Shown: positions 1 through 64,000 of the stretch, piece after piece | Numbering within the stretch: position 1 is the stretch's first letter | Layout: every line of letters begins with the position of its first letter | Assembly: GCF_001468035.1 (NCBI RefSeq) | Contig: NZ_LNZA01000001.1 | Location: 1,900,231-1,964,230 of the forward strand | Reading direction: 5' to 3' | DNA: 64,000 nt | DNA from: Legionella tucsonensis | GTDB taxonomy: Bacteria > Pseudomonadota > Gammaproteobacteria > Legionellales > Legionellaceae | Position numbers and translations under genes: made by a program | Notes under the pieces: model-generated | Told to the model about the DNA's origin: nothing | What the model saw: only the letters and a program-made list of their open reading frames with translations | The model's database searches: none

Positions 1-2
1 CA

Positions 3-173
3 TTTCGTAAGAAAATATATGAAGCAATGGATGAGTTGCAAAAAGATCTGGACGAATGGTTGCAATATTATAATAATGAGCGAACTCATCAGGGTAAAAT
101 GTGTTGTGGACGTACCCCAATGCAAACTTTGATGGATAGCAAACAAATCTGGATGGAAAAATTTATAAACTAA
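3..173 (+). pseudogene. C-terminal tail of an IS481/IS3-type transposase (cut by window edge)
   Basis: An open frame entering from the left edge encodes 56 residues ending at TAA. It contains NNERTHQGKMCCGRTP, typical of the end of an integrase-core (DDE) domain in IS481-type transposases (YN.ERPH.g....TP). Whether the rest of the gene is intact cannot be seen. Between its stop and position 240 the sequence ACCTGACAGACACTTC...GGCAACTGTCAGATC contains paired TGTCAG/CTGACA motifs that may be the element's terminal repeat. The stop codon of the neighbouring stress protein lies right beside it, so the element appears to have inserted at the 3' end of that gene. Confidence 0.75.
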
Positions 174-241
174 ATTTGACCTGACAGACACTTCTGAAAA
201 ACCGGCAACTGTCAGATCAAGTTTGAACTACTACACCTGTG

Positions 242-688
242 TTAACCACGAATTAAAAGTACAGGCAAGGTTGCTATCCGCACAACACTTTCTGCGACAC
301 TACCAATAAAAAACCGCTTGACTCCATGCCGTCCATGCGTCCCAAGTACAAGGATATCTGCAGGCCAGGACTGTGCTTCAGCCATAACTTTATCAGCAAG
401 GTCGCCTTCAGAAAGAGGAAGCTCTATCAAAAAAGTTTCATATTTGATATTGGATGATTTTAGTCTCTCATTAATTACGTTTAAAAAATCTTGTCCATCT
501 TCTTTATAAACGTTCCAAAGCGTATCAAAAGAAACGCGTTTTTCAGCAGAATTAACAACGACTTCTTCCACTATGTAAATGATTCGCAGCTTAGCGTTTT
601 GATCGTTCGCCAGGCGCACGGCTTCTTGTAGTGCCAAATTAGAAGCATTGCTTTTGTCCACGGCTACTAAAATATGTTTGTATATCAT
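242..688 (-). CDS. Universal stress protein, UspA family (single domain)
   Basis: 148 residues, the usual length for a one-domain Usp. It begins with the family strand-1 pattern (IYKHILVAVDKS) and ends with the ATP-binding signature GTHGRHGVKRFFIGSVAE, matching G-x2-G-x9-G-[ST]. This predicts a cytoplasmic nucleotide-binding stress protein. The start at 688 is supported by GGGAG a few bases upstream. Its stop sits a few bases from the end of an insertion sequence on one side, and a broken transposase lies upstream, so the gene is stranded between mobile-element remains. Partner and inducing condition are unknown. Two tandem-domain relatives occur further along the window. Confidence 0.9.
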   Translation of the reverse strand: MIYKHILVAVDKSNASNLALQEAVRLANDQNAKLRIIYIVEEVVVNSAEKRVSFDTLWNVYKEDGQDFLNVINERLKSSNIKYETFLIELPLSEGDLADKVMAEAQSWPADILVLGTHGRHGVKRFFIGSVAESVVRIATLPVLLIRG

Positions 689-726
689 ATGTGCTCTCCC
701 AGTTAATATTATTCAAGCCAATGCCC

Positions 727-1243
727 TTATATTAAAATAGTATTGCTTAAATCTAAGTTCTGCTTGATTAAAATTAACCTTGCCTGCTTATTCTGAATAA
801 TCGTTTCTATGGTGTTATACGCCGACACCTTTCTTGCAATGCGGTTGGTTAATACCAAAGCTTTTGAACTCTTCCTTTTTTCAATCTGGAACCGATCTGT
901 TAATTGGCCTATGATGATTCACAACAAGACGTCTGGTAGATGTTAACCACTTAATAAAGTATTTTCCTAGTTTATCTTCCATATTAGAACGCACAGCAGT
1001 TTGTAAATCAATCCCTGAATATTCTCGTAATTCGTTTTGATAATCAGAACTGATTAATCCTTTATCTGCAATAATCATCCCATGTACCCCATCAACTAGA
1101 TCCCATAAAGATTTCCGTTCGTCAACATGAGCTTGTGATAGAGTAACTCCTGTAATGCGCCCATCCGAATTGATCAATAAATTACTTTTAAACCCATAGT
1201 ATGTTTCACCCTTGGATGCACAATAACCATAAGTGGCCTCCAC
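727..1243 (-). pseudogene. IS982-like transposase remnant, 5'-truncated and frameshifted
   Basis: The first readable part (GYCASKGETYYGFKSNLL ... IIADKGLISSDY) resembles the DDE core of IS982-family transposases. That frame closes at 881 after NRSVPD, but the adjacent frame carries on with GQLTDRFQIEKRK ... LTNRIARKVSAYNT to a stop near 727, so a single frameshift near 895 splits the gene. The N-terminal half is missing: the frame opens at a GTG at 1243 with no ribosome-binding site and no transposase sequence upstream. Family assignment is by motif recognition only and could be another DDE family. Confidence 0.7.
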
Positions 1244-1460
1244 TCAAAACACCTGACTAAAATTCGCTCGCATGACAAACGGGTACAGGAAAAACCCTTG
1301 AGCTAGCAAGCGTCGGGCCTTGGTCAACACTACCTCTCCATGCTTAAATTTACTATGAAAAAAATTAGCAAATATATGTTGGGATTAGGATTTCCTACCT
1401 GATATTGCTTATTTTTTATACTAAAATAAAGAGTAAACTATTCTATGTGAGATATTGATT

Positions 1461-3482
1461 ATGGAACGGAAAGAAGAGATTATTGAACCTGGAGAAGTTG
1501 AAGAGCATAAAGCACTCATTGGGGCTGCACAAAAAGGTGATGAGACATTATTTGAGGAGCTTTTAGCAAAAACCAATGGCAAAATTGATCCGAAATACAA
1601 TGCACTCTTATTAGGAGCAGCAATAGAAGGAGGAAATCTAAATATTCTCCATAGATGGTTTGAGCTTACACCAAACCCTTTACAAACCAACACTTATGGC
1701 TTAAATGCATTACATATTGCCATTAAATTTAGTAACAGAAACCTCGATATTGTCCGTTTTATAATTGATAGTCCACTTTGCCCTATTAACGAAATGGTCA
1801 ATGCTCGTGATGTTTTTGGAAGAACCCCCCTTGACATGGATCAAGCGCTTGATAACCCAGTGCTTCTTTCCCTTTTAAAAGGTATCCCTGGTGCCCCCGC
1901 TGAGAGCCGCAGATTTATCAATATATCACAAAACATATTTCTGCCTATACTGAATGAGTACTCAAGAAACAATAACCCGCACAGAGAGACAAATAAATAT
2001 CTTAATATATCCGGAATGTGCACAGGCTTAGGATTTTTATTTTTAATTTATTGCAAACAAGGAAGAAAGGATGAATTTTTTGATATTTTACGAACAGTGG
2101 TAAATCAGGATTCGCCTCTCCCTGCACGTTTAGCAGCAAAATATAAAAATACAACTGAAGTTATAGAGCAATTTTTAAATGATATAGCTTGGTTTAAACA
2201 TCATAATCTTTCAACAGTATCCAAAACAGGAATGAAAGAGCGGGAGAAACTGTTTGATGTCGTAAAAAGTAATTCAAATGAATCAATCATATACCCCCTT
2301 GGCCCTGCGTTAGATGATTATAACGTGCCAATATTGTCTACATTCACTAAAAACCAATTAACAGAATTGTTAGAATTTAACAAAACAATTCCAAACGTTA
2401 TGGTTGAATTTCTAGATAGAGCAAAAAATCACGAAACCGCATTAATATTGACCCCGCAGAATACCTGGTTATTTTATGATAGTAATTTACCTTATGAATT
2501 GGAGGAATTTGCTACTACAGAAGATTTTGTTGAGTTTTATTCTAAAGTAAGGGAGGCTGAACACTTTAATTTCGCTTATATTGCCAGTTATGATAAGACG
2601 AACGATTTAAACGCAACAAATATCTCTGATTTCAAGCCACCAGAACATCATTTTTCAGATTTATTTTCCCCACTCCACTATATGGTTATGTATGACAATA
2701 TAGAAGAAACAAAAAAAAATTACTATGAAAACCCTAGTGCCATTGATAAAAAAGACATCTATGGATTTACCCCAATTGAGCGTGCACTTTCTCAAAAAAA
2801 CCACGCTGCATTGAGTTTTTTGCTTGAGTGCAAATTGGCTGAAGACCCAAGGTATTTAACAGAGAAAAGATATTATGAAACTGAGTGGACAGGAGATGTT
2901 CAGGAAAAACCATTGCTATTTAAAGCAGCTGATGCTGGAGATATTGAATCCATTAAAATACTAGCTAGATGGTACCCCTCCCTAGAGGATTTTACTTATA
3001 AAAACATGAATATAAGGCAATATATTGAACAGTTAAAAATTCCCTTAGTAGATCGGCAAAAATTAATCGCAGTGATAATTGCTAACCCTGTTAGTACTAG
3101 TTTTAATTCGATAAAAACAAGACTAAATGTCAGTATGATTCAACCCGAAGAAAGGGCGAACAATATATTGGCAGTAAAGGCTTTATTGAATGATAAAATA
3201 TTTGACACTAATGATGGTAACCCACCTGAGATAATTAAACAATTAAGAGACATCCTTTCGAAATTGAATCCTGCGAATGAGTCGGAAGTTGTAATGTCCG
3301 TTATGAAAATAAAAGATATTATTTCTTCTCAAAATTTCAATTACGATGAAAATATTGCTTTTTTACTAAAAGCTTTTACAACCTCTGGCAATAAAACCTT
3401 TAAGCAGATTCGTGAGTCTTTATCAGATAATGCAGCGATGCGTGAGATTATGAATTCTTCACAAAATCATTGTTTACCATGA
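1461..3482 (+). CDS. Ankyrin-repeat protein with a YopT-like cysteine-protease core; candidate Dot/Icm effector
   Basis: 673 residues from the ATG at 1461; an in-frame TTG at 1455 is less likely. Ankyrin-like helices occur at about 15-140 (YGLNALHIAIKF, FGRTPLDM) and again at about 405-510 (YGFTPIERALSQKN, KPLLFKAADAGDIES). Between them is a segment with SGMCTGLGFLFL (Cys187), KNHETALILT (His324) and WLFYDSN (Asp340). The order Cys-His-Asp and the 16-residue His-Asp gap match YopT/C58 proteases as I remember them. There is no signal peptide or membrane segment. The ankyrin flanks and lack of homology to housekeeping enzymes suggest a translocated host-acting protein; secretion and activity are inference. 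It is a single-gene unit between IS remains and a long non-coding stretch. Confidence 0.75.
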   Translation: MERKEEIIEPGEVEEHKALIGAAQKGDETLFEELLAKTNGKIDPKYNALLLGAAIEGGNLNILHRWFELTPNPLQTNTYGLNALHIAIKFSNRNLDIVRFIIDSPLCPINEMVNARDVFGRTPLDMDQALDNPVLLSLLKGIPGAPAESRRFINISQNIFLPILNEYSRNNNPHRETNKYLNISGMCTGLGFLFLIYCKQGRKDEFFDILRTVVNQDSPLPARLAAKYKNTTEVIEQFLNDIAWFKHHNLSTVSKTGMKEREKLFDVVKSNSNESIIYPLGPALDDYNVPILSTFTKNQLTELLEFNKTIPNVMVEFLDRAKNHETALILTPQNTWLFYDSNLPYELEEFATTEDFVEFYSKVREAEHFNFAYIASYDKTNDLNATNISDFKPPEHHFSDLFSPLHYMVMYDNIEETKKNYYENPSAIDKKDIYGFTPIERALSQKNHAALSFLLECKLAEDPRYLTEKRYYETEWTGDVQEKPLLFKAADAGDIESIKILARWYPSLEDFTYKNMNIRQYIEQLKIPLVDRQKLIAVIIANPVSTSFNSIKTRLNVSMIQPEERANNILAVKALLNDKIFDTNDGNPPEIIKQLRDILSKLNPANESEVVMSVMKIKDIISSQNFNYDENIAFLLKAFTTSGNKTFKQIRESLSDNAAMREIMNSSQNHCLP

Positions 3483-3827
3483 TAATGCTCACATTTTTTC
3501 TACAAAAAAATCCCTCTATTACTTATCTCGAAACTCTCAAAATTTAAGCTTTTTCTTTCTGTGAAACTAACTTTAGAAGCACTTGAGCCGCAACAGTGGA
3601 AGATGCAGAATTCTGTCCTGTGATGAATAGTAATCTTATAAATGTTTAATTCAAGTTGCTCCGATTTACTAATGAGTCTACCCAAGAACCACACTACACG
3701 TAGCCATTTGCTTGCAAACTGGAATACATCAACCCTTTATACTGAATTGACTAACAAAAATCACTTATAACCAGGATATTTTGGTGAAAAAAGGACCGGC
3801 AAATCGCTGACCTCGTCCTCTAGAAAC
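3483..3827. other. Non-coding stretch after the ankyrin gene
   Basis: Nothing convincing is visible here. A 64-codon frame on the minus strand (3500-3694) has no ribosome-binding site, mixed composition and no recognisable motif, so I treat it as chance. The segment probably contains the 3' ends and transcript ends of the two convergent genes, but I could not pick out a clear hairpin. Confidence 0.4.
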
Positions 3828-5798
3828 CTATCTATTACCCACTGCAGTTAACAAGAGCACATGTTTCTCAGTCTCTTGAGTATTAAGAATAGCTCGCAAT
3901 TCCTCATCATAAAATGCGCCTACCGAGCAAGCTCCTAATCCTCGTGCTTGGGAGGCGAGATAGGTTGTTTCTCCGCCTATGCCAGACTCTAAATTGGCGT
4001 ACCGGTAATCTCTTTCTCCATGCAGCAACCCTATCCGACTGAGATCAACACTCCAGGCAATAACAAAAGCAGCTCGTTCAAGAAGCTCCTGAGAAAGCCC
4101 TGCTTGATATATTTTTTTTGAGAAATCACCCGCTCTGATTTTCTCTAAAGCAGCTTTTTCAGGAATATACCGGTAAACACCTTTAGCCAAATCCTTTACC
4201 TTAGAAACTATTACGAATAGTTCAACGCGACTGCCATCTTCAACATTATGTGGATTCCTAAGAGGAGCAAAGGACTGGCGGATTACACCTGCAAAATCGT
4301 CGAGACTAACCTCTCGGTTAGAAAACTGACGAAATGATCGGCGATTTTTAATAATAGTAAAAGTATCTTCTTTTGCTGCTGAACCAAGTGGTAATTGAAT
4401 AAGCGCATCAGCAGTGGGGATATCATCCTGATATTTTGTCACATCAGTCTTAGGAGTTTTCATTGATCCTTTTTTCCATTGTACAGAGGTTAGCTTATAT
4501 GAAAGACGAGTCAGTTCAATATCTTGAATCTCCTTGGGCAGGGCTTCTGAGGTGAATTGTGGTATTGTTACTCGTTCAGTGAGCTTATTCTTTCCGAGTA
4601 CAACCATGGATAAAACGCCCTCATTTTGCGGTGATAAACTCAGGACGGTCTTCATTTGTTCATCATCAAAAAAGGATGTACTTACATAAGGTAGATGTAT
4701 TGAAGAGGATGCAACCGCAAGATTGCCCAAAATATGCCCGGCATCCGGCAATATGTAACGAAAAGAACGCTCCCGATATTTCCAAATAGTACGGTCAAAA
4801 TTGGCCGTGATAATAATAATGGCTAAGGTATTTTTTTGTATGTCAGGATAAGGACTTGCCAGGGAAAGAGATTGAAGTGATTGCTGATTGCCGATTTGCG
4901 TCAGATTGTGATTCGCTGGGTGATAATAATAAATACCAGCCTTAAGCCCCTTCACATTTATCGCAGCAACGTATAAATCATTGGGATATAGTGCACCTGC
5001 TGATGCAGCGGCGCGCAGCAGTAATTGCCCTCCAGGATAATTTAGCCTATCTGTTACCCCGCTTGAATAATAAAGAATGTCTGATAAATTCTGTAAATTC
5101 AAAAAGGTTACAGAATTTGATTGTGCTTGGGATAAACTTTGACTCAGCGAAGTTCCTGAACGCTTACTAGGTACCGGCAGAGCAGTCACTGGATAATTAG
5201 GATAATTTTTAAATTCCTTCGGCTTGTCAATATTAAACCTAAGGGCAAAGACAGTACTACGAGTGAGATCTCCTTGATGGTGTATATAGCTAATGGAATC
5301 TACTTTCTTTTCTCCAGTGGTAAACCAGATTCGATGACCACTGGATATTTCCGGGTTATTCTCAATAAGAGGTATTGTTGCTGGAGTAATAAATTCATAC
5401 ACGATCGTCGTTATCGCGGAATAAGCGATTATCGTTATGATAATTAAAAAGATTTTTTTGACCCATGACTTCCATTGAGTATGTGTTTCATCAAGCAGAA
5501 CAGAAGGGCTATTTCTTTTTAGCCAGTTAGAAACTAGGGGAAGTTGAAACCAAAGATGGACAAAAACTAAAAATAGCAAGCAATAACCAAACAGATAATG
5601 TAAATCAAAGGCGGGCAAGTCCATGCGTGCTACCCAGAATAGCCCCAAGCCGGCAGTAATGAGTAAATAAAAAATTAAATAGATTGCCGAGATCATATTT
5701 ATGTCTCTTCTTTTCATTGGTTTCCCAATAAAGGCGCGCACAAATAAATAGATAATCATCAAAGTAATAGGGAGAGAAAACCAAAAGAATTTTTCCAT
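3828..5798 (-). CDS. Membrane-anchored protein with two SagB-type nitroreductase domains
   Basis: 656 residues from the ATG at 5798; a GTG at 5816 is the alternative start. The first 140 residues hold about four hydrophobic helices (FFWFSLPITLMIIYLFV, HYLFGYCLLFLVFVHLWF, IFLIIITIIAYSAITTIV). Two SagB/ThcOx-like FMN nitroreductase domains follow. The first has SAGALYPNDLYV and RYILPDAGHILGNL. The second has RRSFRQFSNREVSLDDF and GGETTYLASQARGLGACSVGAF. SagB enzymes oxidise azolines to azoles in peptide natural products, but no cyclodehydratase, YcaO or precursor gene lies nearby, so the substrate is unknown. The domain duplication with a membrane anchor places the catalytic part at the membrane. 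Single-gene unit. Confidence 0.8.
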   Translation of the reverse strand: MEKFFWFSLPITLMIIYLFVRAFIGKPMKRRDINMISAIYLIFYLLITAGLGLFWVARMDLPAFDLHYLFGYCLLFLVFVHLWFQLPLVSNWLKRNSPSVLLDETHTQWKSWVKKIFLIIITIIAYSAITTIVYEFITPATIPLIENNPEISSGHRIWFTTGEKKVDSISYIHHQGDLTRSTVFALRFNIDKPKEFKNYPNYPVTALPVPSKRSGTSLSQSLSQAQSNSVTFLNLQNLSDILYYSSGVTDRLNYPGGQLLLRAAASAGALYPNDLYVAAINVKGLKAGIYYYHPANHNLTQIGNQQSLQSLSLASPYPDIQKNTLAIIIITANFDRTIWKYRERSFRYILPDAGHILGNLAVASSSIHLPYVSTSFFDDEQMKTVLSLSPQNEGVLSMVVLGKNKLTERVTIPQFTSEALPKEIQDIELTRLSYKLTSVQWKKGSMKTPKTDVTKYQDDIPTADALIQLPLGSAAKEDTFTIIKNRRSFRQFSNREVSLDDFAGVIRQSFAPLRNPHNVEDGSRVELFVIVSKVKDLAKGVYRYIPEKAALEKIRAGDFSKKIYQAGLSQELLERAAFVIAWSVDLSRIGLLHGERDYRYANLESGIGGETTYLASQARGLGACSVGAFYDEELRAILNTQETEKHVLLLTAVGNR

Positions 5799-5948
5799 AA
5801 TATCTATGAGCTCCACAATTTAACGACACAAATAACTATGTCTCATGTATTTATACTTCATTAAGAGGTTGCTGTCATTGTGTACTTACCACTTAAACAC
5901 TCGATAGGTAGAATCAAAAACACAATCCTTACTTAAAAAAGTGTACTC

Positions 5949-6326
5949 ATGATACAAAAAATCATATTCACCGCATACCTTATCATAATTAGCACCAGCA
6001 GCATTAGCGCGTCCGATCACTGTCCATTCAGTGAAGAGGAGGCTCGCAGAGATGGATGGAAATATATGGACTTCGGAGGAATCTCAAAAGATTCGACTAT
6101 TTTTGTTAGTTTCGGTAAGAGCACAACTGACCGTGTCATCAAATTTGGTTGCATATACAGATCGGGAAGCCGCCTCAGAAAAATACCAGAAAAACCCTTT
6201 GTTAAACCAAAAAATGGTGTATGGATTAAAACAACATCCCCAGATGATAAAGACGATAGCTTCTATGGTTATCACTGCGATTATCCGAATGCACAAGATT
6301 ATACTTGGGAAGAAACAGATAGGTAA
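5949..6326 (+). CDS. Small secreted protein, STY0301-like
   Basis: 125 residues with a cleavable signal peptide (KIIFTAYLIIISTSSISAS) followed by DHCPF and a compact domain with three cysteines (in DHCPF, FGCIYRS and YHCDYP). The CPF...GW pattern and the conserved-cysteine layout recall the STY0301 family of small periplasmic proteins of unknown function. An overlapping frame at 6031-6351 is a shadow. The ribosome-binding site is weak. There is no operon partner: the neighbours run the other way. I can say exported, probably periplasmic with a disulfide, and no more. Confidence 0.6.
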   Translation: MIQKIIFTAYLIIISTSSISASDHCPFSEEEARRDGWKYMDFGGISKDSTIFVSFGKSTTDRVIKFGCIYRSGSRLRKIPEKPFVKPKNGVWIKTTSPDDKDDSFYGYHCDYPNAQDYTWEETDR

Positions 6327-6472
6327 CGAATCAAACTTAAGTACTTATTAAATGATTTAAAGAGAAATGAATTTCATCTGATTTCTTTTATGGTTATACA
6401 CAAACTGTTTTCATAAAAAATTCTCATTGTTAATTTTTGGGAAAATCTGAATTAGGCGAATTAAGGACTCAT

Positions 6473-6982
6473 TCACTTTGAAGCAATAAAACCCATAATT
6501 ATCCCCACTGACTCATCGATTAAATACTTTGACGTGTCAATCACAATTTGCTTGCTTTCCCAAGGCTCATAATTACGATCCAAAACGGCTTGCCAGGTAG
6601 GCAGTTTATGGTTCTCTATATCTGCTATGCGCCCCTCTACCCGACTTTGATGCATTCTTTTATCTGAACAAATTAATTCAATCTCAATAAAATCTGATCC
6701 AGTTTGTTTTGCTGCCTGCTGCCACTTTTGACGTGTTATAGCAATCGGATTAACCGAGTCGGCCACAACATTTAAACCTAAGGCTAAATTCTCTCGTGCG
6801 ACTGCATAACTGATTAAGTACCCCTCTGATCCGACTATCAATGAGTCAGGATAGCCTTCTATGTTAATTAAAGACTGCTCAATGGTATCTACTCTCAGGT
6901 ATACTGCCTTTAAACGCTTAGCTATAATTTTAGAAATCGTCGTTTTTCCTGTTCCAGGCAACCCACCAAAAATAATTAACAT
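6473..6982 (-). CDS. P-loop nucleotide kinase-like protein (AAA_33 type)
   Basis: 169 residues. A Walker A motif GGLPGTGKTT spans residues 6-15, followed by VYLRVDTIEQSL and VVADSVNP, as in the small Zeta/AAA_33 kinases that phosphorylate small molecules or modify antibiotics. DKRMHQSRVEGRIADI resembles the arginine-rich lid. The C-terminal VIDTS is also typical. It is cytoplasmic and has no antitoxin-like gene next to it, so it is probably not a toxin. Substrate unknown. It stands alone between a secreted orphan and the carbonic anhydrase gene. Confidence 0.75.
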   Translation of the reverse strand: MLIIFGGLPGTGKTTISKIIAKRLKAVYLRVDTIEQSLINIEGYPDSLIVGSEGYLISYAVARENLALGLNVVADSVNPIAITRQKWQQAAKQTGSDFIEIELICSDKRMHQSRVEGRIADIENHKLPTWQAVLDRNYEPWESKQIVIDTSKYLIDESVGIIMGFIASK

Positions 6983-7139
6983 CGCAAGATTGCCTTTTAT
7001 AAATGCTGTTGAATATGTGACGAATTATAGGTATTTAATATCGATCGACAACGCTATAGCCTATCTTGTTATGAAAATATACAACGGGCCAATGCAGTAT
7101 AAAAAGAAACCTAAAGTTTGCTCTTATTGACATGGTATT

Positions 7140-7814
7140 TTAAGAAAGATGAAAATCATCGGGTTCTGTCTTAAAAAAACCGAATTTAGTATCTTCATTA
7201 AAAATTACATTACCTGTCGAAATATCATAATTGCCACCAATAATTCCACACTCGCCTGTTTCAATAAGGCCTTTTAAAATGGGACTACGTTCCATAACAG
7301 CATGCACCGTTCTTTGTATATTAATAGCTGTAACCTTTTCTACAAACTCCTCATTACTTGAGGTGCGGTTTTCGACTGTAGTTTTTTCAGCTCTAACAGC
7401 AGGTTGTATTTTACTTAACAAGGCGGTCAAACTGCCCATTTCTACATGATCACATGCACCTTTTATTGCGCCACACTTCGTATGGCCTAAAATCACTATT
7501 AACTTAGCCCCGGCTACTTTACAAGCAAACTCCATACTGCCTAAAATATCTTCATTAATGATGGTTCCTGCGATGCGTACGCTAAATACATCGCCTAACC
7601 CCTGGTCAAAAATTAACTCAGCAGAAGTGCGGGAATCAATGCAACTTAAAATGATTGCAAAGGGATTTTGCTCATCAGAGGTTTCATTAACCTGCTGCAG
7701 CAGGTTGCGATTAACTTTCAAGTTATTTACAAATCGTTTGTTCCCTTCTTGTAATAAATGCAATGCAATTGCAGGTGTAATAGCTTTTTGCATTTCTTTT
7801 GTCAATGTTTTCAT
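7140..7814 (-). CDS. Beta-class carbonic anhydrase
   Basis: 224 residues. It catalyses CO2 + H2O to bicarbonate + H+. The zinc ligands and catalytic pair are visible as CIDSR (Cys58, Asp60, Arg62) and GHTKCGA (His111, Cys114). There is no signal peptide, so it should be cytoplasmic. AGGAG sits just upstream of the ATG at 7814. It lies 31 bp downstream of a SulP transporter on the same strand and is very likely co-transcribed with it, giving a bicarbonate import/interconversion pair. An ArsR-type regulator further upstream may control both. Confidence 0.95.
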   Translation of the reverse strand: MKTLTKEMQKAITPAIALHLLQEGNKRFVNNLKVNRNLLQQVNETSDEQNPFAIILSCIDSRTSAELIFDQGLGDVFSVRIAGTIINEDILGSMEFACKVAGAKLIVILGHTKCGAIKGACDHVEMGSLTALLSKIQPAVRAEKTTVENRTSSNEEFVEKVTAINIQRTVHAVMERSPILKGLIETGECGIIGGNYDISTGNVIFNEDTKFGFFKTEPDDFHLS

Positions 7815-7845
7815 TTTTCATTCTCCTAAAGTAGAGGTCTGAGTA

Positions 7846-9381
7846 TTAAGTGTGCTCAATCAAATCGATTGTTTCAACAGTAATATTTTTCAGCTTTGCG
7901 TTTACTCTGTAATCGCGTATGTATTCAACTACATCATAGGCAATAGACTTTGAATTTGAACAATCAATAATCACTTTTGAATGAGGTGGGATGGAATCCA
8001 GAGCTTGAATGATGCTGGCTTTATTAAAGAAAGATACCTCTTCTGCCAATACGAGATGATGAATTGTATGCTCATTTTCCTTGGTGATTATATTTTTCAT
8101 GTAATAGGCATTGTTATAACTGTGACGTAAGGTGTAAAAAATACCAAAAGCTATACCAATACAAATTCCTCTTAATAAATCAGTTGCCAAAATACCCACA
8201 ACGGTAGCCATAAAAGGGATAAACTGCTCGGAGCCTAATTGATATAATTGTTTAAACAAAACAGGTTTAGCTAGCTTATAGCCTATTATAATGAGTATAG
8301 CGGCAAGACTTGCAAGAGGAATCAAATTTAAAAATTTAGCAATAGTAGCAGCACTGATTAATAAGAAAATGCCATGAAATATTGCAGAAAGCTTGGTTTT
8401 TCCGCCAAATGCAATGTTTGCAGAGCTACGAACAATGACCTGGGTGATAGGTAATCCACCACACAATCCCGATACTATATTACCAAGTCCTTGAGCTTTT
8501 AATTCTCTGTTTGTCGGTGTTACTCTTTTAAAAGGATCTAATTTGTCAGTGGCTTCTACACAAAGCAATGTTTCCAGGCTTGCAACAATGGCTAAAACAA
8601 TCGCTATTTTCCAGACCTGAAAATGAGTTATTGCAGAAAAATCTGGGAAAGTAAATTGTTTGAAAAAATCGATTAAATTGTTTGTAACAGGGAGCCTCAC
8701 TAAATGGTCTGTGTCTAAACTAAAATTTAATATATTAGACTGAAACATCAAGTTCATGACAATTCCCATTAACACAACGACTATAGGGCCTTGTATTAAT
8801 TGAAAAATCTTATGTTTTTTCGCTAAAATAGTTTCCCAAAATATCAATAGTACTATCGATAAGGTAGAAATTAAAATTGCACCCGGTGTAAACGAATTCA
8901 ATGCACTACGAATAGAGGCAAGCGTGGTTTCACCATCCGCTTGATAGTATGAAAGATCGCCAATTAAATCATTATCATAACCTAAGGCATGAGGGATCTG
9001 TTTTAAAATAATCAATATACCTATACCGGTAAGCATTCCCTTTATAACTGAAGAAGGGAAAAAATAAGCGATAAATCCAGCTTTTGCAAAACCCATAATA
9101 AGTTGAATAGTACCGGCTAGAACAACTGTCAACAAGAATGTTGGCCAAGAGCCTAATGTATTGATGGCTGCAAATACAATAACAGCTAACCCTGCTGCAG
9201 GTCCGCTAACCCCTAGTTGCGAGCCACTGGCTACACCAACTACAATCCCACCAACTATCCCTGCTATGATACCAGAAAATAAAGGAGCTCCAGATGCAAG
9301 GGCAATGCCAAGACATAATGGTAAAGCTACAAAGAATACTACAATACTAGCTATAAGGTCGCTTTTGAATTCTTTGAACAT
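7846..9381 (-). CDS. SulP-family anion (probable bicarbonate) transporter with STAS domain
   Basis: 511 residues from the ATG at 9381, which has GGAG at good spacing; an ATG at 9396 lacks such a site. The N-terminal core has the SulP signature region (IASIVVFFVALPLCLGIAL) and roughly a dozen hydrophobic helices including GVSGPAAGLAVIVFA. The last 90 residues form a STAS domain (VIIDCSNSKSIAYDVV). SulP proteins carry sulfate or bicarbonate; the gene for carbonic anhydrase 31 bp downstream argues for bicarbonate. Inner membrane. The promoter region contains a TAGAACAT block (9452-9459) shared with the operator beside the neighbouring ArsR-type gene. Confidence 0.9.
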   Translation of the reverse strand: MFKEFKSDLIASIVVFFVALPLCLGIALASGAPLFSGIIAGIVGGIVVGVASGSQLGVSGPAAGLAVIVFAAINTLGSWPTFLLTVVLAGTIQLIMGFAKAGFIAYFFPSSVIKGMLTGIGILIILKQIPHALGYDNDLIGDLSYYQADGETTLASIRSALNSFTPGAILISTLSIVLLIFWETILAKKHKIFQLIQGPIVVVLMGIVMNLMFQSNILNFSLDTDHLVRLPVTNNLIDFFKQFTFPDFSAITHFQVWKIAIVLAIVASLETLLCVEATDKLDPFKRVTPTNRELKAQGLGNIVSGLCGGLPITQVIVRSSANIAFGGKTKLSAIFHGIFLLISAATIAKFLNLIPLASLAAILIIIGYKLAKPVLFKQLYQLGSEQFIPFMATVVGILATDLLRGICIGIAFGIFYTLRHSYNNAYYMKNIITKENEHTIHHLVLAEEVSFFNKASIIQALDSIPPHSKVIIDCSNSKSIAYDVVEYIRDYRVNAKLKNITVETIDLIEHT

Positions 9382-9496
9382 GTTAAATATCTCCATAGAT
9401 GAGCATATATTTCTTCCTGATTGTTAGATAAACTTAGGCTTTTTAAGTGTCTAGAACATGATATTTTATGTATTTTGACCACTCATCCTTAAAGGA

Positions 9497-9856
9497 TTAC
9501 CTAGGAGTATAGCTCCATATATTCTTTACTTCATTAACCGCGGAGCGGATGGTTTCATCAGATTTCAATCCACCCTCAAGATAAGCAAGTCCTTGAAGTA
9601 ACCAGTTCGCTAATTCAGGTTGAACTAATTGATAATAAACTTGAGTCCCTTCTTTGCGTTGTTTGACTACCTTGTTGGCCCTTAAAATAGATAGATGCTG
9701 TGATACTACCGAGTGACTCGTTCCTAAAATTACTTGAAGACCGTTGACGTTGCGTTCACCTCCATGCAGCTCTTCAATAATTCGAATTCGGTGTTGGTGA
9801 GCTATTGCATTTAAGAATTCTGCCATTTTCTCGGAAATTAATTTTCTAGCAGGCAT
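9497..9856 (-). CDS. ArsR-family winged-helix repressor
   Basis: 119 residues from the ATG at 9856; a TTG at 9868 is less likely. The winged-helix core is clear: AHQHRIRIIEELHGGE, then the recognition helix TSHSVVSQHLSILRANKVV and the wing KQRKEGTQVYYQL. The protein has no cysteine at all, so it cannot use the classical CxC arsenic/cadmium site or a redox-cysteine pair; the signal must be something else. A 20-bp palindrome lies 12 bp upstream of the start, suggesting autorepression. The next genes on the same strand are the SulP transporter and carbonic anhydrase, which I infer to be its targets. Confidence 0.9.
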   Translation of the reverse strand: MPARKLISEKMAEFLNAIAHQHRIRIIEELHGGERNVNGLQVILGTSHSVVSQHLSILRANKVVKQRKEGTQVYYQLVQPELANWLLQGLAYLEGGLKSDETIRSAVNEVKNIWSYTPR

Positions 9857-9868
9857 GGTGAATCTCAA

Positions 9869-9888
9869 ATATTAGTATGTTCTAATAT
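9869..9888. promoter_or_regulatory. Palindromic operator upstream of the ArsR-type gene
   Basis: ATATTAG and CTAATAT form perfect 7-bp arms around a 6-bp spacer, 12 bp before the regulator's start codon. This is the typical position and geometry for autoregulation by ArsR dimers. Half of it (TAGAACAT on the minus strand) recurs at 9452-9459 in front of the SulP transporter gene. Confidence 0.6.
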
Positions 9889-10138
9889 GATAATACCTTT
9901 ATTCTTCTTTGCAACTGCTTTAAGCTGCTTTTATTACTGCTCTATCATTACCGCCACTTCAAAAAATGTATTAGATTGCTGATTGTGTCATTACACTTAT
10001 GGTTTCATCTAATCCAATATTAAAAGGAATACATGTCGAAAAACCGGACAAGCCCATTTTGAAATTAATGAACAATTTGTTCTGAATTTGAATATAAAAT
10101 TTTTTATGGCAGCAAATAGTGTATCTACTTTTAATATT

Positions 10139-11425
10139 TTATTCTTTCAAAAAAAATTCGTGGGTTCCTTGTGCTGAAATAGCTTCAGCACATCGATTTA
10201 GCGCTTGAATATAAGCAGCAGTACGCATATCGATTTGGTGACGTTGCATCAACTGATAAATATTGTCAAACTCTTTGAACATAACATTTTGCAACCTCTT
10301 CTGTATTTTATCAAGTGACCAATAATCTCCTGATTTATTTTGTATCCACTCAAAATAGCTTACAGTCACACCACCAGCGCTTGCTAATACATCGGGTACT
10401 ACCCATATTTCTTTTTCTTTTAATATGAGATCAGCTGCAATAGTTGTAGGGCCATTTGCAATTTCTACAATTACTTGAGCTTTAACTCGCGAAGCATTTT
10501 GCTTCGTTATTTGATCCTCGATAGCTGCAGGAATTAATAAGTCGACAGTTAGCTCTAATAAATCTTCATTGGAAATTTTGTCTGCATTGGCAATATCGCA
10601 AATGGATTTTTTACAAAATAGATCATTGACATTTTTATCGCTGCTCTTTTCATTAATAAGAGTTGGTATATCAAATCCTTTTGCATTGTAAATCCCCCCT
10701 TTAGAATCACTCACAGCAATAATTTTATACCCCTGCTCATAGAGCAATCTGGCGATGCTTTGCCCTGCATTACCAAAACCTTGAATGGCAACCGTTTTCT
10801 CTTGCGGCTTCCACTTTTTCTTTTCTGCGATTTTTTGAATGCAATAGGATGCACCAGCACCAGTCGCATTATCTCGACCAAAACTACCACCTAATGAAAT
10901 AGGTTTCCCTGTAACTACGGCAGGTGCAGCATGCCGAACAATCTTGGCATATTCATCCATCATCCAGCCCATGACCACAGCATTGGTGTACATATCCGGT
11001 GCTAAAATATCTTTGTCAGGGCCAATGAAATCAGCTGCAAGCTCAATATAAGATCGGCTCAACCGTTCCAGTTCCATTCGTGATAATTTTTTAGTATCAA
11101 CAACAACACCACCTTTAGCACCGCCAAAAGGAATACCTATGGCAGCGCATTTAACCGTCATCCAAAACGCAAGCGTTTTCATTTCTTCCAAATCAACTTT
11201 TGGATGAAAGCGCACGCCACCTTTCATAGGCCCACGGATATTATTATGATGGACACGATACCCAGAAAAAATTTTTAATCCTCCATCGTCCATCCTAACT
11301 GGAATTGAAATCTCAAAACAAAATTGAGGATATTTAAGTTTTTCTACAACTTCTGAAGAAATATCAGTATAACTAGCAGCGTTATCTAATCGCGATATAG
11401 CTTCAAAGTACTTAGACTTTGGCAT
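10139..11425 (-). CDS. gdhA: Glutamate dehydrogenase (Glu/Leu/Phe/Val dehydrogenase family)
   Basis: 428 residues, the length of hexameric NAD-type glutamate dehydrogenases. It interconverts glutamate and 2-oxoglutarate plus ammonia, a main carbon entry for an amino-acid-using organism. Substrate-site motifs are MKGGVRFHP and PFGGAKGGV (catalytic lysine region), and the Rossmann motif is AIQGFGNAGQ. AAGGG precedes the ATG at 11425. It stands alone with long non-coding stretches on both sides. The gene symbol follows function; cofactor preference is not readable by eye. Confidence 0.93.
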   Translation of the reverse strand: MPKSKYFEAISRLDNAASYTDISSEVVEKLKYPQFCFEISIPVRMDDGGLKIFSGYRVHHNNIRGPMKGGVRFHPKVDLEEMKTLAFWMTVKCAAIGIPFGGAKGGVVVDTKKLSRMELERLSRSYIELAADFIGPDKDILAPDMYTNAVVMGWMMDEYAKIVRHAAPAVVTGKPISLGGSFGRDNATGAGASYCIQKIAEKKKWKPQEKTVAIQGFGNAGQSIARLLYEQGYKIIAVSDSKGGIYNAKGFDIPTLINEKSSDKNVNDLFCKKSICDIANADKISNEDLLELTVDLLIPAAIEDQITKQNASRVKAQVIVEIANGPTTIAADLILKEKEIWVVPDVLASAGGVTVSYFEWIQNKSGDYWSLDKIQKRLQNVMFKEFDNIYQLMQRHQIDMRTAAYIQALNRCAEAISAQGTHEFFLKE

Positions 11426-11999
11426 TTTTGATTACCCTTGAAAGTCCAGCTTTTGAAAAATACAAAAGACCATACTCTAATATTAAACTTAGAATCAATT
11501 TAATAAATACTGGATTCGATAGTTTTTAGTAGATTAAGCCAGGCTACTGAAAGTAACTTTTTCGTCTATCAAAAACAATCAACGTTGTAACAGCAGGCAA
11601 CCATGATAGAGTGCCATTTATTGTATTATATTACAAGGATGATTTTTCGGATGTTAATTGTATCAATTTGATTTTATTGTAAATTATCTGAACACATAAC
11701 GATTTTTATACGACAACACTACGCAGCATACATTAGGATTTTTCCAGTCTGATTCTCTCAAGACATTCCGAAAAAACAGCTTTTGTTTCTCATTGCGCAA
11801 GCAAGTAATTTTATAAATTAGGTATTAAGTATTACTTCATTATCCTTAGCGAATACATACTAGGAAAAAGTATCCCACTTGATGCAATTGATGTAGCATT
11901 TATTTGTGCTTGAGGATTTTCAATTTACTCTCACCCGGAATTGTGTCGAACGACAACACCAAGTACACTTGATTTTTTAATAAATTCCAAAATAAATTC
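11426..11999. other. 574-bp divergent intergenic region (gdhA / nhaA)
   Basis: AT-rich and with no credible open frame or RNA gene that I can see. It must carry the divergent promoters of the glutamate dehydrogenase and NhaA genes. I could not assign -35/-10 boxes with any confidence. Confidence 0.4.
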
Positions 12000-13154
12000 A
12001 TGAAAAAATCAGATTCTTTTTATAGCTTAGAAACACTGGGTGGTATTTTATTATTTATTGCTGCTATGTTTGCAATTATTGTTGCAAACTCCCCATATCG
12101 TATTAGTTATGAGCATTTTTTAAGTGTTAGTGGCAATGTCTCTGTTGGGACTCTGTCTATAGAAAAACCGCTGCTTTTATGGATTAATGATGGATTAATG
12201 GCCATATATTTCTTATTGATTGGCCTTGAAATAAAACGGGAAATCAATCGAGGAATTTTAAATAACAAAACAAATCTTTTGGTTCCTGCCCTTACGGCAT
12301 TAAGTGGCTTGCTCTTTCCTGCATTAATTTTTGTTTTTTTTAATGCACACAATCCAGTGTATCTTAAAGGGTGGGCAATCCCCACCGCTACCGATATTGC
12401 CTTTACCTTGGGAATTGTGTCTCTTTTAGGCTCACGCGTTCCTTTTTCACTCAAAATTTTACTGACTGCCATTGCCATTTTTGATGATATTGCAGCGATT
12501 GTCATTATTGCCCTGTTTTATACCAAGAAACTATCACTACTTTCTCTATCACTGGCTTTTTTGTTTACCTTAATTTTAATTAGCTTAAATTATTTTAAAT
12601 GCCGCCGTATTTCAGTGTTCATGCTTTTTGGGGTTGCCCTATGGATTGCGGTGTTAAAGTCTGGCGTTCATGCAACACTTGCAGGCATTGTAATTGCCAT
12701 GACTATTCCTGATGAGGGAAAGCAATCCATGCTGGCCCGGCTGGAAGATGGCCTGCATCACTGGGTTGTCTTTTTAATTCTTCCTCTATTTGCATTCGCT
12801 AATGCTGGCGTCACCTTTATAGGACTTGATTTATCAATGTTTACCCATCCTATCGTACTGGGAGTCGGATTAGGATTATTTCTTGGCAAACAATTCGGCA
12901 TTTTCATCTCCTTAGGTTATTTTGTTAAGTTCAAAAAACTTCTTAAAACAGATAAGGTGAGCCTCGCTCAAGTCTATGGTATTGCGCTCATTTGTGGCGT
13001 TGGCTTTACCATGAGTCTTTTTATTGGTACTTTAGCGTACCAAAACAATGTTTCAAGTTTAATGCCCATGGTTAAAATAGGGGTGGTTTTTGGTTCGTTT
13101 ATATCAGGATTAGTTGGATTTTTAATGCTAAAAAGGACTTCGTCCAAAGGTTAG
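12000..13154 (+). CDS. nhaA: Na+/H+ antiporter NhaA
   Basis: 384 residues, matching the family. It exchanges two protons for one sodium ion across the inner membrane. The ion-binding residues are visible: PTATDIAF (Asp132) and IFDDIAAI (Asp162, Asp163), corresponding to Asp133/163/164 of the E. coli protein. About twelve hydrophobic helices run throughout. The next gene on the same strand starts 51 bp later with its own strong ribosome-binding site. Within this block it joins a Kef-type antiporter and a P-type ATPase, which suggests a cation and pH homeostasis group. Confidence 0.96.
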   Translation: MKKSDSFYSLETLGGILLFIAAMFAIIVANSPYRISYEHFLSVSGNVSVGTLSIEKPLLLWINDGLMAIYFLLIGLEIKREINRGILNNKTNLLVPALTALSGLLFPALIFVFFNAHNPVYLKGWAIPTATDIAFTLGIVSLLGSRVPFSLKILLTAIAIFDDIAAIVIIALFYTKKLSLLSLSLAFLFTLILISLNYFKCRRISVFMLFGVALWIAVLKSGVHATLAGIVIAMTIPDEGKQSMLARLEDGLHHWVVFLILPLFAFANAGVTFIGLDLSMFTHPIVLGVGLGLFLGKQFGIFISLGYFVKFKKLLKTDKVSLAQVYGIALICGVGFTMSLFIGTLAYQNNVSSLMPMVKIGVVFGSFISGLVGFLMLKRTSSKG

Positions 13155-13205
13155 CTTAAAATACATTATTATGCTGACAAACTGATTTTATTAAGGAGGA
13201 TTATC

Positions 13206-13946
13206 ATGGAGAAAAAAATAGCCATTGTTACTGGTGGTACGGGCGGGATTGGGACCGCAATCTGTCAACGATTAGCAACAGAGTATTCCGTTATTGCCTG
13301 TTACTTCAAAAATGGCAATCACAATGAGGCAATTCAGTGGCAAAAAGCTCAACAAAAAGCAGGCTTTGAGATTAATATACTGTATGCGGATATTACACAG
13401 TTTGATGATTGTGAAAAACTCGTTTCGTTAGTCATGGAACGCTATGGCCGAATTGATGTATTGGTTAACAATGCAGGCCTAACCCAGGATTCCAGTTTAA
13501 AAAAGATGTCGCCAGAGCAATGGCAATCCGTATTGGATGCAAATCTAACCAGTGTATTTAACATGACACGCAACACCTTGACTGCCATGCTTGAGAGAGG
13601 ATACGGACGGATTATCTCCATTTCCTCCATTAACGGGCGTAAAGGTCAGTTTGGTCAATGTAACTACGCGGCAACCAAGGCTGCAATGTTTGGCTTTACT
13701 AAAAGCTTGGCGCTTGAGGTGGCGAGCAAAGGTATTACGGTAAACACCATCTCACCTGGCTACATTGAAACACCTATGCTGAGCACAATGCGAGAAGACG
13801 TATTAAATACTATAATTTCAGCAATACCGGTTGGGCGCTTGGGCCTACCACAAGATATTGCAGAAGCCGTTGCCTTTTTAGCATCCCCAGCATCAGGTTT
13901 TATTACTGGGGCCAATCTGGATGTGAATGGCGGCCAGTACATGTAA
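13206..13946 (+). CDS. phaB: Acetoacetyl-CoA reductase (PhaB type)
   Basis: 246 residues, a short-chain dehydrogenase. The NADPH-binding glycine motif is VTGGTGGIG, and the catalytic residues are Ser141 and Tyr154-x3-Lys158 (CNYAATKAA). The segment INGRKGQFGQCNY is what separates PhaB from FabG. It reduces acetoacetyl-CoA to (R)-3-hydroxybutyryl-CoA for polyhydroxybutyrate storage. AAGGAGG lies just upstream of the ATG. No synthase gene is adjacent. A perfect hairpin closes the transcript 10 bp downstream. Confidence 0.88.
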   Translation: MEKKIAIVTGGTGGIGTAICQRLATEYSVIACYFKNGNHNEAIQWQKAQQKAGFEINILYADITQFDDCEKLVSLVMERYGRIDVLVNNAGLTQDSSLKKMSPEQWQSVLDANLTSVFNMTRNTLTAMLERGYGRIISISSINGRKGQFGQCNYAATKAAMFGFTKSLALEVASKGITVNTISPGYIETPMLSTMREDVLNTIISAIPVGRLGLPQDIAEAVAFLASPASGFITGANLDVNGGQYM

Positions 13947-13955
13947 AAAAACCTA

Positions 13956-13995
13956 GAAGCCATGGTTCAGCATGGTTGAACCATGGCTTCTTAAA
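13956..13995 (+). terminator. Hairpin terminator after phaB
   Basis: Perfect 14-bp arms, GAAGCCATGGTTCA and TGAACCATGGCTTC, around a 7-base loop, followed by an AT-rich tail with few consecutive Ts. It sits between phaB and the next gene on the same strand, so it may act as a processing or attenuating hairpin rather than a full stop. Confidence 0.65.
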
Positions 13996-14021
13996 TAAAT
14001 CGTTTCAAGGAGGAGTAAGTA

Positions 14022-14960
14022 ATGCAACGATTCCATAATATTTTATTCATCAGCCATGGGGTTAAGGATGAAACAGAAGCCTTACAAGTGGCAATGAAAT
14101 TAGCTTATGAGAACCAGGCACAACTTCGTATCCTAGTTATCTGCCCTCCTTTCCCTGATTCCCTGAGTGAGTATAAAACTTCTTATGAAGAGTCGTTGAT
14201 TGACAAAATAAATAAAGCCATTCACTCGGCAAAATCAGAGCTTGGGTTCTCTAAAAAGAAAATCCCCATAGATATTGAAGTAGATTGTGGTACTACACCC
14301 GATATTCGAATCATTCGTCATGTTCTTAAGCATTCTCATGACCTCCTCATTAAAGCCGCTGAAACACCAGAAGGTATGAAAGGTTTTAAAGCCTTGGACA
14401 TGGAGTTATTGCGCAAGTGTCCTTGTGCTTTATTTCTTTATCGTCCGCTTAAACACACGCTACAAGACATTCGAATTGCAGTCGCTGTCGACCCAACAGA
14501 TGAAGAGCCTGCCGCACAGGATTTATCGCTTCGCTTACTGGAGCTTTCTCATTCATTAAATACCTTTTATCAAGGGAAATTAAGCATCCTTTCTTGCTGG
14601 GAGTTTGTGCTTGAACATTATTTACGCGACAATGTATGGTTAAAAATCTCTGAAGATGAACTCGATAAAATGGTGGTTGAGGAGCAACATGCTCATGGAT
14701 TGCTGCTGCGAGAATTAATTAAGCGGTCGCCAATTTCTGGGGAATATCATATAGAACATCCAAAAGGGCAACCGGAAGAGGTTATCCCTGCCATCATAAC
14801 CCATAAAAAAATCGATATTTTGGTGATGGGTACCGTCGCACGTACAGGGATATCGGGATTTATTATTGGCAATACAGCAGAAAACATCCTGCAGAAAATT
14901 GATTGTTCATTATTGGCATTAAAGCCTCTTGGCTTTATTTCACCGGTAAAAGCCTACTAA
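14022..14960 (+). CDS. Tandem-domain universal stress protein (UspE-like)
   Basis: 312 residues: two Usp folds in one chain. The first (about 1-145) has lost the nucleotide signature. The second ends with GTVARTGISGFIIGNTAEN, close to the G-x2-G-x9-G[ST]-like signature of the UspE type. AAGGAGG lies upstream of the ATG. It is followed after 15 bp by a P-type ATPase and then a Kef-type antiporter, so it is probably the first gene of a three-gene operon. Role: stress-related regulator or chaperone, target unknown. Confidence 0.88.
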   Translation: MQRFHNILFISHGVKDETEALQVAMKLAYENQAQLRILVICPPFPDSLSEYKTSYEESLIDKINKAIHSAKSELGFSKKKIPIDIEVDCGTTPDIRIIRHVLKHSHDLLIKAAETPEGMKGFKALDMELLRKCPCALFLYRPLKHTLQDIRIAVAVDPTDEEPAAQDLSLRLLELSHSLNTFYQGKLSILSCWEFVLEHYLRDNVWLKISEDELDKMVVEEQHAHGLLLRELIKRSPISGEYHIEHPKGQPEEVIPAIITHKKIDILVMGTVARTGISGFIIGNTAENILQKIDCSLLALKPLGFISPVKAY

Positions 14961-14975
14961 TCAGGAAAAAGAATT

Positions 14976-17732
14976 ATGGCAGAACAAAAAAACATCATCT
15001 CGGAATCATGCTGGCATGAGCAATCCACAGAAACAACTTTTGCAACATTAAATACCACAGAATTCGGCCTAAGTGAGGAGGAGTCTCAAAACAGATTGAA
15101 AGTTTATGGCTTCAATCGCTTACCTGAACCCAAGAGGAAAAGTACTTTTTTTCGCTTCTTACTCCAGTTTCACAACATACTTATCTATGTGTTATTAGGT
15201 GCTTCCTTGGTGACCTTTATCTTGCAACACTGGGTAGACACTGCGGTTATTATAGCCGTCGTCGTTATTAATGCTCTGATAGGCTTTATCCAGGAAGGAA
15301 AAGCAGAAAAAGCACTGGATGCAATTCGAAAAATGTTGTCTCCTTCTGCAAATGTAGTACGAAATGGAAAGCGACGGCGTATTGCTGGTGAAACACTGGT
15401 GCCAGGCGATATTATTGTGCTGGAAGCAGGAGACAAAGTTCCAGCCGATTTACGCTTAATAAAATCTCATGGACTAACCATTCAGGAAGCTATATTAACT
15501 GGCGAATCCATTCCAGTTGAAAAACACATTCATCCTGTCCCATCCGATACTGTATTAGGTGACCGGACTTGCATGGCGTTTAGCGGAACCTTGGTAACCA
15601 ATGGCCAAGGCAAAGGCATTGTTGTAGCAACAGGCTCGTCCACCCAAATTGGACATGTTAGTAAGCTGCTGTCAAAAGTAGCGTCATTAACTACACCACT
15701 AGTTATACAAATGGGGCTGTTTGCAAAATGGCTCACTTTATTTATCCTACTGATTGCCGCACTACTTCTTGCTTATGGTTATTTTGTCCAGCATCATCCA
15801 TTTAGTGAATTGTTTATGGCAGTCGTTGGTTTATCGGTTGCGGCTATTCCAGCAGGCCTTCCCGCAGTTCTTTCAATTACCCTAGCCATTGGCGTGCAAG
15901 TCATGGCGCGGCGACACACCATTGTACGCCGTCTTCCCGCAATTGAAACATTGGGCTCCGTATCGGTTATCTGTACCGATAAAACCGGTACCCTGACCCA
16001 AAATGAGATGATGGTATCTTCGGTCTTAACCAGTAATCACCTGTTTGTTTTGGATGGCATCGGTTACGAACCTCAAGGAACGATTACCTTAAACGAACAG
16101 GTGATTGACAGCAACGAGCATCCTGTGCTTAAGAAAATCGCGCATGCTGCACTGCTTTGTAATGATGCCGTACTTCATGAACAGGAAGGAATATGGACTG
16201 TGGAAGGCGACCCCATGGAAGGCGCTTTACTTACATTTTCTGGTAAAACAGGGCTTGGTCTACAAGAAGAAAACGCATCATGGGCACGTACCGATGTGAT
16301 TCCTTTCGATGCAAGACATCGCTTCATGGCCACCTTAAATCATGACCATTTGAAGCATGCGACTATCTTTGTTAAAGGAGCCCCTGAGCAAGTTTTGAAG
16401 ATGTGCCAAAGTCAACAAACTGATCAAGAAGAGTTACAACCTTTAAATGAGGTTTATTGGAAGGAAAAAATGGAGCAAATCGCCGCAAGAGGGCAGCGTG
16501 TACTGGCTTTCGCAGTTAAAAAAACAAAGCCAGAACACACCGTTTTGGAATTTGCCGATGTTGAAAGCAGTTTGACTTTACTTGGGATGGTTGGCCTAAT
16601 TGATCCTCCAAGGCCTGAGTCCATTTCGGCGGTAGCACAATGCCATGCAGCAGGTATTGCAGTCAAAATGATTACAGGGGATCATGCCAGTACCGCGCTT
16701 GCCATTGGTCGGCAAATAGGGCTTAGGAATTTGGAAAAAGTACTGACGGGCATTGATTTGGATAACATGGATAATGCAATACTCAGAAATGCTGTATTGG
16801 AGACAGATATTTTTGCCCGCACCAGTCCAGAACATAAATTAAGACTGGTTATGGCATTACAAGCACATGGCATGACTGTGGCCATGACCGGCGATGGGGT
16901 GAATGATGCCCCAGCATTGAAACGAGCGGATGCTGGAATCGCCATGGGCAGAAAAGGCAGCGAAGTCGCCAAGGAAGCAGCTGAATTTATACTGGTGGAT
17001 GATAATTTTGCCTCTATTGTCGCCGCTGTTCGTGAAGGACGTACCGTTTATGACAACATCAAAAAGGTCATCAGCTGGACCTTACCTACTAATGCGGGTG
17101 AGGCAATGACCATTATTTTAGCACTGCTCTTGGGATTGGGTTTACCGGTAACGCCTATTCAAATTTTATGGATTAATTTGATTACTGCCGTGACGCTTGG
17201 CATTGCCCTAGCCTTTGAACCTACTGAAGAAGGGACCATGAGTCGTCCACCGCGTCCTCGAAGTGAACCTCTGCTAACCGGAGGTTTGGTCTGGCATATT
17301 ATTCTGGTTTCCATTCTATTCATTTGTGGGGTCTTTGGTATCTATTTTTATGCACTCGATAGGGGTTACTCGCTTGAGTTGGCACGCACAATCGCGTTGA
17401 ACACCTTGGTTGTTCTTGAAATTTTTCATTTGTTTTATATTCGCAACATTTATAGCACCTCACTCACATGGAAAGCAGTTCAAGGAACCAAAGTGGTTTG
17501 GATGGCAGTCATCGTGATTACTGTGGCACAGTTTGCAATCACCTATTTCCCTCCGCTACAAACACTATTTGTTACTGAAAACATACCCTTTGGGGATGGG
17601 ATACTTATCGTTGTAACTGGAGCACTATTTTTTGCTGTAATTGAAATTGAAAAACAACTTCGCTTAAGGATAAGTGCTATAAGACATGTCAGTGCAGAAG
17701 AAAATACTCTTTATGGGAATAAAGTCCTATGA
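14976..17732 (+). CDS. Cation-transporting P-type ATPase (P2-like)
   Basis: 918 residues. An N-terminal cation-ATPase domain is followed by TGES (175-178, actuator), DKTGTLT with the phosphorylated Asp335, and GDGVNDAP (639-646, hinge), plus about ten membrane helices. The helix-4 motif reads AAIPAGLPAVL, i.e. PAGLP rather than the PEGLP of classical calcium pumps, so the ion could be Ca2+, Na+ or H+; sequence alone does not settle it. Inner membrane. Its stop codon overlaps the start of the Kef-type antiporter gene (ATGA), indicating translational coupling and a shared ion-homeostasis job. Confidence 0.9.
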   Translation: MAEQKNIISESCWHEQSTETTFATLNTTEFGLSEEESQNRLKVYGFNRLPEPKRKSTFFRFLLQFHNILIYVLLGASLVTFILQHWVDTAVIIAVVVINALIGFIQEGKAEKALDAIRKMLSPSANVVRNGKRRRIAGETLVPGDIIVLEAGDKVPADLRLIKSHGLTIQEAILTGESIPVEKHIHPVPSDTVLGDRTCMAFSGTLVTNGQGKGIVVATGSSTQIGHVSKLLSKVASLTTPLVIQMGLFAKWLTLFILLIAALLLAYGYFVQHHPFSELFMAVVGLSVAAIPAGLPAVLSITLAIGVQVMARRHTIVRRLPAIETLGSVSVICTDKTGTLTQNEMMVSSVLTSNHLFVLDGIGYEPQGTITLNEQVIDSNEHPVLKKIAHAALLCNDAVLHEQEGIWTVEGDPMEGALLTFSGKTGLGLQEENASWARTDVIPFDARHRFMATLNHDHLKHATIFVKGAPEQVLKMCQSQQTDQEELQPLNEVYWKEKMEQIAARGQRVLAFAVKKTKPEHTVLEFADVESSLTLLGMVGLIDPPRPESISAVAQCHAAGIAVKMITGDHASTALAIGRQIGLRNLEKVLTGIDLDNMDNAILRNAVLETDIFARTSPEHKLRLVMALQAHGMTVAMTGDGVNDAPALKRADAGIAMGRKGSEVAKEAAEFILVDDNFASIVAAVREGRTVYDNIKKVISWTLPTNAGEAMTIILALLLGLGLPVTPIQILWINLITAVTLGIALAFEPTEEGTMSRPPRPRSEPLLTGGLVWHIILVSILFICGVFGIYFYALDRGYSLELARTIALNTLVVLEIFHLFYIRNIYSTSLTWKAVQGTKVVWMAVIVITVAQFAITYFPPLQTLFVTENIPFGDGILIVVTGALFFAVIEIEKQLRLRISAIRHVSAEENTLYGNKVL

Positions 17733-19438
17733 TGGATTGGTCATTTATACATGTTTCTCCTTTTTATGAACTGACTTCGCTTCTTATGATGGCAACCATT
17801 ATAGGTTTTGTCTGTCTGCTGCTTCGACAGCCAATGGTTGTTGGTTTTATCGCTGTAGGTATTCTGGTGGGCCCTACTTTTTTGGGGATAGTACAATCTC
17901 ATGAGCACATTGAACTATTGGCTGAATTAGGGATTGCTGTATTACTTTTTCTTGTCGGCCTGAAACTGGATCTCAATTTAATAAAAACATTAGGCCTAGT
18001 TTCCATAGCTACAGGACTTGGACAAGTCCTGTTTACTTCCTTGATTGGTTTTTTTATTGCAAAAGGCCTCGGCATGGATTCAATAGCCGCACTCTATGTT
18101 TCTGTGGCGCTGACGTTTTCCAGTACCATTATTATTGTCAAACTGCTTTCAGACAAACATGAGGTAGATTCGCTTCATGGTCGTATTGCGATTGGATTTC
18201 TCATTGTACAAGATCTGGTGGTTGTTTTGGCCATGATAACCTTATCTGCCTTTGGTATTGGCAGCCAGGAAAACAGTGTTGGCTTTACAACACATATCGC
18301 AATGATCTTTTTATACAGTATAACGCTTTTAACCTTTGTTGGTGTATTTATCCGTTATCTGGCTAATCCTTTGATTAATCGTATAGCTCATTCACCGGAA
18401 TTATTGATTATTTTTGCCATAGCCTTCGCGGCACTCATGGCTACTTTAGGCAGTTATTTTGGCTTTAGCAAAGAGTTAGGAGGACTGATTGCGGGTATCT
18501 CATTGGCTTCAACGCCAATCAGAGACACTATTGCCGCAAGACTTTCTTCTTTGCGTGACTTTCTATTACTTTTTTTCTTTATTGCGTTGGGCTCGCAACT
18601 GAGTTTAAACCAACTTGGACATCAAGTTACTCCGGCAATCGTATTCTCTTTATTTGTCTTAATTGGAAATCCACTCATCGTGTTGGCCATCATGGGTGTG
18701 ATGGGTTATCGCAAACGCACAGGTTTTTTGGCTGGATTGACTGTGGCACAAATCAGTGAGTTTTCGTTGGTGTTTATGGCAATGGGGGTAACATTAGGTC
18801 ATGTTTCAACGGATTCGTTAGGGTTAGTCACACTTGTTGGTCTGATTACTATTGCGCTTTCGGTGTACATGATAACTTATTCACAAACTCTTTATCGTTG
18901 GTTAGAACCAGGCCTTTCCTTTTTTGAACGAACAATTCCCTATCGGGAAAAAATAGAAACTCATTCTTTAATAAACAAAAACAACTATGATATTGTCATT
19001 TTTGGATTGGGTCGTTTTGGTAAAGCGATAACAAAGTTATTAATTGAGAAAAAAATAAACGTATTGGCAGTTGATTTTAATCCCGATGAAGTCAGAGAGT
19101 GGGTGTTTCATGGTTATGATGCAATCTATGGTGATGCTTGCGATATCGAATTCGTCGCTTCCTTACCTTTAAATCAGGTGAAATGGATTATTTGTACAAT
19201 TCCACAACACATACTTGGAGTGACCCATCAAGATCCTAGGATTATTTTGACCGAAACGTTAAAGCAGGCGAATATCTCCAGCCGCATCGCAGTAACCACA
19301 CATCACACTTCTGAAATGGAATTATTAAAAAACATAGGGGTTGATGTCATTTTTCAGCCATTTCATGATGCAGCAACCCGTGCAGTTGAAATAATCATGG
19401 AACTATCAGAAAGCAATTCAATAAAAACCGGAAAATAA
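17729..19438 (+). CDS. Kef-type monovalent cation/proton antiporter with TrkA-N domain
   Basis: 569 residues. Residues 1-390 are a CPA2 exchanger domain with about twelve helices (ELGIAVLLFLVGLKLDL; TFSSTIIIVKLLSDK; FLIVQDLVVVLAMI). Then comes a cytoplasmic Rossmann TrkA-N domain with VIFGLGRFGKAI and the acidic end VLAVDF of the second strand. It probably moves K+ out in exchange for H+ under nucleotide or glutathione-type control. The start overlaps the ATPase stop by 4 bp. A second ATG at 17732 is possible. No KefF/KefG-type ancillary subunit is nearby. Confidence 0.92.
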   Translation: MMDWSFIHVSPFYELTSLLMMATIIGFVCLLLRQPMVVGFIAVGILVGPTFLGIVQSHEHIELLAELGIAVLLFLVGLKLDLNLIKTLGLVSIATGLGQVLFTSLIGFFIAKGLGMDSIAALYVSVALTFSSTIIIVKLLSDKHEVDSLHGRIAIGFLIVQDLVVVLAMITLSAFGIGSQENSVGFTTHIAMIFLYSITLLTFVGVFIRYLANPLINRIAHSPELLIIFAIAFAALMATLGSYFGFSKELGGLIAGISLASTPIRDTIAARLSSLRDFLLLFFFIALGSQLSLNQLGHQVTPAIVFSLFVLIGNPLIVLAIMGVMGYRKRTGFLAGLTVAQISEFSLVFMAMGVTLGHVSTDSLGLVTLVGLITIALSVYMITYSQTLYRWLEPGLSFFERTIPYREKIETHSLINKNNYDIVIFGLGRFGKAITKLLIEKKINVLAVDFNPDEVREWVFHGYDAIYGDACDIEFVASLPLNQVKWIICTIPQHILGVTHQDPRIILTETLKQANISSRIAVTTHHTSEMELLKNIGVDVIFQPFHDAATRAVEIIMELSESNSIKTGK

Positions 19439-19459
19439 AAGTTCAACCTGCTTTCTTAA

Positions 19460-20350
19460 TCACGATGAAGATGAAGCCTGTGGAGGAACAGCAAGCATAT
19501 CCACAGAGCTAAGATGGAGAATCCGTTTGGCAACACTCCCCATAAGTAAGTAATGTAGTCCTGATTTACTCTGTGTGCCAAATGCCAACAAATCCGCACT
19601 CCATTTATTGGCTTGCTCGATAATGGCATCAGCATAATAACCGCCAATAATTTTTTTCTCGAACTTGCTTTTATCAACTTGACATTGGCTTAGAAAAACA
19701 TCCAGTTTTTCAAGAATATTTTTTATTTTAGGATGTTTAGTGTCTGTGAATTCCTCATCCAAATCATTTGGATTCAAGAATTGTCGATAATAAACATCAA
19801 CGATATGTAACAACTGAAAAGTGGCATTAGGAAAACAGTTAAACGTAAATTGCACCGTCTCTTTGCTTGCTTCAGAAAGGTCCGTTGCTATCAGTATCCT
19901 GCCATAAGTAAAATCAGGTTCTCTTTTTACTAGCAACACAGGAACATGACTTTGCCTGATAATTGAGCCAGAAGTCGTACCTAAAACATAATCATTAATA
20001 TAATAACGGCCATGGGCACCCACAATAATCAATTTACAATGATTTTCATCAGCATATCTGACCACCTCATCAGAAGCTCTACCCAATACCACTGAAATGT
20101 TGGCAAAATGTTTATGATGATTATCTTTTAATTTCTTTAAAATCTGCTCTTCGATTTCTTTTTTTTCAGACAAAAAATTGGGTTGCAATTCAGTATCTGA
20201 AGACGGCACAATGCTACTTAATGGTGGTGTTACAACATGGAGGAAATGAATTTTAGCCTGGTTTGATTTTGCTAAATCAATAGCGCGTTGCGAAGCCCAA
20301 TCGGCATGTTTTGAGAAATCGCTGGCAATCAATATATTACTTAATGTCAT
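19460..20350 (-). CDS. Tandem-domain universal stress protein
   Basis: 296 residues with two Usp domains. Domain 1 (about 1-145) carries GAHGRYYINDYVLGTTSGS and domain 2 carries GTQSKSGLHYLLMGSVAKR, so unlike the other tandem Usp here both halves keep a nucleotide-binding signature. It converges on the Kef-type antiporter gene with 21 bp between stops, and its own upstream neighbour is the MaoC-phosphotransacetylase gene. Cytoplasmic stress protein; target unknown. Confidence 0.9.
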   Translation of the reverse strand: MTLSNILIASDFSKHADWASQRAIDLAKSNQAKIHFLHVVTPPLSSIVPSSDTELQPNFLSEKKEIEEQILKKLKDNHHKHFANISVVLGRASDEVVRYADENHCKLIIVGAHGRYYINDYVLGTTSGSIIRQSHVPVLLVKREPDFTYGRILIATDLSEASKETVQFTFNCFPNATFQLLHIVDVYYRQFLNPNDLDEEFTDTKHPKIKNILEKLDVFLSQCQVDKSKFEKKIIGGYYADAIIEQANKWSADLLAFGTQSKSGLHYLLMGSVAKRILHLSSVDMLAVPPQASSSS

Positions 20351-20517
20351 GGGCTATCCCTAAATAAAAAAAGAGTCATCACTCTTATCCTAACAAGTCC
20401 TTAACAATAAAAAAATATGCGAGTGATTATTTGATCGATTCAACGAAAAGTGTCTTGCGAAGACTACACTTGAAGAGCCGATATTAAGCATCAGAATACT
20501 GTTTTTCGTCTTATCTG

Positions 20518-21927
20518 TCATTTTATCTTTCCTGCCTTGCGTGCTGCAGCCATTTTAACCGCCAAGGCGCAGGACAAGAGTCGAGTTCGTAATGAATCAG
20601 CTCGACTCGTCAAAATAATGGGTACACGTGCCCCCAAAACAATACCGCCAGCATCAGCATGCCCAAGAAAAGTCAATTGCTTAGCAAGAATATTGCCCGA
20701 CTCAATTTCGGGGACGACTAAAATATCAGCATCCCCCGCAACAGGCGATACAATTCCTTTGTCGTCTGCTGCCTGCTTGTTAATGGCATTATCAAAGGCT
20801 AAAGGCCCATCAAGAATACCATCGGTGATTTGTCCGCGATCAGACATTTTACATAGGGTTGCTGCATCTACTGTCGCTTGCATCTTAGGGCTCACGAGCT
20901 CTATAGCCGAAAGAATAGCTACTTTGGGTTTTTTATCTTCACCGAACAAGACACGCCAAAGATTAATTGCGTTTTGACAGATATCTGCTTTTTCTACAGC
21001 ATTTGGCATGATATTGATGGCGGCATCCGTGATAATAAGCGGTTTATGATAAGAAGGAACGTCCATGACATAAGCGTGGCTAATACGATATTTGGTGCGT
21101 AAATTGGATGTGGCAGGGACAACTGCTGCTAGTAACTCATGGGTACTCAATGAGCCTTTCATGATGGCATCGACCTTTTCTGTGGCTGCCAACTCTACTG
21201 CTTTACTAGCTGCCGCATCGCTATGCTCTGTATTAATGAGCTTCCATTGGGAGATATCAATGTCTGCCTCTTGCGCAGCCGCCTTAATCTTTGCCATTGG
21301 GCCAATTAAAATAGGGATAATCAGCTTAGCCTTCACGGAATCAGCTACTGCTGTGAGCACATTAGCCTTTACGGGATGAACAATAGCTGTGCAGATAGCA
21401 TCCACATTCTGGCAAGATTGAATGATGGTCTGAAAACGGTCGTGATTATGAATTTCAATGTGCGGCAGATCAGCTCTTGCCACTCGTATTTTTTTAGTCG
21501 GCGCAAGAACCGTAGCTAATCCTTCAATAACTGTTTCTCCGCGTTGATTCACGCCCTTGCAATCAAAAGTTACGATGGGCTTGTCAGGAAATTTATCTCG
21601 CACGATGAGCGTGATGGTGATGTTGTCTCCAATACGCACTGGTTTTCTAAATTTAATATCCTGTTCAAGATAAATCGTCCCCGGACCAGGGAAAACTGTT
21701 CCAAGCAGTGCGGAAATAAGGGATCCTGACCACATGCCATGGCCAACAATACCACGAAAAATATCGCTTTTGGCGAATTCAGGATCCATATGAGCAGGGT
21801 TCACATCACCGGACATAACCGCAAAAAGCGAAATGTCCTCTTGTTTTAGCGTCCTATTTAAACTGGCCTGCTGTCCCAAGGTTAACTCGTCAAAGGTGAT
21901 ATTCTCCAGAAACTCCTTATTCATCAT
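20518..21927 (-). CDS. MaoC hydratase / phosphate acetyl(butyryl)transferase fusion
   Basis: 469 residues. The N-terminal hot-dog domain has the hydratase motif SGDVNPAHMD (Asp41, His46) and GHGMWSGSL. From about 170 to the end is a phosphotransacetylase domain (PILIGPMAKI, DAIMKGSLSTH, ITDAAINIMP, GDADILVVPEIESGN). Such bifunctional enzymes act on short (R)-3-hydroxyacyl-CoA and acyl-phosphate. Two adjacent ATGs (21927, 21924) follow AAGGAAGG. No acetate/butyrate kinase gene is adjacent, which is unusual for the pairing. With PhaB nearby it fits a polyhydroxybutyrate/overflow-carbon role. Confidence 0.9.
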   Translation of the reverse strand: MMNKEFLENITFDELTLGQQASLNRTLKQEDISLFAVMSGDVNPAHMDPEFAKSDIFRGIVGHGMWSGSLISALLGTVFPGPGTIYLEQDIKFRKPVRIGDNITITLIVRDKFPDKPIVTFDCKGVNQRGETVIEGLATVLAPTKKIRVARADLPHIEIHNHDRFQTIIQSCQNVDAICTAIVHPVKANVLTAVADSVKAKLIIPILIGPMAKIKAAAQEADIDISQWKLINTEHSDAAASKAVELAATEKVDAIMKGSLSTHELLAAVVPATSNLRTKYRISHAYVMDVPSYHKPLIITDAAINIMPNAVEKADICQNAINLWRVLFGEDKKPKVAILSAIELVSPKMQATVDAATLCKMSDRGQITDGILDGPLAFDNAINKQAADDKGIVSPVAGDADILVVPEIESGNILAKQLTFLGHADAGGIVLGARVPIILTSRADSLRTRLLSCALAVKMAAARKAGKIK

Positions 21928-22347
21928 TCCTTCCTTTATCTTTGAAACAAAATCCCAGATAAAATATTCGCATGTAGAGTATCTGGTTATGTATCGATTA
22001 CTTTAAGACCGCATGTCATTAGGGTATGTGCCTTGATCCTTAATTATTGGCATAAATAAAACCATAAATTATATTATTCATCTTGCAGGTAAGTCTAAGG
22101 AAATAGGCCCTGAATCGATCAGCAAAACGGACGTTTCAAATCATCCCTCCATGCATAGTATAGATTACACAGCACCAAATACCAATAACTGTTAGTACTT
22201 GCGAATAAAATTGGGTGAAGTGTACTCATAGATTATAATTAATATAACCGGATCAATTGTTACCTCGTTGTCATAGGAGCGAATAATCAAACCAACGGGG
22301 AATAATCTGTATTTTTTCCATTTAACAATTCGTTAGGGAATGATCGG
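21928..22347. other. 420-bp divergent intergenic region (MaoC-Pta / TerC)
   Basis: No open frame. A possible hairpin, CCTCGTTG paired with CAACGGGG, lies about 80 bp before the TerC start, but I do not see the conserved core of the yybP-ykoY manganese riboswitch that often precedes TerC/Alx genes. Promoters for both flanking genes must lie here. Confidence 0.35.
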
Positions 22348-23301
22348 ATGACTACAGTCAGTGAGTGGTGGATGTGGTTAGGTTTTTTGACCTTTGTGAT
22401 CATGATGCTTGCTGTTGATCTGTTTTTATTGGGCGGACGAAAAGCTCATCGCGTTTCCACGAAAGAAGCACTGTCCTGGACCATTGTATGGTTCACGTTG
22501 GCTCTCATTTTTAACCTGCTCTTTTGGTGGTATCTCATATACACGTCCAACATACAAATAGCTAATGAAAAAGCACTGGAATTTTTCACAGGTTATCTCA
22601 TCGAGAAATCTTTATCTATCGACAATGTGTTCGTTATTCTCATGATTTTTAGTTATTTTTCTATTCCGGCAGAATATCAACGTCGAGTCCTAATCTACGG
22701 GGTACTCGGTGCCATCGTCATGCGATTAATCCTTATTTTGCTGGGCATATGGATTGTGAATAAATTTCACTGGGTACTCTACCTCTTTGGCTTTTTGATG
22801 CTAATTACAGGTATTAGAATGGCTTTCTTTGCCGAGCATGAACCCGATCTTGCAAAAAATCCTGTTCTTCGTTGGATGCGTCAGCATCTGCGAATCACTG
22901 ACGAACTGCAAGGTGAACGATTTTTTATCGTCCACAATCAATTATGGTCTGTTACTCCCCTTTTCCTTGTATTAATTCTTGTCGAAGTCAGTGATCTGAT
23001 TTTTGCATTAGATAGCATTCCTGCTATTTTCGCAGTAACAAATGATCCCTTTATTATTTTTACCTCTAATATTTTCGCAATACTTGGATTACGTGCATTA
23101 TATTTTTTATTGGCTAATATGCATCGTCGCTTTCATCTCCTTAAATATGGAGTTGCATTGATATTGATCTTTGTGGGCGTCAAAATGCTCATTGCACCCT
23201 GGTTTAAAATCCCTACCTTCTTTACTTTAGGTATTGTAGTGGTCACCTTAATCTTTTGCATAGTCCTAAGCACTTATAAAAAGCCACCTAGGAAAATGTA
23301 A
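22348..23301 (+). CDS. TerC/Alx-family integral membrane protein
   Basis: 317 residues with about nine helices. Family features are LAVDLFLLGGRKAH near the start, EKSLSIDNVFVILM, the acidic EVSDLIFALDSIPA and NIFAILGLRALYF. Members (E. coli Alx, TerC) are linked to Mn2+ export or to metallation of exported proteins. Inner membrane. It is a single-gene unit; an LRR protein gene converges on it from the other side. Confidence 0.92.
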   Translation: MTTVSEWWMWLGFLTFVIMMLAVDLFLLGGRKAHRVSTKEALSWTIVWFTLALIFNLLFWWYLIYTSNIQIANEKALEFFTGYLIEKSLSIDNVFVILMIFSYFSIPAEYQRRVLIYGVLGAIVMRLILILLGIWIVNKFHWVLYLFGFLMLITGIRMAFFAEHEPDLAKNPVLRWMRQHLRITDELQGERFFIVHNQLWSVTPLFLVLILVEVSDLIFALDSIPAIFAVTNDPFIIFTSNIFAILGLRALYFLLANMHRRFHLLKYGVALILIFVGVKMLIAPWFKIPTFFTLGIVVVTLIFCIVLSTYKKPPRKM

Positions 23302-23514
23302 TAAAGAATTTTCAGTTCAGCACATATTGCCATATTTTGAATATCCTTCGGCTGGGACTAATAAGCCTCACTACTTGGCACAAACAGCAATGTTTCATGA
23401 GTATAATCCCGGATTCGGGGAGAGCCCCTTTTTTTAGCAGGGCTGTGATTATAGAATCTTATTTCATCGAATCAATTGAATTCAGAGGCTTTTTACATGC
23501 TTCCCCAAGAAAAA

Positions 23515-24468
23515 TCACTCAAAATTATTGTTTGAATAATCAACAACTTGAAGTTCATGCTCTCGATTTAATAAGCTGTCCGGTACTCTGCCTGTGAATT
23601 GATTATGATCAAGTCGTAGGACTTGCAGGTTAGGGATGTTTCCAATGTCAGCAGGGATCGTACCTTCCAACGCGTTATGTTCAACGCGCAATGTTTTAAG
23701 AAAATGAAGTTTTGTGATTGTATCCGGAAGGATACCACTGAATTGATTGTGCCCTAGATAAATATGTTCCAATTGCATTAACTGTTCTATCTTAGTGTTT
23801 ATGGAACCTGAAATGTGATTATTAAATAAATAAATTTCTTTTAAATTCTGAAGCAGATAAAGAGAATCAGGCAGGATACCATTCAGCTCATTATCATCAA
23901 GCCGTAAAATTTCAAGTTGATGTAAATTTCCGATGGATGATGGGATGGCTCCCGATAATTTATTGACATGTAAATCAAGCCATTTCAAGCTTTCAGCTTC
24001 ACCAATACTGTCAGGAATCTCTCCACTAATCTGATTGGATTTAAGCCAAATGTTTTCAAGTTTTTTGCATTGACCAATCGTCGAAGGAATCTGCCCCCCG
24101 ATGTGATTAAAGCTTAAATAAAGTGTTTTCAGCTCTGTTAAGTTACATAGTGTATCTGGCAATGAACCCTCTAAGCCATTGTCATAAAGCTGCAATTCAG
24201 TAACATGCCCATTTTTATCACAAATTACTCCATGCCATTCACAGTATGAGATGGAATCAGAAAGCCAATTATCTTGCCTAATCCAATTTGACCCGTTAGT
24301 TGCTTTGTAAAAATTCTCAAGTTCTAATCGTTCTTGTGGATAATTTGCATCTGCAAAAAGAGCGTTTGAAATTAACATTGCTGCTATTCCAAAAAAGAAT
24401 ACTTGTTTACGAGATGATTTTAGCAACCTATGAATGGTATTGAAAAAGGAATGAATTGTTATTGGCAT
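23515..24468 (-). CDS. Secreted plant-type leucine-rich-repeat protein
   Basis: 317 residues from the ATG at 24468 (AAGAGAG upstream); a TTG at 24483 is unlikely. A signal-peptide-like helix (VFFFGIAAMLISNALFA) is followed by an LRRNT_2-like cap (NGSNWIRQDNWL; YCEWHGVICD). Nine 24-residue repeats and part of a tenth then follow, of the plant pattern LxxLxLxxNxLxGxIPxxIG (LDLHVNKLSGAIPSSIGN). This IP-x2-IG form is the plant receptor-kinase class, different from the repeats of bacterial internalins. Probably exported and binding a protein partner. The repeat spacing is regular throughout, so the gene is under selection. Eukaryotic acquisition is inference. Confidence 0.85.
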   Translation of the reverse strand: MPITIHSFFNTIHRLLKSSRKQVFFFGIAAMLISNALFADANYPQERLELENFYKATNGSNWIRQDNWLSDSISYCEWHGVICDKNGHVTELQLYDNGLEGSLPDTLCNLTELKTLYLSFNHIGGQIPSTIGQCKKLENIWLKSNQISGEIPDSIGEAESLKWLDLHVNKLSGAIPSSIGNLHQLEILRLDDNELNGILPDSLYLLQNLKEIYLFNNHISGSINTKIEQLMQLEHIYLGHNQFSGILPDTITKLHFLKTLRVEHNALEGTIPADIGNIPNLQVLRLDHNQFTGRVPDSLLNREHELQVVDYSNNNFE

Positions 24469-24682
24469 TGAACTCTCTTGCAAATCATTTTAGTCAGTGT
24501 AAATATTAAACAATTTAATGTCAAATAGGTAGGGCATGTTTACAATTTAGTTAGGTCTAACGGTGAGAATACAATTTTTCTAATATTGCGTTCAGAGTTT
24601 GGCAGCGGTACATTAAATACATAGGACCGTTGTAAATGGATGTGAATCTTGCAAAATAACACATCAAATCGGATGAAAAACC

Positions 24683-25540
24683 ATGCATAAAATAATTAGT
24701 GGCGATATGATAGGCATTGGTTTAAGAGCCCCACATTATGATCAAATATTAGAAAAAAAACCTGCGATTGACTGGCTTGAAGTGCATACAGAAAACTTCC
24801 TTTTAAAAGGAGGCCCATTATTAGAGCTTCTATTTTCCATAAGTCAGCATTATCCACTAAGCTTTCATGGAGTGGGATTATCTCTAGGCTCAGCCAAAGA
24901 AATCAGCAAAGAACATTTAAAACGAATTAAAACCCTCATTGATCGCTTCGAGCCTGTTTTCCTTTCAGATCATTTGTCATGGAGCAACGTAGGGAATACC
25001 TATTTGCCGGATTTATTACCCATTCCCTATAACGAAGAAAGTTTAACGATTATCACCAATAACATTGATAATGTACAAAATTATTTACAGAGAACCTTAT
25101 TAATAGAAAACCCAGCTTCTTATTTAGAGTATCGAGCTTCAACCTATGAAGAACCTGAGTTTCTAGCAGAAATAATCAAACGCACAGGCGCTAAATTGTT
25201 ATTGGACGTTAATAATGTTTACGTTTCTTATTCAAATAATAAACGAGATCCGTATCAATATATTCAAAAAGTACCTCACAAAGACATACAAGAAATTCAT
25301 GTAGCAGGACATTCTATTTCACTGCAAAATCAAAGGAATATCTTGCGGATAGATACACACAATGATCATGTCTGCCAGGAAGTATGGGATTTATATCGAT
25401 ATACTATAAATTACACTGGCCTTGTTCCAACTTTATTAGAATGGGATTCAGAAATACCTCATTTGGAGGTTTTAATCAATGAAGCAAAAAAATCAACTCA
25501 TTACGCCTACAATTCAACAAATACAGGAAGCTTTTCTTAA
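24683..25540 (+). CDS. MNIO-family (DUF692) iron enzyme, bufferin-modifying BufB type
   Basis: 285 residues forming a TIM-barrel of the multinuclear non-heme iron oxidative enzymes, relatives of MbnB and TglH. Expected metal ligands are visible: FHGVGLSL (His62), SDHLSW (Asp96, His97), IENPASY (Glu142), LLDVNNVYV (Asp175, Asn178), His206, DTHNDHV (Asp224, His226), LLEWD (Glu253). Such enzymes rebuild cysteines of small peptides into oxazolone/thiooxazole-type heterocycles. No precursor peptide gene is found in the 200 bp upstream, so its substrate must be encoded elsewhere; two candidates lie at 27.7 and 32.4 kb. A DUF2063 partner gene overlaps its 3' end by 62 bp. Confidence 0.88.
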   Translation: MHKIISGDMIGIGLRAPHYDQILEKKPAIDWLEVHTENFLLKGGPLLELLFSISQHYPLSFHGVGLSLGSAKEISKEHLKRIKTLIDRFEPVFLSDHLSWSNVGNTYLPDLLPIPYNEESLTIITNNIDNVQNYLQRTLLIENPASYLEYRASTYEEPEFLAEIIKRTGAKLLLDVNNVYVSYSNNKRDPYQYIQKVPHKDIQEIHVAGHSISLQNQRNILRIDTHNDHVCQEVWDLYRYTINYTGLVPTLLEWDSEIPHLEVLINEAKKSTHYAYNSTNTGSFS

Positions 25541-26312
25541 AGGTGTATTCAATAAACAAGATGTCGCTATTCAGGAGCAATTTTGTCAAAATGAAATTGC
25601 TCCTGAATTTCGTTTTAGTGTTTATCGTAATACCATTTTACAAAACCTGCGTAACTCTTTAGAAGTAACTTTTCCATCAACCTGGAAATTGGTTGGAAAA
25701 GTATGTGCTGATGCTTTGGCTCTAGCGTTTGTCCAAGACCACAGTAATTTACCAACAACTAATTGCTTAGACGATTGGGGTGAAAAATTTCCCGCTTTTT
25801 TACAAAATAATGAAGCGGTTAAACATCTTCTTTATCTAAAAGATATTGCAGAAATAGAATGGTTAAGGCATTTAAGCTATTGCTCGCAAGATTATCTTGT
25901 TCTTGATTCCAGAATACTTCAAAAACATCTAAATAATTCCGTGGATAAATTATGTTTGATATTTAATCCGTCGGTATTTTTATATTCATCTCCCTATTAT
26001 TTAAAAAATATCTTTGAGTTGATAGAAAATCCAGTTGAAATAGACTTCATAAATTTTCAGCACTTACCGAGTTATGTCGTGATAGTACGTCAAAAAAATC
26101 AGGTATTAACCCATTGGATTACTAAGGACCTGTTTACTTTTCTATCTTATTTAAAAGATAAAGTGACGCTTGAGCAATCATATGAAAACACTTTAGAAAA
26201 CAATCCGGATTTTGATTTGTTTTCCGGTTTACAATTTTTATTGAAAAATGAACTATTAGAATATTGTTCTATCTATCCGCTCCCCCAGGGTCATGGTTCG
26301 GATTGTAGTTAA
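25479..26312 (+). CDS. DUF2063 partner protein of the MNIO enzyme (BufC type)
   Basis: 277 residues. The N-terminal half has the DUF2063 'putative DNA-binding' pattern (IQEAFLKGVF; FRFSVYRNTILQNLRNSLEVTFP; LVGKVCADALALAFV). In MNIO systems this partner supplies a precursor-recognition element to the enzyme, so DNA binding is not expected. GGAGG sits at 25465-25469, inside the preceding gene, and fixes the ATG at 25479. The last dozen codons lie inside one arm of an 18-bp inverted repeat, so the C-terminus (LPQGHGSDCS) may be derived from that repeat instead of being ancestral sequence. Confidence 0.85.
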   Translation: MKQKNQLITPTIQQIQEAFLKGVFNKQDVAIQEQFCQNEIAPEFRFSVYRNTILQNLRNSLEVTFPSTWKLVGKVCADALALAFVQDHSNLPTTNCLDDWGEKFPAFLQNNEAVKHLLYLKDIAEIEWLRHLSYCSQDYLVLDSRILQKHLNNSVDKLCLIFNPSVFLYSSPYYLKNIFELIENPVEIDFINFQHLPSYVVIVRQKNQVLTHWITKDLFTFLSYLKDKVTLEQSYENTLENNPDFDLFSGLQFLLKNELLEYCSIYPLPQGHGSDCS

Positions 26313-26340
26313 ACTGAGCCGCGACTCTGAGGGAGCGGAT
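26275..26340 (+). repeat. Imperfect 18-bp inverted repeat overlapping the end of the DUF2063 gene
   Basis: ATCCGCTCCCCCAGGGTC and GACTCTGAGGGAGCGGAT pair with two mismatches around a 30-bp centre. The left arm codes for the last residues of the DUF2063 protein. It may be a REP-like element or a large terminator stem. Confidence 0.6.
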
Positions 26341-26343
26341 AAT

Positions 26344-26363
26344 AAATCCAGAGGGATTTTTTT
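26344..26363 (+). terminator. Terminator after the MNIO/DUF2063 pair
   Basis: AAATCC-AGAG-GGATTT followed by a run of Ts forms a short rho-independent-type signal between convergent gene rows. Confidence 0.5.
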
Positions 26364-26381
26364 ATAACAAATTACGTTATT

Positions 26382-27689
26382 TTACAAAGCCACTAAATCC
26401 AGAGGACCTTCCACCCCCCCCACATGTCTTGCCTTAAGCTCTTCTTTAGGTACATCGCTCCTATACCCTTGTTTTAATGCTTCTACAAAAGTATTCTTGG
26501 TAGTCAAAGCTTGAGTTTTTTCTTCTTTATTATGTTTTTCCAGCTTGGCTGCTAAATTGGCCGTTTCTCCAATTACTGTATATTCCAAACGATTTTCATA
26601 ACCGATCACACCAACTACCACTTCACCAGAAGCCAGCCCAATTCCTACGCCAACTACTATATCTCCCTTTTGACGTCGATTTTCACTCCATACCATTATT
26701 GATGATATGATTTCATCGACCGTTCTTAAGGCATCAGCGGCATAAGTATTTGAGGGAGCCACAGCACCAAAACTTGCCAAGATACCATCCCCCATAAACT
26801 TATCAATACTTCCATTATTTTTTTGAATAATTGGTACAACCAAATGCTGATATTCACCCAATAGTCCAATCAATTCACTAGGAGACAAATTTGTTGATGC
26901 TTTGGTAAATCCTCTCATATCAATAAACATAATAGCAGCCTGGCGTAACTCACCATACCCCGCTTGTAATGATTTTTCAGAGGTCGTTATTTTTTCTACA
27001 ACACTTGTATCAAAAAACCGAGATAAATCTTTTGCAGCACTGGTCTGCTCCACTGCTTGAAAAAGAGTGCGCTTGGCACGCGTCAATACCAAAGCAATAA
27101 TTACTGTTACTAGTAAGACTGACAAAATGACATCAAATACAGCACCCAAATAAACACTCCGACTTGATGCAAAGGTTACATAATCCCATGTAATAACATT
27201 CATCCCTGAACTGGATAAAGTTTGCCAAACGATAATACTCCACCCAATGGCTGCCGTAAGCCCTGAAAGTATGACCCATAGAGGTTCAAACCGAAGTGCA
27301 CGTAATGCAATCAAAATATAAACGTAATTAATATGGGGGTTTTTAAGATTAATGGTCGGTGTTGTTTCAAACTGCAGATAATAAGTCCATATAATAAATA
27401 ATAACAAAGCCATTTCAGCAACTATGGAGAAACCAAGAAATATTGAATTCAATTGATTAGTATAGACAAACCACAATCTTGCTAATATTAAGATAGTAAA
27501 TAACCACAAGCCTAAGGAAGAGGATTGAACAGGTGCGCCAGGAGAATATCCTGCTGAAGAAAAGAAATTGATAATACTTAATAGTACTATAACGCCTAAT
27601 TGCACACCAGTAACCAATAATTCACCCGTGTACTGTTGGGCTTCTATCTCTTTCCTGACACGAATAGGCAACTTAGAGTAACTATACAC
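26382..27689 (-). CDS. Membrane class III adenylate/guanylate cyclase
   Basis: 435 residues, GTG start at 27689. About six hydrophobic helices (30-200) precede a cyclase homology domain (250-420). The metal-binding aspartates are in MFIDMRGFT (Asp257) and DKFMGDGIL (Asp301); Lys297 is the purine-selecting lysine. In the VIGETANLAAKLE segment the usual transition-state arginine of N-x3-R is a lysine (Asn378, Lys382), so activity may be reduced or altered. The start overlaps the stop of a bufferin-like peptide gene by 8 bp, with GGAGGAAGGA inside the peptide's last codons, implying translational coupling. Confidence 0.88.
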   Translation of the reverse strand: MYSYSKLPIRVRKEIEAQQYTGELLVTGVQLGVIVLLSIINFFSSAGYSPGAPVQSSSLGLWLFTILILARLWFVYTNQLNSIFLGFSIVAEMALLLFIIWTYYLQFETTPTINLKNPHINYVYILIALRALRFEPLWVILSGLTAAIGWSIIVWQTLSSSGMNVITWDYVTFASSRSVYLGAVFDVILSVLLVTVIIALVLTRAKRTLFQAVEQTSAAKDLSRFFDTSVVEKITTSEKSLQAGYGELRQAAIMFIDMRGFTKASTNLSPSELIGLLGEYQHLVVPIIQKNNGSIDKFMGDGILASFGAVAPSNTYAADALRTVDEIISSIMVWSENRRQKGDIVVGVGIGLASGEVVVGVIGYENRLEYTVIGETANLAAKLEKHNKEEKTQALTTKNTFVEALKQGYRSDVPKEELKARHVGGVEGPLDLVAL

Positions 27690-27954
27690 TCCTTCCTCCC
27701 ACTATACGTTCACACAATCCTTTAGGCAACATGATAAAAGCTTCTGGGTCACGATCCATCGTTGATTGTGAGGCACAAGAATGTAGAGAAGTGGCACAAT
27801 CATTTTTTCCCGCGCGTGCCACGTTATAACAGCGCTCTCGTTTTACAACTATTTCTTTTGACGAAAGCCAATCGGTATACGTATATACGGAGGCAAGAGC
27901 AGCTCCTAAAGCAGCTGCAATTACTGTCGTATTTTGTACCTGACGTTTATTCAT
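27682..27954 (-). CDS. Second bufferin-like four-cysteine peptide (DUF2282-type)
   Basis: 90 residues from the ATG at 27954; a TTG at 27966 is the other option. A short hydrophobic stretch (VIAAALGAALASVYTY, residues 11-26) could be a membrane anchor or a signal peptide cut after ALA. The rest is a bufferin core: RCYNVARAGKNDC, SLHSCAS, MLPKGLCERIVGG. Cys42, 53, 60 and 81 have exactly the same spacing (11, 7, 21) as the canonical peptide at 32.4 kb. It has no adjacent MNIO gene on its strand and overlaps the cyclase gene. Either a modified copper-binding peptide or a sensor feeding the cyclase; both are inference. Confidence 0.82.
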   Translation of the reverse strand: MNKRQVQNTTVIAAALGAALASVYTYTDWLSSKEIVVKRERCYNVARAGKNDCATSLHSCASQSTMDRDPEAFIMLPKGLCERIVGGRSV

Positions 27955-27990
27955 ATTATTTTCCAACTGTTTTTAGAATGATTTCCCATT

Positions 27991-28755
27991 CTAAGCTAAA
28001 TAATCTGCGACAACTTCTCCATAAGGCAATGTTAAATCGGTGATAAAATGTGAAACGGATACAATTTTTTTGATATAAAGATTGGAAATAGGAGCCAATG
28101 CATGTGGATGAAGCTCCAGACTACCTGGTCCCGTCCATGCCCCTTTCACCGTCACGTCTGTTAAATAAGTCTTAGTCAATTGATTAATTAAAGGAGTACC
28201 ATCTACATCAGGAACATTTTTAAGTAAAAAGACCGGTTTTTTTACCGACTCCAAAACCTTTTCCGCATCTAATGGGCGATGTTTATATCCCATTGTCGCA
28301 ATAGCAATATCAATACTCCCATACTTAAGAATACCAATGAGTGTGTCTTCTTCAACAAACAATTTTGGTTTGGCCAGTTTTTTTGGAAAACCCCATATTT
28401 CTCGACCACCAGCAATAGGAGCATGGCAATCAAGGAACATCGAAATAGTAAATCCTCCTTCTTCACCTTTATATCTCACCGGCACAACTTGACCTGATTC
28501 AGTGTAATCACCAAATCCAGTTGAATCAGGCATGCGGATAAATTCAAATTTAACTACCGGCTCTATTAACTCCATATCAGGAGGAAGAATGGCTTTCAAA
28601 AGTTCTGGATCGGTTTCATAAGATATAATAAAAAATTCGCGGTTATTAAATCGATAAGGGCCCGCTGGATAAGTATTTAGCCAACGAGGAACCGGCATAT
28701 TAAATTCATTATTGATAATACTCTCTGAAGAATTAGCAGCAAATTTCTTGTCCAT
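27991..28755 (-). CDS. Acetoacetate decarboxylase-family protein
   Basis: 254 residues. It has the ADC barrel and the active-site stretch REIWGFPKKLAKP, where Lys125 or Lys126 would form the Schiff base, with the upstream GGFTISMFLD segment. The classical reaction is acetoacetate to acetone and CO2, but many relatives act as aldolase-like enzymes on other substrates. GGGAG precedes the ATG. It sits 79 bp after the DoxX-NADH dehydrogenase gene and 36 bp before the bufferin-like peptide gene, all on the minus strand, so it belongs to the same transcription unit. Its role beside a metal-peptide system is unexplained. Confidence 0.88.
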   Translation of the reverse strand: MDKKFAANSSESIINNEFNMPVPRWLNTYPAGPYRFNNREFFIISYETDPELLKAILPPDMELIEPVVKFEFIRMPDSTGFGDYTESGQVVPVRYKGEEGGFTISMFLDCHAPIAGGREIWGFPKKLAKPKLFVEEDTLIGILKYGSIDIAIATMGYKHRPLDAEKVLESVKKPVFLLKNVPDVDGTPLINQLTKTYLTDVTVKGAWTGPGSLELHPHALAPISNLYIKKIVSVSHFITDLTLPYGEVVADYLA

Positions 28756-28834
28756 TAGTCCACTCCCTTTATATTTCCTTATAATCTTAACAAGATTAAA
28801 TTAATCTCGAATTCCCCGTAAGCCCTCAAACCAA

Positions 28835-31045
28835 TTAACTTGCTCCTGATTTATCTCCTGTCTTCAACGAATCATCTGTAATAAGTAAATTATTGGCGCG
28901 AAAAGTATAATAAGACCAAAGCCAATTTAAAATAACACTTAAACGATTTCGAGAGCCAACCAGAAAAAAGACATGCACCCCTCCCCAAAACCACCATGCA
29001 AGTTCTCCGCTGATTTTAAAGTTATTAAACTCCGCAACAGCCGCTTTACGGCCAACAGTAGCAAGACTCCCCAAATGAACGTATTTAAAAGGTTTATATT
29101 TTGATTGGTTATTATAAATCCTTTTAGAAATTACATTAGCCACATAAACACCCCCTTGTTTTGCAGCAGGCGCAATACCAGGTACTGGTTTACCTTTCCA
29201 GGCATTTGAAGCAGCGGTATCGCCTATCACAAAAATATTTGAGTAATTAGTTACTGTCAGATCGTCATTCACTTTGACACGGCCTGCTGGATCAGCTTCT
29301 ACTTGAAGCCATTTTGCTGCCGGAGAAGCAGCAACACCCGCCGCCCAAAAGACTGATTTTGAATAAATTCTTTCATTATTAATAATCACACCATCGCCAT
29401 CAATTTGCTCAACCATACTATTCACTAATACTTTGACACCCATACTTTCTAAAAAGCTCTGTGCTTTTGCCGAGATTTTTTCCGAAAAAGTGGGCAAAAT
29501 CCGAGGCGTTGCCTGAACCAGGATAATATTTGCTGACGAGGGATCAAAATGACGAAATTCTTTTACGATTCCAAATCGTGCAAGTTCCACTATTGCCCCA
29601 GCAAGCTCAACACCAGTAGGTCCTGCCCCCACAATGACGAAATTTAGCAATTGCTTGCGTTCTTCTTCACTTTGAGCAAGTTCGGCTAGTTCAAACGCTC
29701 TAATGATGCGACTACGCACTGAGGTACCATCATTAATTGTTTTTAACCCTGGCGCATAAGGAGTCCAATTATCCTTACCAAAATAACTATGAGTTGCGCC
29801 TGTCGCTATCACCAAATAATCGTATGGAATTGTAAAATTATCAGCTATAACGAGTCGCTCCTCTTTATTAATATCTGAAACATCTCCCAATAATATTTCC
29901 ACATTAAATTGCTCTAAAAATATGGAGCGAATCGAAATAGCAATATCAGCTGGCGAGAGACTTCCAGTAGCAATCTGGTATAAAAATGGCTGAAAAAGAT
30001 GATAATTATGTCTATCAATCAAAGTGATTTTGACTGGCATATGACGTAATGTTTTAGCGCAAGCAATACCCCCAAACCCTGCGCCAATAATAACTACGCG
30101 TGGTAAGTTATCCAGGCTAAATGCCGGTTTACCAGAAAGCTGTGGATAATATTTCTTCAAAGCATTAAAAATCAAATGATCCAATGATAAGGTTCCTGGA
30201 CCTGAAACAAATAAAATGGCCATCACCATCACCCAGTATAAATAAAAACCCGTTACTTCTGGGGTAAAACTAAAAAGAACAACGATTAATCCCAGAGCTG
30301 CAGCAAATCGGGTAGCAAAACCAAACCCCAAAAAAAGAGCAATAAATAATGAAAAATGGCTAAAAACAATTGATACCGAACTTAAAGGTAACCACGACAT
30401 AAGCGGTTGCAACTTGTCAGGAGAAATTATTTCGACATATTGATTAACTAGCAAAAGTGAGATCATTAACCAAATACGTATAAGAAATAAAAACAAGCTT
30501 GAAAAAAATCCTCTTGTTTTCTCTACAAGAGTCACAATCGACATAGCAAATGGCAAAGGACTGCGTCTAAACCCTTGTTCGAATAAATTATCCAGAGAAA
30601 GCGGACCTGGTCCTCTCAACACATAGCCCAACATTAATGTGATCCAAAGCAAATTAAGATCTATGGGTTGATAATAAATTTGGGTCATAACAGCGAATAC
30701 TGCAATAACCGCTGCCCCGCATCGGGTAAATAAACCAAAAAAAAGGGAAATACCGCCAACAAATTGTGCCAATATTCCTAACAGAGCCCCCGATTCAGGA
30801 GATAACCATGGAACTGGATATTCATTTTTGGCTAAATAAACTGCAGTATCCCAATGGTTAGCCAAAAGAATCGCAGAGACTAATACTTGCTGTGCTATCC
30901 ATATTCGAAATGCCAAATCAATAACAGGCCATCCAATCCGTCCAAGAAAGTCAACAAAATCGGTAAAGATGTCAAAAAACCTTGCCACGTTTCTTGAGAA
31001 GGTACTGTTTTTTTGAGTTGTCGATACCTGATTTGCTTGTTGCAT
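28835..31045 (-). CDS. DoxX-DoxX-NDH-2 fusion: membrane-anchored type II NADH dehydrogenase
   Basis: 736 residues. Two DoxX-type four-helix units occupy about 45-155 and 185-295; both end with GPG(P/T)LSLD(N/H)L. A type II NADH:quinone oxidoreductase follows, with the FAD motif VVIIGAGFGGIACAKTL (GxGxxG at 321-326) and the NADH motif FVIVGAGPTGVELAG. It should pass electrons from NADH to quinone at the inner membrane without pumping protons. DoxX is also the fourth component of bufferin operons; the separate DoxX of the operon at 34.3 kb shares the N-E-Y-x-V-P and GPGxxSxD features. The fusion is unusual. Confidence 0.88.
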   Translation of the reverse strand: MQQANQVSTTQKNSTFSRNVARFFDIFTDFVDFLGRIGWPVIDLAFRIWIAQQVLVSAILLANHWDTAVYLAKNEYPVPWLSPESGALLGILAQFVGGISLFFGLFTRCGAAVIAVFAVMTQIYYQPIDLNLLWITLMLGYVLRGPGPLSLDNLFEQGFRRSPLPFAMSIVTLVEKTRGFFSSLFLFLIRIWLMISLLLVNQYVEIISPDKLQPLMSWLPLSSVSIVFSHFSLFIALFLGFGFATRFAAALGLIVVLFSFTPEVTGFYLYWVMVMAILFVSGPGTLSLDHLIFNALKKYYPQLSGKPAFSLDNLPRVVIIGAGFGGIACAKTLRHMPVKITLIDRHNYHLFQPFLYQIATGSLSPADIAISIRSIFLEQFNVEILLGDVSDINKEERLVIADNFTIPYDYLVIATGATHSYFGKDNWTPYAPGLKTINDGTSVRSRIIRAFELAELAQSEEERKQLLNFVIVGAGPTGVELAGAIVELARFGIVKEFRHFDPSSANIILVQATPRILPTFSEKISAKAQSFLESMGVKVLVNSMVEQIDGDGVIINNERIYSKSVFWAAGVAASPAAKWLQVEADPAGRVKVNDDLTVTNYSNIFVIGDTAASNAWKGKPVPGIAPAAKQGGVYVANVISKRIYNNQSKYKPFKYVHLGSLATVGRKAAVAEFNNFKISGELAWWFWGGVHVFFLVGSRNRLSVILNWLWSYYTFRANNLLITDDSLKTGDKSGAS

Positions 31046-31157
31046 ATAAAAATCCTTTTCAAAAAAGTTTTAAAAAATTCCTGTATTTCTAATAAATTTG
31101 GATTTAATTATAGCCACGAATTTAAATTATGTTGCGAACCATTGTTTTTACTTAAAG

Positions 31158-32183
31158 TTACAAGTATTCCTCAAGATCGATACTTGTCATTTTCCCAAGG
31201 TGCTTAAAATTTTCCTTTAACCATTCAGTTCCCTTGCTACGTCCCTCCTCATAAAGATGCTTGATAAACGACCACTCCGGATTTAATTTACTAGCCACTG
31301 TAGAAGATTGCATTGATACATCAGCACGAATTGCATGAATATAAAGTTTCTTAAGGTTATTTTTATACTCTTCTTTAATCCAACCACTGTCTATTAATTT
31401 AGTTACAAAAGCAATTGCCCGCATTTCACGCATTAATGAAGAATTAAAACTAATCTCATTGACTCGATTTAGAATTTCAGTTGCGGTTTCAGGAACGTGC
31501 TCACGATAAATGGGATTGATATGAAGAATTAAAATATCCCTGCAGTCGGAATTATAAATTAGAGGAAAAATGGCTGGATTTCCCATGTAGCCCCCATCCC
31601 AAAAAAAATCCTTCCCAATATTAACGGCTTGAAACATAAAAGGGAGACAAGTCGAAGCCATAACAGCATCTACTGAAATTTTTTTATTATCAAATACATT
31701 AATTTTACCTGTTTGAACATTAGTAGCAGAAACAAAAATTTTAATACTTTTGCAAGATTTGATTTTTTCAAAATCCACGGTTTTCTCTAAGATTTCTCTA
31801 AGTGGATTAAAGTTAAGAGGATTAAATTGATAGGGAGAAAGAATTTTGGTCATAAGGTCAAATATAAAATAGGACATTGAATTTTCAATTCCTACACCAA
31901 GCAGCTCTTCTAACGGAGTTTTTTTGAGTGGATTGTATATTTGCCCTGCATCACTAACCATCTTCCAAAATTGATGTAACGCTTCTCGAGCCCCTTCATT
32001 ACCTCCCGTTGCCAATCCATGGGCAAGTACTGCGGCATTCATTGCTCCGGCACTGGTTGCGGAAATAGCATCAAAACTCACCCGACCATCTTCAAGAAAC
32101 CTATCAATAATGCCCCAGGCTAGAGCACCATGAGCACCACCTCCTTGTAAAGCGAGGTTAATCATTTTGGTATCCTTTACCAT
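31158..32183 (-). CDS. Patatin-like phospholipase
   Basis: 341 residues. The oxyanion motif GGGAHG (14-19), the nucleophile elbow ATSAG (Ser44) and the dyad DGG (Asp196) are all present, so it should be a catalytically competent lipid acyl hydrolase. There is no signal peptide. It starts the minus-strand row that continues into the DoxX-NADH dehydrogenase gene 112 bp later, and it is divergent from the bufferin operon with 222 bp in between. In this genus some patatins are secreted effectors, but this compact form with a full dyad may equally be an intracellular enzyme. Confidence 0.9.
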   Translation of the reverse strand: MVKDTKMINLALQGGGAHGALAWGIIDRFLEDGRVSFDAISATSAGAMNAAVLAHGLATGGNEGAREALHQFWKMVSDAGQIYNPLKKTPLEELLGVGIENSMSYFIFDLMTKILSPYQFNPLNFNPLREILEKTVDFEKIKSCKSIKIFVSATNVQTGKINVFDNKKISVDAVMASTCLPFMFQAVNIGKDFFWDGGYMGNPAIFPLIYNSDCRDILILHINPIYREHVPETATEILNRVNEISFNSSLMREMRAIAFVTKLIDSGWIKEEYKNNLKKLYIHAIRADVSMQSSTVASKLNPEWSFIKHLYEEGRSKGTEWLKENFKHLGKMTSIDLEEYL

Positions 32184-32351
32184 AATAAAATACTCCTCTT
32201 CCTTTAAGTATGATTTATTAAAGTATAAGGTAAAGATCCAAGAAATGTTTTCTATTTTAAGTTGAGCAATAAATGTCTACAATCCTTTTCTCAATTTTTT
32301 AGAAATTCAATGTATCCTGTAATAAATTAAAAATGATACTATACTAATTAC

Positions 32352-32369
32352 GTTATTTTATTAAATAAC
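32352..32369. promoter_or_regulatory. Palindrome in the bufferin operon promoter region
   Basis: GTTATTT-TATT-AAATAAC is a perfect 7-bp inverted repeat 36 bp before the bufA start, in the divergent region shared with the patatin gene. It could be an operator; the AT-rich surroundings make chance palindromes common. Confidence 0.35.
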
Positions 32370-32405
32370 ATATGGATTAATCACATATAACAAAGGATAT
32401 GCATT

Positions 32406-32660
32406 ATGAATAATATTTCTAAAATAACAATGGCTGCCGTTATGGCCGCCGGACTTTCAATTGCGACAATTCCAGCTAATGCCGATACTCCAAATGATAT
32501 GGAAAAATGCCAAGGTGTGGCTAAGGCTGGCAAAAATGATTGTGGTACTGCTCAACACGCTTGTGCCGGTCAATCTAAAGCAGATGGCTCAGAAAAAGAC
32601 TGGATTTACCTGCCCAAAGGTACTTGTGAAAAGCTTGTTAACGGAACAGTTAAAAGCTAA
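32406..32660 (+). CDS. bufA: Bufferin precursor peptide BufA (DUF2282)
   Basis: 84 residues. A Sec signal peptide (ITMAAVMAAGLSIATIPANA, cut after ANA) is followed by a mature peptide with four cysteines: EKCQGVAKAGKNDC, QHACAGQ, YLPKGTCEKL (Cys35, 46, 53, 74). This is the bufferin signature: cysteines are converted by an MNIO enzyme and the exported peptide buffers copper in the periplasm. AAAGGA precedes the ATG. The MNIO gene begins 5 bp after the stop, then the DUF2063 partner and DoxX, making a complete operon. Copper regulation is expected from the family but no operator was proven here. Confidence 0.9.
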   Translation: MNNISKITMAAVMAAGLSIATIPANADTPNDMEKCQGVAKAGKNDCGTAQHACAGQSKADGSEKDWIYLPKGTCEKLVNGTVKS

Positions 32661-32665
32661 GTAGA

Positions 32666-33535
32666 ATGGCAAATAATAATTCTATTAATCAAGCCGCGTG
32701 TTTTTCCGGATGTTCCGGCATTGGACTGCGGCTTGAACATATAGACGACATCTTAAATCGACAGCCCTCTGTCGATTATTTTGAAGTTCTCGCTGATAAT
32801 TATATCCAGCACTCAGGAATTCAATTTAAGCAATTACTAAAAATTGCAGAATTTTATCCACTGAGTTTACATAGCATTGGATTATCAATTGCCACATCCT
32901 CTGAACCAGATTATCAATATTTGAAACAAATAAAGGATTTAGCTCGTTGTATGAATTCCAGCCTGATATCGGATCATCTCTGTTGGACTCATGCCAACAA
33001 ATTTTTTACTCATGAGTTAGTTCCATTCCCTTATACTGAGGAAACGTTATTATTCATCATTGAAAAAACAAATCGAGTCCAGGAATATCTCAACCAGGCA
33101 ATCATGTTTGAGAACGTTTCACGCTATGTAAGCTACCAGCAAAATACTTTAACCGAAGCTGAATTCCTTAATGAACTGAGCACAAAAACAGGTTGTGGAA
33201 TTTTATTGGATGTTAATAATTTATATGTGAACTGGTATAACCATAACGACGATCTGGACAAATACCTCCAATCAATTAATGCCAAACACGTCTGGCAGAT
33301 GCATCTTGGCGGCTTTTCAAAACAAGAGGGTTATTTACTGGATAGTCATAGCGATAAAGTTTATCAAGATGTTTGGCTGCTTTATGAAAAAGCTCAAAAC
33401 CTCTTTGTAAATACCCCCACAATCATCGAGTGGGATAATAATTTACCTGATTTTTCTCTCTTATATGAAGAAATGTGTAAAGCAAAAGCCATAATAAAAC
33501 GAGTAGCAGAGAGGAGCCTGAATCATTATGCGTAA
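32666..33535 (+). CDS. bufB: Bufferin-modifying MNIO enzyme BufB (DUF692)
   Basis: 289 residues. Iron-ligand motifs of the family are LHSIGLSI (His69), SDHLCW (Asp103, His104), FENVSRY (Glu149), LLDVNNLYVNW (Asp182, Asn185), MHLGG (His213), DSHSD (Asp226, His228), IIEWD (Glu255). It modifies cysteines of the BufA peptide in the cytoplasm before export. The gene is 5 bp after bufA and overlaps bufC by 8 bp. Compared with the other MNIO in this window (24.7 kb) the ligand set is the same but the sequence is clearly different, so the two are paralogues and not a recent duplication. Confidence 0.92.
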   Translation: MANNNSINQAACFSGCSGIGLRLEHIDDILNRQPSVDYFEVLADNYIQHSGIQFKQLLKIAEFYPLSLHSIGLSIATSSEPDYQYLKQIKDLARCMNSSLISDHLCWTHANKFFTHELVPFPYTEETLLFIIEKTNRVQEYLNQAIMFENVSRYVSYQQNTLTEAEFLNELSTKTGCGILLDVNNLYVNWYNHNDDLDKYLQSINAKHVWQMHLGGFSKQEGYLLDSHSDKVYQDVWLLYEKAQNLFVNTPTIIEWDNNLPDFSLLYEEMCKAKAIIKRVAERSLNHYA

Positions 33536-34307
33536 TACTCTCCTTGAGACGATTCAGCAGGAATGGATAGCGCAGTTTAGAAAAGAAGTTCAGTCAAATC
33601 AGTTATCCAATCGGTTCACTCCATCAAGATTTGATGGTATTGGTGTGTACCTCGAAAGCCATCATGCCACTTTATTTAATCATTTGAAATCAACCTTTCC
33701 ACTCTGTTTGCGTTTAGTGGGCGATTCTTTCTGGTATGCTTTATTGCATCGTTACATTAATATTCATCAATCCACTCAATACGATATCAATCAATACGGT
33801 GATAGCCTCCCTCAATTTATTGCTCATTTTGAGCCAGCTAACGCAGTACCATACTTATATGAATTAAGCACCATTGAGTGGCATTGGCATACATTAAAGA
33901 GTATCTCACCCGCATGCTCTTTTGATTTTGAATCCTTTTCGCATCTAGATGATATTGGCTTTCAATCCTTATGTTTTCATCTAACACCAGGTTTAAAAAT
34001 ACTCAGTTCTGAATACCCTATTTACCAAATTTGGGCCATGAATTACTTTCAGGAAGAGAAAGAAATTCAAATATCAGGCTGTCCTGAAAAAGTTGTTATT
34101 TATCAACATAATGATTTATCCTGTATTATGCTAATCAGTAAGGAGGAATATCTTTTTCTGGAATTTTTATCCTCTGGAAACCAGATAACATGGCAAAAAG
34201 CAGTAGCTGAATTAAGTAAATGGATTAACGAAGAGAAAATTGGTGATCTTTTAACTAAAGCTCTTCGCTATCAATGGATCAATCGTTTTTCATTGGAGGC
34301 TATATGA
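33528..34307 (+). CDS. bufC: MNIO partner protein BufC (DUF2063)
   Basis: 259 residues. It has the N-terminal DUF2063 pattern (RFDGIGVYLESHHATLFNHLKSTFPLCLRLVG) in the same arrangement as the partner at 25.5 kb, then a C-terminal winged-helix-like part thought to recognise the precursor (EEYLFLEFLSSGNQITWQKA). It works as a subunit of the BufB modification complex. It overlaps bufB by 8 bp and its TGA overlaps the DoxX start (ATGA), so the operon is tightly coupled. Confidence 0.88.
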   Translation: MRNTLLETIQQEWIAQFRKEVQSNQLSNRFTPSRFDGIGVYLESHHATLFNHLKSTFPLCLRLVGDSFWYALLHRYINIHQSTQYDINQYGDSLPQFIAHFEPANAVPYLYELSTIEWHWHTLKSISPACSFDFESFSHLDDIGFQSLCFHLTPGLKILSSEYPIYQIWAMNYFQEEKEIQISGCPEKVVIYQHNDLSCIMLISKEEYLFLEFLSSGNQITWQKAVAELSKWINEEKIGDLLTKALRYQWINRFSLEAI

Positions 34308-34768
34308 AAACATTTATAGCAAAAACTTATTTATTGGCTGACAAATTCTTTGATTTCCTTGCCCCAATATTCATTCTCGTGACTCGACTTTATCTTGCTC
34401 AGGTTTTTTTCCTGTCTGGATTAACAAAAATAAGTAATTGGCAAGCGACACTTTTCTTGTTTCAAAACGAATACATGGTACCTATCATATCACCCACTTT
34501 CGCTGCCTATCTTGGAACAGCTTGCGAATTAGGTTTTCCTGTATTAATTGCATTAGGCATAGGTTCCAGAGCCGTTTTATTTGCGCTATTCCTATTTAAT
34601 TTATTCGCCGTTTTCTCCTATAAATTTTTATGGACGCCGGACGGAGCTGTCGGTCTTACCGATCACATGCAATGGGGTATAATGATTTTAATGCTTCTAT
34701 GTACTGGTCCCGGGAAGATATCGATTGATTATTTAATTAGACGATTTTATTTGAAATTAGATAAATAA
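34304..34768 (+). CDS. DoxX-family membrane protein of the bufferin operon
   Basis: 154 residues from the ATG at 34304, chosen because GGAGG lies at 34295-34299 and the start overlaps the bufC stop (ATGA). Four hydrophobic helices; DoxX signatures are VTRLYLAQVFFLSGLTKI near the start and LMLLCTGPGKISIDYL near the end. DoxX proteins are inner-membrane partners in redox or metal peptide systems and are the usual fourth gene in bufferin operons. A clear hairpin terminator follows. Confidence 0.88.
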   Translation: MKTFIAKTYLLADKFFDFLAPIFILVTRLYLAQVFFLSGLTKISNWQATLFLFQNEYMVPIISPTFAAYLGTACELGFPVLIALGIGSRAVLFALFLFNLFAVFSYKFLWTPDGAVGLTDHMQWGIMILMLLCTGPGKISIDYLIRRFYLKLDK

Positions 34769-34823
34769 TTAAGCTTTGGGAAGAAAAGTAAGCCTCTTAA
34801 CCTTCAGTATTAAATGTATTTCG

Positions 34824-34860
34824 CTATCCGCGATTGTGGAATGCGGATAGTCTTGATTTT
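34824..34860 (+). terminator. Terminator of the bufferin operon
   Basis: CTATCCGC and GCGGATAG form a perfect 8-bp stem around an 11-base loop, followed by a T-rich tail, 55 bp after the DoxX stop. Confidence 0.65.
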
Positions 34861-35001
34861 AGGCTTGGTGATTCATGGTGTTTGTTGAGTTGGACTGATG
34901 GGCTTGCCAGCGTGTCCAGAGGTTTTTAGTGGATGGCATTGTAAGATGATGATGGGTAATGATGCAGGTGAGGTCTTAAGTATTGTTCAATCATAAGGTC
35001 A

Positions 35002-36426
35002 TCATCCTAATTTCTGTAACCAGCGAACCAGCCAGCGAGTTTTATCGGAAAATAACTTTGGTGTATAAAATTCCCCAGCAACGCGTTTGCTGATTTCACT
35101 TAAGGTAGGATAAGCCGCAATCACATCCGTGAAGCTTCGTAACGTTTTTCCCTCACGAATCGCCATAACCCAAGGCAAAATAAGTTCGCCGGCATGGGGA
35201 CCAACAATAGTAACCCCTAAAACTCTCCCTTTCTTATCGGTGATGATTTTAATTTTTCCGTTTAGAGTGCACTCGGTTTGAGCACGGTCATTGTTCACAA
35301 AAGGCCATTCCGTGATTTGAGTATCGGGACGTTTTTGCGTATCAGTAGCCAATAATCCTACATGCGCTAATTCAGGCTCGGTATAAGTAACCCAGGGTAC
35401 GGCATTATAATCCACTTTGGCAGGCCATTTAAAAACAACGTTGCGAAGCACAATACCCGCCTGATATCCTGCCATATGGGTAAACTGATAAGGCCCTACG
35501 ACATCGCCCAATGCATAAATTTTTTTATTGCTGGTTTGTAAGCGCTGATTGACTTCAATGCCCTTAGGTGTGTAATTGACATTGGCTTTTTCTAAATCAA
35601 GGCCATCCACATTGGCACGACGACCGGTAGCAATGAGCAAATGACTGCCGCTAATCGTTGAGGCTTCATTTTGATACTCAAAAGATACAATGATACCAGT
35701 ATCAGGATGAGCCTCTATCTCTTGTACCTTGGCTTGTTCATAAATAGTCATGTTCATCTCCTCCAATTGCTGACGTATTACAGCAACACAATCAGCATCA
35801 TCTTTTGGAAGAATATTTAATCCTTCTAAGATAGTAACTTTAGAACCTAACATGGCAAAAGCTTGAGCTAATTCACAACCAATCGGCCCGCCACCAATCA
35901 CGATTAAGTGTTTGGGTTGTTCTTGTAAATCAAAAATGGTCTCATTGGTCAGATAAGGTACGGAACTTATACCAGGAATGGATGGGATAAAAGGGGAAGA
36001 ACCTGTCGCTATCGCAAACCGTTTAGCGCGGATAATTTGATTGCCCACTTGCATGGCATCAGGCGCTATAAATTTCCCAGCGGATTGAATGGTTCTTACT
36101 CCCAGTGATGCAAAACGCTCAACGGAGTCATGTTCAGCAATATTGGCAATGACTTGATGAACATGTTGCATCACTTGAGGAAAAGCAAATGAAAGACCTT
36201 GAGTATGAATGCCAAAACGAGATGCTTGCTTTAAATGATAAAAAGTTTTGGCCGCGGCCAATAAGGATTTGGACGGCACACAGCCATAATTTAAACAATC
36301 ACCACCCATTTTTCCTGACTCGAGCAAGAGAACGTTAAGTCCTAATTGCGCACTACCAGCCGCCAAGCTTAAGCCCCCAGCTCCACCACCAATAATGGCT
36401 AAATCGCAGTTTATTTTCTCGCTCAT
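35002..36426 (-). CDS. FAD-dependent pyridine nucleotide-disulfide oxidoreductase (mercuric reductase-like)
   Basis: 474 residues. It has the FAD motif IIGGGAGGLS, the redox disulfide GGDCLNYGCVPSKS (Cys44, Cys49), the NAD(P)H motif VIGGGPIGCELA and the C-terminal dimerisation domain. There is no N-terminal heavy-metal domain and no C-terminal Cys pair, so true mercuric reduction is unlikely. The dihydrolipoamide-dehydrogenase His-x4-Glu pair is altered: the segment reads AAYPTLSE, with tyrosine in place of the catalytic histidine. It starts inside the TVP38 gene (4-bp overlap), a widespread pairing of unknown purpose. Confidence 0.88.
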   Translation of the reverse strand: MSEKINCDLAIIGGGAGGLSLAAGSAQLGLNVLLLESGKMGGDCLNYGCVPSKSLLAAAKTFYHLKQASRFGIHTQGLSFAFPQVMQHVHQVIANIAEHDSVERFASLGVRTIQSAGKFIAPDAMQVGNQIIRAKRFAIATGSSPFIPSIPGISSVPYLTNETIFDLQEQPKHLIVIGGGPIGCELAQAFAMLGSKVTILEGLNILPKDDADCVAVIRQQLEEMNMTIYEQAKVQEIEAHPDTGIIVSFEYQNEASTISGSHLLIATGRRANVDGLDLEKANVNYTPKGIEVNQRLQTSNKKIYALGDVVGPYQFTHMAGYQAGIVLRNVVFKWPAKVDYNAVPWVTYTEPELAHVGLLATDTQKRPDTQITEWPFVNNDRAQTECTLNGKIKIITDKKGRVLGVTIVGPHAGELILPWVMAIREGKTLRSFTDVIAAYPTLSEISKRVAGEFYTPKLFSDKTRWLVRWLQKLG

Positions 36427-37139
36427 GGTTGTCGTCCTTGTCGTTTTCGACTAAACAATTGATACAGTGCGGGGATTAGTGACAGAGCGGCTAAAGCCAG
36501 CAAAGGTCCTAATACCTGTGGTTCAAAAATAATCCCAAGATTCGGTGTTTGATTGGTGGCAAACACTTGACTTAAGCCATTGCCCACCAGGACATAGACT
36601 AATGAACCCGGAATGATGCCAATCACGGTTGCAGTAATGAAGGTTTTGGCGCTCACGTTCAACAAAGCCGGCACAATATTCACGACCCAAAAAGGAAACA
36701 AAGGAATGAGTCGCAAGGTCAATAAATAGGAGAATGCATTACGCTGAAAGCCCTTGCGCATGCGTTCAACCCAGCCAGAGGCTTTCTTGGCGAGCCATTC
36801 ACCTAAAGCGGTGCGTACTGCAAAAAAGAGTAATGTTGCCCCTAGGGTGGCGCTGATGACGACCAGCAGAGCACCAATGAAAACACCGAATAAGAAACCA
36901 GAGGCTAGGGTAAGAAACACCGCTCCTGGAATGGAAATCGCAACAACCAGGGTGTAGCAACTCATAAAAAGCAATACACTCAAGACGAAATTAGCTTTCG
37001 TCCAGGAAAGGAGTAAGGCACGATGTTCTCTAAAGGTGGCAAAACTTAAGTATCTATCTAAGCGAAAAATAAAGAATAGGCTCAATAATCCCAGCAATAT
37101 AAGCAAAGGCAGCCATCGGCGTAACATTGTTTTAGCCAT
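36423..37139 (-). CDS. TVP38/TMEM64 (SNARE-associated) family membrane protein
   Basis: 238 residues with five or six helices. The family loop between helices is readable as LTLRLIPLFPFWVVN ... GIIPGSLVYVLVGNGL, preceded by AVFLTLASGFLFG. Bacterial members of this DedA-like superfamily are linked to lipid scrambling and membrane homeostasis. AAGGATA precedes the ATG. It is translationally coupled to the downstream flavin reductase. The gene that once stood upstream is represented only by a fragment cut by an ISL3 element. Confidence 0.88.
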   Translation of the reverse strand: MAKTMLRRWLPLLILLGLLSLFFIFRLDRYLSFATFREHRALLLSWTKANFVLSVLLFMSCYTLVVAISIPGAVFLTLASGFLFGVFIGALLVVISATLGATLLFFAVRTALGEWLAKKASGWVERMRKGFQRNAFSYLLTLRLIPLFPFWVVNIVPALLNVSAKTFITATVIGIIPGSLVYVLVGNGLSQVFATNQTPNLGIIFEPQVLGPLLALAALSLIPALYQLFSRKRQGRQP

Positions 37140-37179
37140 GACTATTATCCTTGTTCATTGTTAACTCCTTTTAATTGAT

Positions 37180-37320
37180 TTAACCATTATAAATGGTGGT
37201 TTGGTAAGCTTGGAGAAATTGCTTAATCATCGACACTTGTTCATGCACCAAATGAGCGTTGTTGGTGGCGCGTGCTAGAGTAAAAAGCTCCAAAATATTG
37301 GCCACTAAAAACGAGCTTAA
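37180..37320 (-). pseudogene. 3' fragment of an unidentified gene cut by ISL3
   Basis: About 45 codons in one open frame ending at TAA (…LARATNNAHLVHEQ…FLQAYQTTIYNG), helical in composition, on the same strand as the TVP38 gene and upstream of it. It stops abruptly at the left end of the ISL3 remnant, so it looks like the C-terminus of a gene destroyed by that insertion. I do not recognise the family. Confidence 0.4.
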
Positions 37321-37325
37321 GGGTT

Positions 37326-37796
37326 GGGACTCTACCCGAAAACAGGGGCATTTTAATCCAGTTAGTCTAGTCTAACCCTTTGATTTGACCGTCAAAAGGA
37401 AGATTAAAATGCCCAAGAAAGATTGTATCCTAAACTTACCGGGATATTCTATTAAAAAGATGAGTGGAGAGAACCCGGTTTTTATCGAAGTCACTTATCG
37501 TTGTGTTGTTCACTGAGTTCATCGTGGTAATAAGAAATTACGTAAAAAAGACAGTTTCATCAGGCGAATACGTCATGAGTCAATTGGATTGCGTCGTAGT
37601 TACTTGTGTATCAAGGCTCATAAGTATTATTGTCCTGCTTGTGGTCGCTATTTTAATCAACGATTTCCTGGGATAGGTAAGTATCAAAGAGCGAGCGAGA
37701 GTTTGCGTAAACAGGTGTTTCACTATCATAGAAAAGGAGTCATTCAGAAGGATTTGGCTCGCGACTTAAAGCTGGGTAAATCGACTGTAGAGAGCG
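37326..37796 (+). mobile_element. ISL3-family element, left half (end plus N-terminal transposase, broken)
   Basis: The left end reads GACTCTACCCGAAAACAGGGG, matching the inverted form of the ends seen at 45.4-45.9 kb. A transposase frame starts at 37409 (PKKDCILNLPGYSIKKM) and includes the zinc-finger segment YYCPACGRYFNQRFPGIGKY and the helix-turn-helix VIQKDLARDLKLGKST, as in ISL3 transposases. One in-frame TGA near 37515 and the loss of everything after about codon 130 make it inactive. The matching C-terminal part lies 7.7 kb away at 45.5 kb in the same orientation. Confidence 0.75.
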
Positions 37797-37883
37797 CTGG
37801 TATCATTACGGTTATGAGCTTCTCAATAAGCTTAATAAATCAGAGTCCTAAAAAAAATATGAGATTGCATTTTTAGTGCACGT

Positions 37884-38666
37884 TTATTCTTTCAAATTAA
37901 TAAAAGATAAATTACAACCATACCCCTTTTCATTTTTATGATAAGAGCGACGACAGCTGAAAAAGCGTTTTTCATCCTTATAGGTATCTATATCAACATA
38001 GGAAATATAGGATACCGAAAGATTTTTTAATTTTTTGAGTACGTACATCCGCAGATCAAACATAAAAAAATTATTTCTAACTGAGGGTATAAATAACTCT
38101 AAATTAGTTTCATCATCGTTGATGAACATTTTATAAAATTCTGAATCAACCTCATAAGATTCTTGTGCTATACATGGGCCGATTGAAGATACAATGTTTT
38201 CAGTTTTTGCACCTAAATCAAGCATTTTACTGATACACGACTCGATAATACCGGCTCTAGCTGAACGCCATCCAGCATGCGCAATTCCGATTACCTGCTG
38301 CTCTGTATCTGCAAATAATAAAACAGGACAATCTGCACTCAATGCACCGAGTACTATATTTTTATGATTTGTCACCATCGCATCAGCGTGGACCAAGGTA
38401 TTCTCATCCCAAGACCTATCAACAATAATTGTTTTATCACTATACATATCCGTAAACATCCTGAGACTAGAAGGGGCTTTTCCCAAATGAGACATTACTC
38501 GATGTCTATTCTCACGTACATGATCTTTATTATCACGATAATAAGAGCAATTAAGTGAGGAATAAGCCCCTTCACTTATTCCGCCAGTGCGAGTAAAAAA
38601 ACCATGTTCTATAGAACTAATACTTTCTAATAAACAATCAGTTAAAAACTCTAGTCTTACGTTCAT
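37884..38666 (-). CDS. pgeF: Peptidoglycan editing factor / multicopper-polyphenol oxidase laccase-domain protein
   Basis: 260 residues of the YfiH/PgeF family. The active-site features are HGFFTRTGGISEG, SADCPVLLFAD and GIAHAGWRSARAGII (His and Cys zinc ligands). Members hydrolyse purine nucleosides and remove misincorporated L-serine from peptidoglycan precursors. The usual neighbour rluD is absent; instead the gene sits between an ISL3 remnant and a resolvase remnant, and its base composition is more AT-rich than the core genes here. It may therefore be an acquired paralogue, with the true core copy elsewhere. Confidence 0.85.
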   Translation of the reverse strand: MNVRLEFLTDCLLESISSIEHGFFTRTGGISEGAYSSLNCSYYRDNKDHVRENRHRVMSHLGKAPSSLRMFTDMYSDKTIIVDRSWDENTLVHADAMVTNHKNIVLGALSADCPVLLFADTEQQVIGIAHAGWRSARAGIIESCISKMLDLGAKTENIVSSIGPCIAQESYEVDSEFYKMFINDDETNLELFIPSVRNNFFMFDLRMYVLKKLKNLSVSYISYVDIDTYKDEKRFFSCRRSYHKNEKGYGCNLSFINLKE

Positions 38667-38734
38667 TGATTAATCCTCTATTTTAATTTTACTTAAAAAT
38701 TCTAAAACCCGAAAAGACAATTGCCTTTCATTGA

Positions 38735-38920
38735 GGGAATAATACAGGCTTTATTTCATTTTGTGCTACGGACACGGCAACTGGTGATTGTGGGGTAAGT
38801 TTTGCAAACTCAATGAACGGACCATCTGTGTTTCAACAAGTATCAGAACCTATTGTTGGTGATATAAGGCCCTTGTTTCAATGGTTATCTAAATATTGTA
38901 ATTTTAATGATGTAAAATGA
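38735..38920 (+). pseudogene. Open-frame remnant without start codon
   Basis: A 61-codon open stretch (…CATDTATGDCGVSFAN…FQQVSEPIVGDIRPLFQWL…) bounded by stops and lacking a plausible start. Composition looks like real coding sequence. Not recognised; probably a fragment of a lost gene in this decaying region. Confidence 0.3.
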
Positions 38921-38937
38921 CCCGAAAAACGAGATGC

Positions 38938-39159
38938 TATAGTTCATTCGATTCACTTATTAGCAGGCTTTATCTCATTAACAGAAGCGATAGATTTAAC
39001 TATGGCAACAGGACGAGCAATGGCAGGGCTATTGGCAATTTTGCTGAATTTGAACGAGAAATTTTGCGGGAAAGAGTTAAGGAAGACATTGCATATGCTA
39101 GAAATAAAGGAAAAACTCATGTCCGGCCTGCAACCACAAAAAATATGAGCAAGAAGTAA
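38938..39159 (+). pseudogene. Serine recombinase (resolvase/invertase) remnant, frameshifted
   Basis: One frame reads LTEAIDLTMATGRAMAGLLA and the next frame continues FAEFEREILRERVKEDIAY then ARNKGKTH, which together are the highly conserved middle of Tn3/Hin-type resolvases. A frameshift near 39045 joins them. The catalytic N-terminus and the DNA-binding C-terminus are missing. It is a relic of a transposon or phage-type inversion system. Confidence 0.75.
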
Positions 39160-39431
39160 TTTTGTTATTTAAACAAGTACAAAGTTAATCTGAAATTGGT
39201 ATTATCCGTATTTCTGTGAGAAGAATTCTCAGCTGAAAACAATGAGAAGAAGATTAAGAACATTTTTATGGAATACAGATGTATATGTTACATATAATCC
39301 GATATACATCGATACTAGACTTGATATTGATCCATAATGCTATAGTAGTAAATACCTATTTATATCAGCCTATAGATAAGCAGAAGATTCGGTTATTAGA
39401 TACCTCTATTTTCATATTCATAAGGTTTATT

Positions 39432-40739
39432 ATGGTAACTAGGCTATTCATATTATTTTCAATGGCTGGAATGCTGTTTTTTTCAACAACGCAAGCAGCT
39501 TCACTATCTGCAGTAGAACAACAAATTAGTAAATATATAACTCAACAAAAAGATGAACAGCTTTCTCTATTGGAAAAATTAGTCAATATTAATAGTGGTA
39601 CTGCTAATATTTCTGGCGTTCGACAGGTTGGAGAAATTTTACGATTGCAATTTGAACAACTGGGATTTAAAACGCGATGGGTAGAAGAACCTGCTAACAT
39701 GCATCGAGCAGCTACATTGATTGTAGAGCGTAAAGGTACAATAGGGAAGAAACTACTACTCATAGGTCACTTAGATACAGTTTTCCCAGAGGATAGTTTG
39801 TTCCAAAAATTTGAGCGATATGAAAATATTGCCACAGGACCAGGTGTGATTGATGATAAAGGAGGAGATCTTGTTATCCTTTATGCATTAAAAGCGTTGC
39901 AGGCTGCTCATGCTCTCGATAATACTACCATTACTGTCGTGTTAACTGGTGACGAAGAAGATTCTGGAAAACCCACTTCTATTTCAAGAAAACCATTATT
40001 TGACGCTGCCCAGGATAGTGATATTGCTTTAGACTTTGAGTGGGCTATTACTTCTAATACAGCAACCATTTCTCGCAGAGGTATTACTAATTGGATGATT
40101 GAAGCGCAAGGAAATGAGGCTCACTCTTCCGAAATTTTTCAGAAATCAGCTGGCTACGGAGCTATTTTTGAGTTAGCACGCATCCTTAACACCATGCTTA
40201 CACAACTTTCAGGAGAAAAATATTTATCTCTTAGCCCAGGACTTATTTTTGGGGGAACGACTATTAGTTATGACAAAAATAAGTCGCAAGGCTCGGTCTT
40301 CGGAAAAGGGAATGTCATTCCCAGAACTGCAATGACAAAAGGAGATTTACGGTTTTTAACTGCTCACCAAAAACTAGATGCAGAGAAACGAATTTTAGCA
40401 ATCGTGAAAAAACATTTGCCTGGCACTACTGCTTCAATTAATTTCAAAGATGGAGTTCCCGCCATGCCACCTAGTTCTAGTAATTTAGAACTATTGAAAA
40501 AATATAGCCGTGTAAGTAATGATTTAGAATATGGTCCAATTCAGCCTCTTGATCCAGGAGTTCGCGGTGCTGGTGATATTTCTCATATAGCATCTATAGT
40601 ATCTGCTAATTTGGCCGGGTTGGGCGCGTTAGGGACTGGGGCTCATTCAACAAAAGAAACATTAAATATTGATTCGTTACCCATCCAGACACAACGCGCG
40701 GCCTTATTAATTTACCGACTGACGCACGTTAAAGAGTAA
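39432..40739 (+). CDS. Secreted M20-family metallopeptidase (carboxypeptidase G2-like)
   Basis: 435 residues from the ATG at 39432, preceded by AAGG. An upstream in-frame extension to 39279 gives a leader with no export signal, whereas this start gives a good signal peptide (LFILFSMAGMLFFSTTQAA). Zinc-site motifs are LIGHLDTVFP, GVIDDKGGDL, TGDEEDSG, DFEWA and the late GTGAHSTKETLN, with a dimerisation lid between. The fold is that of the glutamate carboxypeptidases that remove C-terminal glutamate. Periplasmic or secreted. It stands alone in the island. Confidence 0.88.
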   Translation: MVTRLFILFSMAGMLFFSTTQAASLSAVEQQISKYITQQKDEQLSLLEKLVNINSGTANISGVRQVGEILRLQFEQLGFKTRWVEEPANMHRAATLIVERKGTIGKKLLLIGHLDTVFPEDSLFQKFERYENIATGPGVIDDKGGDLVILYALKALQAAHALDNTTITVVLTGDEEDSGKPTSISRKPLFDAAQDSDIALDFEWAITSNTATISRRGITNWMIEAQGNEAHSSEIFQKSAGYGAIFELARILNTMLTQLSGEKYLSLSPGLIFGGTTISYDKNKSQGSVFGKGNVIPRTAMTKGDLRFLTAHQKLDAEKRILAIVKKHLPGTTASINFKDGVPAMPPSSSNLELLKKYSRVSNDLEYGPIQPLDPGVRGAGDISHIASIVSANLAGLGALGTGAHSTKETLNIDSLPIQTQRAALLIYRLTHVKE

Positions 40740-41472
40740 TCTGTAAATTTATACTATGGACAATTAAGTTGCATTTAGCGATTGGGCGGGCACAGGTTGA
40801 CAGTTAGTGTGAATTTTAACATTAAATGGTCCTTTTCGTCAGGCTCCCGGCCTGACCTCTTCACATGCAATTGAAAATATTGTTGGATCTTCTTCCCTAA
40901 TTATAAAATTATATAAAGTAACTACATCAGTATGGGGTATCAAAATAACAAAATTTACTTTTCTTGGGCTTGTATAGGTAATATTTCGTGCACTAAATTC
41001 ATTACTTAGTTCCAAATACATTAGTTCGTCAGTTGTCCAGAATCTGGTAGGATTAAAATTAATAATTATAAAATTGGATGCCTTTTTTCAGCCTCTTTCG
41101 CTTCATGTATTTTTTCATTACTCATAAAAACCAGTTATCGATGCTCTTCACAAGTTGTGATTGAAAGCACAACAATAGTCATGCTTTATTTCTGCTCGTA
41201 TCTAATTAAAAAATCTCTGAAATTTCAATCGTTCAGTGGCTTTGTTTATTAAGGTTTTGTCACAAAAATGCCAAGGAACGGACAAACTGATTTATTATCA
41301 AATGAACTCGATCGAGTAAATTGCCTTAAATTAAATCCAAATACCACTATATAGCCAGTACTCTCGGTCGTTTTATTAGATTTCATGTGACTTTGATCCA
41401 TTAGTTTGGTGTGACCAATGAGCAGCTTAATACCCGCATCCCTATTTAAATGTAACACCTAGTAAGAGGTAA
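40740..41472. other. 730-bp stretch without an intact gene
   Basis: A small hairpin GTCAGGC/GCCTGAC lies at 40838-40856 about 100 bp after the peptidase gene. On the minus strand at 41249-41458 a frame includes RDAGIKLLIGHTKLMDQ, which faintly resembles the LLGHTKL motif near the end of tyrosine integrases; it would be a fragment at best. The rest shows nothing. Confidence 0.35.
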
Positions 41473-42457
41473 GTGATTTTAATACTGCATTACACGAAGA
41501 AAATGCTCAATTTAAGCAGCAATACCTGCGTGTACTAGAACAATTTAAATTAGCGCAACAACGACACCTTGCCCGTTCGTCTGAATCGAATATCCTGCAA
41601 ATGGAATTGCAATTTGATGAAGCAGAAGCCGTTCTCCCAGAAGAATTACCGCAAGAAGACAACACCGTCACCGTGACTTACACGCTTCACATTGCCTGCC
41701 GCTTTACCACGCGAGGTCATTGAGCACGATATTCCTGAGCAAGGATAAACACTGTGCTTGCGGTTGCAGAAAGCAGCGTATTGGCGAGGAAGTCACTGAG
41801 CAATTAGAAATCATTCCAGCACAACTGAAAGTTATTGCCCATATACGTCGCAATCGCTGCGACGACGGCGTGAGCATTGCACCCATACCTACACTCTTTC
41901 TATCAAAGAGTATGGCCACACCCAGTTTAGTGGCTCACACCCTGGTCAGTAAATACCAAGACCATTTGCCCCTCTATCGACAGGAGAAAATCTGGCAACG
42001 CTTAGGCGTTGAGATGCCTCGCAATACAATTTGTAGTTGGATAATGAATGCAGCCGAAGTTTGTATGCCTATGCGAGAAGCTTTAATCAACACCTTACTT
42101 GCATCAGATTATATTCAGGCCGACGAAACAACGCTGCAAGTGATGGGTGAGGACAATCGAAAAAATACCTCAACAGTTTCATGTGGGTTTATAAAAGTGC
42201 CAAGCCTGATAAACCAGTCATTTTTTTGATTACCGCCAAACAAGACAAGCCTGTTGCTGAAAGAAATCTTGCATGAATTTAAAGGCTATCTGCAAACCGA
42301 TGGCTATAGTGGGTACGACTGGCTTGACGATAACCCAAACATCATTCATTCAGGCTGTATGGCACATGCTCGCCGTCCTTTTGCTAAATTGGTTAAGCTG
42401 GCTAAGACCACCGGCAAGTCGCTAATCAGTGCAATCCTTTTGACTATCTTCGGATAG
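41473..42457 (+). pseudogene. IS66-family transposase (TnpC) remnant with several frameshifts
   Basis: Pieces of one transposase are spread over three frames: a coiled N-terminus (QQYLRVLEQFKLAQQRHLAR), then at 41720-42229 HCACGCRKQRIGEEVTEQLE, LPLYRQEKIWQRLGVEMPR and IQADETTLQVM, then at 42254-42457 FKGYLQTDGYSGYDWL and GCMAHARRPFAKL. These are the IS66 zinc-finger and DDE segments in the right order. No TnpA/TnpB accessory genes are seen, and the C-terminus is missing. Inactive. Confidence 0.85.
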
Positions 42458-42739
42458 CTTTTTGAAAATATCCTATTCTGTAAATATCAGGACGATTATA
42501 TCCAATTACTTCCTTTCAATAGTAATTTAAACAATCCCTAAAATCCTATCTGTAGTTGGCAGAACGCATACCTTAACACAGGCAAAACTCAGGTCTACAA
42601 TGGCTTGATTACAATCAATATGATAATATATAAATCGATTAGACATAAATTGGATAATAAAGTTTTTCCTGCTCGTAATTAAAACCTCAAGAGATTGTTG
42701 ATTATTATACAAATTTATAAATTATTTCAGGAGTAAACA

Positions 42740-43975
42740 ATGCAATCAAAACGTGACCGCTTTTTTGCAAACGACCAACCAACTGCATCAGAGGCAGGGG
42801 TTAATTTACCAGCATTGAGCGATCTTGATCCAATAATTAGAGAAAAGGAGTTGCCACCGGATGATCATCGTTGGGAGGCAAATAAGAAACGGGCTTCAGA
42901 TGCTCGAACAGAAGTGGGTACAGGCGACAAACTCTGTACAGACGACATTGCACAGCCAATCATAAGTGAGGGATTTACTTCTTGTCGACCATTCATAATA
43001 GTTAACGTGGATACCCAAAATACTATTTTTCTCCATTGTAACAACAAACTAACGATAAGACAGGCTGCACTATTGTATTTTTTCCTTCAAGAAGAGGGTA
43101 ATAAGCAAGGAGTATATTTGAAGAAGGGGAGCCTACCAGGCTTTTCGATGCCTACTTTCGTACAATATCTTAAGGAAAGGGTAGAAATGAAATCAATAGG
43201 ATTTCGGAATTTTTGCGACGTAATCTTTTTGCCCAAAGAAGGATGTATCCTAAGACGTTCTCATAGGAGTAATACGATTTTGGAAGATAGGCCTTTTGAT
43301 AGTTCCTATTATTCTGCCCTTGAAAAAGGGCATGTTAAATCAAAAGAATCAATTGAAAAACAAGCGGAAGAATTTGTAGCGAACTGGGAGCGAGGTGAGC
43401 AATTAAATAAGGCATTATATCCTTTAGTTAAAAATAAGAATGTTGGTGAGATAAAGAATCTCTTGAGGGATTCAGGTAAAAATATTTCCCAGATTATTAA
43501 ACCGAATATTTATGATCTGCTTAATTATGAGGAAAGAAAAAGTTTTTCTAATTATAGCAGTCATAATTTGAATTTTTCACGTCTTATTAGATTAGTTACT
43601 CTAGACCTAGATGGAGGTAGAATTGATAAACATTGTTTGACAAAAGAAGGGCTGCAAAAATCGCTAGAATGTTTTAAGCTGCTTGATGACTTGCTTTTGC
43701 AAGCTGGAAACATAGACGAGTCGCATAGCTTTTTTATAGCATCTGTTAATTTAATTGAGGAAATTGCTGAAAATAAAAAGTATACCCATCTAATGGAATG
43801 CCAGGAATTTACAGCGCTGGTCGAGTTTACGAGAAAATCAGCTACTGATTCTTCAGATAAAAAACGGCTGGAAGAAGTAGAATTAAAGGCGAATATTATG
43901 AAATCCAAATTTGAGAAGTTTGATGAATTACCAACAGAGCTTCAATTCGAAACAGACAAAGTTTATCAACCATGA
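42740..43975 (+). CDS. Hypothetical protein, candidate secreted effector
   Basis: 411 residues, not recognised. CAGGAG 7 bp upstream fixes the ATG. There is no signal peptide or membrane helix. The N-terminal 75 residues are polar and probably disordered; 75-200 look like a mixed alpha/beta domain (PFIIVNVDTQNTIFLH); the rest is alpha-helical. The last 60 residues are rich in Glu and Lys (KKRLEEVELKANIMKSKFEK) and end in a hydrophilic tail, which is what Dot/Icm secretion signals look like. It lies alone between IS remains. The effector proposal is inference. Confidence 0.55.
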   Translation: MQSKRDRFFANDQPTASEAGVNLPALSDLDPIIREKELPPDDHRWEANKKRASDARTEVGTGDKLCTDDIAQPIISEGFTSCRPFIIVNVDTQNTIFLHCNNKLTIRQAALLYFFLQEEGNKQGVYLKKGSLPGFSMPTFVQYLKERVEMKSIGFRNFCDVIFLPKEGCILRRSHRSNTILEDRPFDSSYYSALEKGHVKSKESIEKQAEEFVANWERGEQLNKALYPLVKNKNVGEIKNLLRDSGKNISQIIKPNIYDLLNYEERKSFSNYSSHNLNFSRLIRLVTLDLDGGRIDKHCLTKEGLQKSLECFKLLDDLLLQAGNIDESHSFFIASVNLIEEIAENKKYTHLMECQEFTALVEFTRKSATDSSDKKRLEEVELKANIMKSKFEKFDELPTELQFETDKVYQP

Positions 43976-44030
43976 TTTAGCAAACCTTTCTATGACATCA
44001 AGAGAGCATTTGGCTTTATTTAAACCTATG

Positions 44031-44114
44031 ATCCTAGAAAAAGCAGTTGAGTCCTACTGCGCAAGCTAATGGCACTGAATATGCTCGCTACGGACTCAAC
44101 TGCTTTTCTAGGAT
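44031..44114. repeat. 84-bp palindromic element
   Basis: ATCCTAGAAAAAGCAGTTGA and the following GTCC at the left pair with GGACTCAACTGCTTTTCTAGGAT at the right, leaving one unpaired base. The centre is about 37 bp. It lies 55 bp after the hypothetical gene's stop. It may be a strong hairpin terminator without a T-run, or a miniature mobile element. Confidence 0.6.
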
Positions 44115-44193
44115 GAATTGATATTTGTAAATTATTGCATCATGTGGCGCGCGGGGAACATGAAGCGGTTGAAGCAATGTTAAAGTAAAGACA

Positions 44194-45348
44194 TAACTCA
44201 TGTTACGCACGAGCAATTTTAAGCGGCCATATTTTTAAGCTCCTGCCAAGCAATCTGGTTGGCTCTTATGATTAGTTTGTACTTAATGGCAAAGTGATTT
44301 AATTGGGTTTTTATTTTCAACATTTCCAACTTGCAGTAAGCAATAATAGAAGTATAAATATGATTGCACTGTGTTTTGACAGTTCGAGTGGGTGACCTGG
44401 TCAAACTTGCATTTTGCTTAATTGACTTGTGATACTCTTCAATCCGCCACCGTTTCTGGTACACTTCATAAAGACGTTCGGCACTACTTGGCATATCATT
44501 AGAAACAAGATAGAGAATTCCTGTTGAACCATTTTCGTTTTTGAAAATCTTTTTCAGGAGCCTCACGGGGAAGCCTAGGCCTTTAAGCCAGACTGTGTGG
44601 GCCACATCCTCTTCAAGTTCTAATGCTTTTACTTGTCGGTACCGTCCGTTTTTGGCATCGTTTTCAGATAAAGCTAACGTGCGGTTAGACTTAATCCCAA
44701 TGATAAACGATTTGTGAAGGCCTTTATGGATGTGAACCATATTGGCCTTCGAGCCAAACCAGTTGTCCGCTAGCACATAATCAAACATCACCTTATTGGT
44801 AATGGCCTGGGCAATCAGGTTTTGAAATAATTGATTTTTAGTTACCGAGGACTTTCTTCTCGTTTGCCTGGTCTTAATATCACTATAGATGATATCTTTT
44901 TTAATCACCTCATATCCTATGGGAACACTGAAATCATCATAGCGAATCATGCACGACAGGATATTTATCCCTTTGAGCACAACCCCTTTGACATGAGAGT
45001 AATGCCAGCAATTCACTTCATTCTCATCGGTGTAGGGTTTCTCTTCGATGGAATCATCAAGTATCAATACTCCACCAACAGTTTCTTGCGACCTAACTGG
45101 TTTTTTTATATAGCGCCAAAGTGATTTTGAGCTAAAATCCTCAAGACGAAGAAATCGCGTCACCTTGTCATGTGCAAATGCTCCATCAACCAAATCAGAC
45201 AATCCGGTAGCTGTCGCATATTTGTTTTGGAAAATTAAATAATCACTATAAAGATCAAGCATATCCATGTAATTCCCTCCCTAAAATTAAGGGAAGAACT
45301 CTAATGCTTTTTAGTCAATCTGCAAGTCCATGTGCGTAACATGAGTTA
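44194..45348 (-). mobile_element. Intact insertion sequence (IS701/IS4-like) with 17-bp terminal repeats
   Basis: Perfect 17-bp inverted repeats, TAACTCATGTTACGCAC at 44194-44210 and GTGCGTAACATGAGTTA at 45332-45348, flank one transposase gene. Total length is about 1155 bp. I see no obvious target-site duplication. The element lies directly against an ISL3 end at 45.36 kb. Confidence 0.85.
44219..45268 (-). CDS. DDE transposase (IS701/IS4-like), apparently complete
   Basis: 349 residues, uninterrupted. The DDE core shows GGVLILDDSIEEKPYTD (first Asp), FDYVLADNWFG (second Asp) and YQKRWRIEEYHKSIKQNASL (Glu helix, of the Y-R-E-K type). GGGAGG is upstream of the ATG at 45268. With intact terminal repeats on both sides this is the only insertion sequence in the window that looks able to move. 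The exact family name is by resemblance to elements I know from intracellular bacteria. Confidence 0.85.
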   Translation of the reverse strand: MDMLDLYSDYLIFQNKYATATGLSDLVDGAFAHDKVTRFLRLEDFSSKSLWRYIKKPVRSQETVGGVLILDDSIEEKPYTDENEVNCWHYSHVKGVVLKGINILSCMIRYDDFSVPIGYEVIKKDIIYSDIKTRQTRRKSSVTKNQLFQNLIAQAITNKVMFDYVLADNWFGSKANMVHIHKGLHKSFIIGIKSNRTLALSENDAKNGRYRQVKALELEEDVAHTVWLKGLGFPVRLLKKIFKNENGSTGILYLVSNDMPSSAERLYEVYQKRWRIEEYHKSIKQNASLTRSPTRTVKTQCNHIYTSIIAYCKLEMLKIKTQLNHFAIKYKLIIRANQIAWQELKNMAA

Positions 45349-45360
45349 AGAGTTAAGGTT

Positions 45361-45520
45361 TTGTGTTCTTGATTATTTGCCCCCGGAAATGGGGAAGAGC
45401 CCGATTTAGCCATGGATGGCTTAAATCTATCACGAGCTTAGCGACACAATCGTTAGTGCAGTGAGAGAGTAGTCAATTATTTGTGTTCTTGATTTAGGCC
45501 CCCGTAATTGGGAAAGACCC
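45361..45520. repeat. Two direct copies of an ISL3-type end, 120 bp apart
   Basis: TTGTGTTCTTGATT followed by a GCCCCC..AATGGG.AAGA.CC block occurs at 45361-45401 and again at 45481-45520. A third block of the same type closes the ISL3 remnant at 45844-45867. They look like ends of nested or partly deleted ISL3 elements. Confidence 0.6.
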
Positions 45521-45560
45521 AGCTATTTATCAATTTCAGCAACAACTGCACTCACTATTA

Positions 45561-45867
45561 ATGAAAAGGGCATTAACACAGCATGAGTGCCGTAAAGTAA
45601 TACCTACTTTCTTAGACATGTTGTCTGAGTTAAAGCAAAGTGGTTTTAAAGCATTAGCCTCATTAGGTAAAACACTGTGTACTTGGAAAGATGAAGTGGC
45701 CAGAATGTGGCGATTTAGTAAATCAAATAGAATAACAGAAGGCTTTCATCGCAAAATGAAACTCATTCAGCGAAGGGCTTATGGTTTTAGAAATTTTGAA
45801 AATTATAGAGTACGTGTTAGGGTGCTCTGCGGGTGATTAAAGCTGCCCCCTTAAATGGGAAAGAGCC
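45561..45867 (+). mobile_element. ISL3-family element, right part (C-terminal transposase fragment plus end)
   Basis: The frame at 45561-45836 encodes the end of an ISL3 transposase (LGKTLCTWKDEVARMWRFSKSNRITEGFHRKMKLIQRRAYGFRNFENY, the Glu helix being NRITEGFHRKMK). The element end follows at 45844-45867 (GCCCCCTTAAATGGGAAAGAGCC). Amino-terminal and central parts are missing. Orientation is the same as the left half at 37.3 kb. Confidence 0.75.
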
Positions 45868-45958
45868 GTAATTTTTTACAAGTACACCTAGCAGAATTTT
45901 TTATTTTTTATGGGTTTAACTAAGAAGATGCAACTGACTGATTTCAAAGGGGATTTAT

Positions 45959-46035
45959 TGGTCGGGACGGAAGGATTTGAACCTTCGACCACTAGCACCC
46001 CATGCTAGTACGCTACCAGGCTGCGCTACGCCCCG
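45959..46035 (-). tRNA. tRNA-Pro (anticodon GGG)
   Basis: The complement folds as a complete 77-nt tRNA: acceptor CGGGGCG / CGTCCCG with discriminator A and encoded CCA, D-arm GCGCAGCCTGGTAGCGT, anticodon arm CTAGC-ATGGGGT-GCTAG (anticodon GGG), and T-arm GAAGGTTCAAATCCTTC. The 3' end faces the IS-rich island, the usual side for integration at tRNA genes. Confidence 0.95.
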
Positions 46036-46130
46036 ACTTGGTGGCAAATGATAACTAAGTCCGGAAGAAATAACAAGAGCTTATGAGATGCTTACTCTCT
46101 TTATAACCTGGATTCATGTTACATTTATTT

Positions 46131-46634
46131 TTACGGAATGATTCTTTTGGAGCTTTCTGAAAGAATAAAACCACATGCATTAATTCCTAATCTGCATAAA
46201 GCTTGCTTTTTTTCTTTTTGTATTGTCCAGTATGAACCATAGGGCTTCACAAATTGATTTACTGAGGGCGATAAGTGAATGGTCATCCATAAATAAGTTC
46301 CTTTATCTTTTGGATTTGGCCAGTGATAATAACAAACCAAGTTATTGTTCTCATTAATCAGCGCCTGCATAAAACCTACTCTGTTGGGTGCTTCCCATCC
46401 CTGATAATCCATCTGCCAGTACAATTTTCCTACTTGGAATACTTCAGGATTATATTGATGTTCTTTAACAATTTGGGGTGGAGGACAAAAATGGAGCGCT
46501 TTAGCCATTGGTTGTGTTTTATTCAAAATTTTTTCTAAAACCACATGAATTAATCGATGATAGTGGGCTCCGATTACAACACCGATAACAAAAATTACGA
46601 GAATTAAGAAAATAATTTTTAAATATGAATACAC
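46131..46634 (-). CDS. Hypothetical membrane-anchored or exported protein
   Basis: 167 residues from a GTG at 46634 with GGGGG six bases upstream. The first 23 residues are one hydrophobic helix (YLKIIFLILVIFVIGVVIGA), then a soluble domain with FCPPPQIVKEHQY, many aromatic residues (YYHWPNPKDKGTYLWM) and two late cysteines (CRLGINAC) that could form a disulfide. It should face the periplasm. Not recognised. It is followed on the same strand by nothing before the tRNA gene. Confidence 0.6.
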   Translation of the reverse strand: MYSYLKIIFLILVIFVIGVVIGAHYHRLIHVVLEKILNKTQPMAKALHFCPPPQIVKEHQYNPEVFQVGKLYWQMDYQGWEAPNRVGFMQALINENNNLVCYYHWPNPKDKGTYLWMTIHLSPSVNQFVKPYGSYWTIQKEKKQALCRLGINACGFILSESSKRIIP

Positions 46635-46692
46635 TTAAAAGCCCCCTGGTAACTCTTCAAGACTTCTGTAAGGCACTTGAAGAGTATCATGA

Positions 46693-47049
46693 TTACAATA
46701 ATGTTTTAATCTTTTGAGCTTCAAATTTAGAGTGTGAAATTTGAATATAGTGTTTGCAACTGAGTAATTCTGCGTATTGCAAATTACCTATTGCATTATT
46801 TAACATCTCTTTTGCTATATCGGAAGAGTCCTCCATAATAAAAAGAGCCGCAGAGCCCATTTGCGTGAATGCCATATAGAGTTTGTTGCTGCAAGTTATT
46901 CTTTCCTGGCTATCCACTAGAGAAACAATCACCCGGGAAAGATCATAACACTGATTGGCCAAAAATTCTTTGCTTGGCCCGGACTGCACATTCATACTAA
47001 AGACAGGCAAACTTAATATTATCGCTCTTTTTAAAATCATTTTAACCAT
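46693..47049 (-). CDS. Small secreted hypothetical protein
   Basis: 118 residues. CAGGAG is correctly placed for the ATG at 47049. A signal peptide (KRAIILSLPVFSMNVQS) precedes a helical domain with three cysteines (NQCYDLSRV, ITCSNK, LSCKHY). Not recognised. It lies 58 bp upstream of the other exported hypothetical gene on the same strand, so the two may form a small operon. Confidence 0.55.
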   Translation of the reverse strand: MVKMILKRAIILSLPVFSMNVQSGPSKEFLANQCYDLSRVIVSLVDSQERITCSNKLYMAFTQMGSAALFIMEDSSDIAKEMLNNAIGNLQYAELLSCKHYIQISHSKFEAQKIKTLL

Positions 47050-47263
47050 AGATACTCCTGTAAGTTGCTCAATAAACCTGTTTTATTTCACACAATCCTA
47101 TGCATGAAAAATAAGTTCTACTTTGAGAAAAAAGAAACTTCCCTATTAAACTGTACTGATGCCAATGACATTGAAGCTTAGTGAAACGGAGTGTAAACCC
47201 GGCTTGAGTTTCCGGGTTAAGATTAAAGTCATTGATCTTAGTGCCCAATCACTTTGTTCTTGA

Positions 47264-48421
47264 TTAAGCAAAAGCATTAATGCCTGTAATATGTTTTCCT
47301 AATACCAGAGTATGAACGTTATCCGTACCCTCGTACGTAAAGACTGATTCTAAATTAAGCATGTGACGAATCACATGATATTCAAGGCTGATTCCATTTG
47401 CTCCTAATAGATTCCTGCATTTTCGCGCAATGTTCAATGCCTCACGGCAGGCATTGCCCTTAGCAAGAGAAATCATCACTGGATTCTCACGATGATTATC
47501 TTTTATTCGGCCTATCTGTAAATTAAGACATTGTGCCTTAATAATCTCAGTATACATATCTGCCAGATCTTTTTGAATAAGCTGGAAAGTAGCTAATGGC
47601 TTGTTAAACTGTTTACGCTCTAATAGATAGTCGCGAGTAATATCAAAACATGCCATCGCAGCCCCCATAGCCCCCCAAGCAATTCCGTATCGTGCCTGAC
47701 TTAAACAACTTAAAGGAGCGCCTATACCTTTTTCACTACCGGGAAGATAATTTTCATCAGGGACAAACACATTATCAAAAACCAATTCTCCAGTAATGGA
47801 TGCGCGTAATGACATTTTCAATTTGATTTCAGGGCGGCTTAATCCTTCAGAGTCCGTATTCACAATAAAACCACGAATACCTTCATCGGTTTTTGCCCAA
47901 ACAATAGCGATATCAGCAATTGGTGAATTGGTTATCCACATTTTTGCGCCATTCAAACTCCAGCCGCCCTTAACTTTTTTGGCAGTAGTTCTCATACCCG
48001 CTGGATCCGAGCCAAAATCAGGTTCAGTCAAACCAAAGCAACCGATGATCTCGCCTGTAGCCATTCCTGGTAAAAAACGCACGCGTTGCTCTTCCGAACC
48101 ATAACGATAAATAGGATACATACATAAGGAACTTTGTACCGAAACAAAGCTGCGTAATCCACTATCACCACGCTCGAGTTCCTGGCAAACTAAACCGTAG
48201 GCTACATAGGATGCTTCAGCACCGCCATATTCTGCAGGCAAGGTCAATCCTAATAAACCTAACTCTGCAGATTTTCTAATAAGCTCGCGTGGAAATTGAG
48301 CATGTTCAAAAGACTCAGCCATTAAAGGCATTACATCGTTGCTGACGAAACGCGCTAGACTATCTCGTATCATGCGTTCATCACTATTCAACTGCTCATC
48401 AAGAAACAACAAGTCGTCCAC
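47264..48421 (-). CDS. Acyl-CoA dehydrogenase, glutaryl-CoA dehydrogenase-like
   Basis: 385 residues from a GTG at 48421 with GGGAG seven bases upstream; a longer frame to 48454 has no such site. FAD/substrate motifs are CFGLTEPDFGSDP and KMWITNSPIADI, with the catalytic Glu in VFTYEGTDNVHTLVLG. The YEGT context and overall length resemble glutaryl-CoA dehydrogenase, which makes crotonyl-CoA in lysine/tryptophan breakdown. It overlaps the upstream 2-oxoacid dehydrogenase E1 gene by 23 bp, so the pair is co-translated and may be two steps of one pathway. Confidence 0.85.
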   Translation of the reverse strand: MDDLLFLDEQLNSDERMIRDSLARFVSNDVMPLMAESFEHAQFPRELIRKSAELGLLGLTLPAEYGGAEASYVAYGLVCQELERGDSGLRSFVSVQSSLCMYPIYRYGSEEQRVRFLPGMATGEIIGCFGLTEPDFGSDPAGMRTTAKKVKGGWSLNGAKMWITNSPIADIAIVWAKTDEGIRGFIVNTDSEGLSRPEIKLKMSLRASITGELVFDNVFVPDENYLPGSEKGIGAPLSCLSQARYGIAWGAMGAAMACFDITRDYLLERKQFNKPLATFQLIQKDLADMYTEIIKAQCLNLQIGRIKDNHRENPVMISLAKGNACREALNIARKCRNLLGANGISLEYHVIRHMLNLESVFTYEGTDNVHTLVLGKHITGINAFA

Positions 48422-50636
48422 TTTCTTTCTCCCTTTTATCAGACTGTAACGCAATTACGGCTTCAATAATACTTTCTTTGCTGGGTAACAAATACTGCCA
48501 AGCATTACCCAAGGGAATAAAGCAATCTTTACCGGTAATTCGTTTGATTTTCAACCTGGATGAGGCTTCTTCTAACAATAAGGTCATCAAGCCTTCGCTA
48601 ACTGAACCACTTTGTCTGCCCTCATCCACAATGAGTACCTGTTTTGCTTTGGTTAACTCTTTCAAAATTGCTTTACCCGGCAAGGGGCTAAGCCAACGCA
48701 AATCCACTATTTTCACAGAAATGTTGTGCTCTTCTTGCAGCACTGCCGCTGCTTGCCGCGATAAATAATACCCATTGGCATAGGTTAAAATAACCGTTGC
48801 ACCTTCGCCAAACACACCTACTTCACCCGGTGTAATCATGGCATCTGGAGCTGGATAATTAAAAAGCCATCCATTATCACCTGGCACATGCAAGTCTTTA
48901 GTCATATATAAAGCAATAGGCTCTAAAAAGACAACCACCCTCCCTTCTTCATAAGCCAAACGCATACACGTACGTAACATTTTTGCGGCGTCTGGTCCAT
49001 TTGAAGGACATGCGACAATCACTCCTGGCAAATCGCGTAATACTGCAATGGAGTTATCATTATGGAAATGGCCGCCAAATCCTTTTTGATACGCCAATGA
49101 GGCGATACGTAGAACCATAGGATTTTGATATTGGCCACTGGAAAAAAAGGATAATGTGGATGCTTCACCACGTAGCTGATCTTCTGCATTGTGCAAATAA
49201 GCCAAAAACTGAATTTCCGGAACGGGAATAAACCCATTGTGCGCCATGCCAATTGCTGTTCCTATAATTGTTGTTTCATCCAAAAGCGTGTCGAATACCC
49301 GGCGTTTTCCAAAACGAGCCTGCAGATCAGCAGTCACTCGATAAACACCGCCTTTTTTGCCTACATCTTCACCAAATACCAGCATATTTGGGTATTGCAG
49401 CATTAAATCTGTCAAAGCAAAATTAATCTGCTGGCATAAATTTCGTTTTTGGCCTAATTGTGAAAATGCATTAGCAAAAACTTCTGCCCGCCTTTCTTCG
49501 CTAGGTAGAGGAAACGCTTGTTTTTTAGGCATGCTAGGAATTAACGAAGACATTACTGCTTCAGCACTGGATAGTTTGGGTTGTCTTATCGCATCTACTG
49601 CTTTCGCTTCAATTAAATCTTTATTATTGTGGTAAAGACTCAGCATGTCTTGAACTGTCATCCAACCTTCGCGATAAAGAAGACCGGCCGTATGCAACAA
49701 AGGATCTTGAGCTTCTCTTGCTTCTATTTCAGCTGGCGTACAATATTGTGATTCAATATCAGAGCCTGCATGACCCAATAAACGCACACAACGCATATGC
49801 AAAAAAACAGGTTGTTTTTTTATACGCGCCAAATATTCTGCTTCTTGTGCACTCGCATACGCATCAGCGATATTCAAACCATCACAAGAAATATAATGCA
49901 ATCCAGGTCGAGCTCGTACAGAACGCTCTATCCAATCCGATGGAGTAGGTACAGAAATTCCAATTCCATTGTCTTCGCAAATAAACACTATTGGTAAAGG
50001 ATAATTTTGCTGTGTAATCCATGAACAAGAGTTTAAAGTTGCTTGAGCCGAAGCATGATTCGTTGATGCATCACCAAAGGAGCAAATGATGACTGAATCT
50101 GGATTTAAATTGCTGTGAATATTTATTTCTTTTGCTCGTGTAATTGATAACGCAGCACCTAAAGCCTTAGGTAAATGGGATGCAATTGTTGAGGTTTGCG
50201 GCGGGATATTTAAAGGAACACTACCAAAAACTTTATGGCGCCCTCCTGAAATCGGATCAGTTGCCGCAGCAACTAAAGAAAATAAAATATCCCTAACACC
50301 GTCTACACCTTGTAATTTCTTGGCGCGTTGCAAATAAAAAGCGCCGCTTCGATAATGCAAAAATGCCATGTCGTCTGGACGAAAAACTTGCCCCCAAACC
50401 GCATTACCTTCATGTCCACTGCTGCCTATAGTATAAAAAGACAAGCCTTTTTCCTTAAGCTGTCTGGCAATCAAATCAAGGAGACGTGATTTAATTTGCG
50501 AATCAAAAAGCTCTATAGCCGTTTTTTTATCCAATTCCGCCGTTTCCGGACTCATTATACTTTTGGGTTTTGGAAAGTCCGCTTGCTCTACCCGCTTTAA
50601 AAATTGCTCATCAACAATAATGGTCCTGTCTAACAT
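48399..50636 (-). CDS. Fused alpha/beta E1 of a 2-oxoacid dehydrogenase (thiamine diphosphate)
   Basis: 745 residues from the ATG at 50636 (AGGA seven bases upstream). The alpha part (about 40-370) carries the TPP motif FGDASTNHASAQATLN and SSGHEGNAV. The beta part (about 400-740) carries FGEDVGKKGGVYRVT and DTLLDETTIIGTAIG. This is the branched-chain/pyruvate heterotetrameric type with both subunits in one chain. No E2 or E3 gene is adjacent, so it must borrow them. Coupling to a glutaryl-CoA-dehydrogenase-like gene hints at amino-acid catabolism; the keto acid used is not known. Confidence 0.85.
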   Translation of the reverse strand: MLDRTIIVDEQFLKRVEQADFPKPKSIMSPETAELDKKTAIELFDSQIKSRLLDLIARQLKEKGLSFYTIGSSGHEGNAVWGQVFRPDDMAFLHYRSGAFYLQRAKKLQGVDGVRDILFSLVAAATDPISGGRHKVFGSVPLNIPPQTSTIASHLPKALGAALSITRAKEINIHSNLNPDSVIICSFGDASTNHASAQATLNSCSWITQQNYPLPIVFICEDNGIGISVPTPSDWIERSVRARPGLHYISCDGLNIADAYASAQEAEYLARIKKQPVFLHMRCVRLLGHAGSDIESQYCTPAEIEAREAQDPLLHTAGLLYREGWMTVQDMLSLYHNNKDLIEAKAVDAIRQPKLSSAEAVMSSLIPSMPKKQAFPLPSEERRAEVFANAFSQLGQKRNLCQQINFALTDLMLQYPNMLVFGEDVGKKGGVYRVTADLQARFGKRRVFDTLLDETTIIGTAIGMAHNGFIPVPEIQFLAYLHNAEDQLRGEASTLSFFSSGQYQNPMVLRIASLAYQKGFGGHFHNDNSIAVLRDLPGVIVACPSNGPDAAKMLRTCMRLAYEEGRVVVFLEPIALYMTKDLHVPGDNGWLFNYPAPDAMITPGEVGVFGEGATVILTYANGYYLSRQAAAVLQEEHNISVKIVDLRWLSPLPGKAILKELTKAKQVLIVDEGRQSGSVSEGLMTLLLEEASSRLKIKRITGKDCFIPLGNAWQYLLPSKESIIEAVIALQSDKREKESGRLVVS

Positions 50637-50892
50637 CACTACATCCTGTTGAGTATTTTCTATGAAGAGATGATGAGTATATACTGATTCAAAATGAACA
50701 GGAAGAATGAGTTTGTATCATCAGCTAAAAGGCTATTTGTATCGCCTACAGCTTGGGTGATAGCGCTCTTGATAATCCCGGGTTTCACTTCGCTCATCCA
50801 AGCGACAACAAACTGAATATGCTCAAATCTTGAGATAAGTGACCAAATAATCTACACTTCTTTTGAAAGCATCCATTAAAGGGGATTTCATA

Positions 50893-51132
50893 ATGAAATG
50901 GATTATTCTGTTAGGAAGTGTTGTTTTGATGACAGGATGTTGTTGTACCAATGGTGTTACATACTACACACCAGCCTATACACCTGTTTACGCGCGAACA
51001 GTTACGTACAGGCCGGTCGCTGTCACACCTGTTGTTACACGTGTTGTAACGCCTGTTGTTCAACCTGTTAGGGTTTATTCTTACCCAGTAGGTCCTCTAG
51101 ATGTGACTACAACAACTATTGATTTTTATTAA
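50893..51132 (+). CDS. Small lipoprotein with proline/valine/tyrosine-rich tail
   Basis: 79 residues from the ATG at 50893 (AAAGGGG nine bases upstream). A lipoprotein signal peptide (WIILLGSVVLMTGC) is followed by CC and a low-complexity region of Val-Thr-Pro-Val-type repeats (TPVYARTVTYRPVAVTPVV). No catalytic domain. Envelope-attached and of unknown role; such tails are common in Legionella lipoproteins. A clean hairpin follows the stop. Confidence 0.7.
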   Translation: MKWIILLGSVVLMTGCCCTNGVTYYTPAYTPVYARTVTYRPVAVTPVVTRVVTPVVQPVRVYSYPVGPLDVTTTTIDFY

Positions 51133-51141
51133 TTATAAAAA

Positions 51142-51180
51142 TAAATCCTGGGTGAAGGCTGGGCCGTAACCCAGGATTTA
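51142..51180 (+). terminator. Hairpin after the small lipoprotein gene (REP-like)
   Basis: ATAAATCCTGGGT and ACCCAGGATTTAT form perfect 13-bp arms round a 13-base centre (GAAGGCTGGGCCG), with AT-rich tails. TCCTGGGTGAA also appears at 61.07 kb, so this belongs to a family of short repeats used as transcript ends. Confidence 0.65.
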
Positions 51181-51353
51181 TAAACTGTCTCGCAAAAAAT
51201 CTGTCTTACCATATTAAGGTCTGTTGCCAATTCGCTAGCTCGAGCCAAATGGTATGATCTTAGAACAAAACGCAGCATACATAGAGCATGTGAATAGTGA
51301 AGCACATAAAATCCCACCATTTTGGCTAAGATAGTAGAACTATCTACAGTCCC

Positions 51354-53636
51354 TTAAGCATCTTCCTTGGAAGAATAACCACATCCATCTTGCGGGCAAA
51401 GAATTTGCCGACCAAATTTTTTGCTTTCTTTTACCGTCAAAATTGGCCAATTACATTTTGGACATGGCTGATTAATCGGTTCATTCCATAAGGCATAATC
51501 GCATTTAGGATAATTGCCGCAAGAATAGAAAATTTTTCCCTTCCTTGACTTACGTTGTAAAATTTTAGCTTCATGGCACTTGGGACATTCAACACCTGTA
51601 TCAGCTGGTTTTTCAATAGGCTCCATATGTTTGCATTGCGGATAATTGCTGCAGCCTATAAAACGGCCATAACGACCTGTTTTGACATGTAAGGGATTGG
51701 AGCATACAGGACAGACTCTTCCCTCAACAACTTCGGGTTCATTTTTTTCATTGTCCTGACCCGCCATGTCTTGAGTGTAATCACATTCAGGGTAGCCAGT
51801 ACAGCCAATGAAGCGTCCGCGCTTACCTAACCTTATTGACAATGGTTTTCCACATTTTGGACAATTTTCATCAAGAAGCTCAGAAGTTACATCTTTACGT
51901 TGCACTTGTTGATCTGTGGTTTGAATTTGTTGCACAAAGGGCTGCCAAAATTCTTCTAAAACTGGAATCCATTCTTTTTCACCACGCGAAATAGCATCCA
52001 AAGTATCTTCAAGCTCTGCAGTAAATTTATAGTCTACATAACGTGTAAAATAACCTGTCAAAAAGCGATTCACGATACGGCCAACATCTGTTGGAAAAAA
52101 TCTTTTCTTATCGACAACAACATATTCGCGTTGTTGCAAGGTATGAATAATGGATGCATAAGTTGAAGGACGACCAATATCATATTCTTCCAGTGCCTTC
52201 ACAAGCGTTGCTTCCGAGTATCTTGGTGGCGGCTCAGTAAAATGTTGATTAGCTAAGATGTCATCTACTTTGACCTTTTCACCGACAGCCAATGGAGGTA
52301 ATAATGAACCTTCATTCTCATCTTCTTTGGTATCATCACGACCTTCTTCATATACGGAAAGGAATCCAGAAAAAGTAATTGTAGAACCATTAGCACGTAA
52401 AATAGTGCCTTCGCCACAACTTAAATCTACGGCAACCGTATCCAATATTGCATCGGCCATTTGGCACGCGACCGTACGCTTCCAGATCAAACGGTAAAGT
52501 TTGTATTGATCTGCAGTTAATGAGGATTGTACCATTTCCGGTGAACGTTTAACGGATGTTGGTCGAATCGCTTCATGCGCTTCTTGGGCATTTTTCGATT
52601 TGGTTTTGTAAATTCTTGGGCTTGCAGGACAATTGTCAGCTCCATAACGCTGATTAATAAACTGTCGCGTTTCTTCTATTGCTTCTGCAGATAAATTAAC
52701 TGAGTCCGTACGCATATAGGTAATAAGACCGACTGTTCCTGTTCCAATATCTATCCCTTCATATAATTGCTGGGCGACCATCATCGACTTTCGAGCAGTA
52801 AAGCCTAATTTTCGTGCGGCTTCCTGTTGTAAGGTTGAAGTAATAAACGGCGGTGCAGGCTTACGCTTGCGTTGCTTTTTCTCAATTTGAGTAACTAGCA
52901 AACAACCTTGTGCTTGACGAATCAGATGCTCTTTGATTTGTTGTGCCTGATCTTCTTTGGTTATAGTAAATTGCTGTAATTTTTCATTTTTATAATGAGT
53001 CAAACGCGCTTCAAAGGATACCTTTGCATGCATGCATTGAGCTAAGATTTTCCAATATTCTTGAGGTATAAAACGCTCAATTTCCTCTTCTCGTTCGACA
53101 ATAAGTCGTAAAGCAGGGCTTTGCACTCGTCCTGCAGAAAGACCTCTTCTAACCTTTTTCCATAACAATGGAGATAAATTAAATCCCACTAAATAATCCA
53201 ATGCCCGTCGTGCTTGTTGGGCATTCACTAAATCCATAGAAATAGAACGTGGATGATTTATTGCATCCTGAATTGCTGACTTGGTAATTTCATTGAAAAA
53301 AATCCGGTGAATGGGTTTATCCTTTGTTAGATTTCTTTCTTTCATTAATTCATAAATATGCCAGGAAATAGCTTCGCCTTCGCGATCAGGGTCCGTTGCA
53401 AGCAGTAAGGAATCTGACTTTTTGAGCATTTTTGCAATGGTTTCGATATGGCGTGAGTTCTTTTCAATAGGCATATACGTCATTGCAAAATGCTTATCGG
53501 GATTGACCGAACCCTTGCGTGCCGGTAAATCGCGGACATGCCCATAAGAAGCAACTACCTCATAATCACTACCCAAATATTTTTGAATTGTCTTCGCTTT
53601 GGCGGGTGACTCAACGATCACCAAATGTTTACTCAT
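51354..53636 (-). CDS. topA: DNA topoisomerase I
   Basis: 760 residues. It relaxes negative supercoils by single-strand passage. The toprim domain begins LVIVESPAKAKTIQKYLG and includes LLATDPDREGEAISWH; the active-site tyrosine is in YMRTDSVNLS. Three or four C-terminal zinc ribbons are visible (CPKCGKPLSIRLGKRGRFIGC; CPVCSNPLHVKTGRYGRFIGC; CPKCHEAKILQRKSRKGKIFYSC, each a C4 unit). It is the first core gene of this block; smg and dprA lie upstream on the same strand, as in many gammaproteobacteria. Confidence 0.97.
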   Translation of the reverse strand: MSKHLVIVESPAKAKTIQKYLGSDYEVVASYGHVRDLPARKGSVNPDKHFAMTYMPIEKNSRHIETIAKMLKKSDSLLLATDPDREGEAISWHIYELMKERNLTKDKPIHRIFFNEITKSAIQDAINHPRSISMDLVNAQQARRALDYLVGFNLSPLLWKKVRRGLSAGRVQSPALRLIVEREEEIERFIPQEYWKILAQCMHAKVSFEARLTHYKNEKLQQFTITKEDQAQQIKEHLIRQAQGCLLVTQIEKKQRKRKPAPPFITSTLQQEAARKLGFTARKSMMVAQQLYEGIDIGTGTVGLITYMRTDSVNLSAEAIEETRQFINQRYGADNCPASPRIYKTKSKNAQEAHEAIRPTSVKRSPEMVQSSLTADQYKLYRLIWKRTVACQMADAILDTVAVDLSCGEGTILRANGSTITFSGFLSVYEEGRDDTKEDENEGSLLPPLAVGEKVKVDDILANQHFTEPPPRYSEATLVKALEEYDIGRPSTYASIIHTLQQREYVVVDKKRFFPTDVGRIVNRFLTGYFTRYVDYKFTAELEDTLDAISRGEKEWIPVLEEFWQPFVQQIQTTDQQVQRKDVTSELLDENCPKCGKPLSIRLGKRGRFIGCTGYPECDYTQDMAGQDNEKNEPEVVEGRVCPVCSNPLHVKTGRYGRFIGCSNYPQCKHMEPIEKPADTGVECPKCHEAKILQRKSRKGKIFYSCGNYPKCDYALWNEPINQPCPKCNWPILTVKESKKFGRQILCPQDGCGYSSKEDA

Positions 53637-53758
53637 AGTAACGTCAACCTTATCCTTTTCACTTCATCCCTAAGCACCAGGAATGCCCGAACCTGAGGAA
53701 AAGTACGGAACATTGGCACTGAAAATGAAATATCACCAACTTCTAGTAATATAGGTAA

Positions 53759-53866
53759 TATACCCAAGAAACTCCAAAATGCTAGGTTTTAGCCTATTGT
53801 TTTTCTGTTTCCAGAACAAAAAAATCAAATCGTCTAGAACAAGCATTTTGGAGTTTCATGGGTATA
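53759..53866. repeat. 108-bp palindromic element with 25-bp arms (MITE-like)
   Basis: TATACCCAAGAAACTCCAAA plus ATGCT at the left and its near-perfect complement (one mismatch) at 53842-53866 flank a 58-bp centre. It lies between topA and smg. No open frame. It looks like a miniature inverted-repeat element. Confidence 0.65.
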
Positions 53867-53876
53867 GATGATCTTT

Positions 53877-54314
53877 TTAATGTAATGTCAATTCATCTTC
53901 TGATTGATAAAGAACTAAATCAAGAAAAGCGAGCTGTTCTTCATTCAACGAACTCGCCAGGGCATTTCTAATGGTCCATTTAGTCTCTTGAAGAGTTACG
54001 ATACGAGATTCAGAAAATTGTAATTGATTCATAATCATTTCAAACGATTCTGGATTAAGAACTTTCCATAATTTCATACGCATGAGAAATTGATAACTGG
54101 CTTTGGTCAGTTTCATTTGCTCATCATAAGTAAAAACTCGTGTTGAGGTGTGCTCTTGCAACTTCAAATGCATAACCTGTTCCTCTGAAGCCCCAATATC
54201 TTCTTCATTAAGTTGTTCCGATGCATCCTGATCAGCGGTTTTATGGCTTTTTTGCAGCTGGGTAAGACTTTTTTCAAATAAACTCAATAACATTTCAAAT
54301 AAGTTATCTTTCAT
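53877..54314 (-). CDS. smg: Smg family protein (DUF494)
   Basis: 145 residues, the family length, starting MKDNLFEMLLSLFEKSL and ending in a helical domain (LNEEQLAFLDLVLYQSEDELTLH). Function is not settled; the position next to dprA is conserved. It starts 3 bp after the dprA stop on the same strand and is therefore in the same operon. Confidence 0.88.
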   Translation of the reverse strand: MKDNLFEMLLSLFEKSLTQLQKSHKTADQDASEQLNEEDIGASEEQVMHLKLQEHTSTRVFTYDEQMKLTKASYQFLMRMKLWKVLNPESFEMIMNQLQFSESRIVTLQETKWTIRNALASSLNEEQLAFLDLVLYQSEDELTLH

Positions 54315-54317
54315 ATA

Positions 54318-55391
54318 CTAACACCTCATATAGCCACCGGGCACAGATACAACAGCCCCATTTAATTCTAATTCTGCAAGCTCACTAGTGACTTGCTCAA
54401 CGGTGCATCCACTACGTAAAATGATCTGATCAACAGTTGTCATTTCAAAGCCAATGAACTTTACTAGGTTTTTATTCCCGCTGGCAAGAGGTAAAATAGC
54501 TTTATCAGTTGTTTGTTGTTCTGAGTCAATCTGTAACTCCTCAAGAACATCAACAACTGAGGTAACTAATTTAGCTCCTTGCTGCAACAGGTAATGACAC
54601 CCTCGAGCCAGAGGATTGTGAATAGAACCCGGGATCGCTAAAACATCTCGGTTTTGTTCCAAGGCCATTCGTGCTGTGATTAACGAACCACTTTTGATTG
54701 CTGACTCAACAACCAAAGTGCACAACGATAAACCACTTATTATACGATTTCTTCTAGGGAAATGTCCAGCGATTGGTGGACTTTTCAAGGGAAATTCGCT
54801 CACCAATAAACCATTTTGAGCAATTTTCTTCGACAACACCTTATGCCGATGAGGATATATTCGATCGATTCCAGTGCCTAAAACCGCTATTGTTTGACCT
54901 CCTGCCTCCAAACAACCCAGATGAGCCTGAGCGTCAACTCCTAGTGCCATACCACTTACAATAGTAACGCCATGTGATGCGATTGCTTTTGTAAAGAGTC
55001 GTGCATTTTCACTTCCAGTTACTGTAGGATTGCGGCTACCTACTACAGCTAATGTAGGTTGATTTAAACAGGAAAGTTGTCCTTTTGCATACAAAACGAT
55101 AGGAGGATCCGTAATTTCCTTCAATAAAGAGGGATACTCAGGCGACTCCCAAGTGAGTATATGATGATCGTCTGCTGCCTCCAACCAACTGAGATCTTCT
55201 TGGACTATGCTCAAATCAAAACCGGCTATCGTTTGCGCCAAAGCACAGGGTAGGCCTGCTTTTTCCAGTTCAACTGCTGAAAGCTGGAACATTTGTTGTA
55301 AATCAGGCCAACGCTTTTGTAGTTTTCCTGCGGTACGCGGCCCCACTCTTTCCATGCGGTTTAATGCGAGGTAATAGGATAAATTATTCAT
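54318..55391 (-). CDS. dprA: DNA processing protein DprA
   Basis: 357 residues. It loads RecA on incoming single-stranded DNA during natural transformation. An N-terminal helical SAM-like domain is followed by the Rossmann core with VVGSRNPTVTGSENA, VSGMALGVDAQAHLGCL, FPRRNRIISGLS and SGSLITARMALEQNRDVLAIPGS, then a C-terminal winged-helix (DQIILRSGCTVEQVTSELAELELNG). Its start overlaps the LysM protein stop by 4 bp. Legionella are naturally competent, which fits. Confidence 0.96.
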   Translation of the reverse strand: MNNLSYYLALNRMERVGPRTAGKLQKRWPDLQQMFQLSAVELEKAGLPCALAQTIAGFDLSIVQEDLSWLEAADDHHILTWESPEYPSLLKEITDPPIVLYAKGQLSCLNQPTLAVVGSRNPTVTGSENARLFTKAIASHGVTIVSGMALGVDAQAHLGCLEAGGQTIAVLGTGIDRIYPHRHKVLSKKIAQNGLLVSEFPLKSPPIAGHFPRRNRIISGLSLCTLVVESAIKSGSLITARMALEQNRDVLAIPGSIHNPLARGCHYLLQQGAKLVTSVVDVLEELQIDSEQQTTDKAILPLASGNKNLVKFIGFEMTTVDQIILRSGCTVEQVTSELAELELNGAVVSVPGGYMRC

Positions 55392-56413
55392 GGGTTGGTC
55401 ACTAAATTCAATAAATAAACAGCTTGGGTTGAACGAACGATTAAAGCAAAACTGGTTTTAGTAAACACACGGAAAACCATAGCCTCGCCAATACGCTCGG
55501 GAGGCAATCGAACAGGAAACAGCCTATTTTTGGGATCATTAACTGTACGTGATTTTCTATAGATAGCCAGAACATCTCCTGCTTCGAGCCCATCTCGGGC
55601 ACCTAAACTAACCACGACAACGCCGCCAAGAGCCTCCTGGGTATTCTCATTGGGCATGTCAATAATAAATCCCTTGACCAGGAACAGCGGTGCTTTGGGT
55701 GCAAAACTCACATTAAATTCAGGGCTGTTATTTATCAAAACACTATCTTCTACTTTAACGCCTTCATTAATATTGGTTAATAAAATTGTGGCAGGTTCAC
55801 CCCCTGCAAGCAACTCCGCATAACCCACCAAATTCGCTCGATATCCCAAAAGCTCTTTAGTTAGCGGATGCACATAATCTTTCCCGCCCCTAAAAACAGA
55901 ATATGCAGGAACCCCTCTTTTAGGAAGTACTCGTGAAGGATGTAATCCTTTAACATAAGCTTTATCCCCCTGACCAGCCAACATGTGCTCTCCTATTAGC
56001 GATACAATGTAAGGAGCTCGATTAATCACATCTTGATCCAAGATAAGCGACTCATTTAAAAAAGGTTTAATTTCATTTAAAGGAATCGCAGGGATGGGTT
56101 CATCTAAAGGTAAAGGGCGGATATTAGGTGATAATTTTATTGTGCCATTCGATAGTACCTTGATATAGGGTCTGTTCCCAGAATAGGCTAAAACCAGAAC
56201 TGCTCCTGGATACAAATGATTGGGATTTTTTATCTTTGGATTAGCCTGCCAAAGCTCCTTCCATTCCCAGGGATTATTTAGGTAGCGACCCGCTATATCC
56301 CATAAGGTATCACCATGTTGAACCACATACCGCTCAGGAGCATCTAATTTTAAGCTAAAAGCATAATTCAAAATGGAGAAAAAAAAGAAGAATATAAAGA
56401 GAATAAATCTCAT
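55388..56413 (-). CDS. LysM-domain exported protein
   Basis: 341 residues from the ATG at 56413 (AAAGGA eight bases upstream); a longer frame to 56476 would bury the signal peptide. A signal peptide (FILFIFFFFFSILNYAFS) precedes one LysM domain (YVVQHGDTLWDIAGRYLNNPWEWKELW) that binds peptidoglycan glycan chains. The remaining 250 residues contain no catalytic motif I know. Position before dprA is conserved in gammaproteobacteria. It diverges from def with 91 bp between starts. Confidence 0.9.
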   Translation of the reverse strand: MRFILFIFFFFFSILNYAFSLKLDAPERYVVQHGDTLWDIAGRYLNNPWEWKELWQANPKIKNPNHLYPGAVLVLAYSGNRPYIKVLSNGTIKLSPNIRPLPLDEPIPAIPLNEIKPFLNESLILDQDVINRAPYIVSLIGEHMLAGQGDKAYVKGLHPSRVLPKRGVPAYSVFRGGKDYVHPLTKELLGYRANLVGYAELLAGGEPATILLTNINEGVKVEDSVLINNSPEFNVSFAPKAPLFLVKGFIIDMPNENTQEALGGVVVVSLGARDGLEAGDVLAIYRKSRTVNDPKNRLFPVRLPPERIGEAMVFRVFTKTSFALIVRSTQAVYLLNLVTNP

Positions 56414-56504
56414 TAGAGTCAATCCTTTGTTGGAATATCTTGCAGCCTTACAATATATGAAGGATAATATTAACATGATTTTTATGTAGAGAACCAGATA
56501 AACA

Positions 56505-57014
56505 ATGGCTATTCATCCGATTCTATATTTGCCTGACCCTCGATTAAGAGCGGTTTCAAAGCCCGTTGTTCATTTTGATGACAAATTGCAAATACTAATT
56601 GACGATATGTTTGAGACAATGTACGACGCCCGTGGCGTTGGTCTTGCTGCGCCTCAAATTGGTATTAGCCTGCGTTTGTCCGTGATTGATATTGCAGGCG
56701 ATAAACAGAATCAACTGGTTATTATCAATCCTGAAATCATTGCATCAGAGGGCGAAAAAAAATTTGAAGAAGGCTGTCTTTCTGTTCCCGGCGCTTACGA
56801 TACGGTTATTCGTGCAGAAAAAGTTACAGTAAAAGCCTTGGATAGAAATGGTAAGACTTATGAAATTAAAGCCGAGGGCTTGCTCGCTGAGTGTTTGCAA
56901 CATGAAATTGATCACATGAATGGTAAACTGTTTATTGATCTGCTTTCTCCTTTGAAAAAAGCCATGGCTCGTAAAAAATTGGATAAATTTAAACGTCAAC
57001 ACGCACGTAAATAA
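56505..57014 (+). CDS. def: Peptide deformylase
   Basis: 169 residues. It removes the formyl group from the N-terminal methionine of new proteins. The three signature motifs are GVGLAAPQIG, EGCLSVPG (metal Cys) and QHEIDHMNG (HExxH). fmt and rsmB follow on the same strand, though a 276-bp gap with a long palindrome separates def from fmt, so the classical def-fmt operon is interrupted here. Confidence 0.97.
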   Translation: MAIHPILYLPDPRLRAVSKPVVHFDDKLQILIDDMFETMYDARGVGLAAPQIGISLRLSVIDIAGDKQNQLVIINPEIIASEGEKKFEEGCLSVPGAYDTVIRAEKVTVKALDRNGKTYEIKAEGLLAECLQHEIDHMNGKLFIDLLSPLKKAMARKKLDKFKRQHARK

Positions 57015-57079
57015 TGTCTGAGTGATAGAATAAAAACTAAAAAGTAGTTTATTGTTAAATAATAAATTTTTATAAGCTT

Positions 57080-57180
57080 CCTACGTACCGCGCTTTATGC
57101 TCTGGTATCCAGAACACTGTTTTGAGGCACACTCCCGGTTTTTTTTAAATAAGACCGAGGGATAAAGCGCAGTGCGTAGG
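57080..57180. repeat. Inverted-repeat element between def and fmt
   Basis: CCTACGTACCGCGCTTTAT and ATAAAGCGCAGTGCGTAGG pair over 19 bp with two mismatches around a 63-bp centre that contains CCCGGTTTTTTTT. It could be a terminator for def or an inserted repeat. Confidence 0.55.
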
Positions 57181-57290
57181 TGAGAAAATTGCGGGGTATT
57201 TCTCAGAAATAATGCACTGCATTTTTTCAAAGGCTTTTCATTCAAGACGCGTCTCTTAAAAACGCTCCTTGATCGAGGTGAGTAGTTATC

Positions 57291-58235
57291 ATGAGTCGAT
57301 TGAACATCGTTTTCGCTGGAACACCAGAATTTGGTTTGCCTTGTCTGAATGCACTACTGCATTCAACACATCATATTCAAGCGATTTATACTCAACCAGA
57401 CCGTCCTGCTGGACGTGGCCGAAAACTACACGCTTCTGCAGTGAAAGAATGGGCCTTAAGCCATCAAATTCCAGTCCATCAACCACTGAATTTCAAAAAT
57501 CCTGAAGCAATCGCAGAGCTTGCAGCATTAAAACCTGATGTCATGGTCGTTATCGCATATGGATTAATCTTGCCCAAATCAGTTCTGGAAATTCCCCGTT
57601 TAGGCTGTATTAATGTGCATGCTTCCTTATTACCTCGTTGGCGTGGTGCCTCTCCCATTCAATCGGCCATTCTTCATGGCGATATAGAATCTGGGGTAAC
57701 GATTATGCAAATGGATGCCGGCATGGACACGGGCGCTATGCTGCGTAAAGTTGCCTGTCCGATTAGTGCGTCAGAAACTGCACAAAACGTGCATGACAAT
57801 CTGGCAAAAATCTCCGCGCAACCCTTATTACAAACCTTGGATGAACTAGCTGCTCAAACTGCAAAACCTGAAATTCAAAATAACGAACTAGCCACCTACG
57901 CCAGCAAAATTAACAAAGAAGATGCGCACATTAACTGGCAACAAACTGCAGCAGAAATTGATCGAAAAATTCGCGCATTCAACCCTTGGCCAATCGCCTA
58001 CACCCACTTATCTGAAGAAATTTTGCGAATCCACCAAGCCAAAGTTGTGACACTACCCTTTTCTCAAACACCAGGTACTGTAGTTAATATCGATAAAAAA
58101 GGAATGCTGGTTGCAACCGGAGATCAAGGTTTGCTCGTAGAACGAATCCAGCTTCCGGGTGCTAAAGTGATTTCCATAGCAGATTGGTTAAATTCCTCCA
58201 AATCACAGGTACATGCAGGATTTGTGTTTTCATGA
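57291..58235 (+). CDS. fmt: Methionyl-tRNA formyltransferase
   Basis: 314 residues. It formylates initiator Met-tRNA. Motifs are [12 protein letters not shown] at the start, the catalytic [19 protein letters not shown] and [16 protein letters not shown], and a C-terminal OB-type domain ([11 protein letters not shown]). Its stop overlaps the rsmB start (ATGA). The partner enzyme peptide deformylase is encoded just upstream. Confidence 0.97.
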
Positions 58236-59533
58236 ACAAGAATGAACGACTGCATGCCTTAAAAATTTTAACTCACTTATTAACTGACAAATCATCCTTA
58301 TCCCAGCTTATGCCTGCAACAGCTGAAGTCACCCCCATGACTAAAGAGATTTGCTTTGGGTTTTGTCGTCATTATTTTCGTTTACAAGCCCTAGCGGAGT
58401 GTTTGCTTCAAAAAAAACCCAAAGAATTGGAAGTTTGGGTTGCGCTGCTTATCGGTCTTTATCAATTATACTACATGCAACTACCCGATTATGCCGTAGT
58501 CAAAGAAACAGTTGCCTTACTTGAAAAAATCAAAAAACCATGGGCAAAGGCCTTGGTCAATGCCGTTTTACGTAATTTTTGCCGTCAGCAAAAAGAAATT
58601 GTGACACGTCTTAGCGCCGATCCTCTCTTCATTCATGGTCAGCCCCAATGGCTACTGGAACGTTTGCAAGCAGATTGGCCTGATGACTGGCAATTCATCG
58701 CTCAAGCAAATGACATGCATCCACCCATGACCTTAAGGGTTAACGTACAAAAAAATTCTGTTGCCGAATATTTACAGATTTTAAAGCGAGAAGGTATTGG
58801 TGCTAAGCCCCATCCTGTAGCACCTGAAGGAATTAATTTAATTATGCCTTGCGATGTACGCCAACTCCCTGGTTTTGCAGAAGGATGTATTTCCGTTCAA
58901 GATGGCGCAGCACAATTGGCGGTTTCTTTATTGTCTTTAAAACCGGGGTTACGCCTTTTGGATGCCTGTTGTGCTCCCGGAGGAAAAACCTGCCATATTT
59001 TAGAAAAAGAACCTAATCTTTCGGCATGTATTGCTTTAGATGTTGATCCCAAGCGATTGAAACGCGTTCGAGAAAACTTAGACCGCCTTAGTTTGCATGC
59101 AACTTTAATGGAAGGCGATGCCTTAACTCCCACCAAATGGTGGGATGGTCAACTTTTTGATCGTATTCTTTTAGATGCTCCTTGTTCTGCAACAGGCGTC
59201 ATTCGACGCCATTCTGATATAAAATTATTACGTAACAATGAAGAAATTGTTACTATCAGTAGCATCCAGCATAAGATGCTCGATTGCTTATGGCCTTTGC
59301 TCGCAAAAGGTGGCTTACTGGTTTACGCCACCTGTTCGGTCATGCCTGCTGAAAATGAGCAACAAATTGCAAATTTTGTTGCAACCCATCCAGACTGTAC
59401 GATAATAAAAGAACCAGGAATCAGTGGCCATGCAACAAAGCATGGTCTACAAATTTTACCCGGGGAACAAGGTATGGATGGATTTTTTTACGCTGTGCTA
59501 TTTAAGAGTATAGAGTTAACCCACGAAGCTTAG
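58232..59533 (+). CDS. rsmB: 16S rRNA (cytosine-967-C5)-methyltransferase
   Basis: 433 residues from the ATG at 58232, which overlaps the fmt stop; longer frames read back into fmt. An N-terminal NusB-like helical domain precedes an SAM-binding methyltransferase domain with [30 protein letters not shown] (Cys of motif IV) and [15 protein letters not shown] (catalytic Cys of motif VI). Confidence 0.96.
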
Positions 59534-59589
59534 ATAAGGCTCAAGTGAATGAGGCGAAGGAGTGTATTATATAATAAACAACTGAAACT

Positions 59590-59639
59590 GAGTGAGCTTG
59601 CAAAGCAGTATAAAGTTTAGTGGGGGAGGCTATAATAAC
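59590..59639 (+). repeat. Dispersed repeat, copy A
   Basis: GAGTGAGCTTGCAA.GC.GTATAAAGTT followed by GGG.AGGCTATA and AACTC. A second copy in the same orientation lies at 61106-61160. Both lie shortly after gene stops. Confidence 0.55.
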
Positions 59640-59706
59640 TCAGATTCCTCATATTAATACCGTTCTCTTTGATATGGGTTGAGCATTTATATTTTAAGGA
59701 TAAAAA

Positions 59707-60462
59707 ATGACAATCAATTGGCCTTTAATTATCGTTTTGTTCTGCTTATCCATCCCAGGTGTTGTCATTGCAATAAAACGTTTAATTTATTTTTTATTAC
59801 CAGATAATTCCGAAGGGGTACAAAAACGAGCGAGTCGTTTCGCTATCTTGCAAACCTTATTTATGGTTTTGGTTCTGTGCATTGCAGGCTCCGTATTATC
59901 TAACACTACAGGCTTACGCGCCACAATACTTGAAGCACTTTTACAGGGTACAGTAGGAATAAATGCTTTACTTCCCATTTTAATACCTACTGTTTTGTAT
60001 GCTTTTTTTGGATTGTTGGTGTTTCTGGTTCTTTATTATGGTGTTATTGCACGTATCATAGAGAAAAAAAACATGGAAATCATGACTAATATTCGCCTGG
60101 CTCTTGGTCTCGATGGCTGTGTTCTTTATGGAGGTGTAGTAGAGGAAATCATTGCACGATGGGGATTAATGAATCTTGCTGCCTTTTTCGCATTGCTCTT
60201 TACGAAACAATATCCTGTCTTAATCATTTGGATTTCAATTTTTATTAGTGGTTTAGTATTTGCAGTAAGCCAAATCCCGGCTTACCTTGCTGCCGGTTGC
60301 ACCTCAAATCGACGTTTCATTTATTCTCTAATTTTACTTAGCCTGTACCAATCATTACTTTTTGGGTATCTATTTTGGCAATATGGGCTAATTGTAGCAA
60401 TCTTAGCGCATATGTTGTTCCATTTAGGATGGGCAGTATTTGAAAATGTAAAAAAATGGTAA
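59707..60462 (+). CDS. CPBP-family intramembrane metalloprotease
   Basis: 251 residues with about seven helices. The Abi/CPBP motifs are visible as VVEEIIARWGLM (the E-E-x3-R motif) and LAHMLFHLGWA (second histidine motif). Eukaryotic relatives cut CAAX-prenylated proteins; bacterial ones are often linked to bacteriocin immunity or protein processing, usually with unknown targets. AAGGATA precedes the ATG. Stands alone. Confidence 0.8.
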   Translation: MTINWPLIIVLFCLSIPGVVIAIKRLIYFLLPDNSEGVQKRASRFAILQTLFMVLVLCIAGSVLSNTTGLRATILEALLQGTVGINALLPILIPTVLYAFFGLLVFLVLYYGVIARIIEKKNMEIMTNIRLALGLDGCVLYGGVVEEIIARWGLMNLAAFFALLFTKQYPVLIIWISIFISGLVFAVSQIPAYLAAGCTSNRRFIYSLILLSLYQSLLFGYLFWQYGLIVAILAHMLFHLGWAVFENVKKW

Positions 60463-60538
60463 AGCTTATCCTCCTTAATCTTACCTTAACCTTGATCTTT
60501 TATCCTACAAGGGAATGAGTCAAAGTTAGGGGTAGGAT

Positions 60539-61030
60539 ATGTCTTCAAGTAATGAATTTGCTGTGTTGGTAAATCAATTACATAAATCACCTAATGATCC
60601 TGTTTTAAAGCAAGCTGTAGTCCAGGATTTACCTAAAATGATGGCTTTAGCTCGGGATAACCCTATGGCTTTATATCATTTAGCCCATATTTATTCACCA
60701 ACATCTTCTCAGTACAAACAAACGATGCGCCAAGCTGCTAATTTGGGGTGTACTAATGCCATGTTGGTTATGTGCCAAATATTGGGAAAATCAACAGATC
60801 CTGGTGATCTGAAAAAAGCAGCACATTACGTAACGATGATTAATAAGTCTAATGATTCATATATCAAAGAACAGGCGAAATTGCTTGTGAGTGAATATCC
60901 TCAGTTAGCAAGAGCATTACAAGAACAAGCGAAGCCAAATTTAAGTTACACTCTCACTCATCGATTTTTTACACCACAGCAAGAAAAAGAAGAATCACTC
61001 ATTATGCAAACTGCGGCGTGCAAGGCCTAA
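60539..61030 (+). CDS. Hypothetical helical-repeat protein (Sel1/TPR-like)
   Basis: 163 residues with no signal peptide. The helical pattern ALYHLAHIYSP ... MRQAANLGCTNAMLVMCQILG ... LKKAAHYV resembles degenerate Sel1/TPR repeats, which mediate protein contacts. GGGGTAGGAT lies before the ATG. Not otherwise recognised. The polar C-terminus (QQEKEESLIMQTAACKA) would also be compatible with a secreted substrate but that is weak. Confidence 0.6.
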   Translation: MSSSNEFAVLVNQLHKSPNDPVLKQAVVQDLPKMMALARDNPMALYHLAHIYSPTSSQYKQTMRQAANLGCTNAMLVMCQILGKSTDPGDLKKAAHYVTMINKSNDSYIKEQAKLLVSEYPQLARALQEQAKPNLSYTLTHRFFTPQQEKEESLIMQTAACKA

Positions 61031-61074
61031 TTATTGTATTTAAAATCTAAAAAAAACCGTTCCTGGGTGAAACG

Positions 61075-61160
61075 AAGCGACCCGGGAATACGGTATATAC
61101 AAGCCGAGTGAGCTTGCAATGCCGTATAAAGTTAAAACGGGAAGGCTATATCAGTAACTC
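61075..61160 (+). repeat. Dispersed repeat, copy B, with REP-like left end
   Basis: CGAAGCGACCCGGGAATACGG is followed by a centre containing GAGTGAGCTTGCAATGCCGT, then AAGGCTATA. ATACGG and CCGTAT form a hairpin across the centre. It shares about 50 bp with the element at 59590-59639. Confidence 0.55.
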
Positions 61161-61198
61161 GAGGCACGCTTTGTGCTATATAAAGCGATAAAAGTCTT

Positions 61199-62491
61199 TT
61201 AAACAATCAAGAAGCGAAAATTCTTCTGAATCTCATTTAAATCAAATTGATTCAAATACAAAGAAAAACTCATCCACGCACTTAACGCTGCTAAATCTTG
61301 AAATGGAGGCGGAAGATAAACAGGATTGGTTAAGACCCCACGCTCCTTTAATTCGGTGAGTAAAGGTAAATCATCAAGAACCAATTTCCCGGTAAATAAT
61401 AAAGGAATCGAGTCAACATGATTTCGACTGATCGCAAAACGGATGTAATTATAGATTAATACAAAACCTTTAGCATAAGATAAATCTTTGGTAAAAGGTC
61501 CCCCCGTTGGCGTACTTCCCCTAAAGACACGTACTGTTTGATTGTAACTGTCTTCTTCGCTTAAACCACAATCCATAAAATAATTATAAATATCCAGAAA
61601 GTTTGCTCCTTGAGTGACCATGTCTAGAGCAATCACGCGATTGGTAATCTTTAACATACGGCTGGGATATGATGAAAACGTAACAACTTCCGTAATTACT
61701 GCCAAACCTTCTTGAATAACGCTACAGGAAGGTGAACCCTTGGAAAGAAAAAAACAATTGGGTTGCATGGAACCATTCAAGGTTGTTCCGACATGCACCC
61801 AACCTTCATGTACTTCCAAATAACGCAGATCACGATCACTGAACATAGCCTGTTGACTCAATTTAATGCTGTCCGCTCCAGCAGAAGCATCTGCAATCAT
61901 ATCATCACTGATCATAACAGTTACTTTGCCAGGATGTTTATCAAAAAACTGTCCTAAACGTGCTTGCAAAATTTCTTGAGCTTGTTGCGGCGTATGACGT
62001 TTTACATCGGCTTCAGATTGCAATTGAACACTAAGGCCTGTTAACACATCGAAGAGTAAAGTTCCCATTTCAGACATGCGGGGTCCACCTGCATAAAACA
62101 CATCATTTGGGCTGCCATACAATTCCATTGCTAATTCTGAAAATGCTGGAGTACCTCTTACGGCGAGCATTTGTATAGCTCGACTGTATTCTTCACACTG
62201 ACGACGTATTAAGCGAGTTAAGGTAGAATATTGCCCGAGTTGATTTTGAGTATCACGCGAAATAATACGAAACTCTTCTTGCTTGTCATGAACATCAAAA
62301 GGCAAAGGCTTTTTGTCATAATATTCTTTATCAACAGCTGGCAGCTTTTTGCCTTTATTCTTAAAAAATTCCTTTTTTATTGTCTCATCCCATTTGATAC
62401 TATCAAGAATCCTGATCTTGCGCTGCGCTTCCACAATACGCTGTGATAGTTCCTGTACAATAAGCAACTCAGCTGATTCTGATGGTGTCAT
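61199..62491 (-). CDS. DUF1704 (QEGLA-motif) tyrosine-carboxypeptidase-like metalloprotein
   Basis: 430 residues from the ATG at 62491 (AAGGGA upstream). The zinc-protease motif EVHEGWVHVGT (His-Glu-x3-His) and the family name motif VIQEGLAVITE are present, as is the N-terminal IKWDETIKKEFF region. In animals relatives (MATCAP/TMCP) trim C-terminal tyrosine from tubulin; the bacterial role is unknown, with the name 'flavohemoglobin expression-modulating' coming from one old observation. It follows the small lipoprotein gene by 10 bp and dapA before it, so it is in the dapA operon. Confidence 0.85.
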   Translation of the reverse strand: MTPSESAELLIVQELSQRIVEAQRKIRILDSIKWDETIKKEFFKNKGKKLPAVDKEYYDKKPLPFDVHDKQEEFRIISRDTQNQLGQYSTLTRLIRRQCEEYSRAIQMLAVRGTPAFSELAMELYGSPNDVFYAGGPRMSEMGTLLFDVLTGLSVQLQSEADVKRHTPQQAQEILQARLGQFFDKHPGKVTVMISDDMIADASAGADSIKLSQQAMFSDRDLRYLEVHEGWVHVGTTLNGSMQPNCFFLSKGSPSCSVIQEGLAVITEVVTFSSYPSRMLKITNRVIALDMVTQGANFLDIYNYFMDCGLSEEDSYNQTVRVFRGSTPTGGPFTKDLSYAKGFVLIYNYIRFAISRNHVDSIPLLFTGKLVLDDLPLLTELKERGVLTNPVYLPPPFQDLAALSAWMSFSLYLNQFDLNEIQKNFRFLIV

Positions 62492-62501
62492 AATAAATCC
62501 C

Positions 62502-62714
62502 TTATGATACAGGTGGAGCAATACTTACCCGTGCATCCTGATTCTGTTGAGGCAAATCATAAAAACTACTAATATTTGCTCGCGTTAACGGTGGTGGAAC
62601 TTCTAATGACGGACCATTACGACTACTCAGGTAAAGATGCTCACCATTACTGGCATAACGACTACACCCAGAGAGCAAAAGCACAAAAAAAACAATAAAA
62701 CCCAACTTTTTCAC
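62502..62714 (-). CDS. Small lipoprotein resembling only the N-terminal lasso of BamC
   Basis: 70 residues: lipoprotein signal peptide (LGFIVFFVLLLSGC) and a 52-residue mature chain, CSRYASNGEHLYLSSRNGPS, then VPPPLTRANISSFYDLP and a proline-rich end. The position directly after dapA is where bamC (nlpB) sits in E. coli, and the SRY..GE.YL...P.L..P pattern matches the unstructured start of BamC that binds BamD. The two helix-grip domains are absent and the stop is real, with the next gene 10 bp on. I infer a minimal BamC; envelope, outer-membrane side. Confidence 0.65.
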   Translation of the reverse strand: MKKLGFIVFFVLLLSGCSRYASNGEHLYLSSRNGPSLEVPPPLTRANISSFYDLPQQNQDARVSIAPPVS

Positions 62715-63587
62715 TTAAATTAACTCCAAACTCTTCATTACCTTTTCCAATGGTTCATGATGTTCTTTAGATAAACGAGTTAACGGCATCCTCAATTCAT
62801 TCTCCATTAACCCCATTCTGTTTGCTGCCCATTTTATTGCAATTGGATTTGTTTCAATAAACAATAATTCATATAAAGGCATTAACTGTTCGTTTAAACG
62901 TAAACATACAGCATGATCACCATCTAAAGCTGAGTCGCATAACTTAGCCATTAACTTGGCAACTACATTAGCTGCGGCTGAAATATTTCCCTTAGCTCCA
63001 GACAACATCCAGGATGCTGCGGTAAAATCATCACCACTAAATACATCAATACTGCCTTCCGAAAGTCGTAAAATTTGTTGTAAACGAGTCATCTGCCCCG
63101 TAGCGTCTTTTATTCCAACAATATTGGAAATCTTGGCAAGTCTTGCTACTGTTTCAGGTAACATATCACAAGCAGTTCGTGTCGGCACGTTATAAAGAAT
63201 AATCGGTATGGCAACTGCCTTGGCTATTTGACTGTAATGCTGATACAAGCCTTCTTGAGTAGGTCTGATATAAGCAGGAGTCATAATTAATGCAGCGTGA
63301 GCCCCATATTCCATTGCTTCCTGGGTTAGTTGAATACAATCCCGTGTAGCATTCATGGCCGTACCCGCAATAACAGGAATTCGTTCTTTAGCTTGATCCA
63401 CTACTGTTTTGATAACCAACAGCTTTTCTTCATGAGATAAAGTACCTGATTCACCTGTAGAGCCTGCCGCAACCAGAGCATGGCTGCCCATTTCAATATG
63501 GAACTCAACCAACTCCCTTAAACACGGCACATCAACCTGATCATTTTTCATGGGAGTTAATAAAGCTACAATGCTTCCTTTAAACAT
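62715..63587 (-). CDS. dapA: 4-hydroxy-tetrahydrodipicolinate synthase
   Basis: 290 residues. It condenses pyruvate with aspartate semialdehyde, the first committed step to lysine and diaminopimelate. Motifs are [45 protein letters not shown] (Tyr of the proton relay) and VGIKDATG with the Schiff-base lysine. First gene of the dapA / lipoprotein / DUF1704 row on the minus strand. Confidence 0.96.
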
Positions 63588-63818
63588 AAGGTCCCCTATT
63601 TTTATAATTCATATATTAATATTACTGGAAAATGTAGGTCAGAGTAAAATCTGATATTTGAAAAATGACCGCCAAAACAAATTATGCATATTTATTTTAC
63701 ATAAAATATTTTTTTTGTACTAAAATCATAGTGAAGATGAAGCAAACCAGGATTTTCTTGTCATGAATATTCTGCTTTATCAACGCAGGAATCCTGAAAC
63801 TATAACAAGGAGTTCACT

Positions 63819-64000
63819 ATGAAAAAAATTATCGCTCCCTTATTTTTTGTTGGTTTCTCAGCTTTTATGCTCGGGGGTTGTACTGGTACTCAAATAGGTA
63901 CTGCTGCTGGTGGTGCTGCAGGAGCTGGTCTAGGTTATGCTGCGACCGGAGGTAGTGCTGCAGGGACAATAATTGGCGCAGGAGCTGGGGCACTGGTAGG
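63819..64000 (+). CDS. Glycine-zipper lipoprotein (17-kDa antigen / SlyB type), partial
   Basis: The first 60 residues are visible before the window ends. A lipoprotein signal peptide (KKIIAPLFFVGFSAFMLGGC) is followed by a glycine zipper (GTAAGGAAGAGLGYAATGG, repeated Gly/Ala every four residues). AAGGAG sits seven bases upstream of the ATG. Outer-membrane lipoprotein of the Rickettsia 17-kDa surface antigen family, probably stabilising the envelope. The C-terminal part is outside the window. Confidence 0.85.
   Translation, partial: MKKIIAPLFFVGFSAFMLGGCTGTQIGTAAGGAAGAGLGYAATGGSAAGTIIGAGAGALV

What the first reader, a model, noticed from the sequence alone, without database searches (positions are those of the whole stretch)
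24683..34768. Two MNIO/bufferin sets in one 10-kb neighbourhood, one complete and one dispersed
Seen: two DUF692 enzymes with full metal-ligand sets, each followed by an overlapping DUF2063 gene; two four-cysteine DUF2282-type peptides with identical Cys spacing (11, 7, 21); a DoxX gene and a DoxX fusion. Known: bufferin operons (bufA-bufB-bufC-DoxX) make modified copper-protecting peptides. The 32.4-34.8 kb set is canonical. The 24.7-26.3 kb enzyme pair has no precursor of its own, while a spare precursor lies on the other strand at 27.7 kb. Inference: a second, trans-acting pathway in which the orphan pair modifies the 27.7-kb peptide, or both enzymes share substrates.
Basis: partly seen in the sequence, partly recalled or inferred. 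Interest (0 to 1): 0.9.

Follow-up and report, generated by a model that had tools for sequence, protein, structure and literature searches.

The report
Bufferin enzymes tied to adenylate cyclase
In Legionella bacteria a pair of peptide-modifying enzymes that seems to lack a peptide sits facing a gene unit made of a copper-binding-type peptide and a membrane signalling enzyme, and in the genomes examined the intact pair was not found without that unit, which suggests a chemically modified peptide that may tell the cell about metals.

Summary
In detail: two MNIO/DUF2063 pairs and two DUF2282 peptides lie in 10.1 kb. The layout is already in print for L. pneumophila (clusters H2 and H4, PMC5413113). 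The shared 11-7-21 cysteine spacing is family-wide and proves nothing. That peptide overlaps by 8 bp a class III adenylate cyclase with six predicted membrane helices, and lies beside it in all 18 genomes with this cyclase. It lacks the cleavage motif of secreted bufferins and looks membrane-anchored. The orphan enzyme is a bufferin maturase whose nearest relatives have precursors of another cysteine spacing (17/18-7-20), so relocation alone does not explain it. Five genomes keep the peptide-cyclase unit without the pair. The whole block looks horizontally acquired. Best reading: the pair modifies the anchored peptide, which acts with the cyclase, perhaps as a metal sensor. Module: strong. Modification: likely. 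Sensing: speculative.

The parts
24683..25540 (+). orphan bufferin maturase (MNIO, oBufB)
   Evidence: PF05114 335 bits; NCBIfam MNIO_BufB 363 bits, cut-off 310; 13 orthologues form one clade, SH-aLRT 100
25479..26312 (+). orphan DUF2063 partner protein (oBufC)
   Evidence: PF09836 64 bits; 62-bp overlap with oBufB
26382..27689 (-). class III adenylate cyclase with six predicted N-terminal membrane helices (AC)
   Evidence: PF00211; AlphaFold helices; best Foldseek matches are cyclase domains, and Rv1625c/Cya 7yzk aligns over 402 columns but at a low TM-score of 0.32
27682..27954 (-). DUF2282 bufferin-type peptide with a probable uncleaved N-terminal anchor (pepAC); 8-bp overlap with AC
   Evidence: PF10048 80 bits; alignment of 17; cleavage-motif comparison
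27991..28755 (-). acetoacetate decarboxylase family protein; neighbour, not constant
   Evidence: PF06314; seen within the fetched regions of 8 of 13 module loci, own window included
28835..31045 (-). DoxX-NADH dehydrogenase fusion; lies beside a canonical set in another genus
   Evidence: DoxX + Pyr_redox_2; divergent from the canonical set in L148
31158..32183 (-). patatin-like phospholipase; neighbour
   Evidence: PF01734
32406..32660 (+). canonical bufferin precursor (cBufA) with AxA-type cleavage motif
   Evidence: PF10048 82 bits; motif counted in its orthologue L066
32666..33535 (+). canonical bufferin maturase (cBufB)
   Evidence: PF05114 310 bits; NCBIfam MNIO_BufB 307.9 bits, cut-off 310
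33528..34307 (+). canonical DUF2063 partner (cBufC)
   Evidence: PF09836 49 bits
34304..34768 (+). canonical DoxX
   Evidence: PF07681 51 bits
24672..34777 (.). probably horizontally acquired 10.1-kb block holding all of the above
   Evidence: 81-82% DNA identity to G034 over exactly this stretch and no match outside it in the 19.9 kb compared; backbone at 47-62 kb is 89-93% identical to G019, G004, G017, G001 and 68-77% to G034 in pieces over 700 bp

Best explanation
The 24.7-28.0 kb part is a four-gene module: oBufB-oBufC facing a translationally coupled pepAC-adenylate cyclase unit. Shown, in the genomes examined: peptide and cyclase always lie together, the intact maturase pair occurs only beside them, and all four genes are under purifying selection. 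Inferred, likely: oBufB with oBufC oxidises cysteines of pepAC in the cytoplasm (thiooxazoles, by analogy with bufferin 1). pepAC then inserts by an uncleaved N-terminal helix with its four-Cys domain in the periplasm. Inferred, speculative: the modified domain binds copper or a similar metal and regulates the six-helix cyclase that is made with it, so that periplasmic metal is reported as cAMP. The canonical bufABC-DoxX set in the same block is an ordinary copper-buffering system that travels with the module. My confidences: module 0.95, modification of pepAC by oBufBC 0.65, regulation of the cyclase 0.35.
For: Co-occurrence: the pair is present in 12 of 45 genus genomes (own included), all with pepAC convergent at 2034-2683 bp, plus G138 of another genus; 0 genomes have an intact pair without it; Fisher p 2e-7, not corrected for kinship. 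On the rpoB tree (43 of 45 genomes) pair and pepAC go together in a mean of 5.7 of 7 independent comparisons and never oppositely, median p 0.031, range 0.031-0.063. AC at >=59% identity occurs in 18 of 143 family genomes, each time beside pepAC (a broken copy in G138). G041 keeps only an N-terminal remnant of oBufB and no oBufC, AC or pepAC at the locus: joint loss. In G039 pepAC is the only DUF2282 found in the genome. oBufB passes the NCBIfam BufB cut-off; dN/dS 0.06-0.19 for the four genes between G000 and G034. pepAC: 4 Cys and T27, W29, S31 invariant in 17; 7 of 16 distinct N-termini have no AxA-type site and 9 have one only inside the hydrophobic stretch, against 35 of 35 other DUF2282s with such a site. 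Precedents: a copper-switched adenylyl cyclase (PMC4626032, abstract) and 6TM anchors as receptors (PMC4821796, abstract).
Against: Five genomes (G001, G004, G019, G032, G035) keep pepAC with all four Cys and the cyclase (broken in G001) without the pair, so the pair is dispensable there or replaced. The enzyme's sister lineages have precursors with spacing 17/18-7-20, pepAC has 11-7-21. The module may simply be inherited as a block: in the window genome it seems to have arrived with about 7 kb of other genes. The cleavage-site argument is a motif count, not a trained predictor, and the pepAC model is poor (pLDDT 59). All 16 aligned pepAC-linked cyclases have Lys where class III enzymes usually have an Arg (motif recalled), so activity is unproven. 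Metal binding, modification and cAMP effect are all untested.
Confidence: 0.5

Rival explanations
1. pepAC is just another copper-buffering bufferin that happens to be cotranscribed with a cyclase; oBufBC modifies it, but no signalling is involved.
For: DUF2282 family membership and conserved four Cys; sharing an operon with other genes is common, e.g. a DUF2282 gene followed by YceI, cytochrome b561 and YceI genes in L073.
Against: The 8-bp overlap with the cyclase is the longest-ORF call in 10 of 16 alignable loci and is available in the other 6; cyclase and peptide were not found apart in the 18 genomes with this cyclase; the N-terminus differs from secreted bufferins.
Confidence: 0.3
2. 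The maturase pair acts on something else, and pepAC works unmodified as a structural or sensing partner of the cyclase; linkage is inherited gene order.
For: Peptide and cyclase persist without the pair in 5 genomes; enzyme lineage and pepAC type do not match; oBufB evolves faster than pepAC and AC between G000 and G034 (79% against 87-89% identity).
Against: No intact pair was found without pepAC; flanking genes vary while the four-gene order stays; joint loss in G041; no alternative conserved Cys-rich ORF nearby.
Confidence: 0.25
3. Shared substrates: both maturases of the block modify both DUF2282 peptides.
For: Same Cys spacing; a 2025 survey proposes that one complex may serve several precursors (PMC12452194, Discussion read).
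Against: Spacing is family-wide; oBufB and cBufB are only 37% identical and lie in separate branches; among the 45 genus genomes the canonical set was seen only in G000 and G034 while the orphan pair is in 12.
Confidence: 0.1

Closest known systems
L. pneumophila gene clusters H2 (lpg0665-0669) and H4 (lpg0671-0676), homologues of the gold-induced GIG operon (PMC5413113, section 14 and passages read)
   Same: Same gene content as this block: canonical DUF2282-DUF692-DUF2063-DoxX, then DoxX-NDH, decarboxylase, DUF2282, adenylate cyclase, DUF2063, DUF692
   Different: The section describes H4 as a cluster rather than an operon and offers no role; conservation of the pair with the peptide-cyclase unit, the anchor and the transfer are not in the parts I read
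Buf1 bufferin clusters (PMC12452194, abstract, sections 14 and 21 and passages read)
   Same: DUF2282 peptide, MNIO, DUF2063 partner; the survey notes precursor genes without MNIO and suggests modification by enzymes encoded elsewhere, or none
   Different: Here the precursor gene faces the enzymes, is coupled to a cyclase and lacks a clear signal-peptidase site
Rv1625c/Cya-type six-helix class III adenylyl cyclases (PMC4821796, abstract)
   Same: Predicted six membrane helices followed by a cyclase domain; Foldseek match 7yzk over 402 columns
   Different: TM-score of that match is only 0.32; a separate small Cys peptide is made with the cyclase here; Lys in place of the usual catalytic Arg (recalled motif)
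Copper-stimulated YHS-domain adenylyl cyclase of Mycobacterium phlei (PMC4626032, abstract)
   Same: Idea of a copper sensor on a cyclase
   Different: There the sensor is a domain fused to the cyclase; here it would be a separate, modified, periplasmic peptide

Membership tests
Buf1 bufferin cluster (orphan pair + pepAC) | MNIO of the BufB type | tested here: met
   363 bits against cut-off 310; nested among MNIOs most of which have an adjacent DUF2282
Buf1 bufferin cluster (orphan pair + pepAC) | DUF2063 partner protein | tested here: met
   PF09836 over cut-off; HvfC model not reached (32 of 142 bits)
Buf1 bufferin cluster (orphan pair + pepAC) | DUF2282 precursor with four Cys | tested here: met
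   PF10048 80 bits; four Cys invariant in 17
Buf1 bufferin cluster (orphan pair + pepAC) | Precursor gene directly upstream on the same strand | tested here: not met
   Convergent, 2157 bp away
Buf1 bufferin cluster (orphan pair + pepAC) | Cleavable Sec signal peptide on the precursor | tested here: inconclusive
   No AxA-type site in 7 of 16 distinct N-termini and only in-helix sites in 9, against 35 of 35 others with one; no trained predictor available
Buf1 bufferin cluster (orphan pair + pepAC) | Cys-derived thiooxazoles that bind copper | not testable with these tools
   Needs mass spectrometry
Buf1 bufferin cluster (canonical set, 32.4-34.8 kb) | bufA-bufB-bufC-doxX on one strand | tested here: met
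   cBufB is 2 bits under the NCBIfam BufB cut-off
Class III adenylate cyclase | Cyclase domain over curated cut-off with both metal-binding Asp | tested here: met
   PF00211 51.6 against 21.9 bits; D257 and D301 invariant in 19 (role of these residues recalled)
Class III adenylate cyclase | Transition-state Arg (N-x3-R motif, recalled) | tested here: not met
   NLAAK in 16 of 16 aligned pepAC-linked cyclases, Arg at that place in the 3 unlinked homologues
YHS-type copper-sensing adenylyl cyclase | YHS domain on the cyclase | tested here: not met
   Only PF00211 found

The most novel reading that the evidence does not exclude
A RiPP used for signalling instead of buffering: an MNIO-modified, membrane-tethered bufferin is the metal-sensing subunit of a six-helix adenylate cyclase, with its own dedicated maturase pair recruited from another bufferin lineage.
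Probability: 0.25. Interest if true: 0.85.

Novelty: new variant of a known kind. Interest (0 to 1): 0.58.

Why it matters
Bufferins are known as copper buffers. Here a bufferin-type peptide is locked to a second-messenger enzyme, and a maturase pair is locked to that unit. If the link is functional, post-translational heterocycles would serve as a sensor element for cAMP signalling in an intracellular pathogen genus that meets copper in amoebae and water pipes. It also gives a clean example of a maturase whose precursor gene is not in its own operon, a question that the 2025 survey left open.

Tried and rejected
Considered and dropped: identical Cys spacing as evidence of shared enzymes (family-wide). 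A hidden precursor beside the orphan pair: the small Cys ORFs conserved downstream lie where the convergent cyclase gene is, on its opposite strand, and the upstream ones recur only in close sister loci. The orphan pair serving the other DUF2282 peptides of the genus (no association). The DoxX fusion as part of a second set (in G111 it sits divergent from a canonical set). A pepAC-cyclase unit outside the family: 4 non-family genomes of 369 drawn from the class (G000 among the 369) had a cyclase homologue at E <= 1e-40, none with a DUF2282 in the surroundings fetched, at most 1.5 kb a side (G234's gene lies at its contig end, so one side is unseen). No pepAC-like peptide at 60% identity or more among 91 plasmid records matched; the best one lies in a record with almost no annotation and was not pursued. 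The pepAC structure model was too poor to use beyond the N-terminal helix. A DUF2282 tree was not built: the core is about 50 residues.

Limits: names of G genomes are not given; G034 is taken as L. pneumophila only because the positions of its three clusters match those printed for strain Philadelphia 1. G027 and G035 had no rpoB match and are not in the species tree. G138 is a badly broken assembly (neighbouring genes broken too), so its broken genes say nothing about decay. The list of backbone matches was cut. 'Not in print' rests; subscription papers, including the original bufferin paper, were not seen.
Full report
What is there. The window lies at G000:C1:1900231-1964230 of a 3.36-Mb genome. 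Between 24,672 and 34,777 lie eleven genes. On the plus strand are oBufB-oBufC (24683-26312) and cBufA-cBufB-cBufC-DoxX (32406-34768). On the minus strand are a patatin-like protein, a DoxX-NADH dehydrogenase fusion, an acetoacetate decarboxylase, the DUF2282 peptide pepAC and an adenylate cyclase. The labels oBuf, cBuf and pepAC are mine. The Cys spacing 11-7-21 is shared by 159 of 170 DUF2282 frames whose spacing could be read in my collected loci, some of them overlapping copies, so it carries no special weight.

Other maturases in the genome. Two further MNIO genes lie elsewhere, each after its own Cys-rich precursor. The precursor of L001 passes the NCBIfam BufA2 cut-off at 84 against 60 bits; that of L002 does not, 37 bits. 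So only one of the four MNIO genes has no precursor gene of its own, and no conserved small Cys ORF was found beside it. The genome has two DUF2282 genes, both in the window.

In 45 genus genomes (own included) I searched DUF2282 and oBufB. Twelve have an oBufB orthologue at 61-100% identity. In all twelve the order is oBufB> oBufC> <AC <pepAC, with the DUF2282 frame 2034-2683 bp away and convergent. Five more genomes (G001, G004, G019, G032, G035) have pepAC-AC without the pair, and tblastn finds no remnant of it there. G041 has a 99-residue N-terminal remnant of oBufB with the other three genes gone. No genome has an intact pair without pepAC. In the family scan (143 genomes) one more appears, G138 (by its contig L. 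tunisiensis), again convergent. Fisher p is 2e-7 uncorrected. The other DUF2282 genes of the genus, meaning those that are neither pepAC nor members of the canonical or 17-7-20 sets, show no association with the pair (10 of 12 against 26 of 33, p = 1; genomes classed by hand). On an rpoB tree of 43 of the 45 genomes, pair and pepAC change together in a mean of 5.7 of 7 independent comparisons and never oppositely, median p 0.031, range 0.031-0.063.

The peptide-cyclase unit. AC orthologues at 59% identity or more occur in 18 of the 143 family genomes, each beside pepAC (the AC of G001 and both genes of G138 are broken); two more distant homologues (G111 39%, G027 28%) also passed the threshold and are not counted. 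pepAC and AC overlap by 8 bp; this is the longest-ORF call in 10 of 16 alignable loci, and in the other 6 the same start is available but a longer frame exists. The AC is predicted to have six N-terminal helices before the cyclase domain. Its best Foldseek matches are cyclase domains; Rv1625c/Cya aligns over 402 columns, but at a TM-score of 0.32, so the shared six-helix layout rests on the helix count. Homologues outside the family were seen in 4 genomes of the 369 drawn from the class, with no DUF2282 in the fetched surroundings.

The peptide itself. In 17 orthologues the four Cys and T27, W29 and S31 after the hydrophobic stretch are invariant. By a simple motif count, 35 of 35 other DUF2282 proteins have an AxA-type site, against 9 of 16 distinct pepAC N-termini, and those 9 sites lie inside the hydrophobic stretch. 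The model shows one N-terminal helix, residues 3-26, at low confidence. I read it as an uncleaved signal anchor; this is an inference.

The enzyme's origin. A tree of 129 MNIO sequences puts all 13 oBufB in one clade (SH-aLRT 100), nested among enzymes most of which have a DUF2282 gene directly upstream. Of the 74 further distinct MNIO rows drawn from the 80 best GTDB loci, 60 have DUF2282 directly upstream and 14 have none there, 3 of these 14 at a contig end; the five oBufB-clade loci L161-L165 show the convergent arrangement. The closest relatives with a readable precursor have spacing 17-7-20 or 18-7-20 (L048, L049, L166), not 11-7-21. So oBufBC was probably recruited to pepAC, or does not act on it; it is not just a broken-up operon. 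Metal-ligand positions (H62, E142, D175, N178, H206, D224, H226, E253; roles recalled) are invariant in the alignment of 13. The eleven block genes compared with G034 show dN/dS 0.03-0.19.

The block moved. The stretch 24672-34777 is 81-82% identical in DNA to G034, and nothing outside it matches in the fetched 19.9 kb. The genome's backbone at 47-62 kb matches G019, G004, G017 and G001 at 89-93% in pieces over 700 bp but G034 at only 68-77% (list cut), and rpoB agrees. The DoxX fusion and the canonical set match another genus (G111) at 87-90%. So the two sets most likely came as one mobile block, direction unknown. This weakens co-occurrence for this lineage but not for the others, whose outer neighbours differ.

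What is known. PMC5413113 (section 14 and passages read) lists this layout in five L. pneumophila strains as H2 and H4 and calls H4 a cluster rather than an operon. PMC12452194 (abstract, sections 14 and 21 and passages read) names DUF2282 peptides Buf1, notes precursor genes not linked to MNIO genes, singles out L. pneumophila subsp. fraseri for its many copies, and leaves open whether such precursors are modified from elsewhere; the word adenylate does not occur in its main text. A full-text search for DUF2282 with adenylate cyclase returned only PMC5413113. PMC4626032 and PMC4821796 were seen as abstracts, PMC12668002 as passages. PMC12452194 reports, as preliminary, that the signal peptide is part of what BufB-BufC recognise, which would fit an anchor that keeps that segment.

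Judgement. The orphan pair and the peptide-cyclase unit form a real module. That the pair modifies pepAC is likely. That pepAC senses metal for the cyclase is an attractive but untested idea. Against it stand the five genomes without the pair, the mismatch of precursor type and the altered catalytic residue in the cyclase (motif recalled).

Noticed in passing
L102 4104-7792, L152, L153, L154, L155; compare L073 15464-17508 and L081: A second DUF2282 peptide type is followed by YceI, cytochrome b561 and YceI (Pfam checked in L073 only; genes of like size or sequence elsewhere). In G043 and four genomes of other genera an MNIO-DUF2063 pair of another enzyme branch lies directly upstream; in most of the genus loci mapped that pair is absent there, so precursors and maturases seem to have been separated more than once.
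   Followed up: partly
L167, L168, L170, L171, L173, L174: Alphaproteobacterial MAGs carry MNIO-DUF2063-DoxX sets closely related to the orphan lineage but with no DUF2282 detectable in the fetched stretch (L173 is cut by the contig end).
   Followed up: partly
window 26382-27689: All 16 aligned pepAC-linked cyclases have Lys where the three unlinked homologues have Arg in the N-x3-R motif (role recalled); this may mean a weak or conditionally active cyclase.
   Followed up: partly
L002 1052-1378: The precursor of another MNIO of this genome is a KNGCKG-type repeat protein that weakly hits collagen-like repeat models.
   Followed up: no
L073 9551-12035: In G008 a Cys-rich precursor and its MNIO-DUF2063 pair lie directly upstream of pepAC-AC on the same strand, so that genome has two maturase pairs beside the unit.
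   Followed up: no
window 41720-45959: What look like transposase genes (41720-42229 and 44219-45268, judged by eye) lie to the left of a tRNA-Pro gene; with stress and transport genes further left this looks like a genomic island border.
   Followed up: no
window 23515-24483: A leucine-rich-repeat protein with a probable signal sequence (judged by eye) sits right beside the block edge and is not part of the stretch shared with G034.
   Followed up: no
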